DNA of 64,000 nucleotides, from contig JABAKD010000006.1 of NCBI GenBank assembly GCA_012845835.1, forward strand, positions 5,758,318-5,822,317, read 5' to 3'. Positions 1-64,000 of this stretch are shown piece by piece. Both the position numbers and the translations under genes were made by a program. The first letter of the stretch is position 1, and each line of letters opens with the position of its first letter. This DNA comes from Undaria pinnatifida. Its lineage: Eukaryota; Sar; Phaeophyceae; Laminariales; Alariaceae. The notes under the pieces were generated by a model. It was not told the DNA's origin. It did not search any database and worked only from the letters and a program-made list of their open reading frames with translations.

Positions 1-308
1 TGCCCTCACAATGGTATACGAAGGCTTTGATCAGACATTTATTTGCAGAAGGATCAAGACGCCCTTTAGATAGAGTGGAAGTTGGTTGTCGCCGCGAGCA
101 GCAGAACATCACCGGCAACGAGTCAGCGCGCAGAGGCGCTCGTCGAGTCATCAGGTTGGGTAGTTGTGAGGATCGCGTTTCTAATTATTAATTATTTTGA
201 TAAAGAGGACGGGAGTTTCTTGGCTACACACAAAAAAATTCAAAATTGCTCTTGTTTAGACTACAGGGTAAAACCTGTGTATAGTCTTTAGTCTAGACTA
301 TAATATAA

Positions 309-456
309 AATAAATACACTCCAGCTGTGAGATCGAAGATTTTTTCGAGACTCATCTTTGCAAGCTGTGTGTGATACTCCGATCGCGTGTATTACGGGTT
401 GTGATTGTGTGTCCTCATTAGATATTTAGGTCGGCGACTCCCCTTGCAACTACAGA
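309..456 (+). repeat. Dispersed repeat family R2, partial copy
   Basis: Shares the block 'acactccagctgtgagatcg', followed by the core 'gcaagctgtgtgtgatactc' and a tail about an ATAGGTCGGCGACTCCCC box, with copies near 0.83, 8.98, 29.69 and 56.43 kb. This copy stops before the poly-G segment. The family is not identified; no coding capacity is seen. Confidence 0.75.
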
Positions 457-823
457 GTTGAAACCACGTGACAATGAAGATATATGCGTCTAATCTTCTC
501 TTCGGATACCCGTTCATGGCCATAATTTCTCTAACTGGCACAGGTCACGGTGCCGAGGACGCAGCAATGATGTGGGCGTTGGGCTCAGCCGGTGCTTCGT
601 CAAAGTTCCCCTCCTCCCCCTGCAAGACTCTGGTTGGAAAGGGTCATCTTCTCTCGTGGGGGCTTGTAGCCACTTAGCCTTCCTCTTTGACGAACGGCAA
701 GACCTCAAAACGTACGTACGCGCGAAAGCGCTACGAAGCCGTGCTGCAAAGGCGCAGGCTGGTGTTGGTGCGGGGGGGTGTACGGGAGGTAGCCTAGATC
801 TGGTGCTCGTGAAACGTGATATA

Positions 824-1415
824 TTAGAAAAAATGAAAATACACTCCAGCTGTGAGATCGAAGATTTCGTCGAAACTCATCTTTGCAAGCTGTGTGTGAT
901 ACTCCGATCGCGCGCATTACGAGTTGTGTGTCCTCTTTAAGGATATAGGTCGGCGACTCCCCTTACAACTACAGTGTAGCTATCAGGGTCAACAGGATGA
1001 TTTTAGTCAGTCTGTGCGCGGAAACTATAAAACACGTTTCTGAGGGGGACAAAATCTGACAGCTGTGAAGGGAAAGGGGGCCTGGTTTTGACCAAAAGGG
1101 AGCGGGTTTGGAGGGGGGAGGGGGGGGGGGGGGGGGGGGGAGGGGGCAATTTGTGCATGTAAGCTATAAATCCTTTCGAGGGGATAAATCTGACGGTTTT
1201 GGCACCAGTATTTTATTGAGGGCGGGGGGGGGGCGTGTGGGGCAGCTCAATATGTGCCTGGAAACTATACATTATTTTGAGAGGATAAATGTGGCGGTTT
1301 TGGAAATAATACATCAGTTTATCATGTATATCCCGGGGTAAGTCGTACAATCAGTGAGTAAAGAGAGGGTGGAGTGTTCGAGGGGATGGGGTTGGGATGA
1401 GTTGGGGGGGAAGGT

Positions 1416-1451
<36 letters not shown>

Positions 1452-1460
1452 AGAGCTTTA
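824..1460 (+). repeat. Dispersed repeat family R2, long copy with poly-G tracts
   Basis: This is the longest copy of the family. After the conserved core it continues through a second block (cggaaactat... gtaagtcgtacaa... ggagtgttcgaggg) that recurs at 56.64-56.80 kb, and it ends in very long G homopolymers at about 1119-1140 and 1418-1450. Because both long copies end in G runs, the homopolymer seems to belong to the repeat. No protein is encoded. Confidence 0.7.
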
Positions 1461-2391
1461 GGTGAGGGGTTTGTTATACGTGTGGTGCTAGGTCTAGGCG
1501 ATGGTGCGGGTGATGGGGAAGAAGGGGGCGTTCGAGGCGGGGGGGGGGGGGGGGGACAGCGGCATGGATGGCTCTCGAAAGATAATGAGGTGATATCCTG
1601 TGCGTTAAGTGTTTATTAATGTGGCGGATTTCGATATATTTGGTGGGGCGTTTGAGTAAGGGAGAGCAAGAGGGGGGGGGGGGGGGGGGGGGGGAGATTT
1701 TTAGGAGTTTTAGGTCACAAATAATATTCAAATACACTTCGGCTGTGAGATCAACGTGATATATATGCCACCAACACGTGGAAATGCACTCTCGTCAAGG
1801 TTGTCATGGGCAGCATACACAGCAGTTGTTTCTGAGGGCAGATTATATTTTTTCTTCTGCTTGCGTTCCGTCCGGAGTGTATACTTTACTCTGGCAGCAG
1901 CAGCTGTTGTTGTGTGCTTCGAAACTTGGTACGCAGAGATCCAATTGTGAATCATCTTAAGTTTCCGTTTTCCTTGCATGCTTTTTTAACAGTGCACACA
2001 CATGGCGAGCTTCGACTTAATTTGGTTTCCTCGGCTGTGTTGTTTATTGCTGTTTTTTTATGCGAAACACCATAAACCGTTCTTCTGCGACTTTATAGCA
2101 CAGGTGGCATGAAGGCCGGCCCGTGTCTCGGCCTGTAAACGTGGATTGGTTGCCTCCAACAGGCCGCGGTACGGGCCGGCCCGCAAAAACGCGTGGGCCA
2201 TCACATGGGCCGGGTGGACTTGGGTCATCGTAGCAGCAACTGTGCATGTACATATATAGGTACACTATTATTTTTCACCTGGTATTTAACAGCTGATATT
2301 TATTGAGATAAATAATACTCCGGAGTACCAGGGTACATAATTGATAACCCCGTGCGAAAATATTTTGACAAGACAAAATTGTTGAATAGAG
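1461..2391. other. Intergenic stretch with poly-G tracts and an R2 fragment
   Basis: Contains G homopolymers near 1541-1556 and 1673-1694 and a short R2 fragment (acacttcggctgtgagatca) at about 1733-1753. The rest has no recognisable gene or repeat. Confidence 0.5.
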
Positions 2392-2585
2392 GACGCGTTC
2401 TACGATAAAGATGCAACACTTTTTTTGTTTAAGGTTCAACAGTTTGGGAGTTCAAGACCTCTCCCAAAAGCTGATTTTGGAGAAAAATAGAATCCCATGG
2501 CCTAAGACTAGGTGTAAAAACGATAATCAAAATAAACAAAAAATGGCCGATTTTCGACGATCTTGGGTTCAGGATCCGGCCTTTA
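2392..2585 (-). repeat. MITE-like repeat M1, copy with one terminus
   Basis: Begins with the M1 terminus GACGCGTTCTACGATAAAG. It then carries the internal M1 landmarks in minus orientation: a leucine-zipper-like AT block, 'ctcccaaaagctgatttt', 'cccatggcctaagact' and 'ttttcgacgatcttgggtt'. The far inverted terminus is missing. Confidence 0.7.
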
Positions 2586-2923
2586 AGAAAACAAAATCCC
2601 CAAAAAGTCCTACAGTATTCGTCCCCGCTTTGAAGATACTCTAGTTGACTAGTTGAGTCAACTCCCCGCTTTAAGAACACAAAAAATACCAGAAGCATAT
2701 GGTGCCCCGCAGATGGGAAAAATTGCGGGGGGGTCCATTTTTCCACCATGCATACGGGCTCCCCAAAAATTGATGTAGCACACCTGTACACTGCACCGAG
2801 AACGGTCTGCTGCTGCTGCTATGCTGGGTGTGGGTATGGCAAGATTCCTCCGATCTGCTGGCGGTTCGTCTGCTGCGGGCTTGAAGCCATGTGGCGAACC
2901 AACGTGCAAAATGAAGTCTAGTC

Positions 2924-3463
2924 ATGCCGCGAGTGTTGACGGACAACTTGTTGGTCGAGAGCGCCTCAGGCCTCAATGAAGATCAAATGCGGAGCGCAGT
3001 GAACACGTTGCTTCGTTTAGAGGACGATGAAAAGGTGTTAGGGGCAGAAGTAGAACTCGAGATGAAAGAGGTTACGAAGAATATTTCACGAGTACAAGTC
3101 GAAGACGACGTGTCCAGTGAAGAGGAAGGCGCTGACGGTGAGCAAGAGTCGCGCATGAAATCGACGATTTCAGAGGCCAAGTCCGCCTTCTCGTCTCGAA
3201 GTTATCCGCTCCTATTTTATAAAAGTATTTCAAAGACGTCAGCCGTGAGTTTGATGAATTTCGGGTCAATACTCATCTTTGCAAGCTGTGTTGTTGGTAC
3301 TTGTAATTTGTGCGCGAACGGAAGAGAGGGGGAGTACAGCGAAACGGCGTGCCTTCTTTCCAAGACTGTGCATTCGTTCACTCCTGAATCTCAAGTCAAG
3401 CGAAGAGCGAAGGAGGGGGGCGAGGTGCAGGCGACTCTTCGGGATATGTGGGCGGGGTGGTGA
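2924..3463 (+). CDS. Possible small gene or first exon, acidic protein (179 aa reading)
   Basis: An ATG in good context (gtcATGc) opens a 179-codon frame. The first ~88 residues look coding: mixed composition, heptad-like Leu/Val/Glu runs (residues 20-60) suggesting a short helix, then an acidic stretch rich in Ser/Glu/Asp (about 60-75). From about residue 90 the frame runs through dispersed repeat R3 (3214-3310), so the C-terminal half is probably not original: either the true exon ends before R3 or a repeat inserted into the gene. I recognise no family. There is no supported downstream exon. It could be a chance ORF. Confidence 0.3.
   Translation: MPRVLTDNLLVESASGLNEDQMRSAVNTLLRLEDDEKVLGAEVELEMKEVTKNISRVQVEDDVSSEEEGADGEQESRMKSTISEAKSAFSSRSYPLLFYKSISKTSAVSLMNFGSILIFASCVVGTCNLCANGREGEYSETACLLSKTVHSFTPESQVKRRAKEGGEVQATLRDMWAGW
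3214..3310 (+). repeat. Dispersed repeat family R3, short copy
   Basis: About 95 bp (aaagacgtcagccgtgagtt... through catctttgcaagctgtgttg) shared with 29.32-29.40 kb in minus orientation and 51.41-51.50 kb in plus orientation. The end 'tttgcaagctgtgt' is also present in R2, so R2 and R3 are probably related modules. Confidence 0.7.
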
Positions 3464-4099
3464 TTTTTTTAGGACAACTGCACTTTGGATATCCGCGTTC
3501 GTTGTTTGGTATTTTTCAGTTTGTCTTGGGTGAAGTCTCGTTCAGCTAAACTTGGTATAATTTGTTTTGTGTTTGCCTCGTTTTGACCTTTGGGAAAGAG
3601 TGGTGTGCTCTTTTTCGGTGTACTTTCCCGATTTTCACGCCTGGTGTTGTCTGCGTTACCGACGTTTTACTAAGTAGTGTCGTCCCAAGTGTGAGTGGTT
3701 TTGTTTGGTCTCCATGTAGCAGCTAGCCTGTCTGTGCCTGTTGTATCGTATCAGAGACCCAAAAACGGATGTGATGTTCACCGTGAGGACAACGCCTCAA
3801 CAATAATAAAAGCCTACAACAACACCAGTGCACTACCGTACACATTACACTATGTAGGTCGTGCTGCACCCCTTTCGGCGTTTCGGTGGGAGAGGGAAAT
3901 TTAAACGATGGTACATAATGCACGTATTGGAGTACAGCAGCAGTAGTTGCGGCCTTTAAATCACCTTGTGTCGTCGGTTTCAAACAGCACCGTTTCGTGG
4001 TCGCACTCCTGCTGCAAATGCGCGTCTTTTGACAAATGCTACGGCTACGTTGGCCCCGGGGACGGTGAGTTATTGGCCCTGGAATCTTAAAGACACTTC

Positions 4100-4180
4100 C
4101 CCGCGTTAACGACACTCGAAATGAAAAACGTGGTGTGTCTTTAGAGCGGGGTCAACTGTACCTCTATCGTAGCATGCGTC
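4100..4180 (+). repeat. MITE-like repeat M1, terminal fragment
   Basis: Only the right terminus is recognisable (cctctatcgtagcatgcgtc at 4161-4180). It matches the family terminus seen intact at 54.2, 57.5 and 63.3 kb. Confidence 0.5.
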
Positions 4181-4239
4181 ATCGTTAAAATATGCAAAAT
4201 ACAAGAGAAGCGTGCGAAACCGCGGTTTTTGTGCGGTTA

Positions 4240-4612
4240 TTCACACGGTGCACCGTAGGGAAAACACGGATGTACACGGTTTTCCCGCCGGGATTGGCCC
4301 GAACCATAGCGAAACCGTTCAACGGGGAACTGCACCGAACCGCACGGTAAGATTTGCTATATCTGAAAACCGTACAGAACCGCAAGCTAAGATTTGACTA
4401 TATCTGAAAACTGCACCGAACCGCGCAGTAGGATACATGAAAACACGGAACCGCACCGTTGCATTTACGATTTTTGAAAACCGCACAGAATCGCCCCGTA
4501 GGATTTTCTAATTGTCAAAACCGCACCGAACCGCACCTTAAGATTTCCACGTTCCTTAAACCGCACCGGTCCGGATCGTAGGATTTTTTATTTAAAAAAA
4601 CTGCACCTTGCA
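4240..4612. repeat. Degenerate ~45-bp minisatellite
   Basis: Six or more imperfect units built on aaaccgcaccgaaccgcac followed by a taagattt/taggattt block and an AT-rich spacer. Short frames on both strands here are by-products of the repeat. Confidence 0.75.
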
Positions 4613-7508
4613 CGGACGGGTAACCGTAAAGAGAACCCTGAAAACAGGCTGTGTTCTCACAATACGTCGCATACTCAAGTCCGAGGTCTCACAGGAAAGA
4701 CTCCAGTCTCTCTGGAGCTGAGGATTACCTCCATTTCTTAGCTGTATTATTTCAACAGAGCCCTGGACAGTTGTTACGAATCGTGAGAGAGCCGAGGCCA
4801 TGCCTCGGTTTCATTTATTTCCTGACTATATCCCGAACAGAAAACGCCATCCTATCATAAGAAAACCACCAATTACCTATCAGATAACTGCAGGGATTTC
4901 AAGGCCGAACCTTAACACTAGCCTACCGTGATGCGCCGCATATACATGCAGAAACATGGGAGACTCGAGGGTACTCCGGTTCAACGAACTAGAAGCTTTC
5001 AAATATAAGCTCCGACGAAATATTCGATCTTACAGCTGGAGGAGGGTATTTATTTTTAATATGTACTATTAATACATATGTAAACTAGACTAGTAGGGCT
5101 GGGCCCTGGTCCAGTATGCACTTCCAGTAGTACTGCACTGGCAACACTACTGCACTGGCTGAGGGGGGTGTCAGGGTGCCAGTACTTGGCTATCTACAAA
5201 CGTCATACGGTAACACCTATTTAACAGGGACAACCCATCAATATTCACGGCGTATGAGCAGAGGAGGAACCCAGATCAGCTAAATAGGGAAGGGAGAGCT
5301 CAAGAAACCTCCCAGGTATAACACAAACAAGATAACACGCGTTTTTTTTTTTTCGGCGGAGAATCCGAGGAAACTTGGAACGACATCGAATATCATATTA
5401 CATGGGTGTCGGATACCTACAGGCCTTTCGAGGCCGTATCTTAACAGGTGTGTGCATGAGCATTTCGGTCTCTCAGGCCGCGATTTCACAAATTGTACTA
5501 GCGATTCAGTATGTATGGTGAGAAATGCCACCTAGTGATGCCACCGCAGATCGACGCTGCTGTAAAGCAAAGATGTCGGTCGACCGACTTTTTGCCCCTC
5601 GTCCGACTGTCAAGCAGCAAACCCCTCGACAGATAGCGTCGAGAGTAGGAAACCAGGGCATATGTTTCAGTAACATATCCCATATGTTTCAAAAAACGCC
5701 TGACAAGTTCTCAGAAACCATCGGGGGGGGGTTCTCTCGGGCAGCTGCTCGCATGCCAAGATGCAAGCCATGTCAGCGACGGTGACATTGCGTTGTGTTG
5801 AGCGTCGTGCTCTGCCACTCTGCTGTCGTAATTGCTGTGAATTTACACGCTTGTACAGGGGTTTCCACGTAGATATGGATGCGATATCCCACACGGGGAT
5901 AGGGGATGTTTTGTCGAGACAGCCCATAACCCCTCGACACACAGCCTCGACATCTCGACCGCTCGCTGCCGACCGAAGGGGGGTTACCTGCTCCCGTTTT
6001 TCAATGCCGGATTTAAGGAGCCACCTTTACCGCGATTCTGGACTACTATTATATGGGATAGATAAAGTTTGGAAATCGAGGAGTTTGGTCTGTCCCCCGG
6101 TTTTTCCACTAATATGAGAGACGGAAAATATCAAAAACTGCCTAAACCACTGCTTTAGACCCTAACCCAAGACACTGACCCCAACCTCGACCTCAACCCT
6201 TCCCACCAGAGAACTTCGTCCGGGAAAAGTACGACAACTTTTTATTGGGTTGAACATTAAGTGGGCCCTGCATTAAACCTTGTACCTGGAACCTGGTAAA
6301 TCGAAATATTCCCCGATTTCCATACTATTATCATCCTAGATAATAATCTAGATGTATCGTAAAGGCCACAGGGATTTTGGCCACTTGCACGAAACGAGCG
6401 ATGCTGTATGATACCGCCACCCGACAAGTTGCGTTAGTCGACTTGTTCGGCGCAGCGCGGCTAATAACCATACACAGTTAATTGGGGATTCTTACCGAAA
6501 CGTTAGAGCAGCACGAAAGCCTGACTGAGAACCCAAGGAACGGGGGGGTCACGCGCGATAGAGATCATCTTATCCGCCTACCGTAGCCAAGGTCCATCGG
6601 GGGTTGTGGTATATAAAACGTACCGCCCGGTGTGATTATTCGTGTCGATATTTGTTACACCAGCCAGAATTTGTCATTTTGGAAGGTAAAACAAAAAAAA
6701 ACACTCGAGAGTGGTGTACGCCGGGGGCGTGGCATTCAAAGCGTGTACTTGTAGGGGAGGGGAGCACACAACAATAGGATAAATGAATTGTAAAAAGGTT
6801 AAAATAGAAGTAATAACTAAACAGCGTGTTGGGATCTCTGTGCGAATCGCGAAAATGACGTTTTTCTTCATTATTTTTTCATTTCTTGCTTGGTTTTGGT
6901 AACCCCCACCACACCATTGTTGAGTCTGCGTGAAGCCGTAACAAAGAAACTGCTGTGGGTAAGGTTTTGTTCTTATGCTCACACCTGAATATGGTGAAAA
7001 ACACAACTCGTCATGTACGGTATGCTACCAAAATATGAATGGATCCCAGCAGAGATACCTGCATATGGCATATTGTATGTAGGACCCTCTGTATTTCAGC
7101 ACACACGATCGAAGAGTGCAGTCCGAAGGATCGGCCATCGTGGGATTCGCTCAGCCAGCTAGGTGATACGTAAAGTACCGCCGGCTTGATAGCCTGTTTA
7201 CTACAGCCAGGTATATAACATGTCCTAACTCCACCATGCCCCGAAGCACAGACTGTTTTTCTCTAAACGGGAGTACGGTCCAAGGCAGAGAGATAACCAG
7301 CACCGACACACCAATCCAGAGAAAGGAAAAAATAATACACAAGCAAGGGGAGAGCCCGCGCGTACCTCGTGGCCCGTGGGGGTATTTGGTTGCGGAAACA
7401 CCTTGAATTAAGAGGCTGTGGTGTAGCAGCGGCGACACGATGCGCTCCTCTGGAGCATATACCCGCCGTGGCTTCCTGTGCTTGGAAGCCTAACGAAACC
7501 AAGTGTTC

Positions 7509-7540
<32 letters not shown>

Positions 7541-8142
7541 GGTTGTGCATACCCAACGTCGCGTGTTCTAGCTAGCAAATATCGTGCCTGGAAACACCAT
7601 CCCTTTGTCCGGTCCGCCAGAGGCAGAGGTCGCGGGGGTCGGGTCGTGAGTCGGGGAGCCCAGTAGCGATGGTGCCTGGAATCGACCACGTCCATACCTG
7701 TGGCCATTGGCATCATTATGGGCTGTCCCTACGTTCTGTGCTGTCCCCAGGATTGGCGATGGAGATGTGACTGGCGTGGCTATCCGGTAAATGTTCTCAG
7801 ATATCGAGTATAAGTTAGCTGAAACCGGCCTTGTTCCAATCCCGGATGCAGCTGAGTGGATCCCGATTTTGCCCGTCTAAGAAACGACGATAACATTAAT
7901 AGTATATGCGACACTTCAAAACAGTGGCAATTGTTACGGAGTGCTGTAGTATCATGGTACGTACGTATACAGATGAGTAAGGAATGCATGGGAAATGTGA
8001 TAAGACGTGAGTTTTTGCACGAACAGTATAAAATATATGCCATGCCCACGCTTCCTTAGATGATCGGCAGACGGCTGAAGTATGAATCTTGTGAAAGCAT
8101 TGCACATCCGACTGGGGTGTATTTTTTCATTTTTCAGCCGAG
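4613..8142. other. Intergenic stretch without a supported gene
   Basis: Contains short G runs (for example 7528-7540 next to a GT dinucleotide block) and a small duplicated 'actgcactggc' motif at about 5130-5160. All open frames are short, overlap on several strands and show no recognised domain or credible exon signals. Confidence 0.5.
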
Positions 8143-8218
<76 letters not shown>

Positions 8219-8220
8219 GG

Positions 8221-8285
<65 letters not shown>
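8143..8285. repeat. (TTG)n microsatellite, about 47 units
   Basis: Nearly perfect TTG array interrupted once (gtgg at about 8218-8221). It opens Val-, Cys- or Leu-only frames on the plus strand and Thr-only frames on the minus strand, none of which is a gene. Confidence 0.95.
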
Positions 8286-8975
8286 CTCACATTACCAATC
8301 AGTATTACGCATCAGGTATAATTGTCATTATTACCTGTACGTTTCTTCCTTTCTGTGTCATATTTCCGACACGAAACATGGAGTAATTGATGAGATGTCA
8401 CGAGCCATGACCGGGCCAATATGTCCCCGAGGCAATCTGTCATAGCTTCAAGAGAATAATGAATAATCGACAAAACCACCACCGAGAAAGGCGACAAATC
8501 GTGAACCTCAACGAGTGGTGACCGGGGCAACAGCCGCGCTCACGGCTGAAATGCGCTGTAACAGATCATACCATAGCGTACGCCGGCTGAGTCGATCAAA
8601 ATTATAATGGCGGTCGCAAGCCCGTATTTGCCACCAGTCAAGATACGGCAAGTGCCGCGACAAAGAAGCGAAACTACCGAAAACAGAGGGAGGATAGTCC
8701 AATATGGTGGCTGCACCGCCGTCACGGCAGATCTATGTATTAGTCTACTCTGATCGGAAAAAAAAAATGACAATACGAACGCAACACGTGGTTTCCCGAT
8801 ACGAGCCAAATTCGTACGTTCCAACCAAAATCGAATCGAATTCAATTAATAAATATTGAATGTTTTCGATTCAAACAACTCCGAATACGTGCTCAGAAAT
8901 GAACGACACATGAACAGGACCTACTGCAGTAGGCAGGTGCTGCTATTATAAAAATGAAAGTACTTCTTTATATTA

Positions 8976-9180
8976 AAAAAATGAAAATACACTCCAGCTG
9001 TGAGATCGAAGATTTTGTCGAAAATTCTATTTGCAAGCAGTGTTTGATACTCCGATCGCGCGTATTACGGGTTGTGCTTCCTCATTAAGGATATAGGTCG
9101 GCCACTCCCGTTGCAACTACAGACAGTGTAGCTATCAGGGTCAACAGGATGATGCCAGTCAGTCTGTGCGCGGAAACTAT
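8976..9180 (+). repeat. Dispersed repeat family R2, copy
   Basis: Full core and tail, including the block 'gctatcagggtcaacaggat' and 'cagtctgtgcgcggaaacta', without the poly-G extension. Confidence 0.8.
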
Positions 9181-9705
9181 GTGTCATGAACACACCACAG
9201 GGGATCGCACAGGAATACGATATTTTGAGTCAGGGACTCGTATGGAGGCATTTCGGGTAGATACATGCAAAAAAAACACCTGAAAGTAAGTAGAGTATGG
9301 CATCTGCAAACAAGATTCTTCCTTCGAATGTTGATAATAATATGCACCAAAGACCCAATAATACAGAGCTCTTAAGGTGCTGTTATTCCATTTCGGACTA
9401 AATAACCAACCACCCCAGGACGCACAAACAAAAAAATTCGACACCCACGTACTAGAACTTTTTTTTCGCCCTTCCAGAGGGGGGGGGGGGGGGGGGTACG
9501 AAGACCCCATCCCCCTATTACGCCACAGAATTTCCTATGCAAACAACCCATTCTAAATCCTGTAATAATAAAGGGGCGTGGGCGGTACATGGCAGCCACG
9601 CGCCCCCCTGGTCGCGCATCAGCAGCCTGTGTACCTGCTACGCACAGCGTAGAGCAACGGAGAAGAAGGGAGAGAACAAGGGAGAGTGGTCACAATGAGC
9701 ACGGG

Positions 9706-10202
9706 ATCTTCCTCCTCGCCCGAGCTCCCCTCCTCCGAGCCGTGTGACTCGTCTGAATCACCTGAGCCCCCCTTCTGCTGCGAGGTCTCGGTGCGTGCGA
9801 TGGGGGCTGGGACACTCTTCTTCCTAACCGCGACCTTTCGGCGTGGTGCGGGGGCTCCAGCAGTCCTACTCTTGCCCCTTCCCTTACGCTAACGCAATTT
9901 TCCCACCACCGCGTCCGTTTCCACCTTGCCTACTACGTTGCACCTCTCTTTAAAACTCACTGTGTTGGGATCTGACTTGCTCAGAGCCAAAGCAGAGGTA
10001 GAGCTAACGCAGAGGTATGCTTTTGTTGTAAATGGTAGACCACAAAGTACTCCCACACCCACACTTCAGGCTTGCTGAATATGCAATTCAACGGTACGTT
10101 GGTGCATGGTGTACAATCCGTGAAAATGGACACCGCTTTGAGGCCTAAGGCAACGACATTTCTTCGCGAGTCCAACTTGAGCGCGAGAGGACAGGTGGAG
10201 TG
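9706..10202 (+). repeat. Left arm of a large imperfect inverted repeat
   Basis: The reverse complement matches 10283-10772 over nearly the whole arm. Landmarks: 'tgtgttgggatctgac' at about 9960 pairs with 'gtcagatcccaacaca' at about 10500, and 'caacggtacgttggtgcatg' pairs with its complement in the other arm. Arms are about 490-497 bp around an ~80-bp loop. Both arms encode the same short basic-to-acidic peptide (read minus on this arm, plus on the other), with a one-base indel between them. Confidence 0.85.
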
Positions 10203-10282
10203 CATCTAAGATGCCGCGTTCCCCTTGCTGGCTTGTACAACCCAGGTTTTGCACTTGTCCCCGATCTCCCCGCCACAAAATC

Positions 10283-10772
10283 ACAGAGCACTCCACATGT
10301 CCTATCGCGCCCACGTTGGACTCGCGAAGAGGTTAACGTTGCGTTAGGCCTCAAAGCGTCGTCCACTTCCACGGACTATACACCATGCACCAACGTACCG
10401 TTGAAGTGCAAATTTTGCACGCCTGAAGTGTGGGTGTGAAAGTACTCTATGCTCTACCATCAATAACAAAAGCATACCTCTGCGTTGGCTCTGAGCACGT
10501 CAGATCCCAACACAGTGAGATTTAAAGAGAGCTACAACGTAGTAGACAAGGTGGAAAAGGACGCGGTGGCGGTAAAGTTGAGTTAGTGTATAGGAAGGGG
10601 GAAGGGTATGACTGCTAGAGCCCCCGCACCACGCCGAAAGGTCGCGCCTGGGAAGAAGAGTGTCCCAGCCCCCATCGCACGCACCGATACCTCGCAGCAG
10701 AAGGGGGGCTCAGGTGATTTTAGACAAGTCACACGGCTCGGAGGAGGGGATCTCGGGCGAGGAGGAAGACTC
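10283..10772 (-). repeat. Right arm of a large imperfect inverted repeat
   Basis: Mirror of the arm at 9706-10202. Its plus-strand reading continues into an Asp/Glu-rich frame and then directly into the (GGA)n array at 10.8 kb. The arms may derive from one acidic-tailed gene fragment duplicated head to head. Confidence 0.85.
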
Positions 10773-10807
10773 CGACAAGGATGACTTTGACGATGGGGGG
10801 GGATTCC

Positions 10808-11356
10808 GAGGATGAGGATGTGGATGAGGGGGGGGGGGGGGCGGAGGGGGGAGGGGAGGAGAGGAGGAGGAGGGGAGGAGAGGAGGAGGAGGAGAAGGAG
10901 GAGGAGAAGGAGGAGCAAAAGGAGGAGGAGAGAGAGGAGGAGGAGGAGGAGGAGGAGGAGGCGGAGGAGGAGGAGGAGGGAGGAGGAAGGAGGAGGAGGA
11001 GGAGGAGGAGAGGCGGAGGGGCGGGGAGGAGAGGAGGAGGAGGAGGAGGAAGGAGGAGGAGGAGGAGGAGGAGGAGGAGGAGGAGGAGGGAGGAGGAGGA
11101 GGAGGAGGAGGAGGAGGAGGAGGAGGAGGCGGAGGAGGAGGAGGAGGAGGAGGAGGAGGAGGAGGAGGAGGAGGAGGAGGAGGAGAGGAGGAGGAGGAGA
11201 GAGGAGGAGGAGGAGGAGAAGGAGGAGGAGGAGGTGGAGAAGGAGGAGGAGGAGGAGGAGGAGGAGGAGGAGGAGGAGGAAGAGGAGGAGGAGGAGGAGA
11301 GGAGGAGGAGGAGGAAGGAGGAGGAGGAGGAGGAGGAGGAGGAGGAGGAGGAGAGG
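10808..11356. repeat. (GGA)n-rich low-complexity array up to the gap
   Basis: Imperfect GGA/GGAG array of about 550 bp that runs straight into the N gap. The long poly-Glu, poly-Arg and (complementary) poly-Ser/Pro/Leu frames are trinucleotide artefacts. The gap probably exists because this array could not be assembled. Confidence 0.95.
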
Positions 11357-11856
11357 NNNNNNNNNNNNNNNNNNNNNNNNNNNNNNNNNNNNNNNNNNNN
11401 NNNNNNNNNNNNNNNNNNNNNNNNNNNNNNNNNNNNNNNNNNNNNNNNNNNNNNNNNNNNNNNNNNNNNNNNNNNNNNNNNNNNNNNNNNNNNNNNNNNN
11501 NNNNNNNNNNNNNNNNNNNNNNNNNNNNNNNNNNNNNNNNNNNNNNNNNNNNNNNNNNNNNNNNNNNNNNNNNNNNNNNNNNNNNNNNNNNNNNNNNNNN
11601 NNNNNNNNNNNNNNNNNNNNNNNNNNNNNNNNNNNNNNNNNNNNNNNNNNNNNNNNNNNNNNNNNNNNNNNNNNNNNNNNNNNNNNNNNNNNNNNNNNNN
11701 NNNNNNNNNNNNNNNNNNNNNNNNNNNNNNNNNNNNNNNNNNNNNNNNNNNNNNNNNNNNNNNNNNNNNNNNNNNNNNNNNNNNNNNNNNNNNNNNNNNN
11801 NNNNNNNNNNNNNNNNNNNNNNNNNNNNNNNNNNNNNNNNNNNNNNNNNNNNNNNN
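11357..11856. other. Assembly gap, 500 N
   Basis: Exactly 500 N, a conventional placeholder length, so the real size is unknown. Sequence on the two sides does not belong to one open frame. Confidence 1.
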
Positions 11857-12300
11857 CCGGGTTGCTCCGGTTCGCTGCTGAACGTCGAATCATGAACTAT
11901 CCTCCTCTTACGTTCTTCTTCTACCACCCCCACGAGGTTAATCCGCAAACCTCGCACGCTCCGCGCTACTATCACTGGCATCACAATCACTCTCCCTTTC
12001 TTGACGTCTCTCACTGCATTCTCCCACAACTCGGCCACTTGTTTTCTAGCGCTGCTATGGTTCCCGTATGCCAGTTCCCGCTCGAGATTGCCTCCGGATC
12101 CCACATGCAACGGCACGCCTAGTCTCGCTATCTGTTCCAGCAGTGCGAAGCGGTCGACCTTGTGTCGTTCCCCGAAGATTTTCTTCACGCGCTCTACGTC
12201 AACATGTGGTACGAGCAGCTCTCCACCTAACGCCTACACCACCTTCCCTAAGTCCCCTCCTTTTCTTAGTAGTATCTCTTCTCCCAACCTAGCCACGACT
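11857..12300 (-). pseudogene. Retroelement reverse transcriptase, N-terminal fragment
   Basis: Read on the minus strand, the frame entering the gap has a recognisable RT N-terminus. There is a Leu/Ile-rich approach helix, a 'YGNHSSA' block, then 'KGRVIVMP', 'GLRINLVGVVEE' and 'RRIVHDSTFS', which match the beta-strands preceding the first catalytic Asp in DIRS/Ty3-like elements. The first catalytic region lies in the gap. An in-frame TAG interrupts the upstream part at about 12.23 kb. Together with the broken gag-like frames at 14.3-16.0 kb it looks like the remains of an older minus-strand retroelement. Confidence 0.6.
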
Positions 12301-12689
12301 CCCAGCAGTCGATCTCTTCGACTGCGTCTTCTCGTGACTTCCCCAGGCGCCCCATTGCGCTCCTCCACCTTGGGACCGCCTCCCGTTTCTCGCCCTTGAA
12401 CTCGTGCGCCGCCCCGTGGCTACGCTCTGTCCCTTCCCCCCCGTGGTTAGCTTCTTCTCTACGCCCCGCTCCTCCGCCCCCGTCACCGAAAGCTCCCCGT
12501 TCCTGAGCGTGTACGGCCTCATCGCCGTCCGCTCCCCCCTTTTCCTTTGCGCAGTCCCGTCGCCGCGCTCCCCCCCCGCCTGGTTTTGTACGGCCCCGTT
12601 ACCGCCCCCCGCCCCCTCCCTTCTCCCCGCGCGGCCCCGTTGCCACGTCCCCCCCCCCCCCCCCCCCTTGGACGTGTGCGGCTCCATCG

Positions 12690-13580
12690 CCGCCCACTCC
12701 CGCCCCTTTTCGTTTCGCAGCCCCGTTGCCGCGTTCCCCCCCGGCCTGGACATGTGCGACCCCGTTGCCGCGCCCTCCCCCCCCCTTTCTTTTTGCGGCC
12801 CCGTTGCCGCGCTTCCCCCCGACTGGGTCATGTACGGCCTCGTTCGTACACCCCCCCCCCCTTTTTCGCGACCCCTTTGTCGCGCACCCCCCGTTTGTCT
12901 GAGCCCGCGGCCTGGCCGCCGTCACTATGCACGGCCCCGATGCCACGTTTCCTCCCGACATGATGGTGTGCGGCCCCGTTGCCGCACACACACCCCGTTT
13001 CTTTGCTCGGCCCCGTTGCCGTTTTCCCCCCCGGCCGGGCCGTGTACGGTTTCGTTGCCGTATACCCCCCCCACATTTTATGCGCGGCCCCTTTGCCTCG
13101 CACACCCCGTTTGTTTAAGCCCGCGGCCTGGCCGCCGTGGCTCTGTGCGGCCCCGTTGCCGCGTCGCCCCCCGGCCTGATCTTTGTGTGCGGCCCCGTTG
13201 CTATACACCCCCCCCCCCCTTTCTGTGCGTGGCCCTGTTGCCGCGCTTCCCCCCGGCCGGGTCGTGTACGGTCCCGTTACCGCACACCCTCCCGCCCACC
13301 CTGTGCGTGGCCTCTTTGCCACGCAACCCCCATTTGTAAGAACCCGCGGCCTGGCCGCCGTCGCTCTGCGCGGCCCCGTCGCCGCGTTCGTTCCAGACCT
13401 GATTGTGTGCGGCCCCGTTGCCGCACACCCCCCCCCCTTTTCTTTGCGCGGCCGCGTTGCCGCGCTCCCCCCCGGCCGGGTCGTGTACGGTCTCATTGCC
13501 GTACACCCCCCCCCCCCGTTTTTACGGCCCTTTCTCCGCGCACCCCCCGTTTGTTTGAGCTCGCGGTCTGGCCGCCGTCG
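12690..13580. repeat. Macrosatellite, ~215-224-bp period, four units
   Basis: The block 'cgcggcctggccgccgt' recurs at about 12.91, 13.12, 13.34 and 13.56 kb, giving periods of 215-224 bp. Each unit contains nested copies of 'cggccccgttgccgc' separated by C homopolymers. Both strands stay open for 150-310 codons because the repeat lacks stops. The plus-strand Pro/Arg/Cys-rich and minus-strand Gly/Ala/Asn-rich readings are repeat products, although the minus reading lies between the gag-like and RT-like frames of the retroelement remnant. Confidence 0.85.
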
Positions 13581-14333
13581 CTCCCCCCTTTGCCCAGTTG
13601 TGTACTTCTTATTCGCGGCTTTCCCGCCTCGATACCACTAGCTTCTCCTTCTTGTCCCTGTACAGTTCATTTCCCGTACCCTCCTTCCCCCCTTCCTCTC
13701 GCGCGCCCTATCCCTCGTGTTCCTTTATCCTTTGCGTAACCTACTGCCTTTCCCTTTCCTTTCCTTATTTCTCCCCTTTTCTCTTCTTTTTCCCCTCTGG
13801 TTCCCCACCCCTACCTCCTCGCCCCCTTCGAGCCCCTTATTTTCTTTACCTGTATTGATTGATCTGACCGACCCCGGTGTCGGCCCTCCCGCGATGTTGG
13901 TCTCCCAGCCTTTCTGCTCCACTCGGTGGCCCTCTCTGTGCTAGAATTCGCCTCCCGGTCCCCGTTCGTCTATGGCTGGCCCTGCGCTCTGGCAGGGCCC
14001 GCACCTTCATTCGTCCTTCTTGCCCTTCTTCTCCCCCGCCCTCTGCCCCCCCGGGGCTGCTCGCTTCTCACCCCTTCCCACCCCCCGACCCGCTCATCTT
14101 TTTTCCCCTTCTCGCCCCTGTGCTCGAACTTGCAGTCCCCACAATTTTCCATGTAAGGACAGGGCTTGCCACTGTTGAAGAAGTAACACTCCTTGCTTCC
14201 CCCCCCCCTCCTTCCTTTCTTTACCCTTGCGTTCTCCTGCTACACCCCTCTCCCCCCCGCCCCGCTTCCCCCCGCCGGTTGCCCTCTTCGTACCCTCCCC
14301 CTCCCCCCTTTCCTCCCTCCCCCAGCCCTGCAC

Positions 14334-16027
14334 TCACTCCCCCCCCCCCCTCATGTATGGCGGCGCCACGTCCAGCCACGCCCGCGTTGCTTTCAACTCC
14401 GGGAATGGTAGGGGCCCGACTTCTTCTGCCGTCGGCCACGTGTTCCCCCTCCGCTTCAGCCTCAGCGCTTGCGTCCGCACCTCTTCCCCGAACACCGCTA
14501 GGTCCATATTGAATCGCGTCACGAACTCATCCTGGAAGCACTCCGACTCTACCACCCTCCTGTTCGTCAAGAAAAATTATATACCCCTTCCTTCATGCTG
14601 TAGAATGGTTTCCCCCATTGACTCTCCATCCGTCCCAGCGCTTCCCGCCCCATCTTCGTGAGCACGTCCATCGCGAGCCTCGCCATGTACAGAATCACCC
14701 CCAGAGCAACTTCCGTCCTGTCTGGCAAGGCTGTCCCGCCCTCACTCCGGCGCTTCCCCGACTTCTCTGTCCTCGAATACATGGTCATGTCTAGGTCGGA
14801 AAAACGCATCAGGTCCCCCTCTCCTTTCCGGTTCATAAAGAACCGCTCACTGCACAACGAAGACATCGCCCGTTCCTTCACCGAACCCCATGGCGGTACT
14901 CCCCCGTCTGCCCTGATTACCCCCCGCATGACCATGCCCATGTCCATCACCTGCGCCCATTATGATGGTTCCGGCTCCCTGAAGCAACTGCTGGGCCGTG
15001 GGCCCCTGTCCTCTTCCGTTTCGCCCCACTTCCACCCTTCGCCCCCAAACCTTTCTCGCCTTCCCCACCCCGGTGCCGCCTGCTTGTCCTCCCATCCTCG
15101 CTTCCCATTAGCCCTTCCTTTCGTCGTCCCCCAGTAGCCGTCTTCGGCCATTTGCCCCGTCCATGCGCCTCTACCCTTTTCGTCGCTCAACCACCAGTCT
15201 TCCTCTGCTGCCTTATCCCTGTGCTGGCGTTTCCCTTTTCCCCCCTGTATCCGCCCTCCATGTTCCGGTCATCCCCTCCTGCCTTCCCAATAGCCGTCCT
15301 CGGCTGTGGTTTCTGTGATCGGACCTCCACCTCTTCCTTCCCACCCTTCCCCGTGTTCCTGTCCCATCTGCCTCCAGTAGCCGTCTTCCGCTGTGGGTTC
15401 TATGTGCGGGCCCCTGCCTCCTGCTTCCCATCTCCCGACGTCTTGGCTTTGGCTTCGTCGTTCGGCGGCATTCTTCGACAGTAACATTCGTCTCGTTCTT
15501 TCTCTAACCTCCCCGGCCTCCGTGTCATATGAAACTCCCCTGCGTTCACGGGGGTGTCCCATGATTTTCCGTTCCTCCGGCTGGTGGTGCCGGTCCTGCC
15601 TCCTCGGCTCTTCGTGCCGCTCCTGCTGTCGTGGGTTACCCGCAAGTTAATCCATCTCGTCGGTCATGTCCTTACTCGTTTCTCTCGCGCGCATCCTTCT
15701 ACCCACCTTCTTTTAGACCTCGCTCTCAAACATTTCCTTCCACCTCTCTTACGCTCTTCTACTTTCACTCTCATACCTCCCCTTTCCCAGTTATTCATGG
15801 CGTTGGTTCCCACCGTTACCCTCCTTCTGGGAGCCTGCTGTTTGCTCCCCCGGCTTTCGTATCTCCCGCACGTCCTCGACGCTGCCGTTCGATCTCCTTG
15901 CTTTTTCCTTCCTCTCCAGCTCTTCTTTCCTCGTGCACTCCATCTCTTCGAGCTCCTTCCGCAGCTTTCTGATCTTCGCCTGGAAACCTGCTCCCCGTTC
16001 CTGTGACGATAACATGTCCTCGTACAC
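14334..16027 (-). pseudogene. Broken gag-like frames of the minus-strand retroelement
   Basis: Consecutive minus-strand frames suggest one decayed ORF. A coiled-coil segment with K/E/R heptads lies at 16027-15791. A section with three copies of an 'AEDGYW' motif lies at about 15.4, 15.3 and 15.1 kb. A globular-looking section follows at 14950-14567 and 14570-14334; it changes frame at a T run near 14.57 kb (minus-strand ...aatttttctt...). The order relative to the RT fragment downstream (toward lower coordinates) is what a gag would have. I recognise no zinc knuckle, so gag is inferred from position. Confidence 0.4.
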
Positions 16028-16474
16028 CTGTCTCCCAGCCTTATTTCAGATTGCGATTGGTGTCTCCCCGTGCCGCCTCTGTACCCCTATGCTCCTGCCG
16101 ACGTCTTCTCCCTACTGCTACTGCTGATGCTGTCGCTGCTGCGTGGGCGCTACTCCCTTCTTCCTCTACCGTTTGTTGTGTCCGATACTCGCTGAATGTG
16201 TGCTGCTGCTGTGCTACGTTGTTGCTGCTGAGGTCCTCCTATTTTTTCTGCTATTCCTCCCCCTGGAAACACCCCCCCCTATGCTACCCGGTTCTCCGAT
16301 ATTTCCTCTTCGTTACGCCAAACTCCAGGCTGTTCCGACATTCTTACAATTTCAAATTTTAGAATATTCTATAACATAAAAAACATTTCTATATATCGTA
16401 GTGAATTCTTGGACGCGTGGAAACTTGAGATTGTGAAATAAGGGCCCGTATACTACTACTGAGTAATATGTCTT

Positions 16475-16885
16475 CTTGTCTTGTCTTTCATTTCCTTCCT
16501 TTATCTTCTTCTCTTTCTTTGCTTCTTTTTTCCAATTGACTTGCGTCTGTCATGCGTATGTGCGCAGTGATAGGTACTACGTGCAATATGTACGTTCTAG
16601 TCTTTTTTGGGTGGCAAACGCTTTTATTATAGTCGGTTTGTCCAGGCGCAAGTAGTGAAACGTATGCACCAGTATGGACCTGGCACATCGTAGGCTGACT
16701 CCCGACTTCACTTTTATATGCTTCTGGTGGAGGCATGAATTGCGTCAGCTAGCTGTGATATATGCGTGTGCCACCTCTGGTTTGTTTGTGTTTTCCCCTG
16801 GCGTATTCCTCAGCTCCAAAGTGACTGGAGCTTGTCCTGTGACCACGGACTTGATTATGCGAGTTAATCTGAGAACAACAACAAC
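16475..16885 (+). repeat. Dispersed ~410-bp repeat R5, upstream copy
   Basis: A pyrimidine-rich lead followed by about 350 bp closely matching 28245-28598, for example 'gtgataggtactacgtg', 'gctgtgatatatgcgtgt' and 'ctgtgaccacggacttgatt'. It ends in a short (ACA)n tail. The two copies are in direct orientation and bracket the LTR element. Confidence 0.85.
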
Positions 16886-17229
16886 ATTATCTATAGACGG
16901 GTAGAGGAGGGAGTCGAGTGTTTCATGCGAAAATAGCATAACGAGGCAGAGAGACGCAGAGCTACAGAGCGACAAGCAACCGTAGCGGCAGCGCCATCCA
17001 CCGTCGGCATCCCTAAACGGCCGGGAAGAGGGAGAGAACGGGGGAAGGCGGGGGGGAGATGGGAGGAGGGGCGGAGGGGCGGAGGGGGGAGGGAGAAAGG
17101 GGGGGAGGGGCCGAGGAGCAGACGGGGGAGAGGGGGGTGGGGAGGGGGGGCGTCCTGCCCTAGAGACTGAAATCTGGGTCTGGCCATCATCGTCTTGAAG
17201 TGTTTGGGCCTTCCGATGGCCGTTAAAAT

Positions 17230-17233
17230 CTAG
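17230..17233. other. Target-site duplication CTAG (5')
   Basis: CTAG directly precedes the 5' LTR and recurs at 27960-27963 directly after the 3' LTR. Extending to five bases breaks the match, so the duplication is 4 bp. Confidence 0.9.
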
Positions 17234-17251
17234 TGTTGCGGCGGATTGACA

Positions 17252-17259
17252 TGACGTCA
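17252..17259. promoter_or_regulatory. TGACGTCA (CRE/bZIP-type) palindrome in the 5' LTR
   Basis: Perfect 8-bp palindrome 43 bp upstream of a TATAA sequence. bZIP factors bind this motif in many eukaryotes, and stramenopile aureochromes recognise TGACGT. Use by this element is inferred. Confidence 0.45.
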
Positions 17260-17294
17260 CATGAAATCCCGTGGCGGAATGCTTCCTAGGTCTG

Positions 17295-17299
17295 TATAA
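17295..17299 (+). promoter_or_regulatory. TATAA box candidate in the 5' LTR
   Basis: TATAA at LTR offset 62, downstream of the CRE-type site and upstream of the long LTR remainder, a usual position for the U3 core promoter. The transcription start was not determined. Confidence 0.4.
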
Positions 17300-17674
17300 C
17301 GCCGATCAGTCTAGAAAGCGTGCTGCTCACGGCCTCAGTCCAAAAACACACAAAACCAAACGAGGGAAAAAGGAACCTGAACTTGATCTGACACGAGTGT
17401 GAGTGACTGCGAACCGAGCTTGAGTACAGCTATCGTTACCGTGAGGCATTGTTGGAGGTTTCATCCGGAGATCTGTTATATTGTACGAGCGCTTGGAAGA
17501 GGACCGCGTCGTACGAGACTGGTGTTTGCAGGCAGCTGTTGCAACAAGCAGACAGGAGGGATCAGCCTGAAGGTAGACACGGAGGAAACGAACTAGAAGC
17601 GGTGAGAGAGTTGGGACAAGGGATTGGAGACTTGGGTACGTGTGACTTAAATAGCTCTTTATCCGTTCGTTACA

Positions 17675-17692
17675 TGGGGCCTCAGCTGGGAT
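17675..17692 (+). other. Primer-binding site
   Basis: TGGGGCCTCAGCTGGGAT begins on the base after the LTR. It starts with TGG, complementary to the CCA tail of a tRNA. The complement would have discriminator base C and a T-arm-like GATCCCAG, compatible with a tRNA 3' end. The tRNA species is not identified. Confidence 0.7.
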
Positions 17693-17694
17693 CC

Positions 17695-20440
17695 GTGTGG
17701 GTTGATAGTCTCGCTTGACGCAGGTAGAAGTACGGTCGTAAATGCGCCTTCGGTAGAAGTGCAGCTGCATGCCAAGCCAATTTTGGTTGAAATAATGTAT
17801 AGAATTTAGCATGGGAAAAAAGGAGTAGTCTAAAATTGAATGAATTTTACAGGATGTTGAAGAAAATTCCATGGCAGTTCAACTCTTCAGTATCATGTTG
17901 AAAATCTCGCTTGTGTAGCAAAATTTCGCTTGAAGCAGCATCGCGAACCCCACACGCTGCAGGATAATCACAGGCAGACACCGCAGAAATAGAAGCAGCA
18001 GCAGTACAGCAGGCCGCATGAGTGATGAGAATCGGTCGTCGTGATCTCTAGATAGTCGAGGCGAGGAATGAGACGCTTGATAGTTCATACATGATGAGGA
18101 GTCACGCAGTCCATGCTACGCACAGCAGTACATGCAAAGAGCAAACGAGATTCTCCCCGCTTTGACTGACACACTGTTTTTTTGTATGCGTTGCAAACGA
18201 AACGTTGGTACGTATGCATCAATGGTATAAATTGTTCCGCAAAGCATGCATTTTTTTTGCTTTCGTGCTCGTACTTACTTTTACGACGAGTACTTCTGCA
18301 TTGTTGTACCAGGTATGTATGTCATCGTGCTGTATACATGCGTATCATATGTTCTGTATGTCGTTTGTGATATGCTCTTGTTTTTTTTGTGCTGCACCAT
18401 TTTTGACGCCAAACTGACCGGGTATACCTGCCTAAAAAAATATTTTTCGTATGTTTGGGTACCAATACGTACTCAATCGATAACGGATGCATACAGCAAG
18501 CGATGGTACCATGCGATCTCACGACTGGAGTGTATTCTAATTTTGACAATATCCGTAAACCAAATGTTTCAAATTTTGAACTGGAAAAGACATACATGCA
18601 TCCCTGCCTGCTAGTAAGCCTTGCCTAAATGCAAGTCGGGGGGGTATTTATGTAGGCAGGATGGTGAAAAGGGAGTAACATGGACTCTTGATAATTGACA
18701 GGTCCGCCCGTATATTCGGCCGACCTGGTATCCCGCCGTTTCAGGGGGGGAGAGTGTTATAAGGCTTAGTTTGGGTAAGCTATTGGTTAACCAGTTGCAA
18801 GTGGTCAAACGGACTAATACCCCACTAATTTCTTAACACCAGTAAAATAATGTACCAGGTAGCAAAAAATATACTCCGGGAGTATTATTATTTTGCAAGC
18901 TGTGTATGATGCTCCGATCGCGCGTATTACGTATTATACATCATTTGCTCATACATATACCTACTACTGCTGCTGTATAGACTATATGGTCAAAACAGTG
19001 TACGGTTGTGAGTGTAGAGTATTATATGTATACGTTATTATTGGGGTTACTTGTTTGTTGCACCTTGCAAAGCATGAGAAATCCATTGGTCTGGGGGATC
19101 AGCAATTGCTGTACGGAAGAATAATATACAGGTTGGTCTTGCTTATTTTACCTTGTATAGAACAGTACACAAGTTGGTATTTATACTACGCGAAATCCTA
19201 ATCTACGGGCTGGGTTATTTTGGAAAAATATAGCAAGGGCTGACTAAGTTGTATAAAATGTAAGAAGTAGACTAAATAATACGAGACCAATAGGACATCG
19301 GGAAAGGATTATCATCAGTGCCGATGACGAGTAAGTTCATACGTGATAAGTCACTGTAGGCATGTGCTTGCGTTCATCATACGGGTTGAAAATGAGTTCG
19401 GGTCTGTTAGTTGATCTACACTTGTTGCATACTGTGAGACGACCGTAAGGCAAGGGTTTTTTTGCAGGCAATTTGGTTTTGGCCTTTGTGATGGGGATTT
19501 TGTGTCTTCGCAGGTTGTATAGGCACTGCAAGGTCGTTCTCACAGGTGTTTCAAGAGTAGTGATACTGCATACTGGTTCTGGTTTTTAATTTTGTATGGG
19601 GAATGTAAGATTTTCTATAGCTGCTCTTTGTCATGCTAAGAACTTACCGGAATTGGAGACATGGTTTAGGAACATTATCATATTGGAATGGGAAGGGGGG
19701 AAGCTCGATAATTACGTTGAAATCTTGAGGATTGTAAAGAATGCATTAATAGGGGGGAAGCTTGATAAATACGTTGGAATTTTAAGGATCGTAAAGAATG
19801 CATTAATATTAATTAATGGAAACAAAATAACATTTCACATGTCAGTGGAGCTATACCCGACATGGGAACTACTGCATACAGTGAGTGGAGCTACATGCAG
19901 AGCTACTATACAAGTCCTTTCAAGGCGCGTAGTAATTTATTACTGATAGCTATGCATGAATATATGTAGACCTTGAAACTTTATCGATTGTTGTGTTACG
20001 TATGGACGCTTATACCTCGATAGATGTTTACAAAATAAATGATGGATTCTGCTGTTCCAAATTCGTTCAGATAGTAGTGTGCATGAAGGATGTACAACAA
20101 TGACAGATATAGCTAATGCCTACAAATAGATTGATATGTCTTAGATACCTAAGGGATTCCATACGTCACTCTGTTGGTAAAGACTCGAGCTTTTGAAGGG
20201 CGGCATTTCCGAAGGATTACGTGTATATTATGATAAGGGGACAACTTTCAACAAACCAGGAAGGTAAATATGCATGTACTCGAAACCTTTCACCACCCCT
20301 CTTTCCCACCCACCTTGTCCCAAGCCACTGTTTATACCCGTTTAGTGCGGACAACTTGGTGTTACTAGACTCCATCGATCCCCTGGACTCCACTCGTCTC
20401 CCTAGACTGCATCGTTGGATACCATCTTTACCTTATACGA
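17695..20440 (+). other. Long AT-rich leader of the LTR element, no gag capsid recognised
   Basis: About 2.75 kb between the primer-binding site and the first gag-like frame. Base composition is clearly more AT-rich than pol, and it contains a diverged piece of host repeat R2 (gcaagctgtgtatgatgctc at 18896-18915) and a 57-bp tandem duplication at 19693-19808. Short frames (for example 19596-19946, which runs through the duplication, and a minus frame at 19337-19543 with a C-x2-C pair) match no family I know. Either a nested insertion or captured sequence replaced the N-terminal gag. Confidence 0.55.
19693..19808 (+). repeat. Tandem duplication, 57 bp x 2
   Basis: Two adjacent near-copies starting ggggggaagct(c/t)gata and ending gtaaagaatgcattaat, inside the leader of the LTR element. 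Confidence 0.85.
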
Positions 20441-21350
20441 CGCAGCTTCGTCGAGTACATCGTGTATCACGCAGCCACATCGAGTCCGTCTTCGTCAAAG
20501 GGAAACGGGCGGCGTCCCGGGGAGGGGGGGGGGAGTGATTGGAGGAAATAACATGGCAGGGAGAGGGGGCCCTTTTTGGGGACCTTTTGGTGCACCCTAC
20601 CCGAGGGGACGGGGGGGGAGGAGTGATTGGAGGAAATAACATGGCAGGAAGAGGGGGATCTTTTTGGGGGACCTTTTTGGGGACCTTTTGGTGCACCTTA
20701 CCCGAGGGGAGGCCCACCACAGGGTGGCCCGCCACAGACCGGCCAGGCTGGAGGCTCACCACAGGGCGGCCAGGTCGGATGGGGCCCACAGGGCGGTGCA
20801 GGACGAGGGGCAGCAGGACCGGCAAATCCTGTAGGAGCGGGACGCGGGTACAATCAGATGTCCCCTCCCTCCCTAACGTCACCCTTCGGAATCGGAGGAC
20901 GATGGGGTCCACAGGCAGCCCCAAGAGGAGCACCACCGAACCCTATATCGCGAGGAGGACCTCCGATAGCGCCACCGATGCCGCCAAGGCCGCCCCAGCA
21001 ACAACAGCCAGGGTATGCTAGCCAACAACCACCGAACCCTATATCGCGAGGAGGACCTCCGATGGCGCCACCGATGCCGCCAAGGCCGTCGCAGCAACAA
21101 CAGCCAAGGTACGCTAGCCAACAACAGCAAGGGTTCGCTGGCCAACAACAGCCAGGGTTTGCTGGCCAACCTCAGCCATGGTTTGCTGGTCAACAGCAGC
21201 CAAGGTTTACTGACCAACAGCAGCCGGGGTTCACTGGTCAAACAACAGCCAGGGTTCGCTGGCCAACAGCAGTGAGGGTTCACTGGTCAACAGCAGCCAA
21301 AGTTCAGAGAGTTCCGCTCACCGATCGGGAATGGGAGCACTGTAAACTAA
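20441..21350 (+). CDS. Gag-like Pro/Gln/Gly-rich ORF of the LTR element, frame-broken
   Basis: The reading passes through three frames. An N-terminal Gly/Arg-rich piece contains 'GGNNMAGRGG', duplicated by an 88-bp tandem repeat (20523-20708) whose copies are in different frames. Next come a 'PPNPISRGGPP'/'PMPPRP' section occurring twice (20.93-21.10 kb) and about eight 24-bp repeats coding QQQPGFAG-type units (21115-21300). An extra A in 'caaacaacag' (about 21241) shifts the frame inside that array, and a TGA interrupts it at 21273-21275. It ends at TAA 21348-21350. There is no capsid helix bundle and no CCHC knuckle. Position directly before protease supports a gag C-terminus, expressed possibly by recoding. 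Coordinates for the N-terminus are uncertain because no ATG clearly starts it. Confidence 0.55.
20523..20708 (+). repeat. 88-bp tandem duplication in the gag-like ORF
   Basis: The block beginning gtgattggaggaaataacat and ending ctacccgagggga/cttacccgagggga is repeated after 88 bp. Small internal indels place the two copies in different frames. Confidence 0.85.
21115..21300 (+). repeat. 24-bp coding minisatellite (QQQPGFAG units)
   Basis: About eight units of the pattern caacarcarccarggttyrctggy. One unit is 25 bp (extra A near 21241) and one carries TGA. It encodes a low-complexity Gln/Pro/Gly/Phe segment typical of disordered gag or linker regions. Confidence 0.85.
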
Positions 21351-24300
21351 GACGTCACAGGTTTGGGTTCATGCAACGTTGTGGCATGCAACGAGCTCGA
21401 GCCGGCGACTTCCGATGGCGGTGCTGGTGGATACTGAGGCGGTTGGAGGAAACTACGTGTCACGGCAGTTCATCGAACCCATTGAAGAACGTGATGGTTG
21501 CGGAACGTCGCTGATAAATCCAACGGGAGACGGCCTACTCCGCACAGCAAACCCAAAGAACAGCGCCGTACCCCCGATGGAAGTGGTAGACTCGTGCTTG
21601 CTACCACTAGTCTTTGCACCGGTCGACCAAATCTTCCGCGTGAAGTTCAGGGTGGTGAAAGGACTTCCGCATGCGATGGTGCTTGGAGCCGCGTCCATGA
21701 AGGACAATCGAAGCATCCTCAGCTTCGATGGGGAGGAGGGTTTCCGGCCGACACCATCCTCAGCGTGGGTACCATTCGCCTCGAAGGAGGTCGGAGAGGC
21801 CGCGGCAGGGGCGATGTGTGCCGAATGGGAACACTATTGCGCGGTGAAACCGTCAACGGACGAGCAAGAACCGGACGAATTGGCGGGACCGAAGATCCCG
21901 GCGGGGATTATGGAGTTAGGAAACTCTGTTTGGGAGGACGAAGGCACTCTGCACTGGAAACTACGCATTGCGAAAAACGTAGAGGTTCCAGGTGGTACCA
22001 GTATCCAGGTAGACGCTTTTGTCAAAGGCCCTCAGCCTCAAGTGCAGCAGCTCGTAGTGGTAGAGCCTACTAACCGCTATGATCTTAAACTAGGAGTGGA
22101 TCTAGGAGTGCCAAGGGGGGCACAGTGGTGGTTTCCAGGTATACCACTTCAATGTAAGTTGTCGAATGTTGCCCAGGATAATGTGAAGATCCAGGGGGGG
22201 CTGGTGATTGCGACGGTTTACGCTGTTAACAATTACGATCGGGAACGCATGAAGTCACTCATGAACCCGGTATCGGAGAAACCGACCAGCCCCAAACAGG
22301 ACGAGGGGATCAAAAAGAAAGACAAGAGGAGACCACCGGAGCAATGCAACAAAGGGGGTGAAATCGCAGAGATTCCGAACGAAGCCCCCAAGGTGGAGTA
22401 CATCGATGTGTTCGCGGTCAACCCCAAGAGCGTACCAGCGTGCAAAGGAGTGCCCATGCGACTGGAGCTCAAAGATCCCAACGTCAAGCCATACGTGGCG
22501 CCCATTCGACACTACAGCCCGGAACAGCGCGAAATGATTCAAACGGAGGTGGTGAAACTCCTGAGGAATGGATCCATTCGGGAATCAACTTCCGAGTGGG
22601 CCGCCAATTTTTCGACGGTTCGCAAGAAAGATGGGACAGTGCGGGTTGTACAGGATTTTCGAGGTATCAATGCGCTTCTCAAATCACAGAGTGGTGGACT
22701 CGGGGACTTGCAGCATATTATGGATGAGATGGAAGGGTCGAAGTATTTCTCTAGCATCGATTTAGCTTCAGGATTCTTACAGCTCGAGATCCATGAGGAT
22801 GATCGACACCTGACAGCATTTCGAGACGCTGACGGAAAGCTGTACGAATACGTTCGCTGCGGCTTCGGGTTGAAGACAGTGCCTTCGGCGTTTGCCAACT
22901 ACGTTGGAGGGCGACTGTTAACCGTCAAGGATAGGGGAATCAAGAACTGGTTGGACGACATCGCCATCCCGTCGAAAACCCTTGAAGGTCAGTGGGTACT
23001 GCTGCGAGAAACGTTAGAGTGTCTGAGGCAAGGACGTTTAACCGTAAATCTTCAGAAATCGCATTTCTGTCAGTCGGTCATGGAGTTCGTCGGCATGATC
23101 GTGGATAGACTTGGTACCAGGCCAGCCCCGAGCAAGATCGATGCTATCACGCAGCTGTCCAGGCCGAACACGGTGGAGGAAGTGCGAGTGTTGCTGGGCA
23201 TGACAGGATACTTACGACAGTTCGTACCCCAGTATAGCACGGTGGTGGCACCCATTTCCGACTTGCTGAGAGATCCAAGGTTCAGAACCAAGAGAGCGAA
23301 GAAAGAGAAAGTCCCATGGAGAGAAGAACAGAACAAAGCTTTTGATGCGCTTATCGAAGCTTTGACGTCACCTCCAATCCTAGCCCTGCCGGTGTGGACA
23401 GAACCGTTCTCGCTGTCCACCGATGCCAGTGAGATAGGAGCAGGAGCGGTGCTAACACAATGCATTGAAGGAGTGGAAAAGGTGATCACGTATGGCAGCA
23501 AAAGGTGGTCGAGAGGAGACTCCAAAAGGTCAGCAACGGACCGTGAATGCATGGCGGTCATGTGGGCAGTAAACAAATTCCAACCCTATCTTTGGGGACG
23601 GCCGTTCACGCTCATCACGGACTGTTCGGCGTTGACTTGGCTCTTCAAAAGCCAATCTCTCACACCGAAATACCACCGCTGGGCTCTGAGGTTGATGGAG
23701 CACGACATAACCTTGAAGTGGAGGCCGGGGACACAACATCAGCTCCCAGACGCCATGTCGCGGTTACCGAACAAGAGCATCGTGATCGAAAATTTCGACG
23801 ACTCTTTTCCAGGAGACGAGTCGTTGCCAAACGTTTACAAAGGGCCACAGGGGCCAGTGCTCGACGGCGTACACCTCGAAACCTTAGGAGTAGAAGATGT
23901 GGACGGATCTAGTACTCAAAGTCTTACAGTACTTGCAGCCGTCGCACTCACACCCACAGACCCATCAGAGGCAGATACTCAACAGGCCAAGCTTGTCATT
24001 GCACCGGAGCTTCCAGTGGTGGTCATGCTCGACTGTGGGGGGGGAGGCAGCATCCTTGCATCAGAAGGCTTGCTGACGGTCAGGGGAGCAGTAGACCAGG
24101 ACTGGAGAGCACTGGAATGCATCAGAGCAAACGGACTGGACAAAGGTGCGAAGCTTCTTAGGGTGACAACAGAGTCGCCGGAATGCCTAACCATGTTGAG
24201 AGAGGTGAAACCAGACGTAGTGGTCGGTGACGCCTGCAGGAGGTTTGAAGGGATACGAGAGAAGGAGGGAATATCCGGAGCGAGTAGCCTAACCCAAGCT

Positions 24301-24432
24301 GCCATCGCTTCAGACGCACGATTTTTCATACTCGAATGTTTGGGCAACCTTCTGCGAACGACGGTATGGAACGAGGAGATTCTCCCCGCTTTGGAACGAG
24401 AGTCATACATCGTGGACAAAAAGAAATACTAG
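21346..24432 (+). CDS. pol: Pol part 1: protease, reverse transcriptase, RNase H and N-half of a C5-methyltransferase
   Basis: This frame opens five bases before the gag stop, so it is probably reached by +1 frameshifting; the first ATG is at 21415. Retropepsin follows: 'VLVDTEAVGGNYVS', with Glu (codon 21436-21438) where the family has Gly of D-T/S-G, then a 'VLGA' strand. RT runs about 22.4-23.1 kb with 'FSSIDLASGF' (first catalytic Asp), 'FGLKTVPSAF' and the catalytic 'NWLDDI' (Asp codons 22954-22959; Trp in place of the common Tyr). RNase H has 'STDAS', 'DRECMAVMWA', 'ITDCSALTWL' and a final 'LPDAMSR'. A ~60-residue linker leads into a methyltransferase: motif I 'LDCGGGGSILASEGL' (Asp codon 24031-24033), catalytic-loop Cys at 24235-24237 in 'VVVGDACRRF', and Glu 24334-24336 in 'FFILECLGNLL'. 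TAG at 24430 stops the frame inside that domain, just after a five-A run. Confidence 0.9.
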   Translation, partial: TKTSQVWVHATLWHATSSSRRLPMAVLVDTEAVGGNYVSRQFIEPIEERDGCGTSLINPTGDGLLRTANPKNSAVPPMEVVDSCLLPLVFAPVDQIFRVKFRVVKGLPHAMVLGAASMKDNRSILSFDGEEGFRPTPSSAWVPFASKEVGEAAAGAMCAEWEHYCAVKPSTDEQEPDELAGPKIPAGIMELGNSVWEDEGTLHWKLRIAKNVEVPGGTSIQVDAFVKGPQPQVQQLVVVEPTNRYDLKLGVDLGVPRGAQWWFPGIPLQCKLSNVAQDNVKIQGGLVIATVYAVNNYDRERMKSLMNPVSEKPTSPKQDEGIKKKDKRRPPEQCNKGGEIAEIPNEAPKVEYIDVFAVNPKSVPACKGVPMRLELKDPNVKPYVAPIRHYSPEQREMIQTEVVKLLRNGSIRESTSEWAANFSTVRKKDGTVRVVQDFRGINALLKSQSGGLGDLQHIMDEMEGSKYFSSIDLASGFLQLEIHEDDRHLTAFRDADGKLYEYVRCGFGLKTVPSAFANYVGGRLLTVKDRGIKNWLDDIAIPSKTLEGQWVLLRETLECLRQGRLTVNLQKSHFCQSVMEFVGMIVDRLGTRPAPSKIDAITQLSRPNTVEEVRVLLGMTGYLRQFVPQYSTVVAPISDLLRDPRFRTKRAKKEKVPWREEQNKAFDALIEALTSPPILALPVWTEPFSLSTDASEIGAGAVLTQCIEGVEKVITYGSKRWSRGDSKRSATDRECMAVMWAVNKFQPYLWGRPFTLITDCSALTWLFKSQSLTPKYHRWALRLMEHDITLKWRPGTQHQLPDAMSRLPNKSIVIENFDDSFPGDESLPNVYKGPQGPVLDGVHLETLGVEDVDGSSTQSLTVLAAVALTPTDPSEADTQQAKLVIAPELPVVVMLDCGGGGSILASEGLLTVRGAVDQDWRALECIRANGLDKGAKLLRVTTESPECLTMLREVKPDVVVGDACRRFEGIREKEGISGASSLTQAAIASDARFFILECLGNLLRTTVWNEEILPALERESYIVDKKKY

Positions 24433-24860
24433 CGAGCCAAGTAGGGATTCCATGGAGGAGGAAACGGACATTCGTGGTAGGAATCAAGGGAGGCCTTGCC
24501 ACAAAAAGGAAGTTAGCCGTTTGGAAGCGGAGGTTGGAGAAGGTAAAGCAACCAGTTCAGGAATTAGGGGAATTGCTGGGACGAAGAGGCGCATACTTCT
24601 TGAAAAGAGGTAACGGAGAGCGAGCGATTTACTCGTTCAACGAACCCATCATCTCTTTGAACCGTGCTCACATCATGGGGGAAAGCCAACCGAAGGGTAT
24701 ATCGCACACCCAGCGGATGCGGCACGCCTTGAAGAAGCCGAAGAGTTGCACTTCAACGACTACGCCAAAATCACCACAGGGCAAGAGCACTACGTGATCC
24801 CGCAAACGGTTAGCCAAAGCGCAGCGGCAAACGTCATCGCATATTTCACGTCTCCTCCAA
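23998..24860 (+). other. Divergent DNA (cytosine-5) methyltransferase domain within pol
   Basis: Motifs in family order are: I (D-x-G-G-G-G with a following Asp-containing strand, 'GAVDQDWRALECIRANG'); IV ('VVVGDACRRF', retaining Cys but with Ala-Cys-Arg instead of Pro-Cys-Gln); VI ('LECL', Glu kept, Asn-Val lost); VIII ('GIPWRRKRTFVVG', keeping R-x-R); IX-like ('ADAARLEE'); and X-like ('QSAAANVIAY'). The domain lies in three frames: frame of pol to 24432, -1 frame from the A5 run (24418-24422), -1 again at the G3 run (24695-24697). C5-MTases methylate cytosine via the motif IV Cys and motif VI Glu; both are visible, so activity is possible if the frames are joined, but the altered neighbours make a non-catalytic role equally possible. 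Other Rossmann methyltransferases are less likely because motifs VI and VIII are specific. Confidence 0.75.
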
Positions 24861-25414
24861 TGCTGCGAGCAGTATTAGTTGAACTAGCTGTTCAAGGCTT
24901 ACTGGGAAAACCGGTACCAGAGGTGGCGGAACTAGAAGGGTTGGCCTGCATGGTGTTTGAAGATTACCTCGCAGCATCGAAAGCCTTTGAGGTGACAAGA
25001 GCGGTCACGAGATCGCAGGCAAAGGCCACTTCCCAGGAGCCGGAGGTTGTCTGGGAGGCAGAACCGCCGTTACCTGAGGAGGAGGAGATGGAGAATGCAA
25101 AGGCGCAGACGGTCACTACTACTGAACTACCAGTGGAAGTTGATCGCCCACGCAAACGCAGGGGTCAGAGAGAGCCCATCCCGAGACCGAAACGGCAACG
25201 TGATCCGTTGGAAGAATCACCAAAGGACACCAGCAGCCGTTCAAGCGGATCAGGGAAAGAGGCCAAGGGATCCCAGCGGTCAGAGCCATCCATGTTGGAA
25301 AGGGTGACAGCTATTCTCCAGGATTTGCCACAACTGACGCAGAGGCAGTGCGAAGATATGGTACTTGGCAAGATTCGGAAAGAACTCCAGGAAGCGGGAA
25401 ACCGAGGATCATGA
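24418..25414 (+). CDS. pol: Pol part 2: C-half of the methyltransferase and charged linker, frame-shifted
   Basis: From the A5 run the methyltransferase continues in the -1 frame (24418-24695: 'GIPWRRKRTFVVGIKGG', then a 'SFNEPIISLN' block resembling the strand after the target-recognition region). It shifts -1 again at GGG 24695-24697 to finish with motif IX/X-like sequence (to ~24860). The remainder to TGA 25412-25414 is a linker: an 'AVTRSQAK' motif common just before gypsy integrases, acidic stretch, two basic clusters ('PRKRRGQ', 'PRPKRQR') that could act as nuclear localisation signals, Ser-rich segment and a Leu-rich helix. The frame after the TGA is the same as the integrase frame, so one codon change would join them. 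Confidence 0.75.
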
Positions 25415-25429
25415 GGTGGCGAATATGTG

Positions 25430-27139
25430 ATGGATGATAACGGCCTCTTGTGGATGGCACCTCGGGGAAAGATCCCACGACTTGCAGTTCCCCGATCTCT
25501 CGTTCCAGGGATTATGGCGCTGGCGCACAGCACCTATGGGCATCCGGGGACGGCACGAACTACAGCCTTGATTAGTCATCGGTACTGCTGGCCCACCCTC
25601 ATTAAGGACGTTAGAGACTACGTCCTCTCGTGTGGGTGCAGACGACGCAAGCGGTCAGCGAGTCAACGGGTTGCCATGCTACCGTCGAGGTTTCTACGAC
25701 CCGGAGAAGTACTCGAAGTCGACATCCAGGACATGGGGGTGAAGTCGGATGCAGGCAACAAAGTTCTACTGGTAGCAGTTGACAAAGCCAGCAAGTTCTT
25801 GTTCGCCTTTCCACTCCCTACGAAAGAAGCAATCGGAGTAGCGAGGAAACTGCTCGAAGTGATGCTTGCTTTTGGGCTACCGCTGTATGTTCGCAGTGAT
25901 CCGGGATCCGAGTTCACGGCAGAGGTGATGCAACACTTATGTAAGTGGTTGAACGTGACCATCGCCTATGGGCCTGCCGATCATACACGTGCACAGGGGA
26001 CGGTGGAGAGATTGGGGGGGTGGCTACACGAAGCACTAGGAGAACTGTGCAAGACCTGGCCTCGCAGATGGGACGAATACGTACAACCGGCACTGTGGAT
26101 CCATCGTACCACGCCGGACCTGCGCCTGCCGGGGAAGCCAACTCCCTTCCGTCTGTTCTTCGGTCGTGATACACGCACGCAACTTGATGCTACGCACCCT
26201 GAGATAGATGGTGGTGATTTCAGAGGCGGGATGCACAGTTACGTGGCCGACAAACGTCAAGCGTACAAGGAGGTACGGGATGTACGGATGGCTCTATCGA
26301 AAAGACATGAAGACAGGCAGAAAAATCGTGAAAGTCGGAATGCTGAAATCGGTCGGACCTCGGTAGGCACCCGTGTTGTTGTCGGAGATAAGGTGCTGGT
26401 GAAGGAGGCGGAGTCTGTGATGGTAAGGGAAGGGATACATCATAAACTAGCCCACGAGCACTGGACCGGACCTTGGGAGGTGACTGAAGTTGTCTTACCA
26501 GGACTCAGCTACATCGTCACGATGAATGGGCGAGGGATTCGCCGACGACGGGCGTCAGCATCGAATATCAAGATGTTCCACTTACGTCCGGACGACCTCC
26601 GTCACGACTTCGAAAACGAATTTGCTCACCTGGCATGGGGAGTTGACTTCGGACTGGCGGAGCCGTCGACTGTAGCGTCGCCTATGTATACCCTAATAGA
26701 CAGAAAGGCTGTGATGGGTCAAGGCAACGCTTGGAAGTGGCGATACAAGGGACGATTCGTGGATGGCACAGAGTCGCAGTGGCTGTCCGAAGAGGAGGCA
26801 CGAGACAGCTTCACCCCTTTACAGCTGGACGTTTTCCATGCGCTGTGGGAAACGTATCACGGAGCGGAGTGCCGGGCAAGACCAACTTCGACGCTAACGC
26901 GGAAGGAAAGAGATGGGATCGACCGCGAACAAGCGTTGAAACAACACCCCGTGGGGACCGTAATCTGGAGGGAATTCGCGGACGCTGAAGGAAACAAGAA
27001 GCGTCACCTTTCAAAAGTCTTCGACTACAAGTCACCGTACTGGCGGGTTCGGTACGCAGACGGAGATTGGGAGGAGCTCAACGAACGTGAAATCCTGAAA
27101 GGTAGGAGGACCGGAAATTCGCAATCCGGTTCCCCGTAA
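25430..27139 (+). CDS. pol: Pol part 3: integrase with GPY/F, chromodomain-like and Tudor-like modules
   Basis: Inserts the cDNA into the host genome. It has an N-terminal zinc-binding region 'AHSTYGHPG' and 'CGC' (spacing C-x-C, one residue shorter than the usual C-x2-C). The catalytic core is 'LEVDIQDMG' (first Asp), 'RSDPGSEF' (second Asp) and 'GTVERLGG' (Glu), with exactly 35 residues between the second Asp and the Glu. A GPY/F-type module follows ('HWTGPWEVTEVV ... SNIKMFHLRP'). Next is a chromodomain-like stretch ('WKWRYKGRFVDG ... W' and a following helix), then a Tudor-like end ('YWRVRYADGDWEELNEREIL'), a combination seen in some chromovirus-like elements. First ATG at 25430; the upstream in-frame codon is separated from the linker only by TGA 25412-25414. 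All catalytic residues are present. Confidence 0.92.
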   Translation: MDDNGLLWMAPRGKIPRLAVPRSLVPGIMALAHSTYGHPGTARTTALISHRYCWPTLIKDVRDYVLSCGCRRRKRSASQRVAMLPSRFLRPGEVLEVDIQDMGVKSDAGNKVLLVAVDKASKFLFAFPLPTKEAIGVARKLLEVMLAFGLPLYVRSDPGSEFTAEVMQHLCKWLNVTIAYGPADHTRAQGTVERLGGWLHEALGELCKTWPRRWDEYVQPALWIHRTTPDLRLPGKPTPFRLFFGRDTRTQLDATHPEIDGGDFRGGMHSYVADKRQAYKEVRDVRMALSKRHEDRQKNRESRNAEIGRTSVGTRVVVGDKVLVKEAESVMVREGIHHKLAHEHWTGPWEVTEVVLPGLSYIVTMNGRGIRRRRASASNIKMFHLRPDDLRHDFENEFAHLAWGVDFGLAEPSTVASPMYTLIDRKAVMGQGNAWKWRYKGRFVDGTESQWLSEEEARDSFTPLQLDVFHALWETYHGAECRARPTSTLTRKERDGIDREQALKQHPVGTVIWREFADAEGNKKRHLSKVFDYKSPYWRVRYADGDWEELNEREILKGRRTGNSQSGSP

Positions 27140-27511
27140 ACGTGGAACGTGAAGTGGAGACGGATGGAGAAAGGGAGAAGACGCTGGCCAAAGATCGACC
27201 AGCGAGGAGGATCAAGGCCTCGGCCTACCCGAGTTAATGGGAAAAGCCGGGAAGTGGTGGATAAGAGGCTTTCAGCTGGTGCGCTTGATGAGAAATACTA
27301 GCAAGTCCAGCAGTACCGATCTGGGACCTAATGCGAAAAATGCGCGAGGCCCAGGGTCCCTACCCCCTGAGAGACGCCTATCCATGAAAATGTTAGACGC
27401 CACTCATTCGAGCCTTAGGGTAATCGAAACACGATTAAGTGTGGGAAAAGGCCCTCACTCTTACTCCAGTGTATCCGCAGCCCGGTTAGCACGGTCTTCC
27501 TGAGCCGTGCT
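27140..27511 (+). other. Non-coding tail between pol and 3' LTR
   Basis: About 370 bp with no domain after the pol stop, ending in the polypurine tract. A 'gatgagaaatactagcaagtc' stretch resembles the 24.42-kb region only loosely. Confidence 0.5.
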
Positions 27512-27518
27512 GGGGGGG
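27512..27518 (+). other. Polypurine tract
   Basis: Seven G directly before the 3' LTR, preceded by T, serving as the probable plus-strand primer. It is short and G-only compared with typical mixed purine tracts. Confidence 0.55.
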
Positions 27519-27959
27519 TGTTGCGGCGGATTGACATGACGTCACATGAAATCCCGTGGCGGAATGCTTCCTAGGTCTGTATAACGCCGATCAGTCTAGA
27601 AAGCGTGCTGCTCACGGCCTCAGTCCAAAAACACACAAAACCAAACGAGGGAAAAAGGAACCTGAACTTGATCTGACACGAGTGTGAGTGACTGCGAACC
27701 GAGCTTGAGTACAGCTATCGTTACCGTGAGGCATTGTTGGAGGTTTCATCCGGAGATCTGTTATATTGTACGAGCGCTTGGAAGAGGACCGCGTCGTACG
27801 AGACTGGTGTTTGCAGGCAGCTGTTGCAACAAGCAGACGGGAGGGATCAGCCTGAAGGTAGACACGGAGGAAACGAACTAGAAGCGGTGAGAGAGTTGGG
27901 ACAAGGGATTGGAGACTTGGGTACGTGTGACTTAAATAGCTCTTTATCCGTTCGTTACA
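27519..27959 (+). repeat. 3' LTR, 441 bp
   Basis: Same length as the 5' LTR, with a single visible difference (G at 27839). Carries the same TGACGTCA (27537-27544) and TATAA (27580-27584) sites. Confidence 0.97.
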
Positions 27960-27963
27960 CTAG
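27960..27963. other. Target-site duplication CTAG (3')
   Basis: Matches the CTAG before the 5' LTR. Confidence 0.9.
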
Positions 27964-28134
27964 CGCAACGCCGCCCTGACTTCTTCGCCTTGTTGCGTTT
28001 CCCCACCATGCAATTTATACCTTCTATGAGCCCAACAATGCCGTCATCTTTAGTTAGTTCATAGGGTCTGCTAGTTTTTTCCCTTTTTCATTTTGCTTGC
28101 TTCCCGTTCTTGTCGTGTGTTTTCTTGATTTATT

Positions 28135-28598
28135 TGAGTTATATTTCCTTTCCTTCCTCACTTACTGTTCTTTTTTTTTTTTTCCTTCCTTTTCTCTTCT
28201 CTTCGTTTCTGTTCTTTGTTTATTTTTTTCCTGTTGCCTTGAGTCGACGTGCGTATGCGAAGTGATAGGTACTACGTGTGATATATACGTGGTGGTCTTT
28301 CCTGTGGGTGCCAAGCGGTTGTATAGTCGGGGTGTTTTTTACGCGAGTAGTGAGACTTGTTAAACCGTATTGATCTGGCACATCAAAGGCTAACTCCCGA
28401 TTTCACCTTTATAGTCTATACTTCTGGCGGAGGCATGAATCGCGCCAGCTGTGATATATGCGTGTATCACCTTTGTTTTGTTTGTGTTTATTCTCTGGAG
28501 TATTCCTCCACTCCAGAGTGACTGGAGCCTGTCCTGTGACCACGGACTTGATTAGGCGAGTTAAAGTCAGAACAACAACAACAACAACAACAAGCATC
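28135..28598 (+). repeat. Dispersed ~410-bp repeat R5, downstream copy
   Basis: Pyrimidine-rich lead and body match 16475-16885 in direct orientation; the tail is a longer (CAA)n run at about 28571-28593. Microsatellite-tailed copies of this kind can come from a non-LTR retroposon, but no tRNA-like promoter boxes were recognised. Confidence 0.85.
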
Positions 28599-29035
28599 AG
28601 GACTGGTTGTATGTTTTCGCTTATTGTGTCATTTGCAGCTATAAATACGTGCCCCAGCGGACTTATAGTATGAGCCACCGAACCATTGAGATCCCGAGGA
28701 GGTGACTCGAATATCACAGGGGGGCACCAAGTCTTCGTACGGCAGAATCATCCCACGATCATAGTAGTAGGGTTGCACTTTTGGCGCCAAAAATCCCCCG
28801 GCCAATTGAGCTCCTCGCGGGAGGAAGTACCGGTGAGTAGGCAAGTAATTTCACGAGTGCATATTGTTTTAGGGCTAACGCGTAGAAGCTTGGTCGGGAT
28901 GTGCGAACGAATGCCTTCGAAGTCATGTAGTATCAGGTGAGATATTGAGTTCCTCATGTGAGGAGCTCACGGACGTTCTGCTGCACGCCAACTGCAGGAT
29001 AGCTCAGCAGGGTGGAATCGATTTTTGGCTTTTTT

Positions 29036-29262
29036 CTATCGATTGGCCCGGGGTCATTCGCACGCACGTGTGACCCCGCTGATCCTCTACGGTATTACGT
29101 TTGTTCGTTCTCTTTTAATTTTTCGGTACTCGACAATCCACAACGCGGAACAGTTAACTGTAAGCTACGCTGGGCTTTAAAAGTCTCGTCTAGGCTCTTT
29201 TGTCCGTGGGGTAGAGAGTCACCCGTTCGTGCGGGTGGCTTCAATCTAGCAGTACAGTAGTG
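29036..29262 (+). repeat. Dispersed repeat R4 with palindromic CACTCG/CGAGTG-type ends, diverged copy
   Basis: Opens with ggggtcattcgcacgcacgt and closes with gagtcacccgttcgtgcggg. The same head-tail organisation is seen at 46.15, 49.38 and 50.11 kb. Confidence 0.55.
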
Positions 29263-29321
29263 AAAAAATGGGTCTCACCCGACAAATATACTCACCCACA
29301 TAGGATATTATACGGAGTAAG

Positions 29322-29403
29322 TACCAACAACGCAGCTTGCAAAGATGAGTATTGACCTGAAATTCATCGAACTCACGGCTGACGTCTTTGATATATATTT
29401 TAT
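29322..29403 (-). repeat. Dispersed repeat family R3, minus copy
   Basis: Reverse complement matches 3214-3310 and 51410-51500, including the 'acgtcagccgtgagttcgat' block. Confidence 0.75.
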
Positions 29404-29689
29404 AAAATATATCTACAGACGACGGCCTGGCCCAGAGCACGGGAGCGTGAATTGGCGAGATTCGATGCTAGTCGACGAGCATAATAAGCTGAAAGGTGGC
29501 AATGAATGCTGAATCTTGTGCGCGATAAACATGAGGCACGTACATGTATGTACCGAGATGCAGAAGGGGAAGACACCAGTAGTACCTACCTGTGATGACG
29601 GCTTTTTACTGTCCTGAAGGTCGGTGAGGGTACGATCTCTTACGAGTTGTGCGGGAGAGTACAAAAAGTGACTATTAAAGAGTATAGGG

Positions 29690-29875
29690 GATAACAAAAA
29701 AATATATTCCAGCTGTGAGATCGAGAAAGATTTCGTCGAAACTCATATCTGCAAGCTGTGTGTGATACTCCGATCGCGCGTATTACGGGTTGTGTGTCCT
29801 CATTAAGGATATAGGTCGGCGACTCCCCTTGCAACTACCGTGTAGCTATCAGGGTCAACAGGGTATATTATATAA
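29690..29875 (+). repeat. Dispersed repeat family R2, copy
   Basis: Core and tail conserved (ttccagctgtgagatcgaga, catatctgcaagctgtgtgt, ataggtcggcgactcccctt), without poly-G extension. Confidence 0.8.
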
Positions 29876-30269
29876 TACCAGAGAACTCCAAGGAACATAC
29901 AACAACAAGGGCAACTATAAAACCCGTTTTTGAGGCGATATGCATAACACCATAGAACCCCGAGCGACACACAACAACAAGAGGGACCTCCCACCTGCGT
30001 GCTCACCGTAATACGAATACACGTACTTGGGCGTGAAATAAACAATCTCGCGTGGGTGTGGGAGGATACATATATTAGCTCGGCGGACGCAATTAAACAG
30101 CCAACAATTGCCAAATATACGCTGTTAGCTGGTACTTCGTATGATATTATTAGCTAGTGAGACATTGCAAGAAATTTTACTTAGGACCCTACCGACAGGA
30201 CGGGATTTGTCTCCCGCGGTACTTGTTTCTGGCGTGGAAGGTCATTAAAGCTTCAGCGTTTACCACTTC

Positions 30270-31430
30270 CATGGAAGACATAGAAGCTTCCACCGAAAAA
30301 AAAAACACGTTTTCACGAAATCTTCCGCGGAAGTCACATCCACGGAAGCTTTCACGGATTTTTTCACGAAAGCGTCCACTTCCACGAAAGAAAGCTTCCA
30401 CAGAAGTGCTTCCATGAAAGCTGTCACCGGTTCGAAAGCTTCCACGAAAGCACTTCCACGGATTTTCAGGTTTTTGTTCCATGGGAGCAAGCGGCAGCAT
30501 CCATAGAAGGTCGGAAACACAGCGGGTTCCGCGATTGCTTCAACGAATGCTTTTCGTGAAAGCTTTGAAAATAGCTTCCACGAAAACGTGGAAGCTACAT
30601 CCACGGATTTTTACGTTATACTTCCATGAACGCTTCCGCAGCTTCCGCGGAATCTCAGCGGCTTCCACGGCAGCTTCCACGGATATTTGTATCGCACACT
30701 ACTGTGCCTCCGGTAGATGTTGCCATTTTTTCGAGACGATGGTTGACGCACACTGTGTACGAGACGAAGGGGGTTTCACCTTACAATGGTTGGTTGTTCC
30801 GTTTCATTGCGTTAGGGTTAGGGTTAGGGTTAGGGTTAGGGTTAGGGTTAGGGTATAGACAATGTAAAGAGTATGTCAACCACATGCCGTAAGCTTTCAC
30901 AGAAGTTTTCGTGGCATCAATTTTGCTTCACGGAATTCATCGCCTAAGCTTCTATGGGATACTTTTTTGAAAGCTTCCGCGGAAGAAAATGTACTTCAAT
31001 GAAAGCTTCCGTGAAAGCTAGCTTCCGTGAAAGCTTCCGTGGAAGAAAGTTGACTTCTTCGGAATCTTCCGTGCGAGCTTTTGTGAAAGCTTCCGTGGAA
31101 GAAAACTCACTTCCACGAAAGCATCCGTATACGCTTCCGCGAAAGCTTCCGTTGAAGAAAAATTACTTCCACGAAAGCTTCCGTGGAAGTTTCTGTGGAA
31201 GTAACCTCTGTGGAAGCTTTCACGGAGGCTTCCGTGGAAGTTACTTCCGTGGAAGCTTTCACGAAAACCTTCCGCGGAAGTTACTTCCACGGACGCTTCC
31301 ACGGAAGCGTCCACCGACGCTTCCACAGCTTCCATGAAAGCTTCCGTGGAAGCGATGAAAGCTTGCGTGGAAGCCGTGGAAGCTTCCATGGAAGCTTCCA
31401 TCGCTTCCATGGAAGCTTTCATGAACTTCC
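30270..31430. repeat. Self-complementary 12-bp array (GAAGCTTCCRYG)n, split by telomere-like repeats
   Basis: Two degenerate blocks (about 30270-30690 and 30950-31430). Each 12-bp unit joins two palindromes, GAAGCTTC and CCRYGG, so the array pairs with itself and reads similarly on both strands (Glu/Ala/Ser/Phe-rich frames on each). About 250 bp without the motif, containing the TTAGGG run, separates the blocks. The long frames in it are not genes. Confidence 0.85.
30812..30853 (+). repeat. Interstitial telomere-like repeat (TTAGGG)7
   Basis: Seven perfect TTAGGG units inside unique sequence between the two palindromic-array blocks. The sequence continues for more than 30 kb on both sides, so this is not a chromosome end. 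Confidence 0.97.
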
Positions 31431-31439
31431 ACCTAAAAA

Positions 31440-33067
31440 CATATAGTGCAGGTGGCCTGGCGGGGAGCACGGGGGAGGGGCCGGGGGTCTCCGACAGGGA
31501 CGGGGTGAGGGTAGCCCGGACCTCTGTGCCAGCACATGATTTGAACGAACTGCCATCACCGCCGCGAGGTTGCTCCACATGCTACGCGCTCTTAAAAAAA
31601 AAAATGCGGATGGTACCCCGGATATTTATGCTACCCTGCTCGTCGTGACAAGAAAAATACCGTATCCTTCATCCTCTACAGGACCTGGGGGATCTACACT
31701 TCATTCAGGCAGTTGTAGCACCATCGTAGCCATATCTCAGTTTCTCAAGCCTCCTGTCCCGGTCCTGTTTGGGTAAGGCCCGGGCTCGGCCGTGTATGTA
31801 GGCAACCCTCCCGCTTTTCCCCCCAACCTGTTGTTTGTCTTGCCGCATCCTTTTTCCAGACACTAGCCAGCATCACATCCGCATGGTGTAACCCTTCTTG
31901 AATACCGCTCCCCCCGGCCGTTTCGGACTCCAAGCTTACGGTAGGGGCGGTGACCCCAAACTTGTTCGAGTGTAAGCCACTCGTGCTTGACGTGGTTCAG
32001 CATCAGACTCGAAAATTTGGACTAGAAGTGTGTTTCGTTGGTGCAGACGCGTGCTATTATAAGTGGTGGAGGTGTACCACGTTTCGGTGATACCGTGTTC
32101 TGAATAGCTGAGATCCTTGATTTTATTAAAATTAAAATACACTCCAGCTAGCTGTGAGATCGAATACTATATACTCCGAGTAATATCTTACAATTTTATC
32201 GGAATACATCGCTCTTGTTTTTTTGCTCTATGAAGAAAAAACTTACTCCACCACCACCACGATAGAATGTGTTGCGTGTTTCGCTGCTACGCCGCGGACA
32301 TAGGAAGCGGTGGACGTCTGGCCCCTTAATTTTCCGGGGCACCTCATTTGAGGTGCTCTATTCCTCTAACAACGTGACACCTAGAACGCCCTTTCGAGAA
32401 AACTGGAATTCAGCGCAACGCGACCATGGGTTGGTTGGCAAAAAACACTGTGAGAAAACTGGAATTGTGTGCAGACCCGACGAAACCTTTCGTCGGGTTG
32501 CACTCAGTTCCAGTTTTCTCAGTTTGGTGGGGTTGCGCCTACTTCCAGTCTAGTTTTTCCAAATGGTGTTCCAAACCCATCTACGGTCGGGTTGCACCAA
32601 AATTTCGGTATCATTCGAAATAGCGTTCCCAGGTGAGAGGAGTAGAGCACATCTCAACTGACGCGACCCGGAGATTTATGGGTCCAAAACTCCACCGCTG
32701 TGTCCACAGGGCATAGCCGCGCGACATTCACAACAACACCGCCGAGGCATACGGTAGAGGGATCACCCTTACGATAGTGCCTCGTTTTTAGTGAAACGGG
32801 GCCACGCGCCGAGAAATCGCCCTGATCGATTGCGGCCGTAAGTTGTGTACGAGTTGTTTTTCTTTTTTTGGCGATGATATGGCACCCGCGATGGAATGGA
32901 TAGCTACGCTGCGCAAAAACAAATGCCTGAAAGACATGTTTGCAGCAAGGTTCAGAACCACTGGGGCGAGTGTGGCCGAAACACCGCAGGGATAACATAA
33001 CAGAGGACACCCCGCCCCCCGCCCCACCGTGAGGTCGTTCATCCCATCTATTGTCATGCTGCTGTGT
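31440..33067. other. Intergenic stretch with an R2 fragment
   Basis: A short R2 fragment (acactccagctagctgtgag) lies at about 32139-32158, preceded by one M1-like terminus (agacgcgtgctattataagt) near 32045. No supported gene. Confidence 0.5.
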
Positions 33068-33341
33068 AAACGCGTGCTATTACGGTAGAGGTAACTCCTA
33101 TGTCTGAAATCGTTTCTGGATGACTGGGCTCCTTAACCCCAAATCGTTGGAAATAGACCATTTTTATTGCATGATCCTTGTCCTGTACCTATGCCATGAG
33201 ATTTTTCATCCGGGATAAATCGAGTTTTCTTTTTCTCCAAAAATGTGTTTTTGGGTCATCAAGAAGGATTTTTCTTGATCTCCCAAGAGTAATGAACCCC
33301 CAAAAAAAACGTGGTGCACCTCCTCTATCGTATCACGCGTC
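33068..33341 (+). repeat. MITE-like repeat M1, full copy
   Basis: Both termini are present in inverted orientation: cgcgtgctattacggtagag at the left, ctctatcgtatcacgcgtc at the right. Interior has the family landmarks (gggctccttaaccccaaatc, ctatgccatgagatttttca, ctccaaaaatgtgtttttgg). No coding capacity. Confidence 0.85.
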
Positions 33342-33639
33342 TATTATAGCGCAAAACCGAGAGGCACATACCGCCCGTCACTCGCACGTACGTGTGATGA
33401 CTCTGGCTCGCTAGGGGAAACAAAGCAGGGCCGAAAGCCAAAGGTATCCCACCTGCCGCACAGGATTTCGGAATTTTCCCTCGGCAATATCCAGGCTCTA
33501 CACTTCATACCGGTCGACCACAACCCCCTACGTAAATGCATGAGGGTCATATCATATCTCAGACATACAATTCCCGCCCGCCTACGTTGCGGCCAATGTC
33601 AAGACGACCTGCTCTCTCGGTGATGTCGTTGTATATTTG

Positions 33640-33781
33640 GACGCGTGCTTACGGTTGGAGGTGCACCCGCTTTTTCTTCTGAGGGTTCTCACGGGAGGAT
33701 CTCTGTACCTCAACCCAAGAATACAAAGATGAGGAGTAGTATTAGGAAGAAAGTGGTGTGCACCTCTCTACCGTAGCGCGT
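33640..33781. repeat. MITE-like repeat M1, short deleted copy
   Basis: Both inverted ends (ggacgcgtgcttacggttgg and cacctctctaccgtagcgcg) are only 142 bp apart; most of the interior is deleted. Confidence 0.7.
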
Positions 33782-34310
33782 GTTTTTTTTGTTTTCTGAG
33801 GCTTATAATCACGTTATTGGGAGCAGCACTACACTCCCCGCCCAATACCTAACTTCGAGACAAAACAACCAGTTCAATATCTCCGATGGATAATCCTGTG
33901 GCCTAGCTAGGTATTCAAAAACGTTGTATCGCAAACAACTCTCGCTTTAATCTCCAGAGTCCTAGGGGTCGCCAGGGAGCGCGTAGTCCGAACGTTCTAC
34001 GAGACCTTGATTAGACTATAATATCTGACGTACCGATATTATTCGGTGTAGGACGCACGTTACGGGGCAGGCGCACCTTTGGTCTTTGGGTTATTAGCTC
34101 CCCAATGGAGTATCTGTGTACATCGCACAAGTTTAATACTGGTTTTGACACGAACTGTGCGCGCAACTCCACAAATAGCCCCATAAACTACGTATACATA
34201 CACTAATACTTGACAAATTTAACAAGACGTGATTTCGACTGAAGAAGGCTTTTTTATCCTAAGTAACACAGCGCGTCGGGTTGTTCTTCCCCCCGTATGT
34301 AGGACGAGTA

Positions 34311-34664
34311 ATGATGAGGAGGACAACAAAGAAGCGCTGGTGTTGTTCTCTCTTGGCGCAGCCCACCGATATCTCATCATCAGCTGGTTACGACGTTCAC
34401 GGACGAAAGGAATTAATCATGAACTTCACGGCAGTAGCAACTCAGAGAATAGTGAATGGAGAAATGAGTCCCGCACTGGCCTGCGAGGCGTGCGGAAACA
34501 ACCCCACCAACTTCAAAGATATTGGGATTGCAGATAGCAGCCGTAACAATGAGAGGCGTGCTACGGTACGATCGATACGGGTGGCACTTTGCGGCTTAAG
34601 TTTTTTCCGAATTACGGGGTTCCTAAACGCACAGTCGTCGCAATGTCGTGAACTCGATTTTTGA
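34311..34664 (+). CDS. Doubtful ORF, 118 aa
   Basis: ATG at 34311 follows a plausible 3' splice site (ttcttccccccgtatgtag). The middle part, from Met 34419 onward, has mixed composition with a C-x2-C pair ('ACEACGNN'). No family recognised, and the C-terminal portion runs into sequence resembling M1 repeat termini. Could be an exon of an unseen gene or chance. Confidence 0.2.
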   Translation: MMRRTTKKRWCCSLLAQPTDISSSAGYDVHGRKELIMNFTAVATQRIVNGEMSPALACEACGNNPTNFKDIGIADSSRNNERRATVRSIRVALCGLSFFRITGFLNAQSSQCRELDF

Positions 34665-34674
34665 ACCCTGAATT

Positions 34675-34915
34675 GACGCGTGCTTCGATACAGGTGCACC
34701 ATTTTTTTTCTGGGGTTTCTCACTTGGGGAGCTTAAAACCCCGCGAAAAAACGTTGATATGGATAAAAATAAAATCTCCACTGGGATGAAAATTCTCATG
34801 GCCTAGGTACACAACAAGAATCGTGTTAAACAAAACGACATATATCGCACGATTTTTGGTTAAGAATCACCGTCATTAGGAAACCATTTCATACGAAAAG
34901 TGATACCTCTATCCC
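34675..34915 (-). repeat. MITE-like repeat M1, copy with decayed right end
   Basis: Left terminus gacgcgtgcttcgatacagg intact. Interior landmarks are in minus orientation (catggcctaggtacacaaca, cgtcattaggaaaccatttc). The right end stops at 'gatacctctatcc'. Confidence 0.75.
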
Positions 34916-36334
34916 ATTTGGTTTTGCATACCCAGGCCTTTTTTTTATCTAACCCGTTACACTTAGAGTTTTCATAGAATAAGGTTTGGGTTAAGAAGGC
35001 GTGTAGAACCCTTCAATAGGTTAGGAGCCACGAAAACAAATCGGTGCACCTGTACAGTCCGTAGCATGTGAGATGCATGGGGAGAAAAGGCACTGACTAT
35101 GTATGGCATAGTATCGTGACGTGGCCGTTAGTATAGGTATCCGCGCTCATGCATAGGCAAAAGGATATCATAATGCTACTGGCAACGTGATCATTCACTG
35201 CCCTCATGTGCAGTTCTTTCAAAATAGGGAATGACGTGTGTGTCCTGCATGGGCATGGAAGCCGCACAGACAGGTGTTTCATCGCCCAATAGGCTCCTCT
35301 TTCGGACCTTAGCCACGATGATGAGGAGAATAGAGTCAGCTTCTATCTGTGTTTTCTTGGTGCAGTCTCTCGGCATAAATTTATTGCCGAGACATCGGTA
35401 TATAACAGGATATACGATGTCGTCATCCTCCAGTAGCCTAGAAATAGTGAAGTGCGTGTCCTGTATTGACTTCCAAAATCTCAGCGGTTTTCACCGGTAA
35501 TTTCTCACGGGTTGGGTCGGTTGCTGGTCGGCCTGGCCCACGAGTTTGGAAAACGTCTTGCCCGACCCGTGAGATTTTGAGCACCTCTTGACCCGACCGA
35601 GCTCGACCAACGATATTTAGAAATATTCCTGACCCGGCTCAGTGGGTCGTGACAGGTGAACATACCTGAAAAATTGACGATTTTTGCACCGCCGCCGCGT
35701 CCTCGCTTCCGGACCATACGCGTATTGAGGAGGAGACCACATGGCGCTTTGGTGTATTATCAAAATGTGTCGGGGAGGGCTTGTTATCAGCACCCACATA
35801 AAGGGGTGTCGAGGAGTGGCTCCGCAGGTTCCTGCTTCTTCATAAACTAAGTGTTTGCTACGTGAAAAACATAAACAACTACACGAAGCTATCTATTCGG
35901 GTTGTCAAGTTTTCATTCAATATTTTGAGATGATCACCCAAACAGGAAAGTTGACACCAGAAAAAATATATTTTACCTGCCATCTCTCGACGCGGGGCGA
36001 AAGACCCTACACGGTCAAAACCCGAGGCTGACCGACGACCAAATACCTGAACACAAGACGATAAACTGGCCCGCAGCCGCGGGGAGACCCTTGGCCAAGG
36101 GACGGACAGAGACAGACCGGTGACTGGCTTATCACAGAGCTTCTGTGAGCAGTGATCTCACAACAAGTAGCAGTAACCGTTTTGCCATCAAGATGCAGAC
36201 CTGACAATGGAAACACCGGAGATACATCCCAGTTGTCCGCTGACGATCGAATATCCCGTTCAGTGTCGAAGTTCGAGACGCTGCGTGTGGTAATTTTCGA
36301 AGAGACAACCCATCGTACAACAGAGCTAGCTAGC

Positions 36335-36579
36335 CCTTTTCGGCCATTTTGTTTTCCGAATGACGGGGCTCCATAATAAACCAAAATTGTCGGAAAGCTG
36401 TTATTATTGTTTGTAAAATGTTTTTGTTATACCTAGGCCATATGTTTGCTAATCTAAATAAATGCACTTTTGCGTTGGATCCAAATCGGGTTTGAGGCGA
36501 GGTATATAGCTCAAATTACCAGCCAAAGTAAAACATATCGGATAATAATGTGCACCTCTATCATACCGTAGAACGTGTC
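36335..36579 (+). repeat. MITE-like repeat M1, copy
   Basis: Left terminus truncated; interior ('gaatgacggggctcc', 'tacctaggccatatg') and right terminus (gcacctctatcataccgtag...cgtgtc) recognisable. Confidence 0.7.
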
Positions 36580-39500
36580 AGACCTCGACCTTACAGGAAA
36601 TGAAAATACGCCGTCGTACACGTGGAACAAACAGAAAACGACGAAGCCTCGCTATTGTGGGTAAATTTAATAAAAAGTAAAAACTAACTATGTTCGGCAT
36701 CGATCGACGTGTCACGCAGTTTTGAGACAAACACGACCAGCCATCGCACAACAGCAAGAAAAAACCTGTATGATACTTGCATGCATGGACCATGCAGGAT
36801 ACAATTTTCAATTTCCCCCCAGCTTCAATGTGCACTTTGCTCAGGGTAGGAGTGGGTGATCTGATATCCGATAATACGTCTAGATAGATAATTTCGGAGC
36901 GGTCATCCCTGAAATGACAATTTTTGAATTTGAGTGACGGTTAGTCTACCTATTTATCGTCAAAAAGTCAAAAAAAGCTAGACAGATATTGTTTTGGGCA
37001 GTGAGGGCGCACTTTTCGCAACTCGATTACGATCACGGATTCGGGGAGCCTTGGGAGATTCCAACATCAACTTGTTTTCTCTTACTAGTATGCATATGCA
37101 AGTTGACGAAAATGTTTGTGAGATCATGATGACATGTTGATACCTTTCCTTTCGGCGATCGTACTCCACGATATAGTCTAATAATCAAGAGCGGGCAACG
37201 ATTCCTTTCGCCGTACTCCTTATTAGTAAAAAAAATGGATTCTTGGAAAACTAAACTTCGCGATATATTCGTGACTTAGTCCATTTTGGTCGTCTTTCAG
37301 CCCGTTTTAGCCAGATATTGGGCTGCATCCATAAATGACTTGACCTCAGTATAGAGAATATTTTTTATGTCGACGGTTATAGATTCCCTTCGGCTTGGTC
37401 ATCACAACCGAGGTCATTTCGTTTTTCAATCTGACATATTTCAAAGTTTGGCTGAAAACGAAGGGAAAAATTGCCCGGCACGGACTCTACGGTAATGCTC
37501 ATATGATGAAACGGACAAGCACATTCCCATGATGTTGTACACGATACAATTCACTCATGCGATTCTACCAGGATGAGAAGTACGTCGTACCCGAGCATAA
37601 AATTTCGGAGCGCGGCTTGCGGTGCTGGTGGTGGAAGAAACAAGCTCCGTGAAACCCGTAATCTACAAAAAATACTCACACCGTACACACGGAACGGTGA
37701 AACGGTGAAAACGGTGAACCACTTGGTTGTTGTTGCGGAGTAAACCCAAACAATAAACTCATATTGGTGTCGACGGGTCACGGAAATTCGAACCATACGA
37801 GGGCAGTCATCGAACAAGTAAGTGTAGGAAAAAGAGACTTCCCGACCGATGTAGCATAAAAGAGGCCCATTTCTGTTATGCACAAGAAAATTATGAATCG
37901 ATTAACCCCGGAAAAGTAGCACATCAACACACTATTTCTAAACGTTGCGCCCGACCTTTGTCAAGGAGACCCCGCCTCTATAGTACGGAAAAACATCGCC
38001 GTGAATACACGGGACCGCACCCTGCTTGGGTATTGTGTGGCAAACAGAAACAGAAAGGTCGGATAGGCACGGACGTGCCAAAATCAAGAATCGCACACGG
38101 TCGGCCAAAGTTATACAACGGCGAGAAAAATCGCCTTTGACACCAAAGACTTGACTCAGGAAAGACGTCCAGAACTTCAGCAGTACTCAATTTCGAAACG
38201 CTGCGTGCGGTATTTGTCTCGAAATGACTCGATTATAAAATGAAAGCACATCACCGCGTTCACACGGAACGGTGACCCACTTGGTTATTGTGGGGTTTTC
38301 ATCTAAACCCAGAGCTTAAGTTGACATCGACGCGCCAAGAAAATCTGAAAAACGCACAAGCTCGGTTAACGCACAACACGGTGAGGGAAAGAGGTGCATC
38401 GCGTCCAAGCGCTAGTGTTCAAGAACAGCATCTCGCCGTACACGAGACAATTTGCGAAGAAACCCCAATAAGTGGACGGGCTCGAAGCATACAGGATAAC
38501 ACACGGCAATAGTATACGGTTTCAAGACCCTTGCCCACTCTTTCCTACTGCCGTACGATATTCTCACATGCGACCAGAATTTTACCCAAATCGGGTCCAA
38601 AAACGACAAGCATCTCTCCCGTGAACGGGACGATTCACCAGGAGCCCCCTATTATTAAGAGAATGTTCCAAACCATGCACGATAGACGACAACATATACT
38701 TACAACACCTTCAAGGGTGTGTTGAGTAGGGTGTATACTCTATACACGACCCGTGGATCAAACCTGTTGCTTGGGTCATACTCGTGTATATACCCTGTTG
38801 CGGGCAACCCGAGGGCACGCGGGTACCAACACTGGTGTGAGGGTCTAACTCAGGTATGCGCCCTCGGGTTATCTCGAGGTATGCCATACGCGCGGGTATC
38901 CTAGAGTATGTGCGTACCTGGCCTGCCGCAGGGTATGTCATGCTCGGAAATCTACCCAGAACACGTACTCTACTAGTTACACCGTTGGACGCGTTACGCT
39001 CTCTCCTATTCCCTTGCGATATTCTCACAAATACACACAATCGGAAAAAAAACAAACTCGGTTTCTCGCCTGAAAAAACTTGCACCCAAAGCCTCAACCA
39101 TGCATTCAAACCATGGACACCAGTGGTTCAATAATAGTGCATAATTTTTGTCTTCTGTGCTCGTGAACTTAGCCACGTTCACAAACCGACCAAAAGGTCA
39201 GAACATTCACCTCAAGGGTGCATTCTCGGCATCTCCGCGAATGACGAGGGGGGCAGATATCAAAGAGGTGTCCCCCAAATGAACAATAAACAACAATTAT
39301 GTACTTGCAGCACACACGTAATAATGCCAAGTGGATACCTATATGAAGCACGAACTTTCAAAATTGCCGATTTGAAAACGGTAGGGAGGTCGCTGGTAGG
39401 CTCTCTTGTCGCTACCGGCTTTAGCGGACCACTCGAGAGAGTGCACTCCCCATTACATTATTTTCGTTTTGACCGTGTTTGGTGACTGTGCCTTTCGGAT

Positions 39501-40662
39501 TGTTCGCGATATACATACAGCAACTTATTCATGTATGTTACGCTGCGTCAACTGCTGGTTTTGAGGAACGTACAGGTATGATATGAAACCACTTTTGCGG
39601 AAGCAAAATCCCCCCCCCCCTCCTCCCCCCTAGCGTGTGCCCTGGTCTGGAAACTAACGCAACACGCACAGGCATGCAACACGTGCGGAACGAACCTCTA
39701 GACTATATTCTACAAGGCATATATATACAAAAAAGGCAGAGTTTGGAAAGTAGACAACCTCATGACCACTCACAACCAAAAAAAAATAAAAAAAAAAAAA
39801 AACATCGACGTCAAGGCTTCCGGCACACTATTGTATTAGCAGCACTCATTCCGGGTACTAGTCTCATGAATTCTGACACCACGAAAAGCCAAAAAGAAAA
39901 AAAAAACCAACCTCAAGGTTGCCGACAGAGAAACGTGTACAAGGCATTCGTAACTGACAGTGTGGTAGAAATTGGTGCGAGAAAAACCCAGTCCCCAAAC
40001 ACAGACCCCGTCTCGATGGCACCCGCGCAAGCTCAAGTGAATGGAAAATCAAAGTCAGTGCAGCTACAACACATCATGCCCTCGGGCATCGCCTGACAAT
40101 CTACGTTTCTTCCACAACGACGCGACGGAGCGCAACCGGCGAGGTTCAGCACACCAAAGCCTTGGTTGGCACGCGAGCCATGAACAGCGAGAGAATTTTC
40201 AGCAGATCTTGGTAGGTTGATCATATAGATACTACATTCCTTTTAGTCGATAAAACATGTTCTGCAGGAACCGTACCGTGCAAATCCCAACCAGACAAGT
40301 ACGTGCCCCTCACCCGGCGCAACATATGCCACTCCGCAGCACAGCGGCGTCATACCAATCACACTCTCGGCCGACATAATCTAGATCATGCAGGTCACAG
40401 CTACCAGGGATCTGTCTTCTCCCAAAGACCTAGATCACCAGGCGGGTATCCGACATAGGTTCGATCACACCCGGCAAAGACGTGTCCAGCAGCCGTGCCA
40501 CATGAGTCCCAAAAGGTAAACAGGATCTAGATCGTATTGATCATAAACATTTACTGAGTTGTCTTCCAACAAAGATCTAGACCATCTGATCAATCTGTCC
40601 GGCCATTGGAATGTGCCGAAGTACAAGTCGTCGGCACCTGTGCTGCTGGCGTGACGATTTTC
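36580..40662. other. Intergenic stretch without a supported gene
   Basis: Contains a ~100-bp diverged direct duplication (37678-37780 and 38252-38345, sharing cacacggaacggtga and ccacttggtt). A similar sequence block occurs near 36.05-36.30 and 38.0-38.2 kb. A 153-codon plus frame at 39635-40096 is Lys/Gln-rich, crosses A homopolymers and shows no domain. Confidence 0.45.
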
Positions 40663-40756
40663 TCATGCGGCAGTTTTACGCCGTTCACGCCGAAGCGCCA
40701 TGGTAATCTCGGACAGCATGGAGTTGATCTCCACCGGTACTAAGGCCGGGTAATGC
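40663..40756 (-). CDS. SGNH gene exon 8 (terminal)
   Basis: 94 nt after gcacttcag; completes the Arg codon and continues 'HYPALVPVEINSMLSEI', then a basic tail and TGA at 40663-40665. The His completes D-x-x-H. Confidence 0.8.
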
Positions 40757-43700
40757 CTGAAGTGCGGATCGCGAGTGCGGGGCGGGGAGGGCACGGAAGA
40801 GCTTAGGGATACGACGACATACATGGTGACCTTGGAACTGGGAAGGTCACCAACTACGGCGAATCAACACCACTCTTCTGCTCTCCTGCTTCCCTCTTCT
40901 GCGATTTTTTATGGCCCTCTCTACCGAGGACGCGCAAGCTACGGCAAGTGGGTACGCCTAGATTTTCCGAGAGGTTTCAATCGAGGAGAGGCATCTACCT
41001 CACGCCAAAAACATATATGACGCGTGATACGATACATTATGTAGAAGTGACACTTTTTGGCAAAAGCAATTTCTGGTTGGCGGGACTTGAAGCCCCCAAC
41101 CCCCCCGATACTAATTCCAAGAATCTAGTCCCCAGGACGGGTTTCCGGTTGTAAAGGCGTTAACCAGAAATCGAAGAAATGTCAGTCATTGTTTTGCGAA
41201 ACGATCGATTCGTATGCCCTGTAGCAGGCCACGGCCCTGTTCATCGGGTTGCTCCTGTGTTATTTTTCTCCGAATCAGTTTTTGGGGGAGTGAGGCATAC
41301 ATACTGTGAAACTCCCAAAGCGAGGAGCCCCTGAAAAAAGTCGGCGCACCTCTACCACCGTACGGTAGCATGTGCGTCGTCTCATATCGAGAAAAAGAAG
41401 AGTACAGCCCGGTGAACAATTCCATGTTTCAGGAAATAACACCTACGACAGTAAGCCAAATGTAAACCACATAGTTGGTAGCCCAAATAATCGGGGCAGT
41501 TCCTCCAATGACGAGCCTTGTCGGCCGCAGATGAAAGTATTTGGCCCAAACCCCGCTACCTCTACCGTAGCACGTGTCTCTGCCATCTCTCCGTGGTGTT
41601 CATCTATATTCATCGTCTGCCAAGCCGGGTGTGGAGCGATGCTGGCCCCGGACCCCTGCTGAGCCCAGAGGGGTGTAGAATTGGAGGTGATTGATTACCC
41701 GTATAGGACGCTCGATATGTAGAGGCACTCCATGGCAATAGAAAAGTAGAGGATGCAACCCGCAGCATGGCAGTAAGAATTGCGTTGCTCGATGAGTCGT
41801 GCCTACATTAGAGGCTCTGCTCTTACCGTCCATCTAGGGGAGGAGTGGCCCACGTCTGTCCCTGTGTGATGTCGAAACTTCGAACCATGGGCACGTCCAG
41901 CCTCTCCATGACGTTCTCCGCGCGTCGGTTTAGGTCCACCACGCCGCGATCGTCGAAGCATCCTGGGCGCCAAAGCAACGCGGTATACGACGCGGGCGGG
42001 GGACGGTGAGGCTGGTATCCGAACCGCGATACCAAATGCATCGTGCGGGACGGGCGTGAAATGATCCTACTCGTGTGCTGCTGCATGAAAACCGTTCTCG
42101 TCTCAAAGCTGGGTGTAAGAAGACGAAAATTGCCCGTGTTCGTCGTTGCTCCAAGTCCAAGGAGTTGCTTCAAACGATTTCTGAGTGACGGGGCTCTTCA
42201 ACTCAAAATCGTCGGGAAATGATCATTTTTTGCTCATTACTCTTGTTGTACACCTAGCCTAGCATGGGGTTTTTCATCCACCACAAAGCAGGGTTTGGTT
42301 TTTTCCAAATCAGTTTGTGGGTTAAGAACGGCGTGTCTTGAGACCCTAAACTGAGGAACTTCAGAACAAATGTGGCGAGCCTCTATCGTGTATAGCCCAC
42401 GTCGAGGGCTGATCCTATATCTGAATTTGCTCTCGGCTGACTCTACGATAGCCACCCCCAAAAAAACAGCGATTTTCTTGAACGAACGTTTCATGGCTGC
42501 TCGATGCGAGGAACGATACTAATAAAACATGCCTCCATATGATTTTTGTTAGCAACAAATGACCATCAAACGACGACGGGGTGGCAAGGGGCACGGTGTT
42601 TCTGGAGGTACGGTCGGGAGCTCGTTTCAACACCGACGATTTCGTTAACGAAAAGTTGGGGTACCGTGGAACAACTCTCACTTTACCACGCGTTGGATGT
42701 ATATCACAAGAGCTGCTCAAAACTGGGAACCTTTTAGACATATCAAGTACTAGATCGACCGTGGCAAGCGTCTTCACACCGACACGCAGTTTGCGGCAAA
42801 TATGTGCCTCGGAAAGCTGAATCGACGCTTTGGGTTCGCGTGTTAAAACGGCTACGATACTTTAACAATGAAAAACGAATTCACTTACCACGCGTGCAGA
42901 TTTCCTCCGGTTCGTACTCGTTTGGCCAATCCACGTGTACCAGATTCAGAGAGTTCGCCTATAAATAAAAGGGAGGAACAAGCAAATATCTTATGTAAAA
43001 ATACGCACTTTTTCGTTTTGGCATGCTGACCTTGGGTTGCCGACGTGTTCTTGCTGCTGTTTGTCGCGCGGCAAGCAACGGGGCTGTCGGTGGAGTACGA
43101 CGCATTTCTGAATTTCAGCGATGTTCCGTGGCTGTGCTCTAAGCATTCAACGTCGTCGAACTGGCTCTTTTCGTCTAGGGCTTGTTTTCCGCCTCGCGAA
43201 GACGAGCAGGTGCATAGAATTCCTTACGTTTTGTTCGTTCGGTAATGTAATAGCGCGCTCCGGTAATTTGTTTTTTGGCGTACTCTGCTTGCCCGCATGC
43301 TGTAAAATATCACCATTTTTGTCTAGTTGTGTCACTCCCTCTAGACTAGAAGCAGCACTCCTTGGTTATGACGGCCGCGGACGATGCTCGCTGTGTTTAT
43401 GCATGTTCCCTTCTATACGAGTACGATGTTTCAATGGAGGGTGTGCGCTCATAGGCCACAGGTGCACACCAAATGATCAACGACAGCGAGCGGTGGGTTT
43501 TTTTCTAAACAAGCAGCCACTGAGCCTCGAAGGCACACCATCAGTATATCAGAGAGTTTGTATTTCGCAGCCAATGCAGCACCAGCCACCAAGAATACGG
43601 CGGTGGTATAGTATCATACTCTATCGTACCCCTTTCCATTTCTGAATTTGAGGCACTCGCACGAGTCACTCCGTACCTTACTTTTTGAGGAAAATACTGT

Positions 43701-46700
43701 GCCTGGTATGATAATTGATTTTCTTGGCAAAGAGAAGGCCCCCAACAATTCACTGCGGATTCGTATGGCATAATTTACCACTAAGCACCGCACCAAACCT
43801 TCACACCGCGAAGGACCAGGGGGGTCAAACTTCACACCGCGAAGGACCAGGAGGGTCGAGCTTGACAACGCGAAGGACCAGGGGGGTCACTCGCACGGGT
43901 GACCTCGAGACACCGCAAAAAAAAAAAAAAAAAACGGGAGTGACCCCCCAACCGTAGTCAGGTTCTTCTGCCCGTGATTATATCTACATGGCAGCGTTGT
44001 TCATCGGCTGGCATTTTCATTGTTCCACCTGGAGTCAGCGTATAATTAAATCCTTTCAAATCACGTGGCAGGGAGCCTCGCAAAAAATGGTGCACGATCA
44101 CCCCTCCAATATCGCTGTATGTAGTATATGGTGGCATGCGTGTTGGTGCTCCATCATTCCGTAACCGACTGACACGTGCCATACCATAGAGGTGCGCTGG
44201 CTCTATTTCGCATTCTGAGAGGGTTTTTGCTTTGGATCGAATACTCCACCCAAACGAAGAGACTCGAGATAGCTTCAAAGCGCAACTCGATTACCAAAGA
44301 CACGGCCTCGGGCGTGATAAAATGCTCTATACATCACCACCTAAGAGTACCCTGAAAGCGCAACGTGATTACCGGAGACATGGCCTATAGCAGGTTGTGT
44401 GAAGAACAAAAAATGTGACAATTGAAAAAAAAAAACAGACACTCCCACGGCTTCATGGTGGGGATCCAACGTTGTTATCAAAAACGTAATTCAAGAAAAT
44501 GATCTGGCCAAGAGTTGCTACCTCTATGTACTGCAGCACACCCCCCACTGTTCAACGTCGGGCAGCGCTTTAGATGTTGGACCGTGACCACGGTACAGGG
44601 GTCGCTGTTGTGGGGGCTCGGGGTCACTTGCGCACGTGTCCTCACTGTTTCTACTGCGGTCCTAAGCTCTGCGCCGAGCTGTTTATATTTAGCGATACCA
44701 ACCTGCTGCATATGAAACGATAAGACATATGCTTTCGGAAGCGAAATAATCCAAGCATTCCGCAGGCGCCATCCTCCCGCGTGCTGCTCCAACAAGTCCC
44801 TTTACGTCGTATCGTCTGTGAGGTACAGCGTCACTCGTGCGAGTGGTCAAACCCTAGGGATGAAAATGGGGACAACGTACTACAACAGACTATACCGTAG
44901 TCTTCTTCGGTTTTGTTCTCTAAGTCGCACAGGGTGGGCACCCCTGTACTGCAGAGAGGGCGCCGCGCGTATTTCGACGCGGTTTCTTTTTTCCTTTCTC
45001 ACCGCATCGCGACAGGCTGCCAGCAGGGTCTCGTTCCCCTCCTTGTATTGCCGCACGCGCACGTCGTACTCGTCTTCCAGCCTCTCAATCGCAAAGCTGT
45101 GGGTCGTCATGAATGCTTCCCCGATCGGGGTCCTATTTCCGGCGTCCCCGCCCCCAGAGCGAAAGAAAAGCACGGCCTCCTCCAGTATACGCTCGTAGTG
45201 CACCCAGCTGGGGTGTTGACAGGGGGGCACGGGCAGTACGGAGGATGGGGATGGACGCGTGGTGCATTAAGTGATGGAAGGCGGGCTACGATAGAGGTAC
45301 GGCATACCCCTTTTTGGCGAAACCATTTTGTGAATGAAGTCGACTCCTTCACCCAAAATCGTCGGGAATACCATATTTGTTTGTGTGTGCCGATCCAATG
45401 TCTTGTTTCATCGGGTACATTTTCGGATATGTTTTCGGTTAAGCCAACAAAATCAGAGTTTCGAGGTGAGGTATACACCTACTCAATTCAGGAGGCCCCC
45501 TCGGAAAATGACTGATGGGCATTTCACAGAACGTACAGTGTCATGCGTCTGGGGGTAGATGGCCGTCTTGGCCGACACGTTTCTGCTGGATTGGGGCTGC
45601 TCGAGTCATGACTACACAGCGAAACGCCGTTGAACTGAGAAAATCCCACCGTAGGATTGCCCTTTTCGGGGCCAAACGTTTCTGACCTTCTTACGGGTTG
45701 ATTGGCCTCTTCAAGCGTGGAAGTATCTTGGTTATTTATAGTATGGTATCGTTACGGGCGTGTTTGGGGCGGGACTAGCGCATAGAACTGTCGTCGGCCA
45801 GGGTGCGCGAATGCCTTTCCAAGTAATGTTTCGGGTGATGATGACGAAGATGTTGATGACAATGGATGACGATGCTGACGATGATGGATGATAATGATGT
45901 TGATGACGAGGGATGACGATGCTGACGATGATGGGTGATGATGTTGATGATGTTGACGACGAGGGATGACGATGCTGACGATGATGGATGATGACGATGT
46001 TGATGACGAGGGATGAAGATGCTGACGATGATGGATGATGATGTTGATGATGTTGACAGTCAGCAGCTAGCTCTCCACATGTTAAGACCCAGGCTACGGT
46101 ACCATAAGGGTTATGTATGCTATGTAGGGTTGTTTCCAAGTTTTGTTGGCAGTGGCTGGGGGTCACTCGCTCGAGTGAACCACCCCCCTGTTCCTTCCTT
46201 CGCGGTCATAGACTTTTGTGACATACTGTTGAATTATTTTAGACATGAATCCTTGATGGGATGGTTAGTTGGATTGCGATAAACTAACCACCTAACGTGT
46301 CTTGGTCAGTGAGGTGCAGAGCCATTCGTGCGACTGCTGAAGACCAGGTGGTGAAAACGGGGAGATGTCGCCTGCCGCTTTCCCCTACCGTTAGCTTGAG
46401 AGCTACAAAAATACACTCAGTGGCACCCCTACCTACCGTGATACGACTGAACTACTGCAATATGGTTTTCGCGTTGTTGTTTGTTGTATATATATAGGCC
46501 ATGGCATTATGGACTTGCGTTTCCCTTCCTTCTTTTTTCGCTCAAAATCATTTATTGCGTGAGGGACGAGGAACTCTTCCAGCGAGAAACCTCAGGAGAT
46601 TTATCGCAGGCACACCATCTCTACCGCTTCACGCGTCGGTGGGGGGAATGTCAAGATGACTGTTTCCGAGCAAAGGACACCGTTAAGTCTGGCTGAGGTC

Positions 46701-49700
46701 GCGTGGTTTGTGCATTGGTTGTTGCGGGGACGGACGAACGGACATATCTGCGACTACGCTAAAACATCTAAAAGCCATCCCACGCTATGCGTACAGCAGA
46801 TTCTAAGGACTTTTTTAGGTCCTAACACGAAGAGGTTAATTTCACGCGTGCTACGATAGAGGGGCAACCACCATTTCTCTGCGGTTGCTCAATTCAGGAG
46901 ATGAAGGCCTCTCCCAAACGCGGGTTCGGAGAAAAACAAAACTGCCTCTATCGATTTTATGGCTTAGATACACAAACAAGAACCATGCAAAAACACTGGC
47001 CTATTTCCGACGATTTTGTTTTCACAAGGAACTCCGTTGTTCAGAAGACGTTGCACACGAAACGTTTCACATCGATTATAGCCTGCGTCATGTACCACGT
47101 ATCACGCCCGAGACATAGTTTCGAAGGCGTTCGTTGGCGCAACTCGGCCAACTTTTCTACGCGCTACAAAAAAATATATACTACTGGTATTGAAGACGCT
47201 TGCTACAATAGAGGTGCACCACATTTTTTCTGCGGTTTTCCTCAATGTGCGAGCTTAAGACCCCTCTCAAAAACTGATTCGGAAAAAGATTAAATTGCTA
47301 CACCGGATAAAAATCCCCATAGCCTAGGTATAGAACGAGAGGCATGCAAACAAAAAATGTTATATTTCCGACGATTTTGGGTCAACCCCTTTAGAGCCCC
47401 CGAACCCTCCCTATACTAAAACCAAGTGAATTTGTCCCCAAAAATGGGTTTCCAGTTGTAAAGGGGTTAATTAAAGAGCGCCGTCATTCAGAAACCGTTT
47501 CAGACCACAAGTGATACCTCTATGGTAGCACGCGTCTAAAACAAGTAGTTCGAAGTATACTCGTAAAATTGCCATACCATCAATACCAGCAGGATTAATA
47601 GTTACAAACTTGAGAAGCTCGACCGGTCACAAGGTCGCAGACCCTCGGCCCAGAAAGAGCAGCTTAGCTGCTGCCTCGTGATGACTCCTGTATCGCAGCA
47701 ACGCCATAGAGATGGTCCCCGACAAAACGATCCACCAGGACTGGGTGCAGATCCATACGCATAGCACCTGCATCTACAATTTGATACATCTATTTCGTGA
47801 GCAAACATAGGCGTGACTAGCTACAATATAAACCGCTAGGGGCTCCGAAACTGACCCAATGATTAGAAGTTGCAGCCGTGGTCGCGCTTTAACGGGGTAC
47901 CCAGCAATAGAGTGCCGGGGGGGGGGGGGGGGGTGAATTTTTGAGGCATGTGTTTTTTGTGGGCAATTGAAGTCCACCAGTGTGGAAACACAGGTTACCC
48001 TAACATTTGTACGGGTGTACATATTGTAAGGGCTAATGCATTGAAGCTTGGTCCGGTTGCGCGGATGAATGCCTTCGAAGTCATGTTTCGGAGATCAGAG
48101 AGCTTGCGGGAGAAGGGATGTTAAATTATGTTGGTACCCTCTATTTTCACTACTGGGTGTAAACTATCACACGTATCACACATGTCAAACATATCACACA
48201 TATCACACATACCATCATCCTATCTTACTACCATGCTATCCTATATCAGACTATCATACTATCATATTATCATACTATCATACTACCATATCACACGTAC
48301 TATCATATTATCATACTATCATATGCTGTCGTACTGTCATACTCGCACGAGCGACTCTGTCTCACGGACGAAAACAAGATACAGGCGATTTGTTTGGCGC
48401 AGCTTAGCAAACCGTTTGATTCGGGATTCTTATCGTAAAAAAGGTACAGTGGCACGAACGGCTACGACCGAAAGGAACAGGGAGGGCATCCGGTGCGAGA
48501 AAAGGCCCTAAAGGGGACTCCCTTTCCGTAGCGTTTTGCCCGGGTAAGATATTGAGCTAACATTACGTTTGCTGAGCTGCAAAACCTTCCGCAAGGCCCC
48601 GAAGGTACGGGGGCCCCAGCATAGTGTTTTGAGAAGAGCTTGTCGCGACCTTGTTCTACGGAGAACCGCACTATCCAGGGATAGTTAGGGATCCCCTTCT
48701 AGTGCGGGTATTGTTACGTGGGAAGGATTGGTATTACGATACCCCCTCAAACACACAGGTATCGTTATCTGGGAGAGACTTATATTGCGGTACCGTCCCC
48801 CCCCTTCCCTCGGAACCAACGGTTTTCATGGCTGCTCGACAGGAGAAAGAAAGGGTGATGAAATATATATATATTTCTTCACAAAATTTCTGGCTGGCAC
48901 AGGACCATCGAACGAGGACGTCGGGGGTAATAAATTTGAGACGATACGGCCATTAGGAGTTGGTTTAACAAACCGGCGATTTTGTTAAAGAAATGACGTG
49001 GGAGGGCTACCGTAGAACAACCTGAAGGGACGACGCTACTGCGGGATGAGCGACCACAACTGCACCCCTACACCTGTCGAGATGGAGGCCTTTCAGGTGC
49101 CTGTCGGGCACGAGCTGTAGAAAGTGCAGGCCGCATCCGAAATAGACGAAGTCGGCATCTACCTCCTCGCTCTTGCACTCGTTGAAGACCTGGAAAAACC
49201 AAAAAAAAAAAAGTACCGCGGGTTTGGCAAAAAAAATATGTCAAAAAAAGGACTGACCGAAATGTGAAAAATGCCTCACAGACCGTCTTGATTGCCTTTC
49301 TCGCCTCTCGAGAAAACCTTGGCTAAGGTGTGTGTGGGGGGGGGGGGTCCCTTTCGGGGCCTCATTTTGCAATAATAGCTCTGGGTCACTCTCGCGAGTG
49401 ACTCCCCCTATTCCTTCGCGGTCTTAACGGTTTGGTGCTTGTTCTAAATTTGCGATATGAACATGGGATGGGATGGTTAGCTCCGGTGCACCGAAAACCT
49501 AACCCGAGGTATTTTGGTCCGCGGTCGATGTAAGCGCCCGGTAATGGAAACTGGGGTACCCCCTCCCTACCGTAGCCATGGTTTGAAGTCGAGCGCAACA
49601 TTTCAGCACGAGATTGACGTCACGGGAAGGGGTGCATTTTTTTAGCCATAAAAAGGTGTGCCTGGCCGGCTGAGCTTGTCAAGTGAGTGTAAGGTTATTG

Positions 49701-52700
49701 GGGTGGGGACACAGAGTGCCCCCTGCAGGTCTGCCAATTGAACAGGTCTTCGGAGAGTCCCCGTTTTCTTGGCCTTCGCAGTCGTGGCATTTTTTCGATT
49801 TAGCCGGAGCCCCGGATGGCTTCTGACATCGGAGGCTCGTGCCTCCGATCTACTTCCTGCCTATACCCAATATTAAACGACAACCTTCACGCACGAAACC
49901 CAGCCAAATTATCTCAATACGGATAATTACAGGCCTTTCGAGGCCGTATCTCAACACGAGGAACGAACGGTTCGTCTAGAAACAATTCGTGAATTATTTG
50001 ATTTGGGGCTAGGGTCTACAGAAAAGCTTTGTCGGGTTGGCCGAACAAACGCCTTCCACGTACAAACCCACTGAAGGGGGGTGGGTCCCCTTTTTAGGGA
50101 CCTTTTTTTGCAGTGGCTCGGGGTTCACTCGCGCGAGTGACCCCCCGGTTCCATGCAAGTCATAGCTAGGGTTTCGTGCTGCTTAAATATTGTGGATGTG
50201 AATCCCCAATGGAGTTGGTTAGCCACGCTGCGGCCGAACAAATCGCCTGGAACTTGTTTTTGCCCGTGCGGTATAGAGTCACTCGTGGGACTGGCTCAGA
50301 TCCGGTGGTGAAAATTGGCGGTACCCCCCTGCAGTAGCCTATATCTCTGGGACCACAAGTCATTTTTAGGGTTGTGAGATATGAAGCTCCTCGTGTTCAG
50401 AGCTCGGAAACTGCGTGCTGCGCCCCTATTGTGGGATTGCTCCTGCTCGTGGTGCGTTAGGTAGCGCAGCAAAGCTACTTTTGCCATGCCTCGCCCAATC
50501 GCGGACGTTGTTGTGAAAATTATTGAAAATGATCCCCGCATGGTCAATCCCATGCCACTACGAACACACATCATATTCAACTCTGATTACACGCAAAATG
50601 ATGAGTAAAATCGTTAAAAAAAGCAGCCCAAGGACCAATCGCATGCAACTACGTATACGGCAACTACTACTGCTCTACACCGCAAAAGAAAAATGCAAGC
50701 GGTATTAGGCGGTTCCGCATTTGAGAGAAATCCCGTCACAATCCGAACTATTTCGGCAAATAAAGAGTACAACTATATCGTACGAGGAACGCGTCTTAGA
50801 GTACTTTGACGTCATCTTGCGCGTACCTTGGTGTAGTGGAGGCTGACAACGAATCTGTTGTCCTCCGGTTGGTTTCCGTCTTCCTCAGCACCCCTATCCC
50901 CCCCAGTGCACCGCACATCCACCAGATTTGCATCGTCTTTGAAGGAAGCGTCGTAACACTGTTTATTACCGTCGGCCGCGATTCTTTGCTTCAGTAGCCA
51001 GGCCAGCAGGTTGGCTTGCATCTAACAGAGTGGGGAGGCATTACGGAAGAGGGGACGGGGGGGGAGTGCAAACTCGTTGTTATGCGTGGCCGTACACCTG
51101 CGTTGCACCCGTCAGGAAAAGAAAAAATCAGGACTTATTTGAGACATTGGAACCACACAGCGCATTCCTTAGGAAAATCCCTAATTCCGCGACACACATT
51201 GCTGTACTTGGCCCAGGAAATAATGCAGGGTGCAAGCGTGTAGCTTAGTGCTGTTACTACAGGTCACTAAAACGGCAGCAGATAATTCCATGTCGATCAT
51301 TACGGGACGTGACCACGTCGCTGAAAATTGGATTTGTGGTAACTTCCAGGATTTGGTTTGCACAGCCTTTTTTTTTCCATTGTGAACCCGGATTTTTTCA
51401 GCTTTTATGAAAGATATTTCGAGGACGTCGGCCGTGAGTTCGAAGAAATTCAGGTCAATGCTCATCTTTGCAAGCTGCGTTGTTGGTACTTGTAACGTAC
51501 TATATGGGTGATTTTTTATCGGGAGGGGTCCTATTTTTTGTCCGCCATAATGGTAAGTGTTGGTAGTTATACTTTATTTAGGTGGCAATTTTGAGCTAGA
51601 TCAAAAATCACATCTACTTTTTTATAAATTTATTACAGTAGTAGATGGCCCTTTATAGTGGCGACCTGAGTAGTGAAGGGCCCTGGATAGTGGCATAAAA
51701 ATATCCTGGCAATATCTCAACCCGATATAGTGGCACTTTCCCACTATTGAGGAGTCGTTCTACGGTAGCCCCCCCAACTTTTCTTCAACGAAATCGGCGG
51801 TTTTGAAACCAGCTCCCGGCAATATCTCCTAAAGTACGGTGCCCCTTGCCACCCTGACGTCATCAATCGATAGCCCTGTGCAAACAAGAGAACGTATGTT
51901 TGTTTTTTTTTATTGCATCATTCGTCGTGTCGAGCAGCCATAAAAATTCGTTCAAGAAAATCGCGGGTTTGGGGGGGGGGGGCTATCGTTGAAGCTGTCT
52001 GAGGACGGGGCCCTCAATAGTGGCATGTTGGGCGTCTCACACACCCAATAGTGGCAGTTCCAAACAGCGGGCCCCCACTACTGCTGGACCTCACCTGCCC
52101 ACACGCACCCTCAGCAGTGGGCGCCACACGTATCATGCCAGCCTGCGTGGACCTAGAACTGTGTGAACTCCCAAACCGACAACTGGGTTAGAAAGACGGG
52201 CACAGATGTCGCCTTGGCTCCGGTGGCCGGCTTCATGGAATATGTGGTGAACCAGAGGAGGAGGGCGGCAGAGAAATACACCGCGTCTGCAACCCGTGCA
52301 TCGCCAAGAAGCAAAAGACACCCGACTCCTCGAATCAGCCTAAGCGTGCCTCGAAGGCCGTGGAGGAATGGGCTGGGTTGGAGGAGCAAGCCGAGTTTGC
52401 TGACACTGTCTAAAGACGCAAAAGAGATTTTCATCGAGAAGGTTAACACGTACGAGGAAAAGGCGGACAGTGACGACGAGCCAGACAATGCCAAAGATTC
52501 TGAGAGCGCGGGGGGTGGGGGGAAGGAGGCGCGCCGTCGTTCGCGGAACTGGCTGAACTTTTTAGTCCTCTAGAACAGTCCGCAGAGTCGTGTGGCATTG
52601 GCGAAGCCGGGCATTACCTCCGCAAGGCGAAGATGGTGTTCTTCGCAGCGCACTCCGCCAGACCGGAACGGCAGATGGGCATTACAACGTTGGCGGACAC

Positions 52701-55700
52701 CTAGTGCAATCAGTCGGCTGACGCCTACACCAAAAGTGCTCGTACGTAGTTTCAGAGCATCGTGGTGGTTTGGTTGATGCGCCGGGGCGGAAAGCGTTTG
52801 GCTCTTCAAGCTTGCTTGCTTCAGTTGTTCGCGTCTCTGCGTTGCTGTTGTCGTTTCTTCTGCGTGTGTTGAACCCCATGTTACACGGCCCGCCGGACAA
52901 AACATAAATAATAATGTGTTTTATAATTTTATTTCTGTAGTTTCCACTATTATAGTCTATTGCTCTACCATATAATGTATGGTGGATGGTTTACGGGTGT
53001 ATGGCTTGGTCAGGGTCGTTGGTACTGTGCGCACGTATATTTTCTCTATCTACCTGAGGGTGGTTTTGGACAATGATTATTTATTTTTTTTTTCACTGTA
53101 ATATTGGCGGGTTTTGGTATACATCGGGAGTATGAAGACAGAAGACAGTAATGGTGCTCTGATAGATATCATGTGAAAGTTCCATCCTAAAAATTATAAA
53201 ATAAAATAAAAATAATAAAATAGTAAAATAATAAATAATTAAACAAAAAAAGTAACATGTACTGTCACCACAACATTTTACGTGTAAAAGTCCCACCCTG
53301 AAAAACCACGGGAATCGGTGAGGCTCGAACCCACGGTTCTAAATTAATACGTTGTCACCCTAACGAAAAAAAAAAACACCCCTAAAAAACAAAAGCAGGA
53401 GTCGGTGAGCTTAAAGCAATACGCTGTCACTCTAATATAAAAAAACCCCACCCCGACAAGAATGAAATTTATTACATAAAAAAATACTCGGAGTATAGAT
53501 TAAATAACGGGAGTCGGTGAGCCTCAAATTCACGGTTCTAAATTGATACTGTCATCTTCAACGATACAGAAAAAAACAGTTTCGTTTCACGAGCGAAAGT
53601 TTCTGAAAAAAATACGAGTCGTACTGGGTTCAAATTTCGAATATAGCTGTGCAAACCAAATCCTGGAACTACCAATCCACTTTCCAGCGACGTGGTCGCG
53701 TCCCTTAATCGACATGAAATTATCTGCCGTTTTCGTGAGCTGTAGTGACAGCACCAAGCTACACGCTTGTACCCTACAACAATTTCCTTGGCCGAGTACA
53801 GCAGTGTGTGTAGCGGAATTACACTGACTTTCCCAAGGAATGCGGTGTGGTTCCAGTGTCTCAAATGATTCCCTGTTTTCTCATTTTTCGAAGGGTGCAG
53901 CAGCGGTACGTAATCCTAAGACCATATACCCTCCTCGCATCCCTAGCATACGTCGGGATGGCGTGCCACACGCGACGCGTGCTACGCTAGAGGTAGCACC
54001 TTTCGTCTGTTTTTTTTTCTGAATGACTGGGCTTCTTAACTCAAAATCGTCGAAAATACGCCCCATTTTTTTTTATTATTCAAGTTGTGTACCTCTAGGC
54101 CACGGGAGGTTTCATCCGGTCGGTGGCAACTTTAATATTCTCCACATGAATGAGTTTTTGGGAGAGGTCCCTTAAGCTGCCAAAGTTGAAGAACCTCTGA
54201 AAAAAACGGTTCACCTCTGTCGTAGCACGCGTCTCGCCGGGTTTTTGGGTATCGCACATGCAAGATGGGGTCGACGTCGCAGTGGGGGAAACTAGTATTC
54301 CAATCCGGATATCTGCGCAACGACTTCGGTCGGAACGCCTGGACACCATGTTGACTTGCACCTCTAAAGACCACAAAACTGCCTGGGGAAGGTCAAGTGG
54401 CAATCATTTGCTTCAAGCGTTTAGGCCAGCATGTTGGCGTGCATCTACCAGTGAAAGGAAATAGGGTATGGAAAATACTGGGGTGCCAATGTCAACGGGG
54501 TAGAAGTGGACAGACAACTTTGCTTTCTCCAAGAAACAGAAACAACAACTTTGCTCCCAGAGCTTCCAAGTTAGCGTGCTGGCTTGCATTTTAAAACCGT
54601 GGCAGTTCTGCTGTATGTAGTAGTAGTGTGAAGAGGGTTTGGTCGCGTTTGTTTGATCTAAGAGCCAGACATGCGTGTTGCCTTGCATCTAGCACTGGGA
54701 AGGGATTACAGAAGAAGAGCGGATAGGCGGAGGCAGGCCAAGAACTAGACCATAACACAAAACAACAATTTCCGTTCAGGAGACGGGCCTAAGCGTTCAC
54801 TTCCATCGGTAAACGGCAGGACAGTACGGAGTATGGAGTGGCTGAAAACATTTTATCGCTAAGCAAGACGTCATCACCCGCATGCTTCTGAGTAGTATCC
54901 ATCATCAGCATGATTCTGAGTAATCCAAACCCCAAAACACATGGGTTCGGCTCCAAGTAGCTCACTATAGGACGAGTGCATCGATAGTGGTAGCCGGTCT
55001 TGGCTGTTGCTTTCTGGATGACGGGGTTTCTCAACCCCGAACACTCGGCATTTTTTTTGTTTTTCTGACTTACGTAGTAATGCGTTTGCATACTTAGGCT
55101 ACGAGTTTGAAAACCACGGGGTTGTGTCTTGAGGGAACTTACGATCATCAGTGTTTGGGCGAGGAATATAGAGCAACTCACGGGAGGAGCCTGCCATCAA
55201 AAAACGCTCATGTACGGCAGGGGGCATCTTACGATGATGTTGTGATGATGCAGTAACGATGATGTTGTGATGATGCAGTAACGATGATGTTATGATTATG
55301 TTACGATGGTATCATGATGTTACGATGATGTTATGATTGTGTTATGTGATATCATGGTGATGTTAAGACGATGTTATGATGATGTAACGATGATGTAATG
55401 ATGGTGTTATGATGATGTTATGATGGTGTTACGATGATCTTATGACGGTGTTATGATGGTGTTATAATCATGTTTAGATCATGTTATGATGATGTTATGA
55501 TAATGCTGTGATGATGTTATCAAGATGTTACGACGTTGTTATGATGATGCTATTACGATGTTACGATGCTGTTACGATGATGCTATGGTGATGTTAGGAT
55601 GATGTCATGATGATGTTATGATGATGTTACGATGGGGTTATGATGATGTTATGGTGATGATACAATAATGGTATGATGATGTTATGATGATGACATGATT

Positions 55701-58700
55701 TACACCCATTTTGACCGCCGGATATTTATCACTAGCATTTTTCACAGTATCAAGTCACTCTGTAACTCACCGACCACGATGTTTTTAGGCTGTTGTTTCT
55801 GGCTCAGCGTACTATTAATATAGCTTTTTACCGTTTATATATTGCGGATTCAGACCGCCACCTTGTAACACGGCGGAGATTGACACCGCAAAGAAAAAAA
55901 TGAGTTCGTTGGCGCGAGGGATCCAGAGCCACTGAAAAACGACCAAGAAACTAACACCCACAACACCCCTACACCGTAGCCTTGGCAGAAATTAATTCAA
56001 TCGCTGCACCACTACCGAAGCGTGTAATGTGTTACAACGTCTTAGCGTGGTACGGCTCCGGTAATATATTTACTAATGTATCATACACAGTACACGTAGT
56101 ACACCGTTATCTTGGCACAAGTGAATTAAACGGCTGTAGCTCTACCGAAGCATGTGATGCAACGTCTTGGCGTCGTAACGCTCCGGTAATATATTTACTA
56201 TTGTATGACACATAGTGCACGTAGCCCACCGTTGTCCTGGCAGAAGTTAATGGCTGCACCTCTATCTACCGAAGCATGTGTTACAACGCTATGGCGTGGT
56301 AAGGCTCCGATATCATATTTACTCTTGTATCATAAAAATAGTACACAGAGTATACGTAGTACAAACCTATAATATGTGCAAAGTAGTATACATACACCAG
56401 GTATAACTCGTTATGTAGACTAAAATATGCATATTAGAAAAAAAAAAACACTCCAGCTGTGAAATTGAAGGTTTCGTCGAAACTCATATCTTCAAGCTGT
56501 ATGTGTGATACTCCGATCGCGCGTATTACTGGGTGTGTGTCCTCATTAAGGATATAGGTCGGGGACTTCCCTTGGAACCACAATGTAGCTTGTACCAGGG
56601 TCAACAGAGTGATGTCAGTCGGTCTGTACGCGGAAACCATAATACCCGTCCTTGATAGGGAAAAATTATGACGGCTGTGCAAGGAAATGCATCAGTTTAT
56701 CAAGTGTACCCTGTAAGTCGTACAACCGGTAAGGAGAGGGCGGAGTGTTCGAAGGGGTGGGGGAGAGGGTTCGGGGGAAGGGCGGGGGGGGGGGGGGGGG
56801 GGGTAGGACCCCATAAATGTAGGGACTTGTTACAATACATAGTATTGTATTATTCATAGTTTACACGGGTGGTCTTATTATTCCCACATTTTCACCCCTG
56901 GGTGCAGGCCACAAGTAGCTCCATGCCTCGCTCAACACAAAAAGATATGCACATGTATTTATGTGTACATTGTTGCCGCGGCACAGAAAATCAAGCCATA
57001 CGGTCGGTCGCGGCCGCGGGGCAAGTCGTGAATCCAAAGGCACTAGATACTCGCCAGGTAACGAGCAACAATTCACGAAAAAGATGAAAAAACACACTTG
57101 AGTTGTGAGATCGACCAAAAACGATTTTGTTCAAATAGTATATATATTGGACCCATATCCGTTTCCGCGACCTCCCCGAAGGCGTTAGACACCACAAGTC
57201 TAAGAGGGTGGTCTCTCTTTGGACTTGAGACGCGTACGACGATAAAGGCATCACTTTTCGGCTGAAAATAAATCTGAACGACGGGGCTCCTTAACCCGAA
57301 ATCGTCGGGAAATAAATGTTGTTTTTTCACGTGATTCTCGTTGTTTGTATAAGCATAGGCGATGGGATTATGCACGCGGTACCAGTTTTAGTTTTCTCCA
57401 AATCAGTTCTTGGGAGGGGCATGTCTTGAGCTTCCAAATTGAGGGGTAGGTAGTATTAGAAAAGAAGTGTTGCACCTCTATCGTAGCACGCGTCTTTAAC
57501 CCCCCCTGACAAGGCCCCGCCCCCAACCGTGACCCTCGTGTTGTGCCTTTGGTCAGCTGTGGGAGGGGGGAGCGGGGGGCTAAATTCACCTCCGAAACCC
57601 GAACAACAACAGCTTTGCTCTAAGAGCCAGGTTAGAATCGTTGGGCCTGCGTGTCAAACATGGCGGGGCATTGCGGAAAAAGCGGCGCTTCAATAAACAC
57701 GGTGAAGGGTGGCAACAAAAATACGTTTCTCCAGCAACAAAAACTATTCTTCCAAAGACAGGCCGGCGTGCTGTTTTGCATCTAAAAAATGTGGCGGAAC
57801 ATTGATTGGGAAGGAAGGGGGGGGGGGGGGGGGGGTGGATTGATGAAAGCGTATATGCCTTCGTGTGTTCTTCACACTCCCGAATATAGTTTACCGCGCA
57901 CGGTGTTGCATACCTCACTCGTATTTTTCTTGGTGTCGCTGCTATTCATATGTCATCCGATAGGTTTTGTGCAGTAGTAAGAGATACAGCAGTCAGTGTC
58001 GACCCCTCTTGCAAACACCGTCCGAAACGTGCTACGATAGACGTAGTCCTTTCTGCCGAAATCTGAATTGACGGGTTTCTTGTGTAATACCCCGCCATGG
58101 TGGGAATTCCGCTCATTTTCTTCACGATTTTTCGTGGTATGCCAAGGCCATGGAGGATCTGCTCATCTCTTCCGTATATCGTATGTATTCATCTTTAAAA
58201 AACCTAATTTATAGATCCTGCCAACTCCGGTGAGGGACGTCGTAGATGCCCTTTGAAAAGCTTTATGTTGGGTGTTATACCGTGTCACAGTATTACGGCT
58301 AGGTCGGTTTAGCGGTCAGAAGTTGATCTTGACCGTCGCATCAACGTATCACCCCCTGCCCCTGTTCACTAAAGCCACATGGTTTTCCCCTTTTCATCAA
58401 AGCCATATACCTTTACTCGTATTGGGAATACTTGAAATTTCTCCCGCGGGCAACTCCTTCGGCTGTCTCACGGCCACATTTGGGCTCCGGCAAAAACCTG
58501 TATGCAGCTCATTTTCCACTTTTGCGGAGATTTTGCGTAAGAGAAAGCTGCGTTAGAGTTGAGCCGACATGTCTGCTGAACAACCAGACGGGTCCGAGAT
58601 TATGGTTTATTTTGTTGATAGATACACCATACCCGTTGGCCTAGCAGACAAGGCGGAAACTGCGCTGACTCCAACTCCACAGCGTTCAAGGCGTATCTCT

Positions 58701-61700
58701 CAAAAGCTGTCACTACTGGAATCGCAGAGAACCTGTTGCAAGTTGATCCGTTATCCTAGCGGCTCCGGCTTTCCCTGCTGGGTGTCGTCCCCTATCACAG
58801 CAATATTTAGCCTCACGCCGTACGTAGTCTATATCCAACCGAGGCCGACAAATAGCTAAAGTAAAATGAGTATGCAGATAAATAACAGCATACCTTGCTG
58901 CCGGAGAATATGGTGAGGTGATCCGTCGTGTACCTGTTTTGACGCATGATGCGGTAACTCCGGCAGAGGTACGGAACATCATTCACTTTCTGAGGTTCCA
59001 GTCCAGGAGTGATCCATCCCGTACCCAACAACAGAGGACGCGTGCTACGATAAAGGTGCACCACTTTTTCTCGGGGGCTGTTCAATTTAGGAGGCTAAGG
59101 CACGTCCTTCTTAGCTCCCAAAAAAACAGATTTTCCGAAAACAACAGTAAAACTGCTGCCGGATGAAAACTCCTATGGCCTAGGCATACAACGAGAACCA
59201 TGCCAAAAAATGAACCAATTTTCCGACGGTTTTTGGGTTAAATATGAAGTCCCGTCATTCAGAAACCATTTCACACGAAAAGTGATACCTCTATCGTAGC
59301 ATGCGTAAGATTCCGAGAAAAAAACAAATCGCTACCACTGAATAACAGACCCACGCCCCATCCATGATGTAGGCGTATGATAAAGGCATGGGGCAAGACT
59401 CATCCCACGGTGATAGCGGTTGCAGACTGATTCGACGATACCCTCCCCCCCCAAAAAAAGCAGCGAATTTCTTTAATGAATGGACGTCTCATGGCTGCTC
59501 ATCACGAAAAAAGATGCTGACCAAAAATATGTAGGATTGGGTATTTGCTCGTACCAATGTCTGACATACGTAACAACGTTAAAGTGTCTACTCCAACTTA
59601 GTCTCGCCCTGTGTGGCGCTTGCAGATGTCATGAAGGAAGCTCTATTTCTGAGGCAGGTTTGGCGTTTCATATTGCCTGATGCCGGCATGCCCTGCATAC
59701 CGGTATAAGTGCTGGTGAACGTCGTTGTCAGTGTGTATGACACCATGGGTAACGAGCTGACTTCTCAGCACACTGCCCCTCGCGAAATATTCGTTTGGGG
59801 CCTCACCATCCCTCATGCCAAGACTATACCATGCCTGAGTCAGTCTAGCTTTTGCTGCTGCGGATTGCGGGGCGTAAAACTTCTTCAAAAAATTCTACCC
59901 TTAAGGCTTCGCTAGGATTCCCGACCAAGCAAAAAAAATGTGTCACCACGACCACGTACCAGGTATCATTTATCAATAGTATAGACAGCTAATATACGCC
60001 AACCAACAAATACCGTGATCTTTCACAACTACCAGGATCAAAAGTCATGCTTTCGGAAATAACCATTTTTCCTCAACTCTTTGGAACTGAGGGAAAATGG
60101 TTGAATGAAAATGAACAAAAAATTGCCAACTCATATCATATCCGACACCAAATTCGGCTGTCACAGGCAAGCGTTGTGTATCATTCCCCGACCAACATCA
60201 GTACTATGAGCAGCAATGATTAATCGCTCATCTCTGAAAAGTTCCAGCATTTCAGTTCGTAGGTACGCTTGATAAGCAAGAGTATCAACCGCTATGTATA
60301 CCAATTGTAGTATAGCATCATTCGACTGACTCTACCTTGCGTAAGCGCTATGCCGACCAAAAAAATCGTAATCGCTATGAACCGCTAATCATACCAGTTG
60401 CAGTATTTTTTTATTTTTATTTTATTATTTATTTATTTTTTCTCACAATTTTACTTCCAGCTTCTGGACAAGCCGTGGTCACAGGTGTCGTGCCTTCTCC
60501 CCCCCGGTTCTTGTCTTTAATTTTTATCGCGCATAGGGTTCAGCAGTCCCACTGCTCGTCGATTTTTCATCGAATGTTGCTAACTCACGCTCTCGCGCTT
60601 TCCGCAAGTCAATTTGTGCACAAGAAAAAGTCCCAACGAATTTATTTGTACGAGTATGCACTCGGCGGGGCTCGAACTCACGAAACTGACCTCTACCAGG
60701 CTCGAGGATAACCTGATACGCCACCGGGGCGACCGGACCTATATGGCAATATATCATCATTCGGCGAACAAGCATGTTTTGATACTACTATATTGCTGTG
60801 GTACTTGAAAATATTCCATGCCTTTCGATCTCAAAACCCGGTGGTGGGGTCACCTCTTTTCGCGTAACACGTGTTCGCCGCGGACGGGTAAGGCGCCGAC
60901 CAGGCGTCTCGTGCCCCCAACCCCGGAGCTAGTTGAAAAATTCAATTTGAGCTCCCTTCTTCGGCGGAGACAACGATAATATACGTACTTGTGCCTTGTT
61001 TAGGACTGCTTCCGAGAGCCCATCGACGGCTCCCACCTTGACATGATCCACTACATGATGACCTAGGCAACCCCGTGTACGAGGTACTCCAATAAAATAG
61101 ATCCTCGCATATATTCTTGTTTGCAAAAGGACTACCGACCGACGAAGTCGCGGGGTGGCAACGGCATGGTATTCCTGGAGATACGGCCGGGAGCCGGTTT
61201 CAACACCAGCGATTTCGCTAAACAAACGTTGGAGGGGCTACCTACCGTAGAACAACTCTGCAGTTGTTTCCGCCAAGCGTTACTGGCCGGTCGACCTCCT
61301 CAAGCGCGTGCAACGCTCAGTTCGTAGTCATGATAACTTGTACGAGTACACTGGTTGTTTTTAGGACAACCGCACAATAATCTTGGTCCGACTGCGCGAA
61401 CGAAGGTCTTGGGAAGTCATATTTCGGGTTAGCTGCTGACCTATCCTACCTCACGTTAGTGGTTACAGCCTTCTGCAGCACCGCCCCCAGCGCAGGAAGA
61501 TTCAACCCAAATTCTGACCATTTTTGACCTCAGCAGCACCGTCATCCCGAAAAGATTTCAGCCGAAAAGCAGTCTACCTCCATCGTAGCACGGCAGACCG
61601 CTCAAAATGTCGTCCTTACCCTAACGGTGTGGTGTCGTCTCCGCAACACGGTGCCTACGAGTATACTCTACCGGTCGGTGCTCTTACCCAACTGGTACTG

Positions 61701-62706
61701 TGTACCGTAGTGGAGTCGTAGGACGCGTCGTACGACAGAGGTGGTACGTTTGCGTTGGATTATATATTTGATGATGACGGGCCTCCTGAACCAGGAATCG
61801 TCGGCATTTCTTTAGTATTTCTCAAATCTTTTCGTTGTACAGATGTGTCTAGGACCTGGGATTTCCCTCCCGGGGTAGACTAGACTAGCGCTTTACCCTT
61901 TGTCCGAAAGTTGAGTTGTCGGGTGTGATATTGCACAAATCATCAAGTGAAGATCCTAAAAACACAATGGCTGCACCTCTCCCGTAGCGTGCGTCGTACC
62001 CTTAACCGTAATCCCAATCCCACTCCCAATCCTTCCCTTGCCTTTGCCCTTGCTCTTGCCCTTGCCCTTGCCCTTGCCCAGGGTAATCCCATGGCAAGGG
62101 CTGCAGGTTTGGGGCTGAATGTGTTGCTGACCGCGGCTGAGCTGCGCAAGGTCTGAACAATCGTTTAGTATGGAATTTTCACGAGTATAGTTCAGTTAAG
62201 ACACAAAGCGCATACAAATTTTGGTCGGGTTGCGCGAAACGGTTGTCTTCCAAGTCATGTTTTGGTCGATGTTGCTATATTAAGCTAGCTCCTCATGTTG
62301 GGAGCTCAGAAAGCTCTTAGACCTTGCTGCGCACCTACCGTGGGGTGACGCCCACAATTCGTGGCCTTATCCTACACTAATGGTGCCCCTACTCGAATGT
62401 TGCCAAAAGGTGGGGTCCCTATCCTAGATTATGATCATAATGGCGCCCTCTTACCCTAATGGTGCTGTCCCCGATGACGGCGATCTTAAACCCCATGCCG
62501 TCGTCGATGCCAAGCCGAGGCATGGGGCTTTCTTTGGCGTCCTCGTCTTTTAATGCCTTTTCACGCTGCTCCACCGCCGAGAAGAGCCCATCGATCTGGT
62601 TGTGGAGCACCACTTTCCTGAACGGGGTGTTATCGTGAGGGTATACAAAAATTACATTAGCAAAGGTGGGCGTTCGAACGACAACGTCGCAGACAACAGG
62701 CAACAT
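40663..62706 (-). CDS. SGNH-hydrolase-fold (GDSL/PC-esterase-like) protein, eight exons
   Basis: The spliced minus-strand model is 1311 nt, 436 aa. Exons: 62706-62455, 51021-50827, 49189-49074, 45207-45003, 42958-42889, 42827-42731, 42108-41827, 40756-40663. All phases agree and most junctions have good GT-AG signals; the weakest are the acceptor at 42828 and the donor after 42731. Family markers are 'IAVIGDST' with the nucleophile-position Ser at residue ~81 (codon 62464-62466), 'FVYFGCGLHFL' (~163-173, block III-like G-x-H), a 'TVFMQQHTS' strand and a final 'LDGRHY' giving the D-x-x-H pair (~404-407), split by the last intron. SGNH enzymes are esterases or acyl/glycan-modifying transferases; the substrate here is unknown. 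Met at 62704-62706 is the first in-frame ATG. The frame is open upstream through a Trp-rich hydrophobic stretch, so an N-terminal membrane anchor exon may be missing. Introns carry MITEs, minisatellites and TE fragments. Confidence 0.75.
41019..41378 (+). repeat. MITE-like repeat M1 with a nested ~80-bp insert
   Basis: Ends gacgcgtgatacgatac and cctctaccaccgtacggtag...gtgcgtc. The interior is interrupted at about 41081-41159 by a block related to the 81-bp mini-element at 47386-47466. Lies in the last intron of the SGNH gene. Confidence 0.7.
41480..41578 (+). repeat. MITE-like repeat M1, right-end fragment
   Basis: Only the right terminus (tacctctaccgtagcacgtgtc) is clear; the left boundary is arbitrary. 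Confidence 0.45.
41827..42108 (-). CDS. SGNH gene exon 7
   Basis: 282 nt between ttacacccag and GTAAGA. Encodes 'TRTVFMQQHTSRII', a Pro/Arg-rich section and 'DLNRRAENVMERLDVP ... TPPLDGR'-type sequence leading to the catalytic Asp. Confidence 0.8.
42165..42403 (+). repeat. MITE-like repeat M1, copy
   Basis: Left terminus truncated, interior strongly conserved (gagtgacggggctcttcaac, ccaaatcagtttgtgggtta), right end cctctatcgtgtatagcccacgtc. It ends 57 bp from the acceptor side of SGNH exon 7. Confidence 0.75.
42439..42673 (+). repeat. MITE-like repeat M2, full copy
   Basis: Begins actctacgatagccacccc and ends with its inverted counterpart ttggggtaccgtggaac. Contains the family blocks 'tttcatggctgctcga' and 'gctcgtttcaacaccgacga'. 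Sits 58 bp from SGNH exon 6. Confidence 0.7.
42731..42827 (-). CDS. SGNH gene exon 6 (small, boundaries uncertain)
   Basis: 97 nt if the acceptor is aaag at 42828 and the donor GTTCCC; this is the only combination found that keeps phase between exons 5 and 7. Encodes 'RVGVKTLATVDLVLDMSK'. A cag acceptor 11 nt further in gives a stop in the required phase. Confidence 0.5.
42889..42958 (-). CDS. SGNH gene exon 5 (small)
   Basis: 70 nt after a strong polypyrimidine tract and tatag, followed by GTAAGT; ends in phase 1. Encodes 'LVHVDWPNEYEPEEICTR'. Confidence 0.6.
43795..43886 (+). repeat. 33-bp tandem repeat, three units
   Basis: Units of the pattern cttcacaccgcgaaggaccaggggggtca.. with small changes, running into a CACTCG-type palindrome at about 43888. 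Confidence 0.85.
44832..44845. repeat. Perfect CACTCGTGCGAGTG palindrome
   Basis: One of several occurrences of the CACTCG-NN-CGAGTG motif between 43.8 and 50.3 kb; perfect over 14 bp. Lies in SGNH intron 4. Confidence 0.7.
45003..45207 (-). CDS. SGNH gene exon 4
   Basis: 205 nt, starts after acaccccag, ends before GTGAGA in phase 0. Encodes 'WVHYERILEEAVLFF', a Gly-rich loop and a long charged helix ('AIERLEDEYDVRVRQY'). Confidence 0.75.
45281..45549 (+). repeat. MITE-like repeat M1, copy
   Basis: Ends gcgggctacgatagaggtac and acgtacagtgtcatgcgtc; interior conserved in part (cacccaaaatcgtcgggaat). Confidence 0.65.
45835..46060. repeat. GATGATG/GACGATGCTGACGATGATGG minisatellite
   Basis: Degenerate ~60-bp higher-order units of gatgacgatgctgacgatga plus (GATGTT)-rich spacers. 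Opens Ser/His-rich frames on the minus strand that are not genes. Confidence 0.85.
46147..46400 (+). repeat. Dispersed repeat R4, copy
   Basis: Head with CACTCGCTCGAGTG palindrome (46164-46177), body 'gggatggttagtt' and tail 'agccattcgtgcgactgctg', as in the copies at 49.38 and 50.11 kb. Confidence 0.65.
46843..47089 (-). repeat. MITE-like repeat M1, minus copy
   Basis: Left end cacgcgtgctacgatagagg; interior 'tatttccgacgattttg' and decayed right end 'tatagcctgcgtc'. Confidence 0.7.
47195..47536 (-). repeat. MITE-like repeat M1, minus copy with nested mini-element
   Basis: Ends gacgcttgctacaatagagg and cctctatggtagcacgcgtc; interrupted at 47386-47466. Confidence 0.8.
47386..47466. repeat. 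81-bp mini-element with 8-bp inverted ends, nested in M1
   Basis: Bounded by CCCCTTTA and TAAAGGGG (perfect 8-bp inverted ends) and inserted into the conserved 'gattttgggttaa...cgtcattcagaaacc' part of M1. A diverged relative sits in the M1 copy at 41.08-41.16 kb. Confidence 0.6.
48165..48345. repeat. ATCATACTATC / CACATATCA minisatellite
   Basis: Two adjoining simple arrays: cacatatca/cacgtatca units, then atcatactatcat units, on a Tyr/His/Ser-only plus-strand frame. Confidence 0.85.
48787..49018 (+). repeat. MITE-like repeat M2, copy
   Basis: Ends gcggtaccgtcccccccc and gggagggctaccgtagaac, with 'tttcatggctgctcgaca' inside. Lies just beyond the donor of SGNH exon 3. Confidence 0.7.
49074..49189 (-). 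CDS. SGNH gene exon 3 (block III-like)
   Basis: Preceded by a T-rich tract and ccag, followed by GTGTAG; ends in phase 2. Encodes 'DADFVYFGCGLHFLQL', matching the family strand-loop with Gly and His. A MITE M2 copy ends 55 bp beyond the donor. Confidence 0.75.
49378..49570 (+). repeat. Dispersed repeat R4, copy
   Basis: Head ggtcactctcgcgagtgactcc, body 'gggatggttag', tail with 'ctccctaccgtagccatgg'. Confidence 0.6.
50108..50345 (+). repeat. Dispersed repeat R4, copy
   Basis: Head contains the perfect palindrome CACTCGCGCGAGTG (50126-50139); tail 'gagtcactcgtgggactggc'. Confidence 0.65.
50827..51021 (-). CDS. SGNH gene exon 2
   Basis: 65 codons in phase 0 at both ends, after cactctgttag and before GTACGC. 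It begins 'MQANLLAWLLKQR', which continues the helix expected after the GDS block; the middle is acidic and polar. Confidence 0.75.
51130..51505 (+). repeat. Dispersed repeat R3, long copy
   Basis: The first ~240 bp is the reverse complement of 53650-53866 (block tgagacattggaaccacac and onward); the last ~95 bp is the R3 core shared with 3.2 and 29.3 kb. It therefore links the short and long forms of the family. Confidence 0.75.
51650..52090. repeat. Scattered ATAGTGGCA motifs interrupted by MITE M2
   Basis: The motif tagtggc recurs about seven times across the segment. An M2 copy interrupts it and is flanked by inverted 'cccactattgagg' and 'cctcaatagtgg'. Confidence 0.6.
51757..51992 (-). 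repeat. MITE-like repeat M2, minus copy
   Basis: Starts gttctacggtagccccccc and ends with a G run and ggctatcg; interior in minus orientation (gaaatcggcggttttgaaac, gagcagccataaaaattcgt). Confidence 0.75.
52266..52413 (+). pseudogene. Possible gene fragment with a C-x2-C pair
   Basis: In this frame the sequence reads 'HRVCNPCIAKKQK' followed by a Lys/Glu-rich helix and TAA at 52411. Codon use looks gene-like, and an adjacent frame continues with an acidic Ser/Asp/Glu section to 52.57 kb. Perhaps a decayed zinc-finger-bearing transposase or host gene fragment; family not recognised. Confidence 0.25.
53300..53560. repeat. Cluster of three T-arm-like fragments in AT-rich DNA
   Basis: The block cggtgaggctcgaacccacg (53316-53335; complement resembles a tRNA T-arm GGTTCGAGCC) recurs in diverged form at about 53404 and 53514, each in AT-rich sequence. 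Possible relics of a tRNA-derived retroposon. Confidence 0.4.
53545..53866 (-). repeat. Dispersed repeat R3-long, minus copy
   Basis: Reverse complement of the upstream part of the 51.13-51.5 kb copy (landmark cacacgcttgtaccctacaa versus tgcagggtgcaagcgtgtag), forming an inverted pair 2.2 kb apart. Confidence 0.75.
53974..54233 (+). repeat. MITE-like repeat M1, best full copy
   Basis: Termini gacgcgtgctacgctagagg and cctctgtcgtagcacgcgtc are inverted repeats of one another; 260 bp long. This copy best defines the family. Confidence 0.9.
54990..55100 (+). repeat. MITE-like repeat M1, internal fragment
   Basis: Contains 'tttctggatgacggggtttctcaacccc' related sequence and the T-run that follows it, without termini. 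Confidence 0.5.
55230..55690. repeat. (GATGTTATGAT)n-type minisatellite
   Basis: About 460 bp of degenerate gatgatgttatgatgatgtta units. No gene. Confidence 0.9.
55980..56300. repeat. ~125-bp tandem repeat, about three units
   Basis: The block ggcacaagtgaat/ggcagaaattaat ... accgaagcatgtgatg... gctccggtaatatatttact recurs near 55.98, 56.12 and 56.23 kb. Confidence 0.75.
56430..56810 (+). repeat. Dispersed repeat family R2, long copy with poly-G end
   Basis: Core and tail as in the other copies, then the block 'gtaagtcgtacaaccggtaa' and 'gagggcggagtgttcgaagg', ending in an 18-G tract at about 56787-56804. Confidence 0.8.
57229..57494 (+). repeat. MITE-like repeat M1, full copy
   Basis: Ends gacgcgtacgacgataaagg and cctctatcgtagcacgcgtc; interior fully conserved (gacggggctccttaaccc, ctccaaatcagttcttggga). 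Confidence 0.88.
57818..57836 (+). repeat. Poly-G tract
   Basis: About 19 G in a row between AGGAA and TGGATT. Confidence 0.9.
58025..58160 (+). repeat. MITE-like repeat M1, left-end fragment
   Basis: Left terminus acgtgctacgatagacgtag and the beginning of the interior; right part lost. Confidence 0.55.
58569..58859 (+). CDS. Doubtful ORF, 96 aa
   Basis: ATG in acceptable context opens a frame whose first ~45 residues have mixed composition ('SEIMVYFVDRYTIPVGLADK'). A neighbouring frame from 58.68 kb reads 'ADSNSTAFKAYLSKAVTTG', so a frame break or short intron may join the two. No family recognised. Lies on the opposite strand within SGNH intron 1. Confidence 0.2.
   Translation: MSAEQPDGSEIMVYFVDRYTIPVGLADKAETALTPTPQRSRRISQKLSLLESQRTCCKLIRYPSGSGFPCWVSSPITAIFSLTPYVVYIQPRPTNS
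59037..59306 (-). repeat. MITE-like repeat M1, full minus copy
   Basis: Ends gacgcgtgctacgataaagg and cctctatcgtagcatgcgt, interior in minus orientation (cctatggcctaggcatacaa, cgtcattcagaaaccatttc). Confidence 0.88.
59427..59530 (+). repeat. MITE-like repeat M2, left-half copy
   Basis: Left terminus gattcgacgatacc with C run, then 'tctcatggctgctcatcacg'; right half missing. Confidence 0.55.
59643..59900 (-). pseudogene. Ty1/copia-type gag fragment
   Basis: Minus-strand reading 'AKARLTQAWYSLGM' then 'EYFARGSVLRSQLVTHGV' has the spacing of the copia gag (UBN2-type) region: Leu-rich helix, 'L..mr.geap.eYf', then 'L..hGv' and the start of the following helix. About 80 residues survive, with no protease or RT next to it. 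An isolated relic in SGNH intron 1. Confidence 0.5.
60600..60745 (-). repeat. tRNA-derived SINE-like sequence
   Basis: On the minus strand: box A-like TGGCGTATCAGG, then 30-40 bases later box B-like GAGTTCGAGCC, separated by a short hairpin (CCTC...GAGG). Acceptor-stem pairing is absent, so it is not a functional tRNA. The tail continues into unrelated AT-rich DNA. Confidence 0.5.
61130..61253 (+). repeat. MITE-like repeat M2, right-half copy
   Basis: Contains 'cggggtggcaacggcatggt' and 'gagccggtttcaacaccagc', ending ggggctacctaccgtagaac; left half missing. Confidence 0.65.
61722..61995 (+). repeat. MITE-like repeat M1, copy
   Basis: Ends gacgcgtcgtacgacagagg and cctctcccgtagcgtgcgtc; interior diverged. 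Confidence 0.7.
62455..62706 (-). CDS. SGNH gene exon 1 (GDS block)
   Basis: 84 codons ending 'IAVIGDSTIR', followed by GTAAGA. The open frame extends upstream to about 62.76 kb (Trp/Leu-rich), so the true start could be earlier. Confidence 0.7.
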
Positions 62707-63039
62707 ATCTTTTTTTTGCTGTGTCCAGAGCACCCCCAGCCACCATGAGAAATGACGCTGATAGGCTGTATGTTAAAGCTGCATGAACAGAGACATACCG
62801 CGGTAGGGGATGCAGCAGATTCTAAGAATTTTCTTATTTCCTAACACGACGATCTCAAGTTATCTCACTTGAAACACGACTTAGGAACGAATTCGTTCGC
62901 GCAATCTGACCAACACGTCTATGCGCCAGTCCTTATCAACATACCATACTAGTAACCGTATCAGACTTGAATTGTTACAGCGGCAGATATTTTCTCACTT
63001 GGAAAACAAGCTCCACCCGTCAGAAAACGTTTGCCCCCG

Positions 63040-63301
63040 AACGCGCGCTACGGTGGAGGTATCAATTTTCGTCTGAAATGTTTTCTCAATGTTGGGGCTC
63101 CCTTGACCCCAAATAGTCGGAAAATAAGCCATTTTTTGTTCAATGATTTTGGTTGTATACCTTGGCCATGGGGATTTTCATCCTACGGAATAGTAGAAGT
63201 TTTTTAATTTTCTTCAAATCAGGTTTTGGGAGAGGTCTTAAGCTCCGAAATTTAAGGGTAGTACTCGAAAAGAAGTGGTGCACCTCTATCGTAGCACGCG
63301 T
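63040..63301 (+). repeat. MITE-like repeat M1, full copy
   Basis: Ends acgcgcgctacggtggaggt and gcacctctatcgtagcacgc; interior conserved (cttgaccccaaatagtcgga, caaatcaggttttgggagag). Confidence 0.88.
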
Positions 63302-63546
63302 GGCAAAAAATGGCGACCCCTACGGTGGGATGACGTTTTTATGTGCGTGCTTGAACCACAACGATCGATGCAGACAAGAATCCAGCGATCTTATTTCGGA
63401 GAATCACGCGTTCCTGAAGGAACACGATACAAAAGTGTTGCGTCAGTATGAATGCTGAGGGCGCACGCTTGAAGGAAAGCAATGAAGGTCTGGTTGTGGC
63501 GTGCGACGTCCCCGAGGAGTTGTCATCATTGTCACCATCACCGAAT

Positions 63547-63816
63547 CATGGCTACGATAGAGGTTACGCTTTTAGGGCTTAGTTGTTATTTGAACGACCA
63601 GGCTTCTTAACCCATCTTAAGCCAAAATCGTCGGAAAGCCGTTCTTTTTCTTTGCCATTGTGAAAAAAGGAAATTTACACCTAGCCCATGGGCGTTTGTC
63701 ATCCGGTTGCACTTCCAGTTTACTCAAAAATACCGTCTTAGGTGAAGAATAGAGACCCTCCCCAATTTGAGTCTCAGATCGACAAGCGTGCACGTCTACA
63801 TACAGTAGAATGTGTC
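63547..63816 (+). repeat. MITE-like repeat M1, copy
   Basis: Left end atggctacgatagaggttac, interior 'ccaaaatcgtcggaaagccg', right end decayed (cagtagaatgtgtc). Confidence 0.7.
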
Positions 63817-64000
63817 GCCGCATATGCATAGATATTTCACGGAGGAAGTGCTAAAATGTTTGCAATCCGACACAGCGTGCAGCATGATGAGCTTCCGTGT
63901 CTTCGATCACCCATCAACATATGCAAAAAGCAGATGAAGGCCACCAGGGAGATATCGTTAGTATCACCTGTGTTTCCCTCCGTATACTCGCCCACTCACT

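Follow-up and report, generated by a model that had tools for sequence, protein, structure and literature searches.

Has a cytosine-5 DNA methyltransferase (C5-MTase) been captured inside the pol region of a kelp retrotransposon, and would such a domain still methylate DNA? The question is raised by a 64,000 nt stretch of the Undaria pinnatifida genome (the window). It contains a brown-algal LTR element of the Ty3/Gypsy type that carries a C5-MTase-fold accessory module, with RNase H upstream and integrase downstream. The copy in the window is laid out as follows.

17230..17233, unstranded: target-site duplication CTAG, left side (flanks inspected)
17234..17674, plus strand: 5' LTR, 441 bp, 1 mismatch to the 3' LTR
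17675..17694, plus strand: candidate primer-binding site, a TGG-initial stretch directly after the 5' LTR (read from sequence)
20627..21514, plus strand: Gly/Pro/Gln-rich ORF, gag-like by position only
22618..23100, plus strand: reverse transcriptase domain RVT_1 (61.3 bits)
23398..23700, plus strand: RNase H domain RT_RNaseH (102.9 bits)
23998..24429, plus strand: motifs I, II, IV and VI of the C5-MTase-like domain, sharing the RT ORF frame (relatives, fold, hhalign)
24420..24680, plus strand: C5-MTase-like domain, motif VIII part, in a different frame in the window copy (PF00145, relatives)
24654..24880, plus strand: C-terminal part of the C5-MTase-like domain, read in a third frame in the window copy (relatives)
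25412..25414, plus strand: in-frame stop separating the linker of the domain from integrase in the window copy
25487..25969, plus strand: integrase zinc (H2C2) and core (rve) domains
27014..27094, plus strand: Tudor-like stretch at the C end of the polyprotein (PF21743)
27519..27959, plus strand: 3' LTR
27960..27963, unstranded: target-site duplication CTAG, right side

The segment lies where the first-pass annotation had placed it, between RNase H on its 5' side and the integrase zinc domain on its 3' side. The stop at 25412..25414 is open in 3 of 19 other copies, to the end of the stretch examined. The Tudor-like stretch scores 22.8 bits against PF21743 (E 7.9e-5; cut-off 27.2), a family found in the precomputed annotation of relatives P0131, P0134 and P0136. 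The Gly/Pro/Gln-rich ORF has no above-cut-off Pfam family, and scanning the window for Rfam families and tRNAs gives no hits.

Motifs I (LDCGGGG), IV (GDACRRFE), VI (LECLGN) and VIII (GIPWRRKR) can all be read as that annotation had reported. In the window copy motif IV keeps its Cys with Pro and Gln replaced, and motif VI keeps its Glu with Asn and Val replaced. The three frames were profile-searched separately. The motif VIII piece (24432-24617) matches PF00145 at 15.2 bits (E 0.015), or 16.2 bits (E 0.0075) when trimmed shorter, and the first (23998-24429) and third (~24654-24880) pieces, each alone, give zero Pfam matches even at E 10. Three of four open-frame copies tested score 17.1, 17.7 and 18.3 bits and the fourth has no PF00145 match. 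All of these scores fall below the 22-bit gathering cut-off, and no above-cut-off Pfam methyltransferase match is obtained in the pieces, five relatives or open copies tested. Profile-to-profile comparison by hhalign, with 13 family members against 11 C5-MTases (including 7 of 8 phage loci, L065 being omitted as it is annotated as two overlapping genes), gives a local P of 1.2e-5 across 164 columns and a global P of 1.9e-4. Motif order I-IV-VI-VIII is collinear with that of C5-MTases and the Cys of the domain falls on the Pro-Cys-Gln Cys. The profile search that had been proposed is positive by hhalign, but not by the Pfam cut-off.

Structure prediction points the same way, as 50 of the 50 fold matches listed are C5-type methyltransferases, at 9-17% identity; the putative DNA-recognition region is of poor model quality. 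Sequence searches of the PDB with two of the pieces return no C5-MTase, and the best match of the first piece is a different SAM-dependent enzyme (E 0.088). Used by itself as a protein query, the domain part gives nothing up to E 10, a miss that carries little weight because a later search with the whole ORF recovers domain bearers. A viral contig search gives no match. Fold, profile and relatives together support the view that a Gypsy-type pol captured a domain with the C5-MTase fold.

Five protein relatives have the segment in the same position. All five match the first piece at 34-38% identity (E 1e-18 to 1e-27) and three match the third-frame piece (24654-24880) at 31-44%. Over most of its length the domain stays in frame in the diverged relatives. 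In a nine-row alignment the motif I glycines, the motif II Asp-Trp and the motif VI Glu are invariant, and the motif IV Cys is missing from two of the five relatives (P0121 and P0122). Common to diverged relatives, including one from Ectocarpus, the domain is old relative to the window family.

Within the kelp genome the element family numbers about 100 copies. From 150 of 152 domain matches entered, the 105 rows at 75% identity or more, fragments included, were taken as the family, and 98 of these 105 RNase H copies have the domain. It occurs in only one of the remaining 45 rows, a degraded family copy at 65%. Of the 19 other copies in L031-L050, 8 have the whole domain in one native frame. 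Six of the seven same-family copies with no match to the first piece were examined; they have internal deletions of varying extent, with part of the domain retained in each and breakpoints common to two. Such copies are therefore rejected as an ancestral, domain-less form.

Two related families in the same genome, L107 and L108, are without the domain and have open flanks. In a first tree of 32 rows, bearing and lacking rows fall on opposite sides if truncated rows are ignored. A second tree of 23 rows, with L107 and L108 added, fewer outgroups and the truncated rows left out, places L107 among bearers (87/85), and one bearer clade is disfavoured by the AU test (p 0.035). A single gain with one bearer clade was rejected on these two results, and domain loss must therefore be allowed; the tree favours the view that one or more related families in this host have lost the domain.

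The catalytic triplets are altered throughout. Pro-Cys-Gln in motif IV is present in 0 of 54 family copies (Pro 0/54, Gln 0/54) and likewise Glu-Asn-Val in motif VI (Asn 0/54, Val 0/54). The motif IV Cys alone persists in 48/54, the motif VI Glu in 50/54, and the motif VIII arginines in 50/54 and 49/54. Among seven diverged copies read (L051-L057) the Glu is replaced in six, and the Cys is missing in L053 and L057. Catalytic and cofactor sites are no better conserved than random sites within the family, a comparison that says little in itself. pN/pS is below 1 in every region compared: 0.47 (0.41-0.52) for RT/RNase H, 0.52 (0.42-0.63) for the domain C-half, 0.67 (0.53-0.85) for its N-half and 0.62 (0.47-0.83) for the adjoining linker. 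The C-half overlaps RT/RNase H, and constraint on the N-half is no stronger than on the neighbouring linker.

On balance, the module probably serves Pol as an accessory with weak activity or none, rather than as an efficient DNA methylase; chemical activity of the methyltransferase-like domain appears doubtful. The domain would have kept its fold and cofactor-site glycines while drifting from a standard cytosine methylase. As a Pol accessory it would bind SAM and nucleic acid and could hold the cDNA or the RNA-DNA hybrid. Alternatively, it may steer the integration complex beside the Tudor-like putative histone reader.

Next in likelihood, though unlikely, is a catalytically active C5-methyltransferase whose catalytic loop is non-standard and which methylates the cDNA of the element itself or its new insertions. 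The fold and cofactor site are present, Cys and Glu persist in most copies of the window family, hhalign sets the Cys on its catalytic counterpart, and de novo CG methylation is on record for a retrotransposon DNMT of Symbiodinium (PMC5890265). Against this, the neighbours of both residues are replaced in all 54 copies, and Cys and Glu are themselves lost among relatives and diverged copies. Methylation of its own cDNA, which the first-pass annotation had suggested, is weakened because the triplets are altered, the Cys is missing in two of five relatives, the N-half is held no more tightly than the linker and related families exist without the domain.

A lower chance attaches to a passenger, i.e. 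an old capture whose function is gone and which is decaying inside a tolerant linker. The linker-like pN/pS of the N-half, the domain-less L107 and L108 and the lost catalytic triplets would suit it. It fits poorly with the in-frame domain of diverged relatives, the invariant residues of motifs I, II and VI across nine rows and the C-half constraint. Less probable again is a Dnmt2-like RNA methyltransferase or binder aimed at the primer tRNA or element RNA. Dnmt2 retains Pro-Cys-Gln, which the domain lacks, and Dnmt2 is not prominent over other C5-MTases among the fold matches listed. An assembly chimera, chance motifs or another Rossmann family, to which the sub-threshold Pfam scores and the first piece's best PDB match might have pointed, can be practically dismissed given the uniformly C5-type fold matches listed, the collinear profile alignment, the relatives elsewhere and the partial domains left in deleted copies, the chimera being rejected because about 100 copies share the segment.

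The architecture had been called unusual, which holds only in part: there is a published case of a DNMT lying in a Gypsy LTR element's Pol ORF, KnitGypsy-Dnmt3 of Klebsormidium nitens (PMC5890265). Compared by description, both have a C5-MTase-fold domain inside a Gypsy-type Pol in an algal host. KnitGypsy-Dnmt3 belongs to the Dnmt3 clade, with key residues conserved and repeats described as DIRS-like, whereas the kelp element has ordinary LTRs, a 4-bp target duplication, altered catalytic triplets, a Tudor-like C end and a brown-algal host. SymbioDIRS-Dnmt3 and SymbioLINE-Dnmt of Symbiodinium are also described as retrotransposons with a C5-MTase domain, but are of the DIRS (tyrosine recombinase) and LINE classes and keep the key residues (PMC5890265). 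Gypsy-10_Ec32 of Ectocarpus, compared by description, is a brown-algal Gypsy pol with a C-terminal Tudor domain (PMC12477816); the kelp element has a sub-threshold Tudor-like stretch there. In the main text of that source 'methyltransferase' occurs twice, denoting the N4C/N6A enzyme of a Sola1 DNA transposon and histone enzymes, with no C5-MTase domain mentioned in the available part. Free C5-MTases (M.HhaI, DNMT1, Dnmt2; PF00145) share the fold and the motif order I, II, IV, VI, VIII. The kelp domain differs from them in its low identity among the fold matches listed, its altered triplets and its place in a polyprotein. With E. coli Dcm as query the matches listed are close Dcm relatives only and little is gained; a search of viral contigs for Dcm yields little more.

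In Saccharina japonica, low, mostly CHH 5mC is ascribed to DNMT2 for want of another enzyme; the part of that methylome paper available gives ~1.4% methylated cytosines and no DNA methyltransferase found besides DNMT2 (PMC6916402). Making or binding of 5mC by retrotransposon-borne domains is therefore directly testable. It is rather improbable that rebuilt-loop C5-MTases from many retrotransposon copies write kelp 5mC or methylate element RNA/cDNA during reverse transcription; if they do, kelp retrotransposons would be a hidden cytosine-5 methyltransferase source, writing the low, mostly CHH 5mC. With the element described here, brown algae join dinoflagellates and charophytes, the two lineages published with C5-MTase-bearing retrotransposons. 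C5-MTase domains in retrotransposons can diverge beyond the reach of Pfam, and such domains therefore go uncounted. Here one integrase-bearing polyprotein combines a module of methyltransferase fold with a Tudor-like putative histone reader, and related families in one genome, some with the module and some lacking it, offer a natural comparison of its role for the element.

The C5-MTase motifs that the first-pass annotation placed in a Gypsy-type pol, after RNase H and ahead of integrase (23998-24860), belong to a real domain, of C5-MTase fold, which is common to diverged relatives and scores below the Pfam cut-off. With Pfam, DNA_methylase (PF00145) is found in frame 24288-24797 only, at 15.2 bits (E 0.015, cut-off 22 bits). 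Trimming the second MTase piece to 24420-24794 gives 16.2 bits (E 0.0075) over profile positions 144-204, with no other Pfam family in the trimmed segment. The first (23998-24429) and third (24654-24880) pieces return zero Pfam families up to E 10. The profile search proposed earlier, with the pieces searched apart, gives a sub-threshold match to the second piece and none to the other two. The open reading frames (ORFs) concerned, from the ORF listing and Pfam, are as follows.

20627-21514, plus strand, ORF
21346-24432, plus strand, ORF with RT and RNase H by Pfam
24288-24797, plus strand, ORF in the frame of the sub-threshold DNA_methylase match
24614-25414, plus strand, ORF
25415-27139, plus strand, ORF with integrase zinc and core domains by Pfam

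The window element is a complete, recent insertion, since its LTRs (441 bp each) differ at a single position and CTAG lies on both flanks. Despite this completeness its pol is broken: the MTase-like segment is split over three frames, and an in-frame stop lies at 25412-25414. Approximately 67 bp at 22396/22397, present in all six copies compared (L101-L106), are absent from the window copy. Where the pol ORF begins (21346-21600), the window copy has an aspartic-protease-like motif that is altered relative to the related proteins P0121, P0122 and P0128.

With the pol ORF as database query, 49 proteins reached E <=1e-10, out of 7999 scored. Domain-bearing relatives exist: at 34-38% identity (E 1e-18 to 1e-27), the first MTase piece has counterparts in five proteins, P0121, P0122, P0124, P0128 (from Ectocarpus sp. 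CCAP 1310/34) and P0140. The second piece has matches in four of these, the third in three. P0135 ends after the beginning of the domain. In eight further proteins (P0126, P0129-P0134 and P0136), RNase H is followed by a linker that gives no domain match even with filters off; integrase is found by BLAST in seven of these.

Within the U. pinnatifida genome (511,146,479 bases, 68 contigs) there are at least 152 matches to the first MTase piece, a lower bound because 150 of 225 candidates were scored, and at least 150 to RNase H (1346 candidates, 150 scored). Among the matches listed, the domain lies within 2.5 kb downstream of RNase H in 98 of 105 window-family rows and in 1 of 45 non-family rows, this one being a degraded family copy. 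Copies lacking the segment with clean flanks, raised earlier as a sign of an assembly chimera, were not what the unmatched family copies proved to be: the six fetched, of seven, all have internal deletions and each retains part of the domain. Of the 19 copies in L031-L050 other than the window's, 8 have the whole domain in a single native frame that extends beyond the C-terminal motif. In three of these eight the frame stays open up to where the fetched sequence ends, which is inside integrase in L035 and L037, the two examined with Pfam.

Two related Gypsy families in the same genome are without the domain.

G000 contig C24, 2232500-2238000, L107, related Gypsy family without the domain
G000 contig C52, 13737000-13742500, L108, related Gypsy family without the domain

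Identity to the window element is 56% (RT/RNase H) and 61% (integrase) for L107, and 45% and 47% for L108. In both, the match to the window pol stops about where the domain would start, and the frames are open from RNase H through integrase with no trace of it. Both look younger or better preserved than most domain-bearing copies, because their frames of 1645 aa (L107) and 1629 aa (L108) are without stops.

Early gain of the domain with later losses is the simplest reading. In a 32-row RT-RNase H tree, truncated rows ignored, bearing and lacking rows separate (support 86/91 and 98/96, respectively). In a 23-row tree including both domain-less families, L107 groups with the window element, P0121, P0122 and P0135 (87/85). 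A single clade of domain bearers is disfavoured once L107 and L108 are added (AU p 0.035, 23-row tree).

In C5-MTases the PCQ, ENV and QxRxR of motifs IV, VI and VIII have catalytic roles. In a set of 54 copies (the 20 of L031-L050, window included, and 34 further copies), the residues first read as kept largely are: Cys in 48, Glu in 50, and, in motif VIII, one arginine in 50 and the other in 49. As had been flagged, their neighbours are not, with neither Pro before nor Gln after the Cys, nor Asn-Val after the motif VI Glu, in any of the 54. Within the window family, catalytic sites are no better preserved than random sites. At the motif IV site the window has GDAC, P0124 GNAC, P0128 DNAC, P0140 GNVC, P0121 GNTS and P0122 CNIA. 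Among seven of the eight diverged genomic copies (L051-L057 read), Cys is gone from L053 and L057, and Glu is replaced in all except L053, so none has both residues; as these copies are decayed, the losses may partly reflect post-insertion decay. pN/pS over all copy pairs (codon bootstrap), in which post-insertion decay and shared ancestry are mixed, is 0.47 (0.41-0.52) for RT/RNase H, 0.62 (0.47-0.83) for the linker, 0.67 (0.53-0.85) for the N-half of the domain and 0.52 (0.42-0.63) for its C-half; all are below 1, and constraint on the N-half does not exceed that on the linker. Because the catalytic motifs are altered, the domain would most likely act as an accessory with weak catalysis or none, judging from sequence; it could conceivably be active as a methyltransferase.

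The window element is of a type already published, in a variant form that is new. De Mendoza et al. 2018 (PMC5890265) describe DNMTs in LINE and DIRS elements of dinoflagellates and, in Klebsormidium, within the Pol of an LTR Gypsy. Among Ectocarpus TEs, Gypsy families are described that bear chromodomains or, at the C terminus, a Tudor domain (PMC12477816); the two uses of 'methyltransferase' in the main text of that paper do not concern retrotransposons; the main text of a diatom DNMT paper does not name brown algae (PMC9998398). No report of a brown-algal retrotransposon with a C5-MTase was found in titles, abstract starts and passages, few from subscription papers. In Saccharina, DNMT2s are described as the only DNMTs encoded, with ~1.4% of cytosines methylated (PMC6916402). 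Searching the U. pinnatifida genome with PF00145, exon by exon, such that diverged genes would be missed, gave two matches among 36 scored candidates, both outside the window element.

G000 contig C33, 9584045-9584356, minus strand, L001, PF00145 match
G000 contig C33, 9595022-9595297, plus strand, L002, PF00145 match

These lie on opposite strands with ~11 kb between them, and the L002 ORF matches M.HhaI weakly (E 0.0025).

The window holds other repeats. Nested inverted repeats (9756-10719) have arms of 245 nt (91%) and 156 nt (87%); at 10783-13582 a long GGA-rich array is followed by ~220-nt C-rich repeats, with strong strand skew. Tandem arrays lie at 45833-46079 (imperfect units at 22 to 31 nt spacing) and 55310-55743 (11-nt unit). 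A 147-nt dispersed repeat family (303-449, 828-974, 8976-9122, 29694-29840 and 56437-56583) has copies of 65-90% identity to the reference copy.
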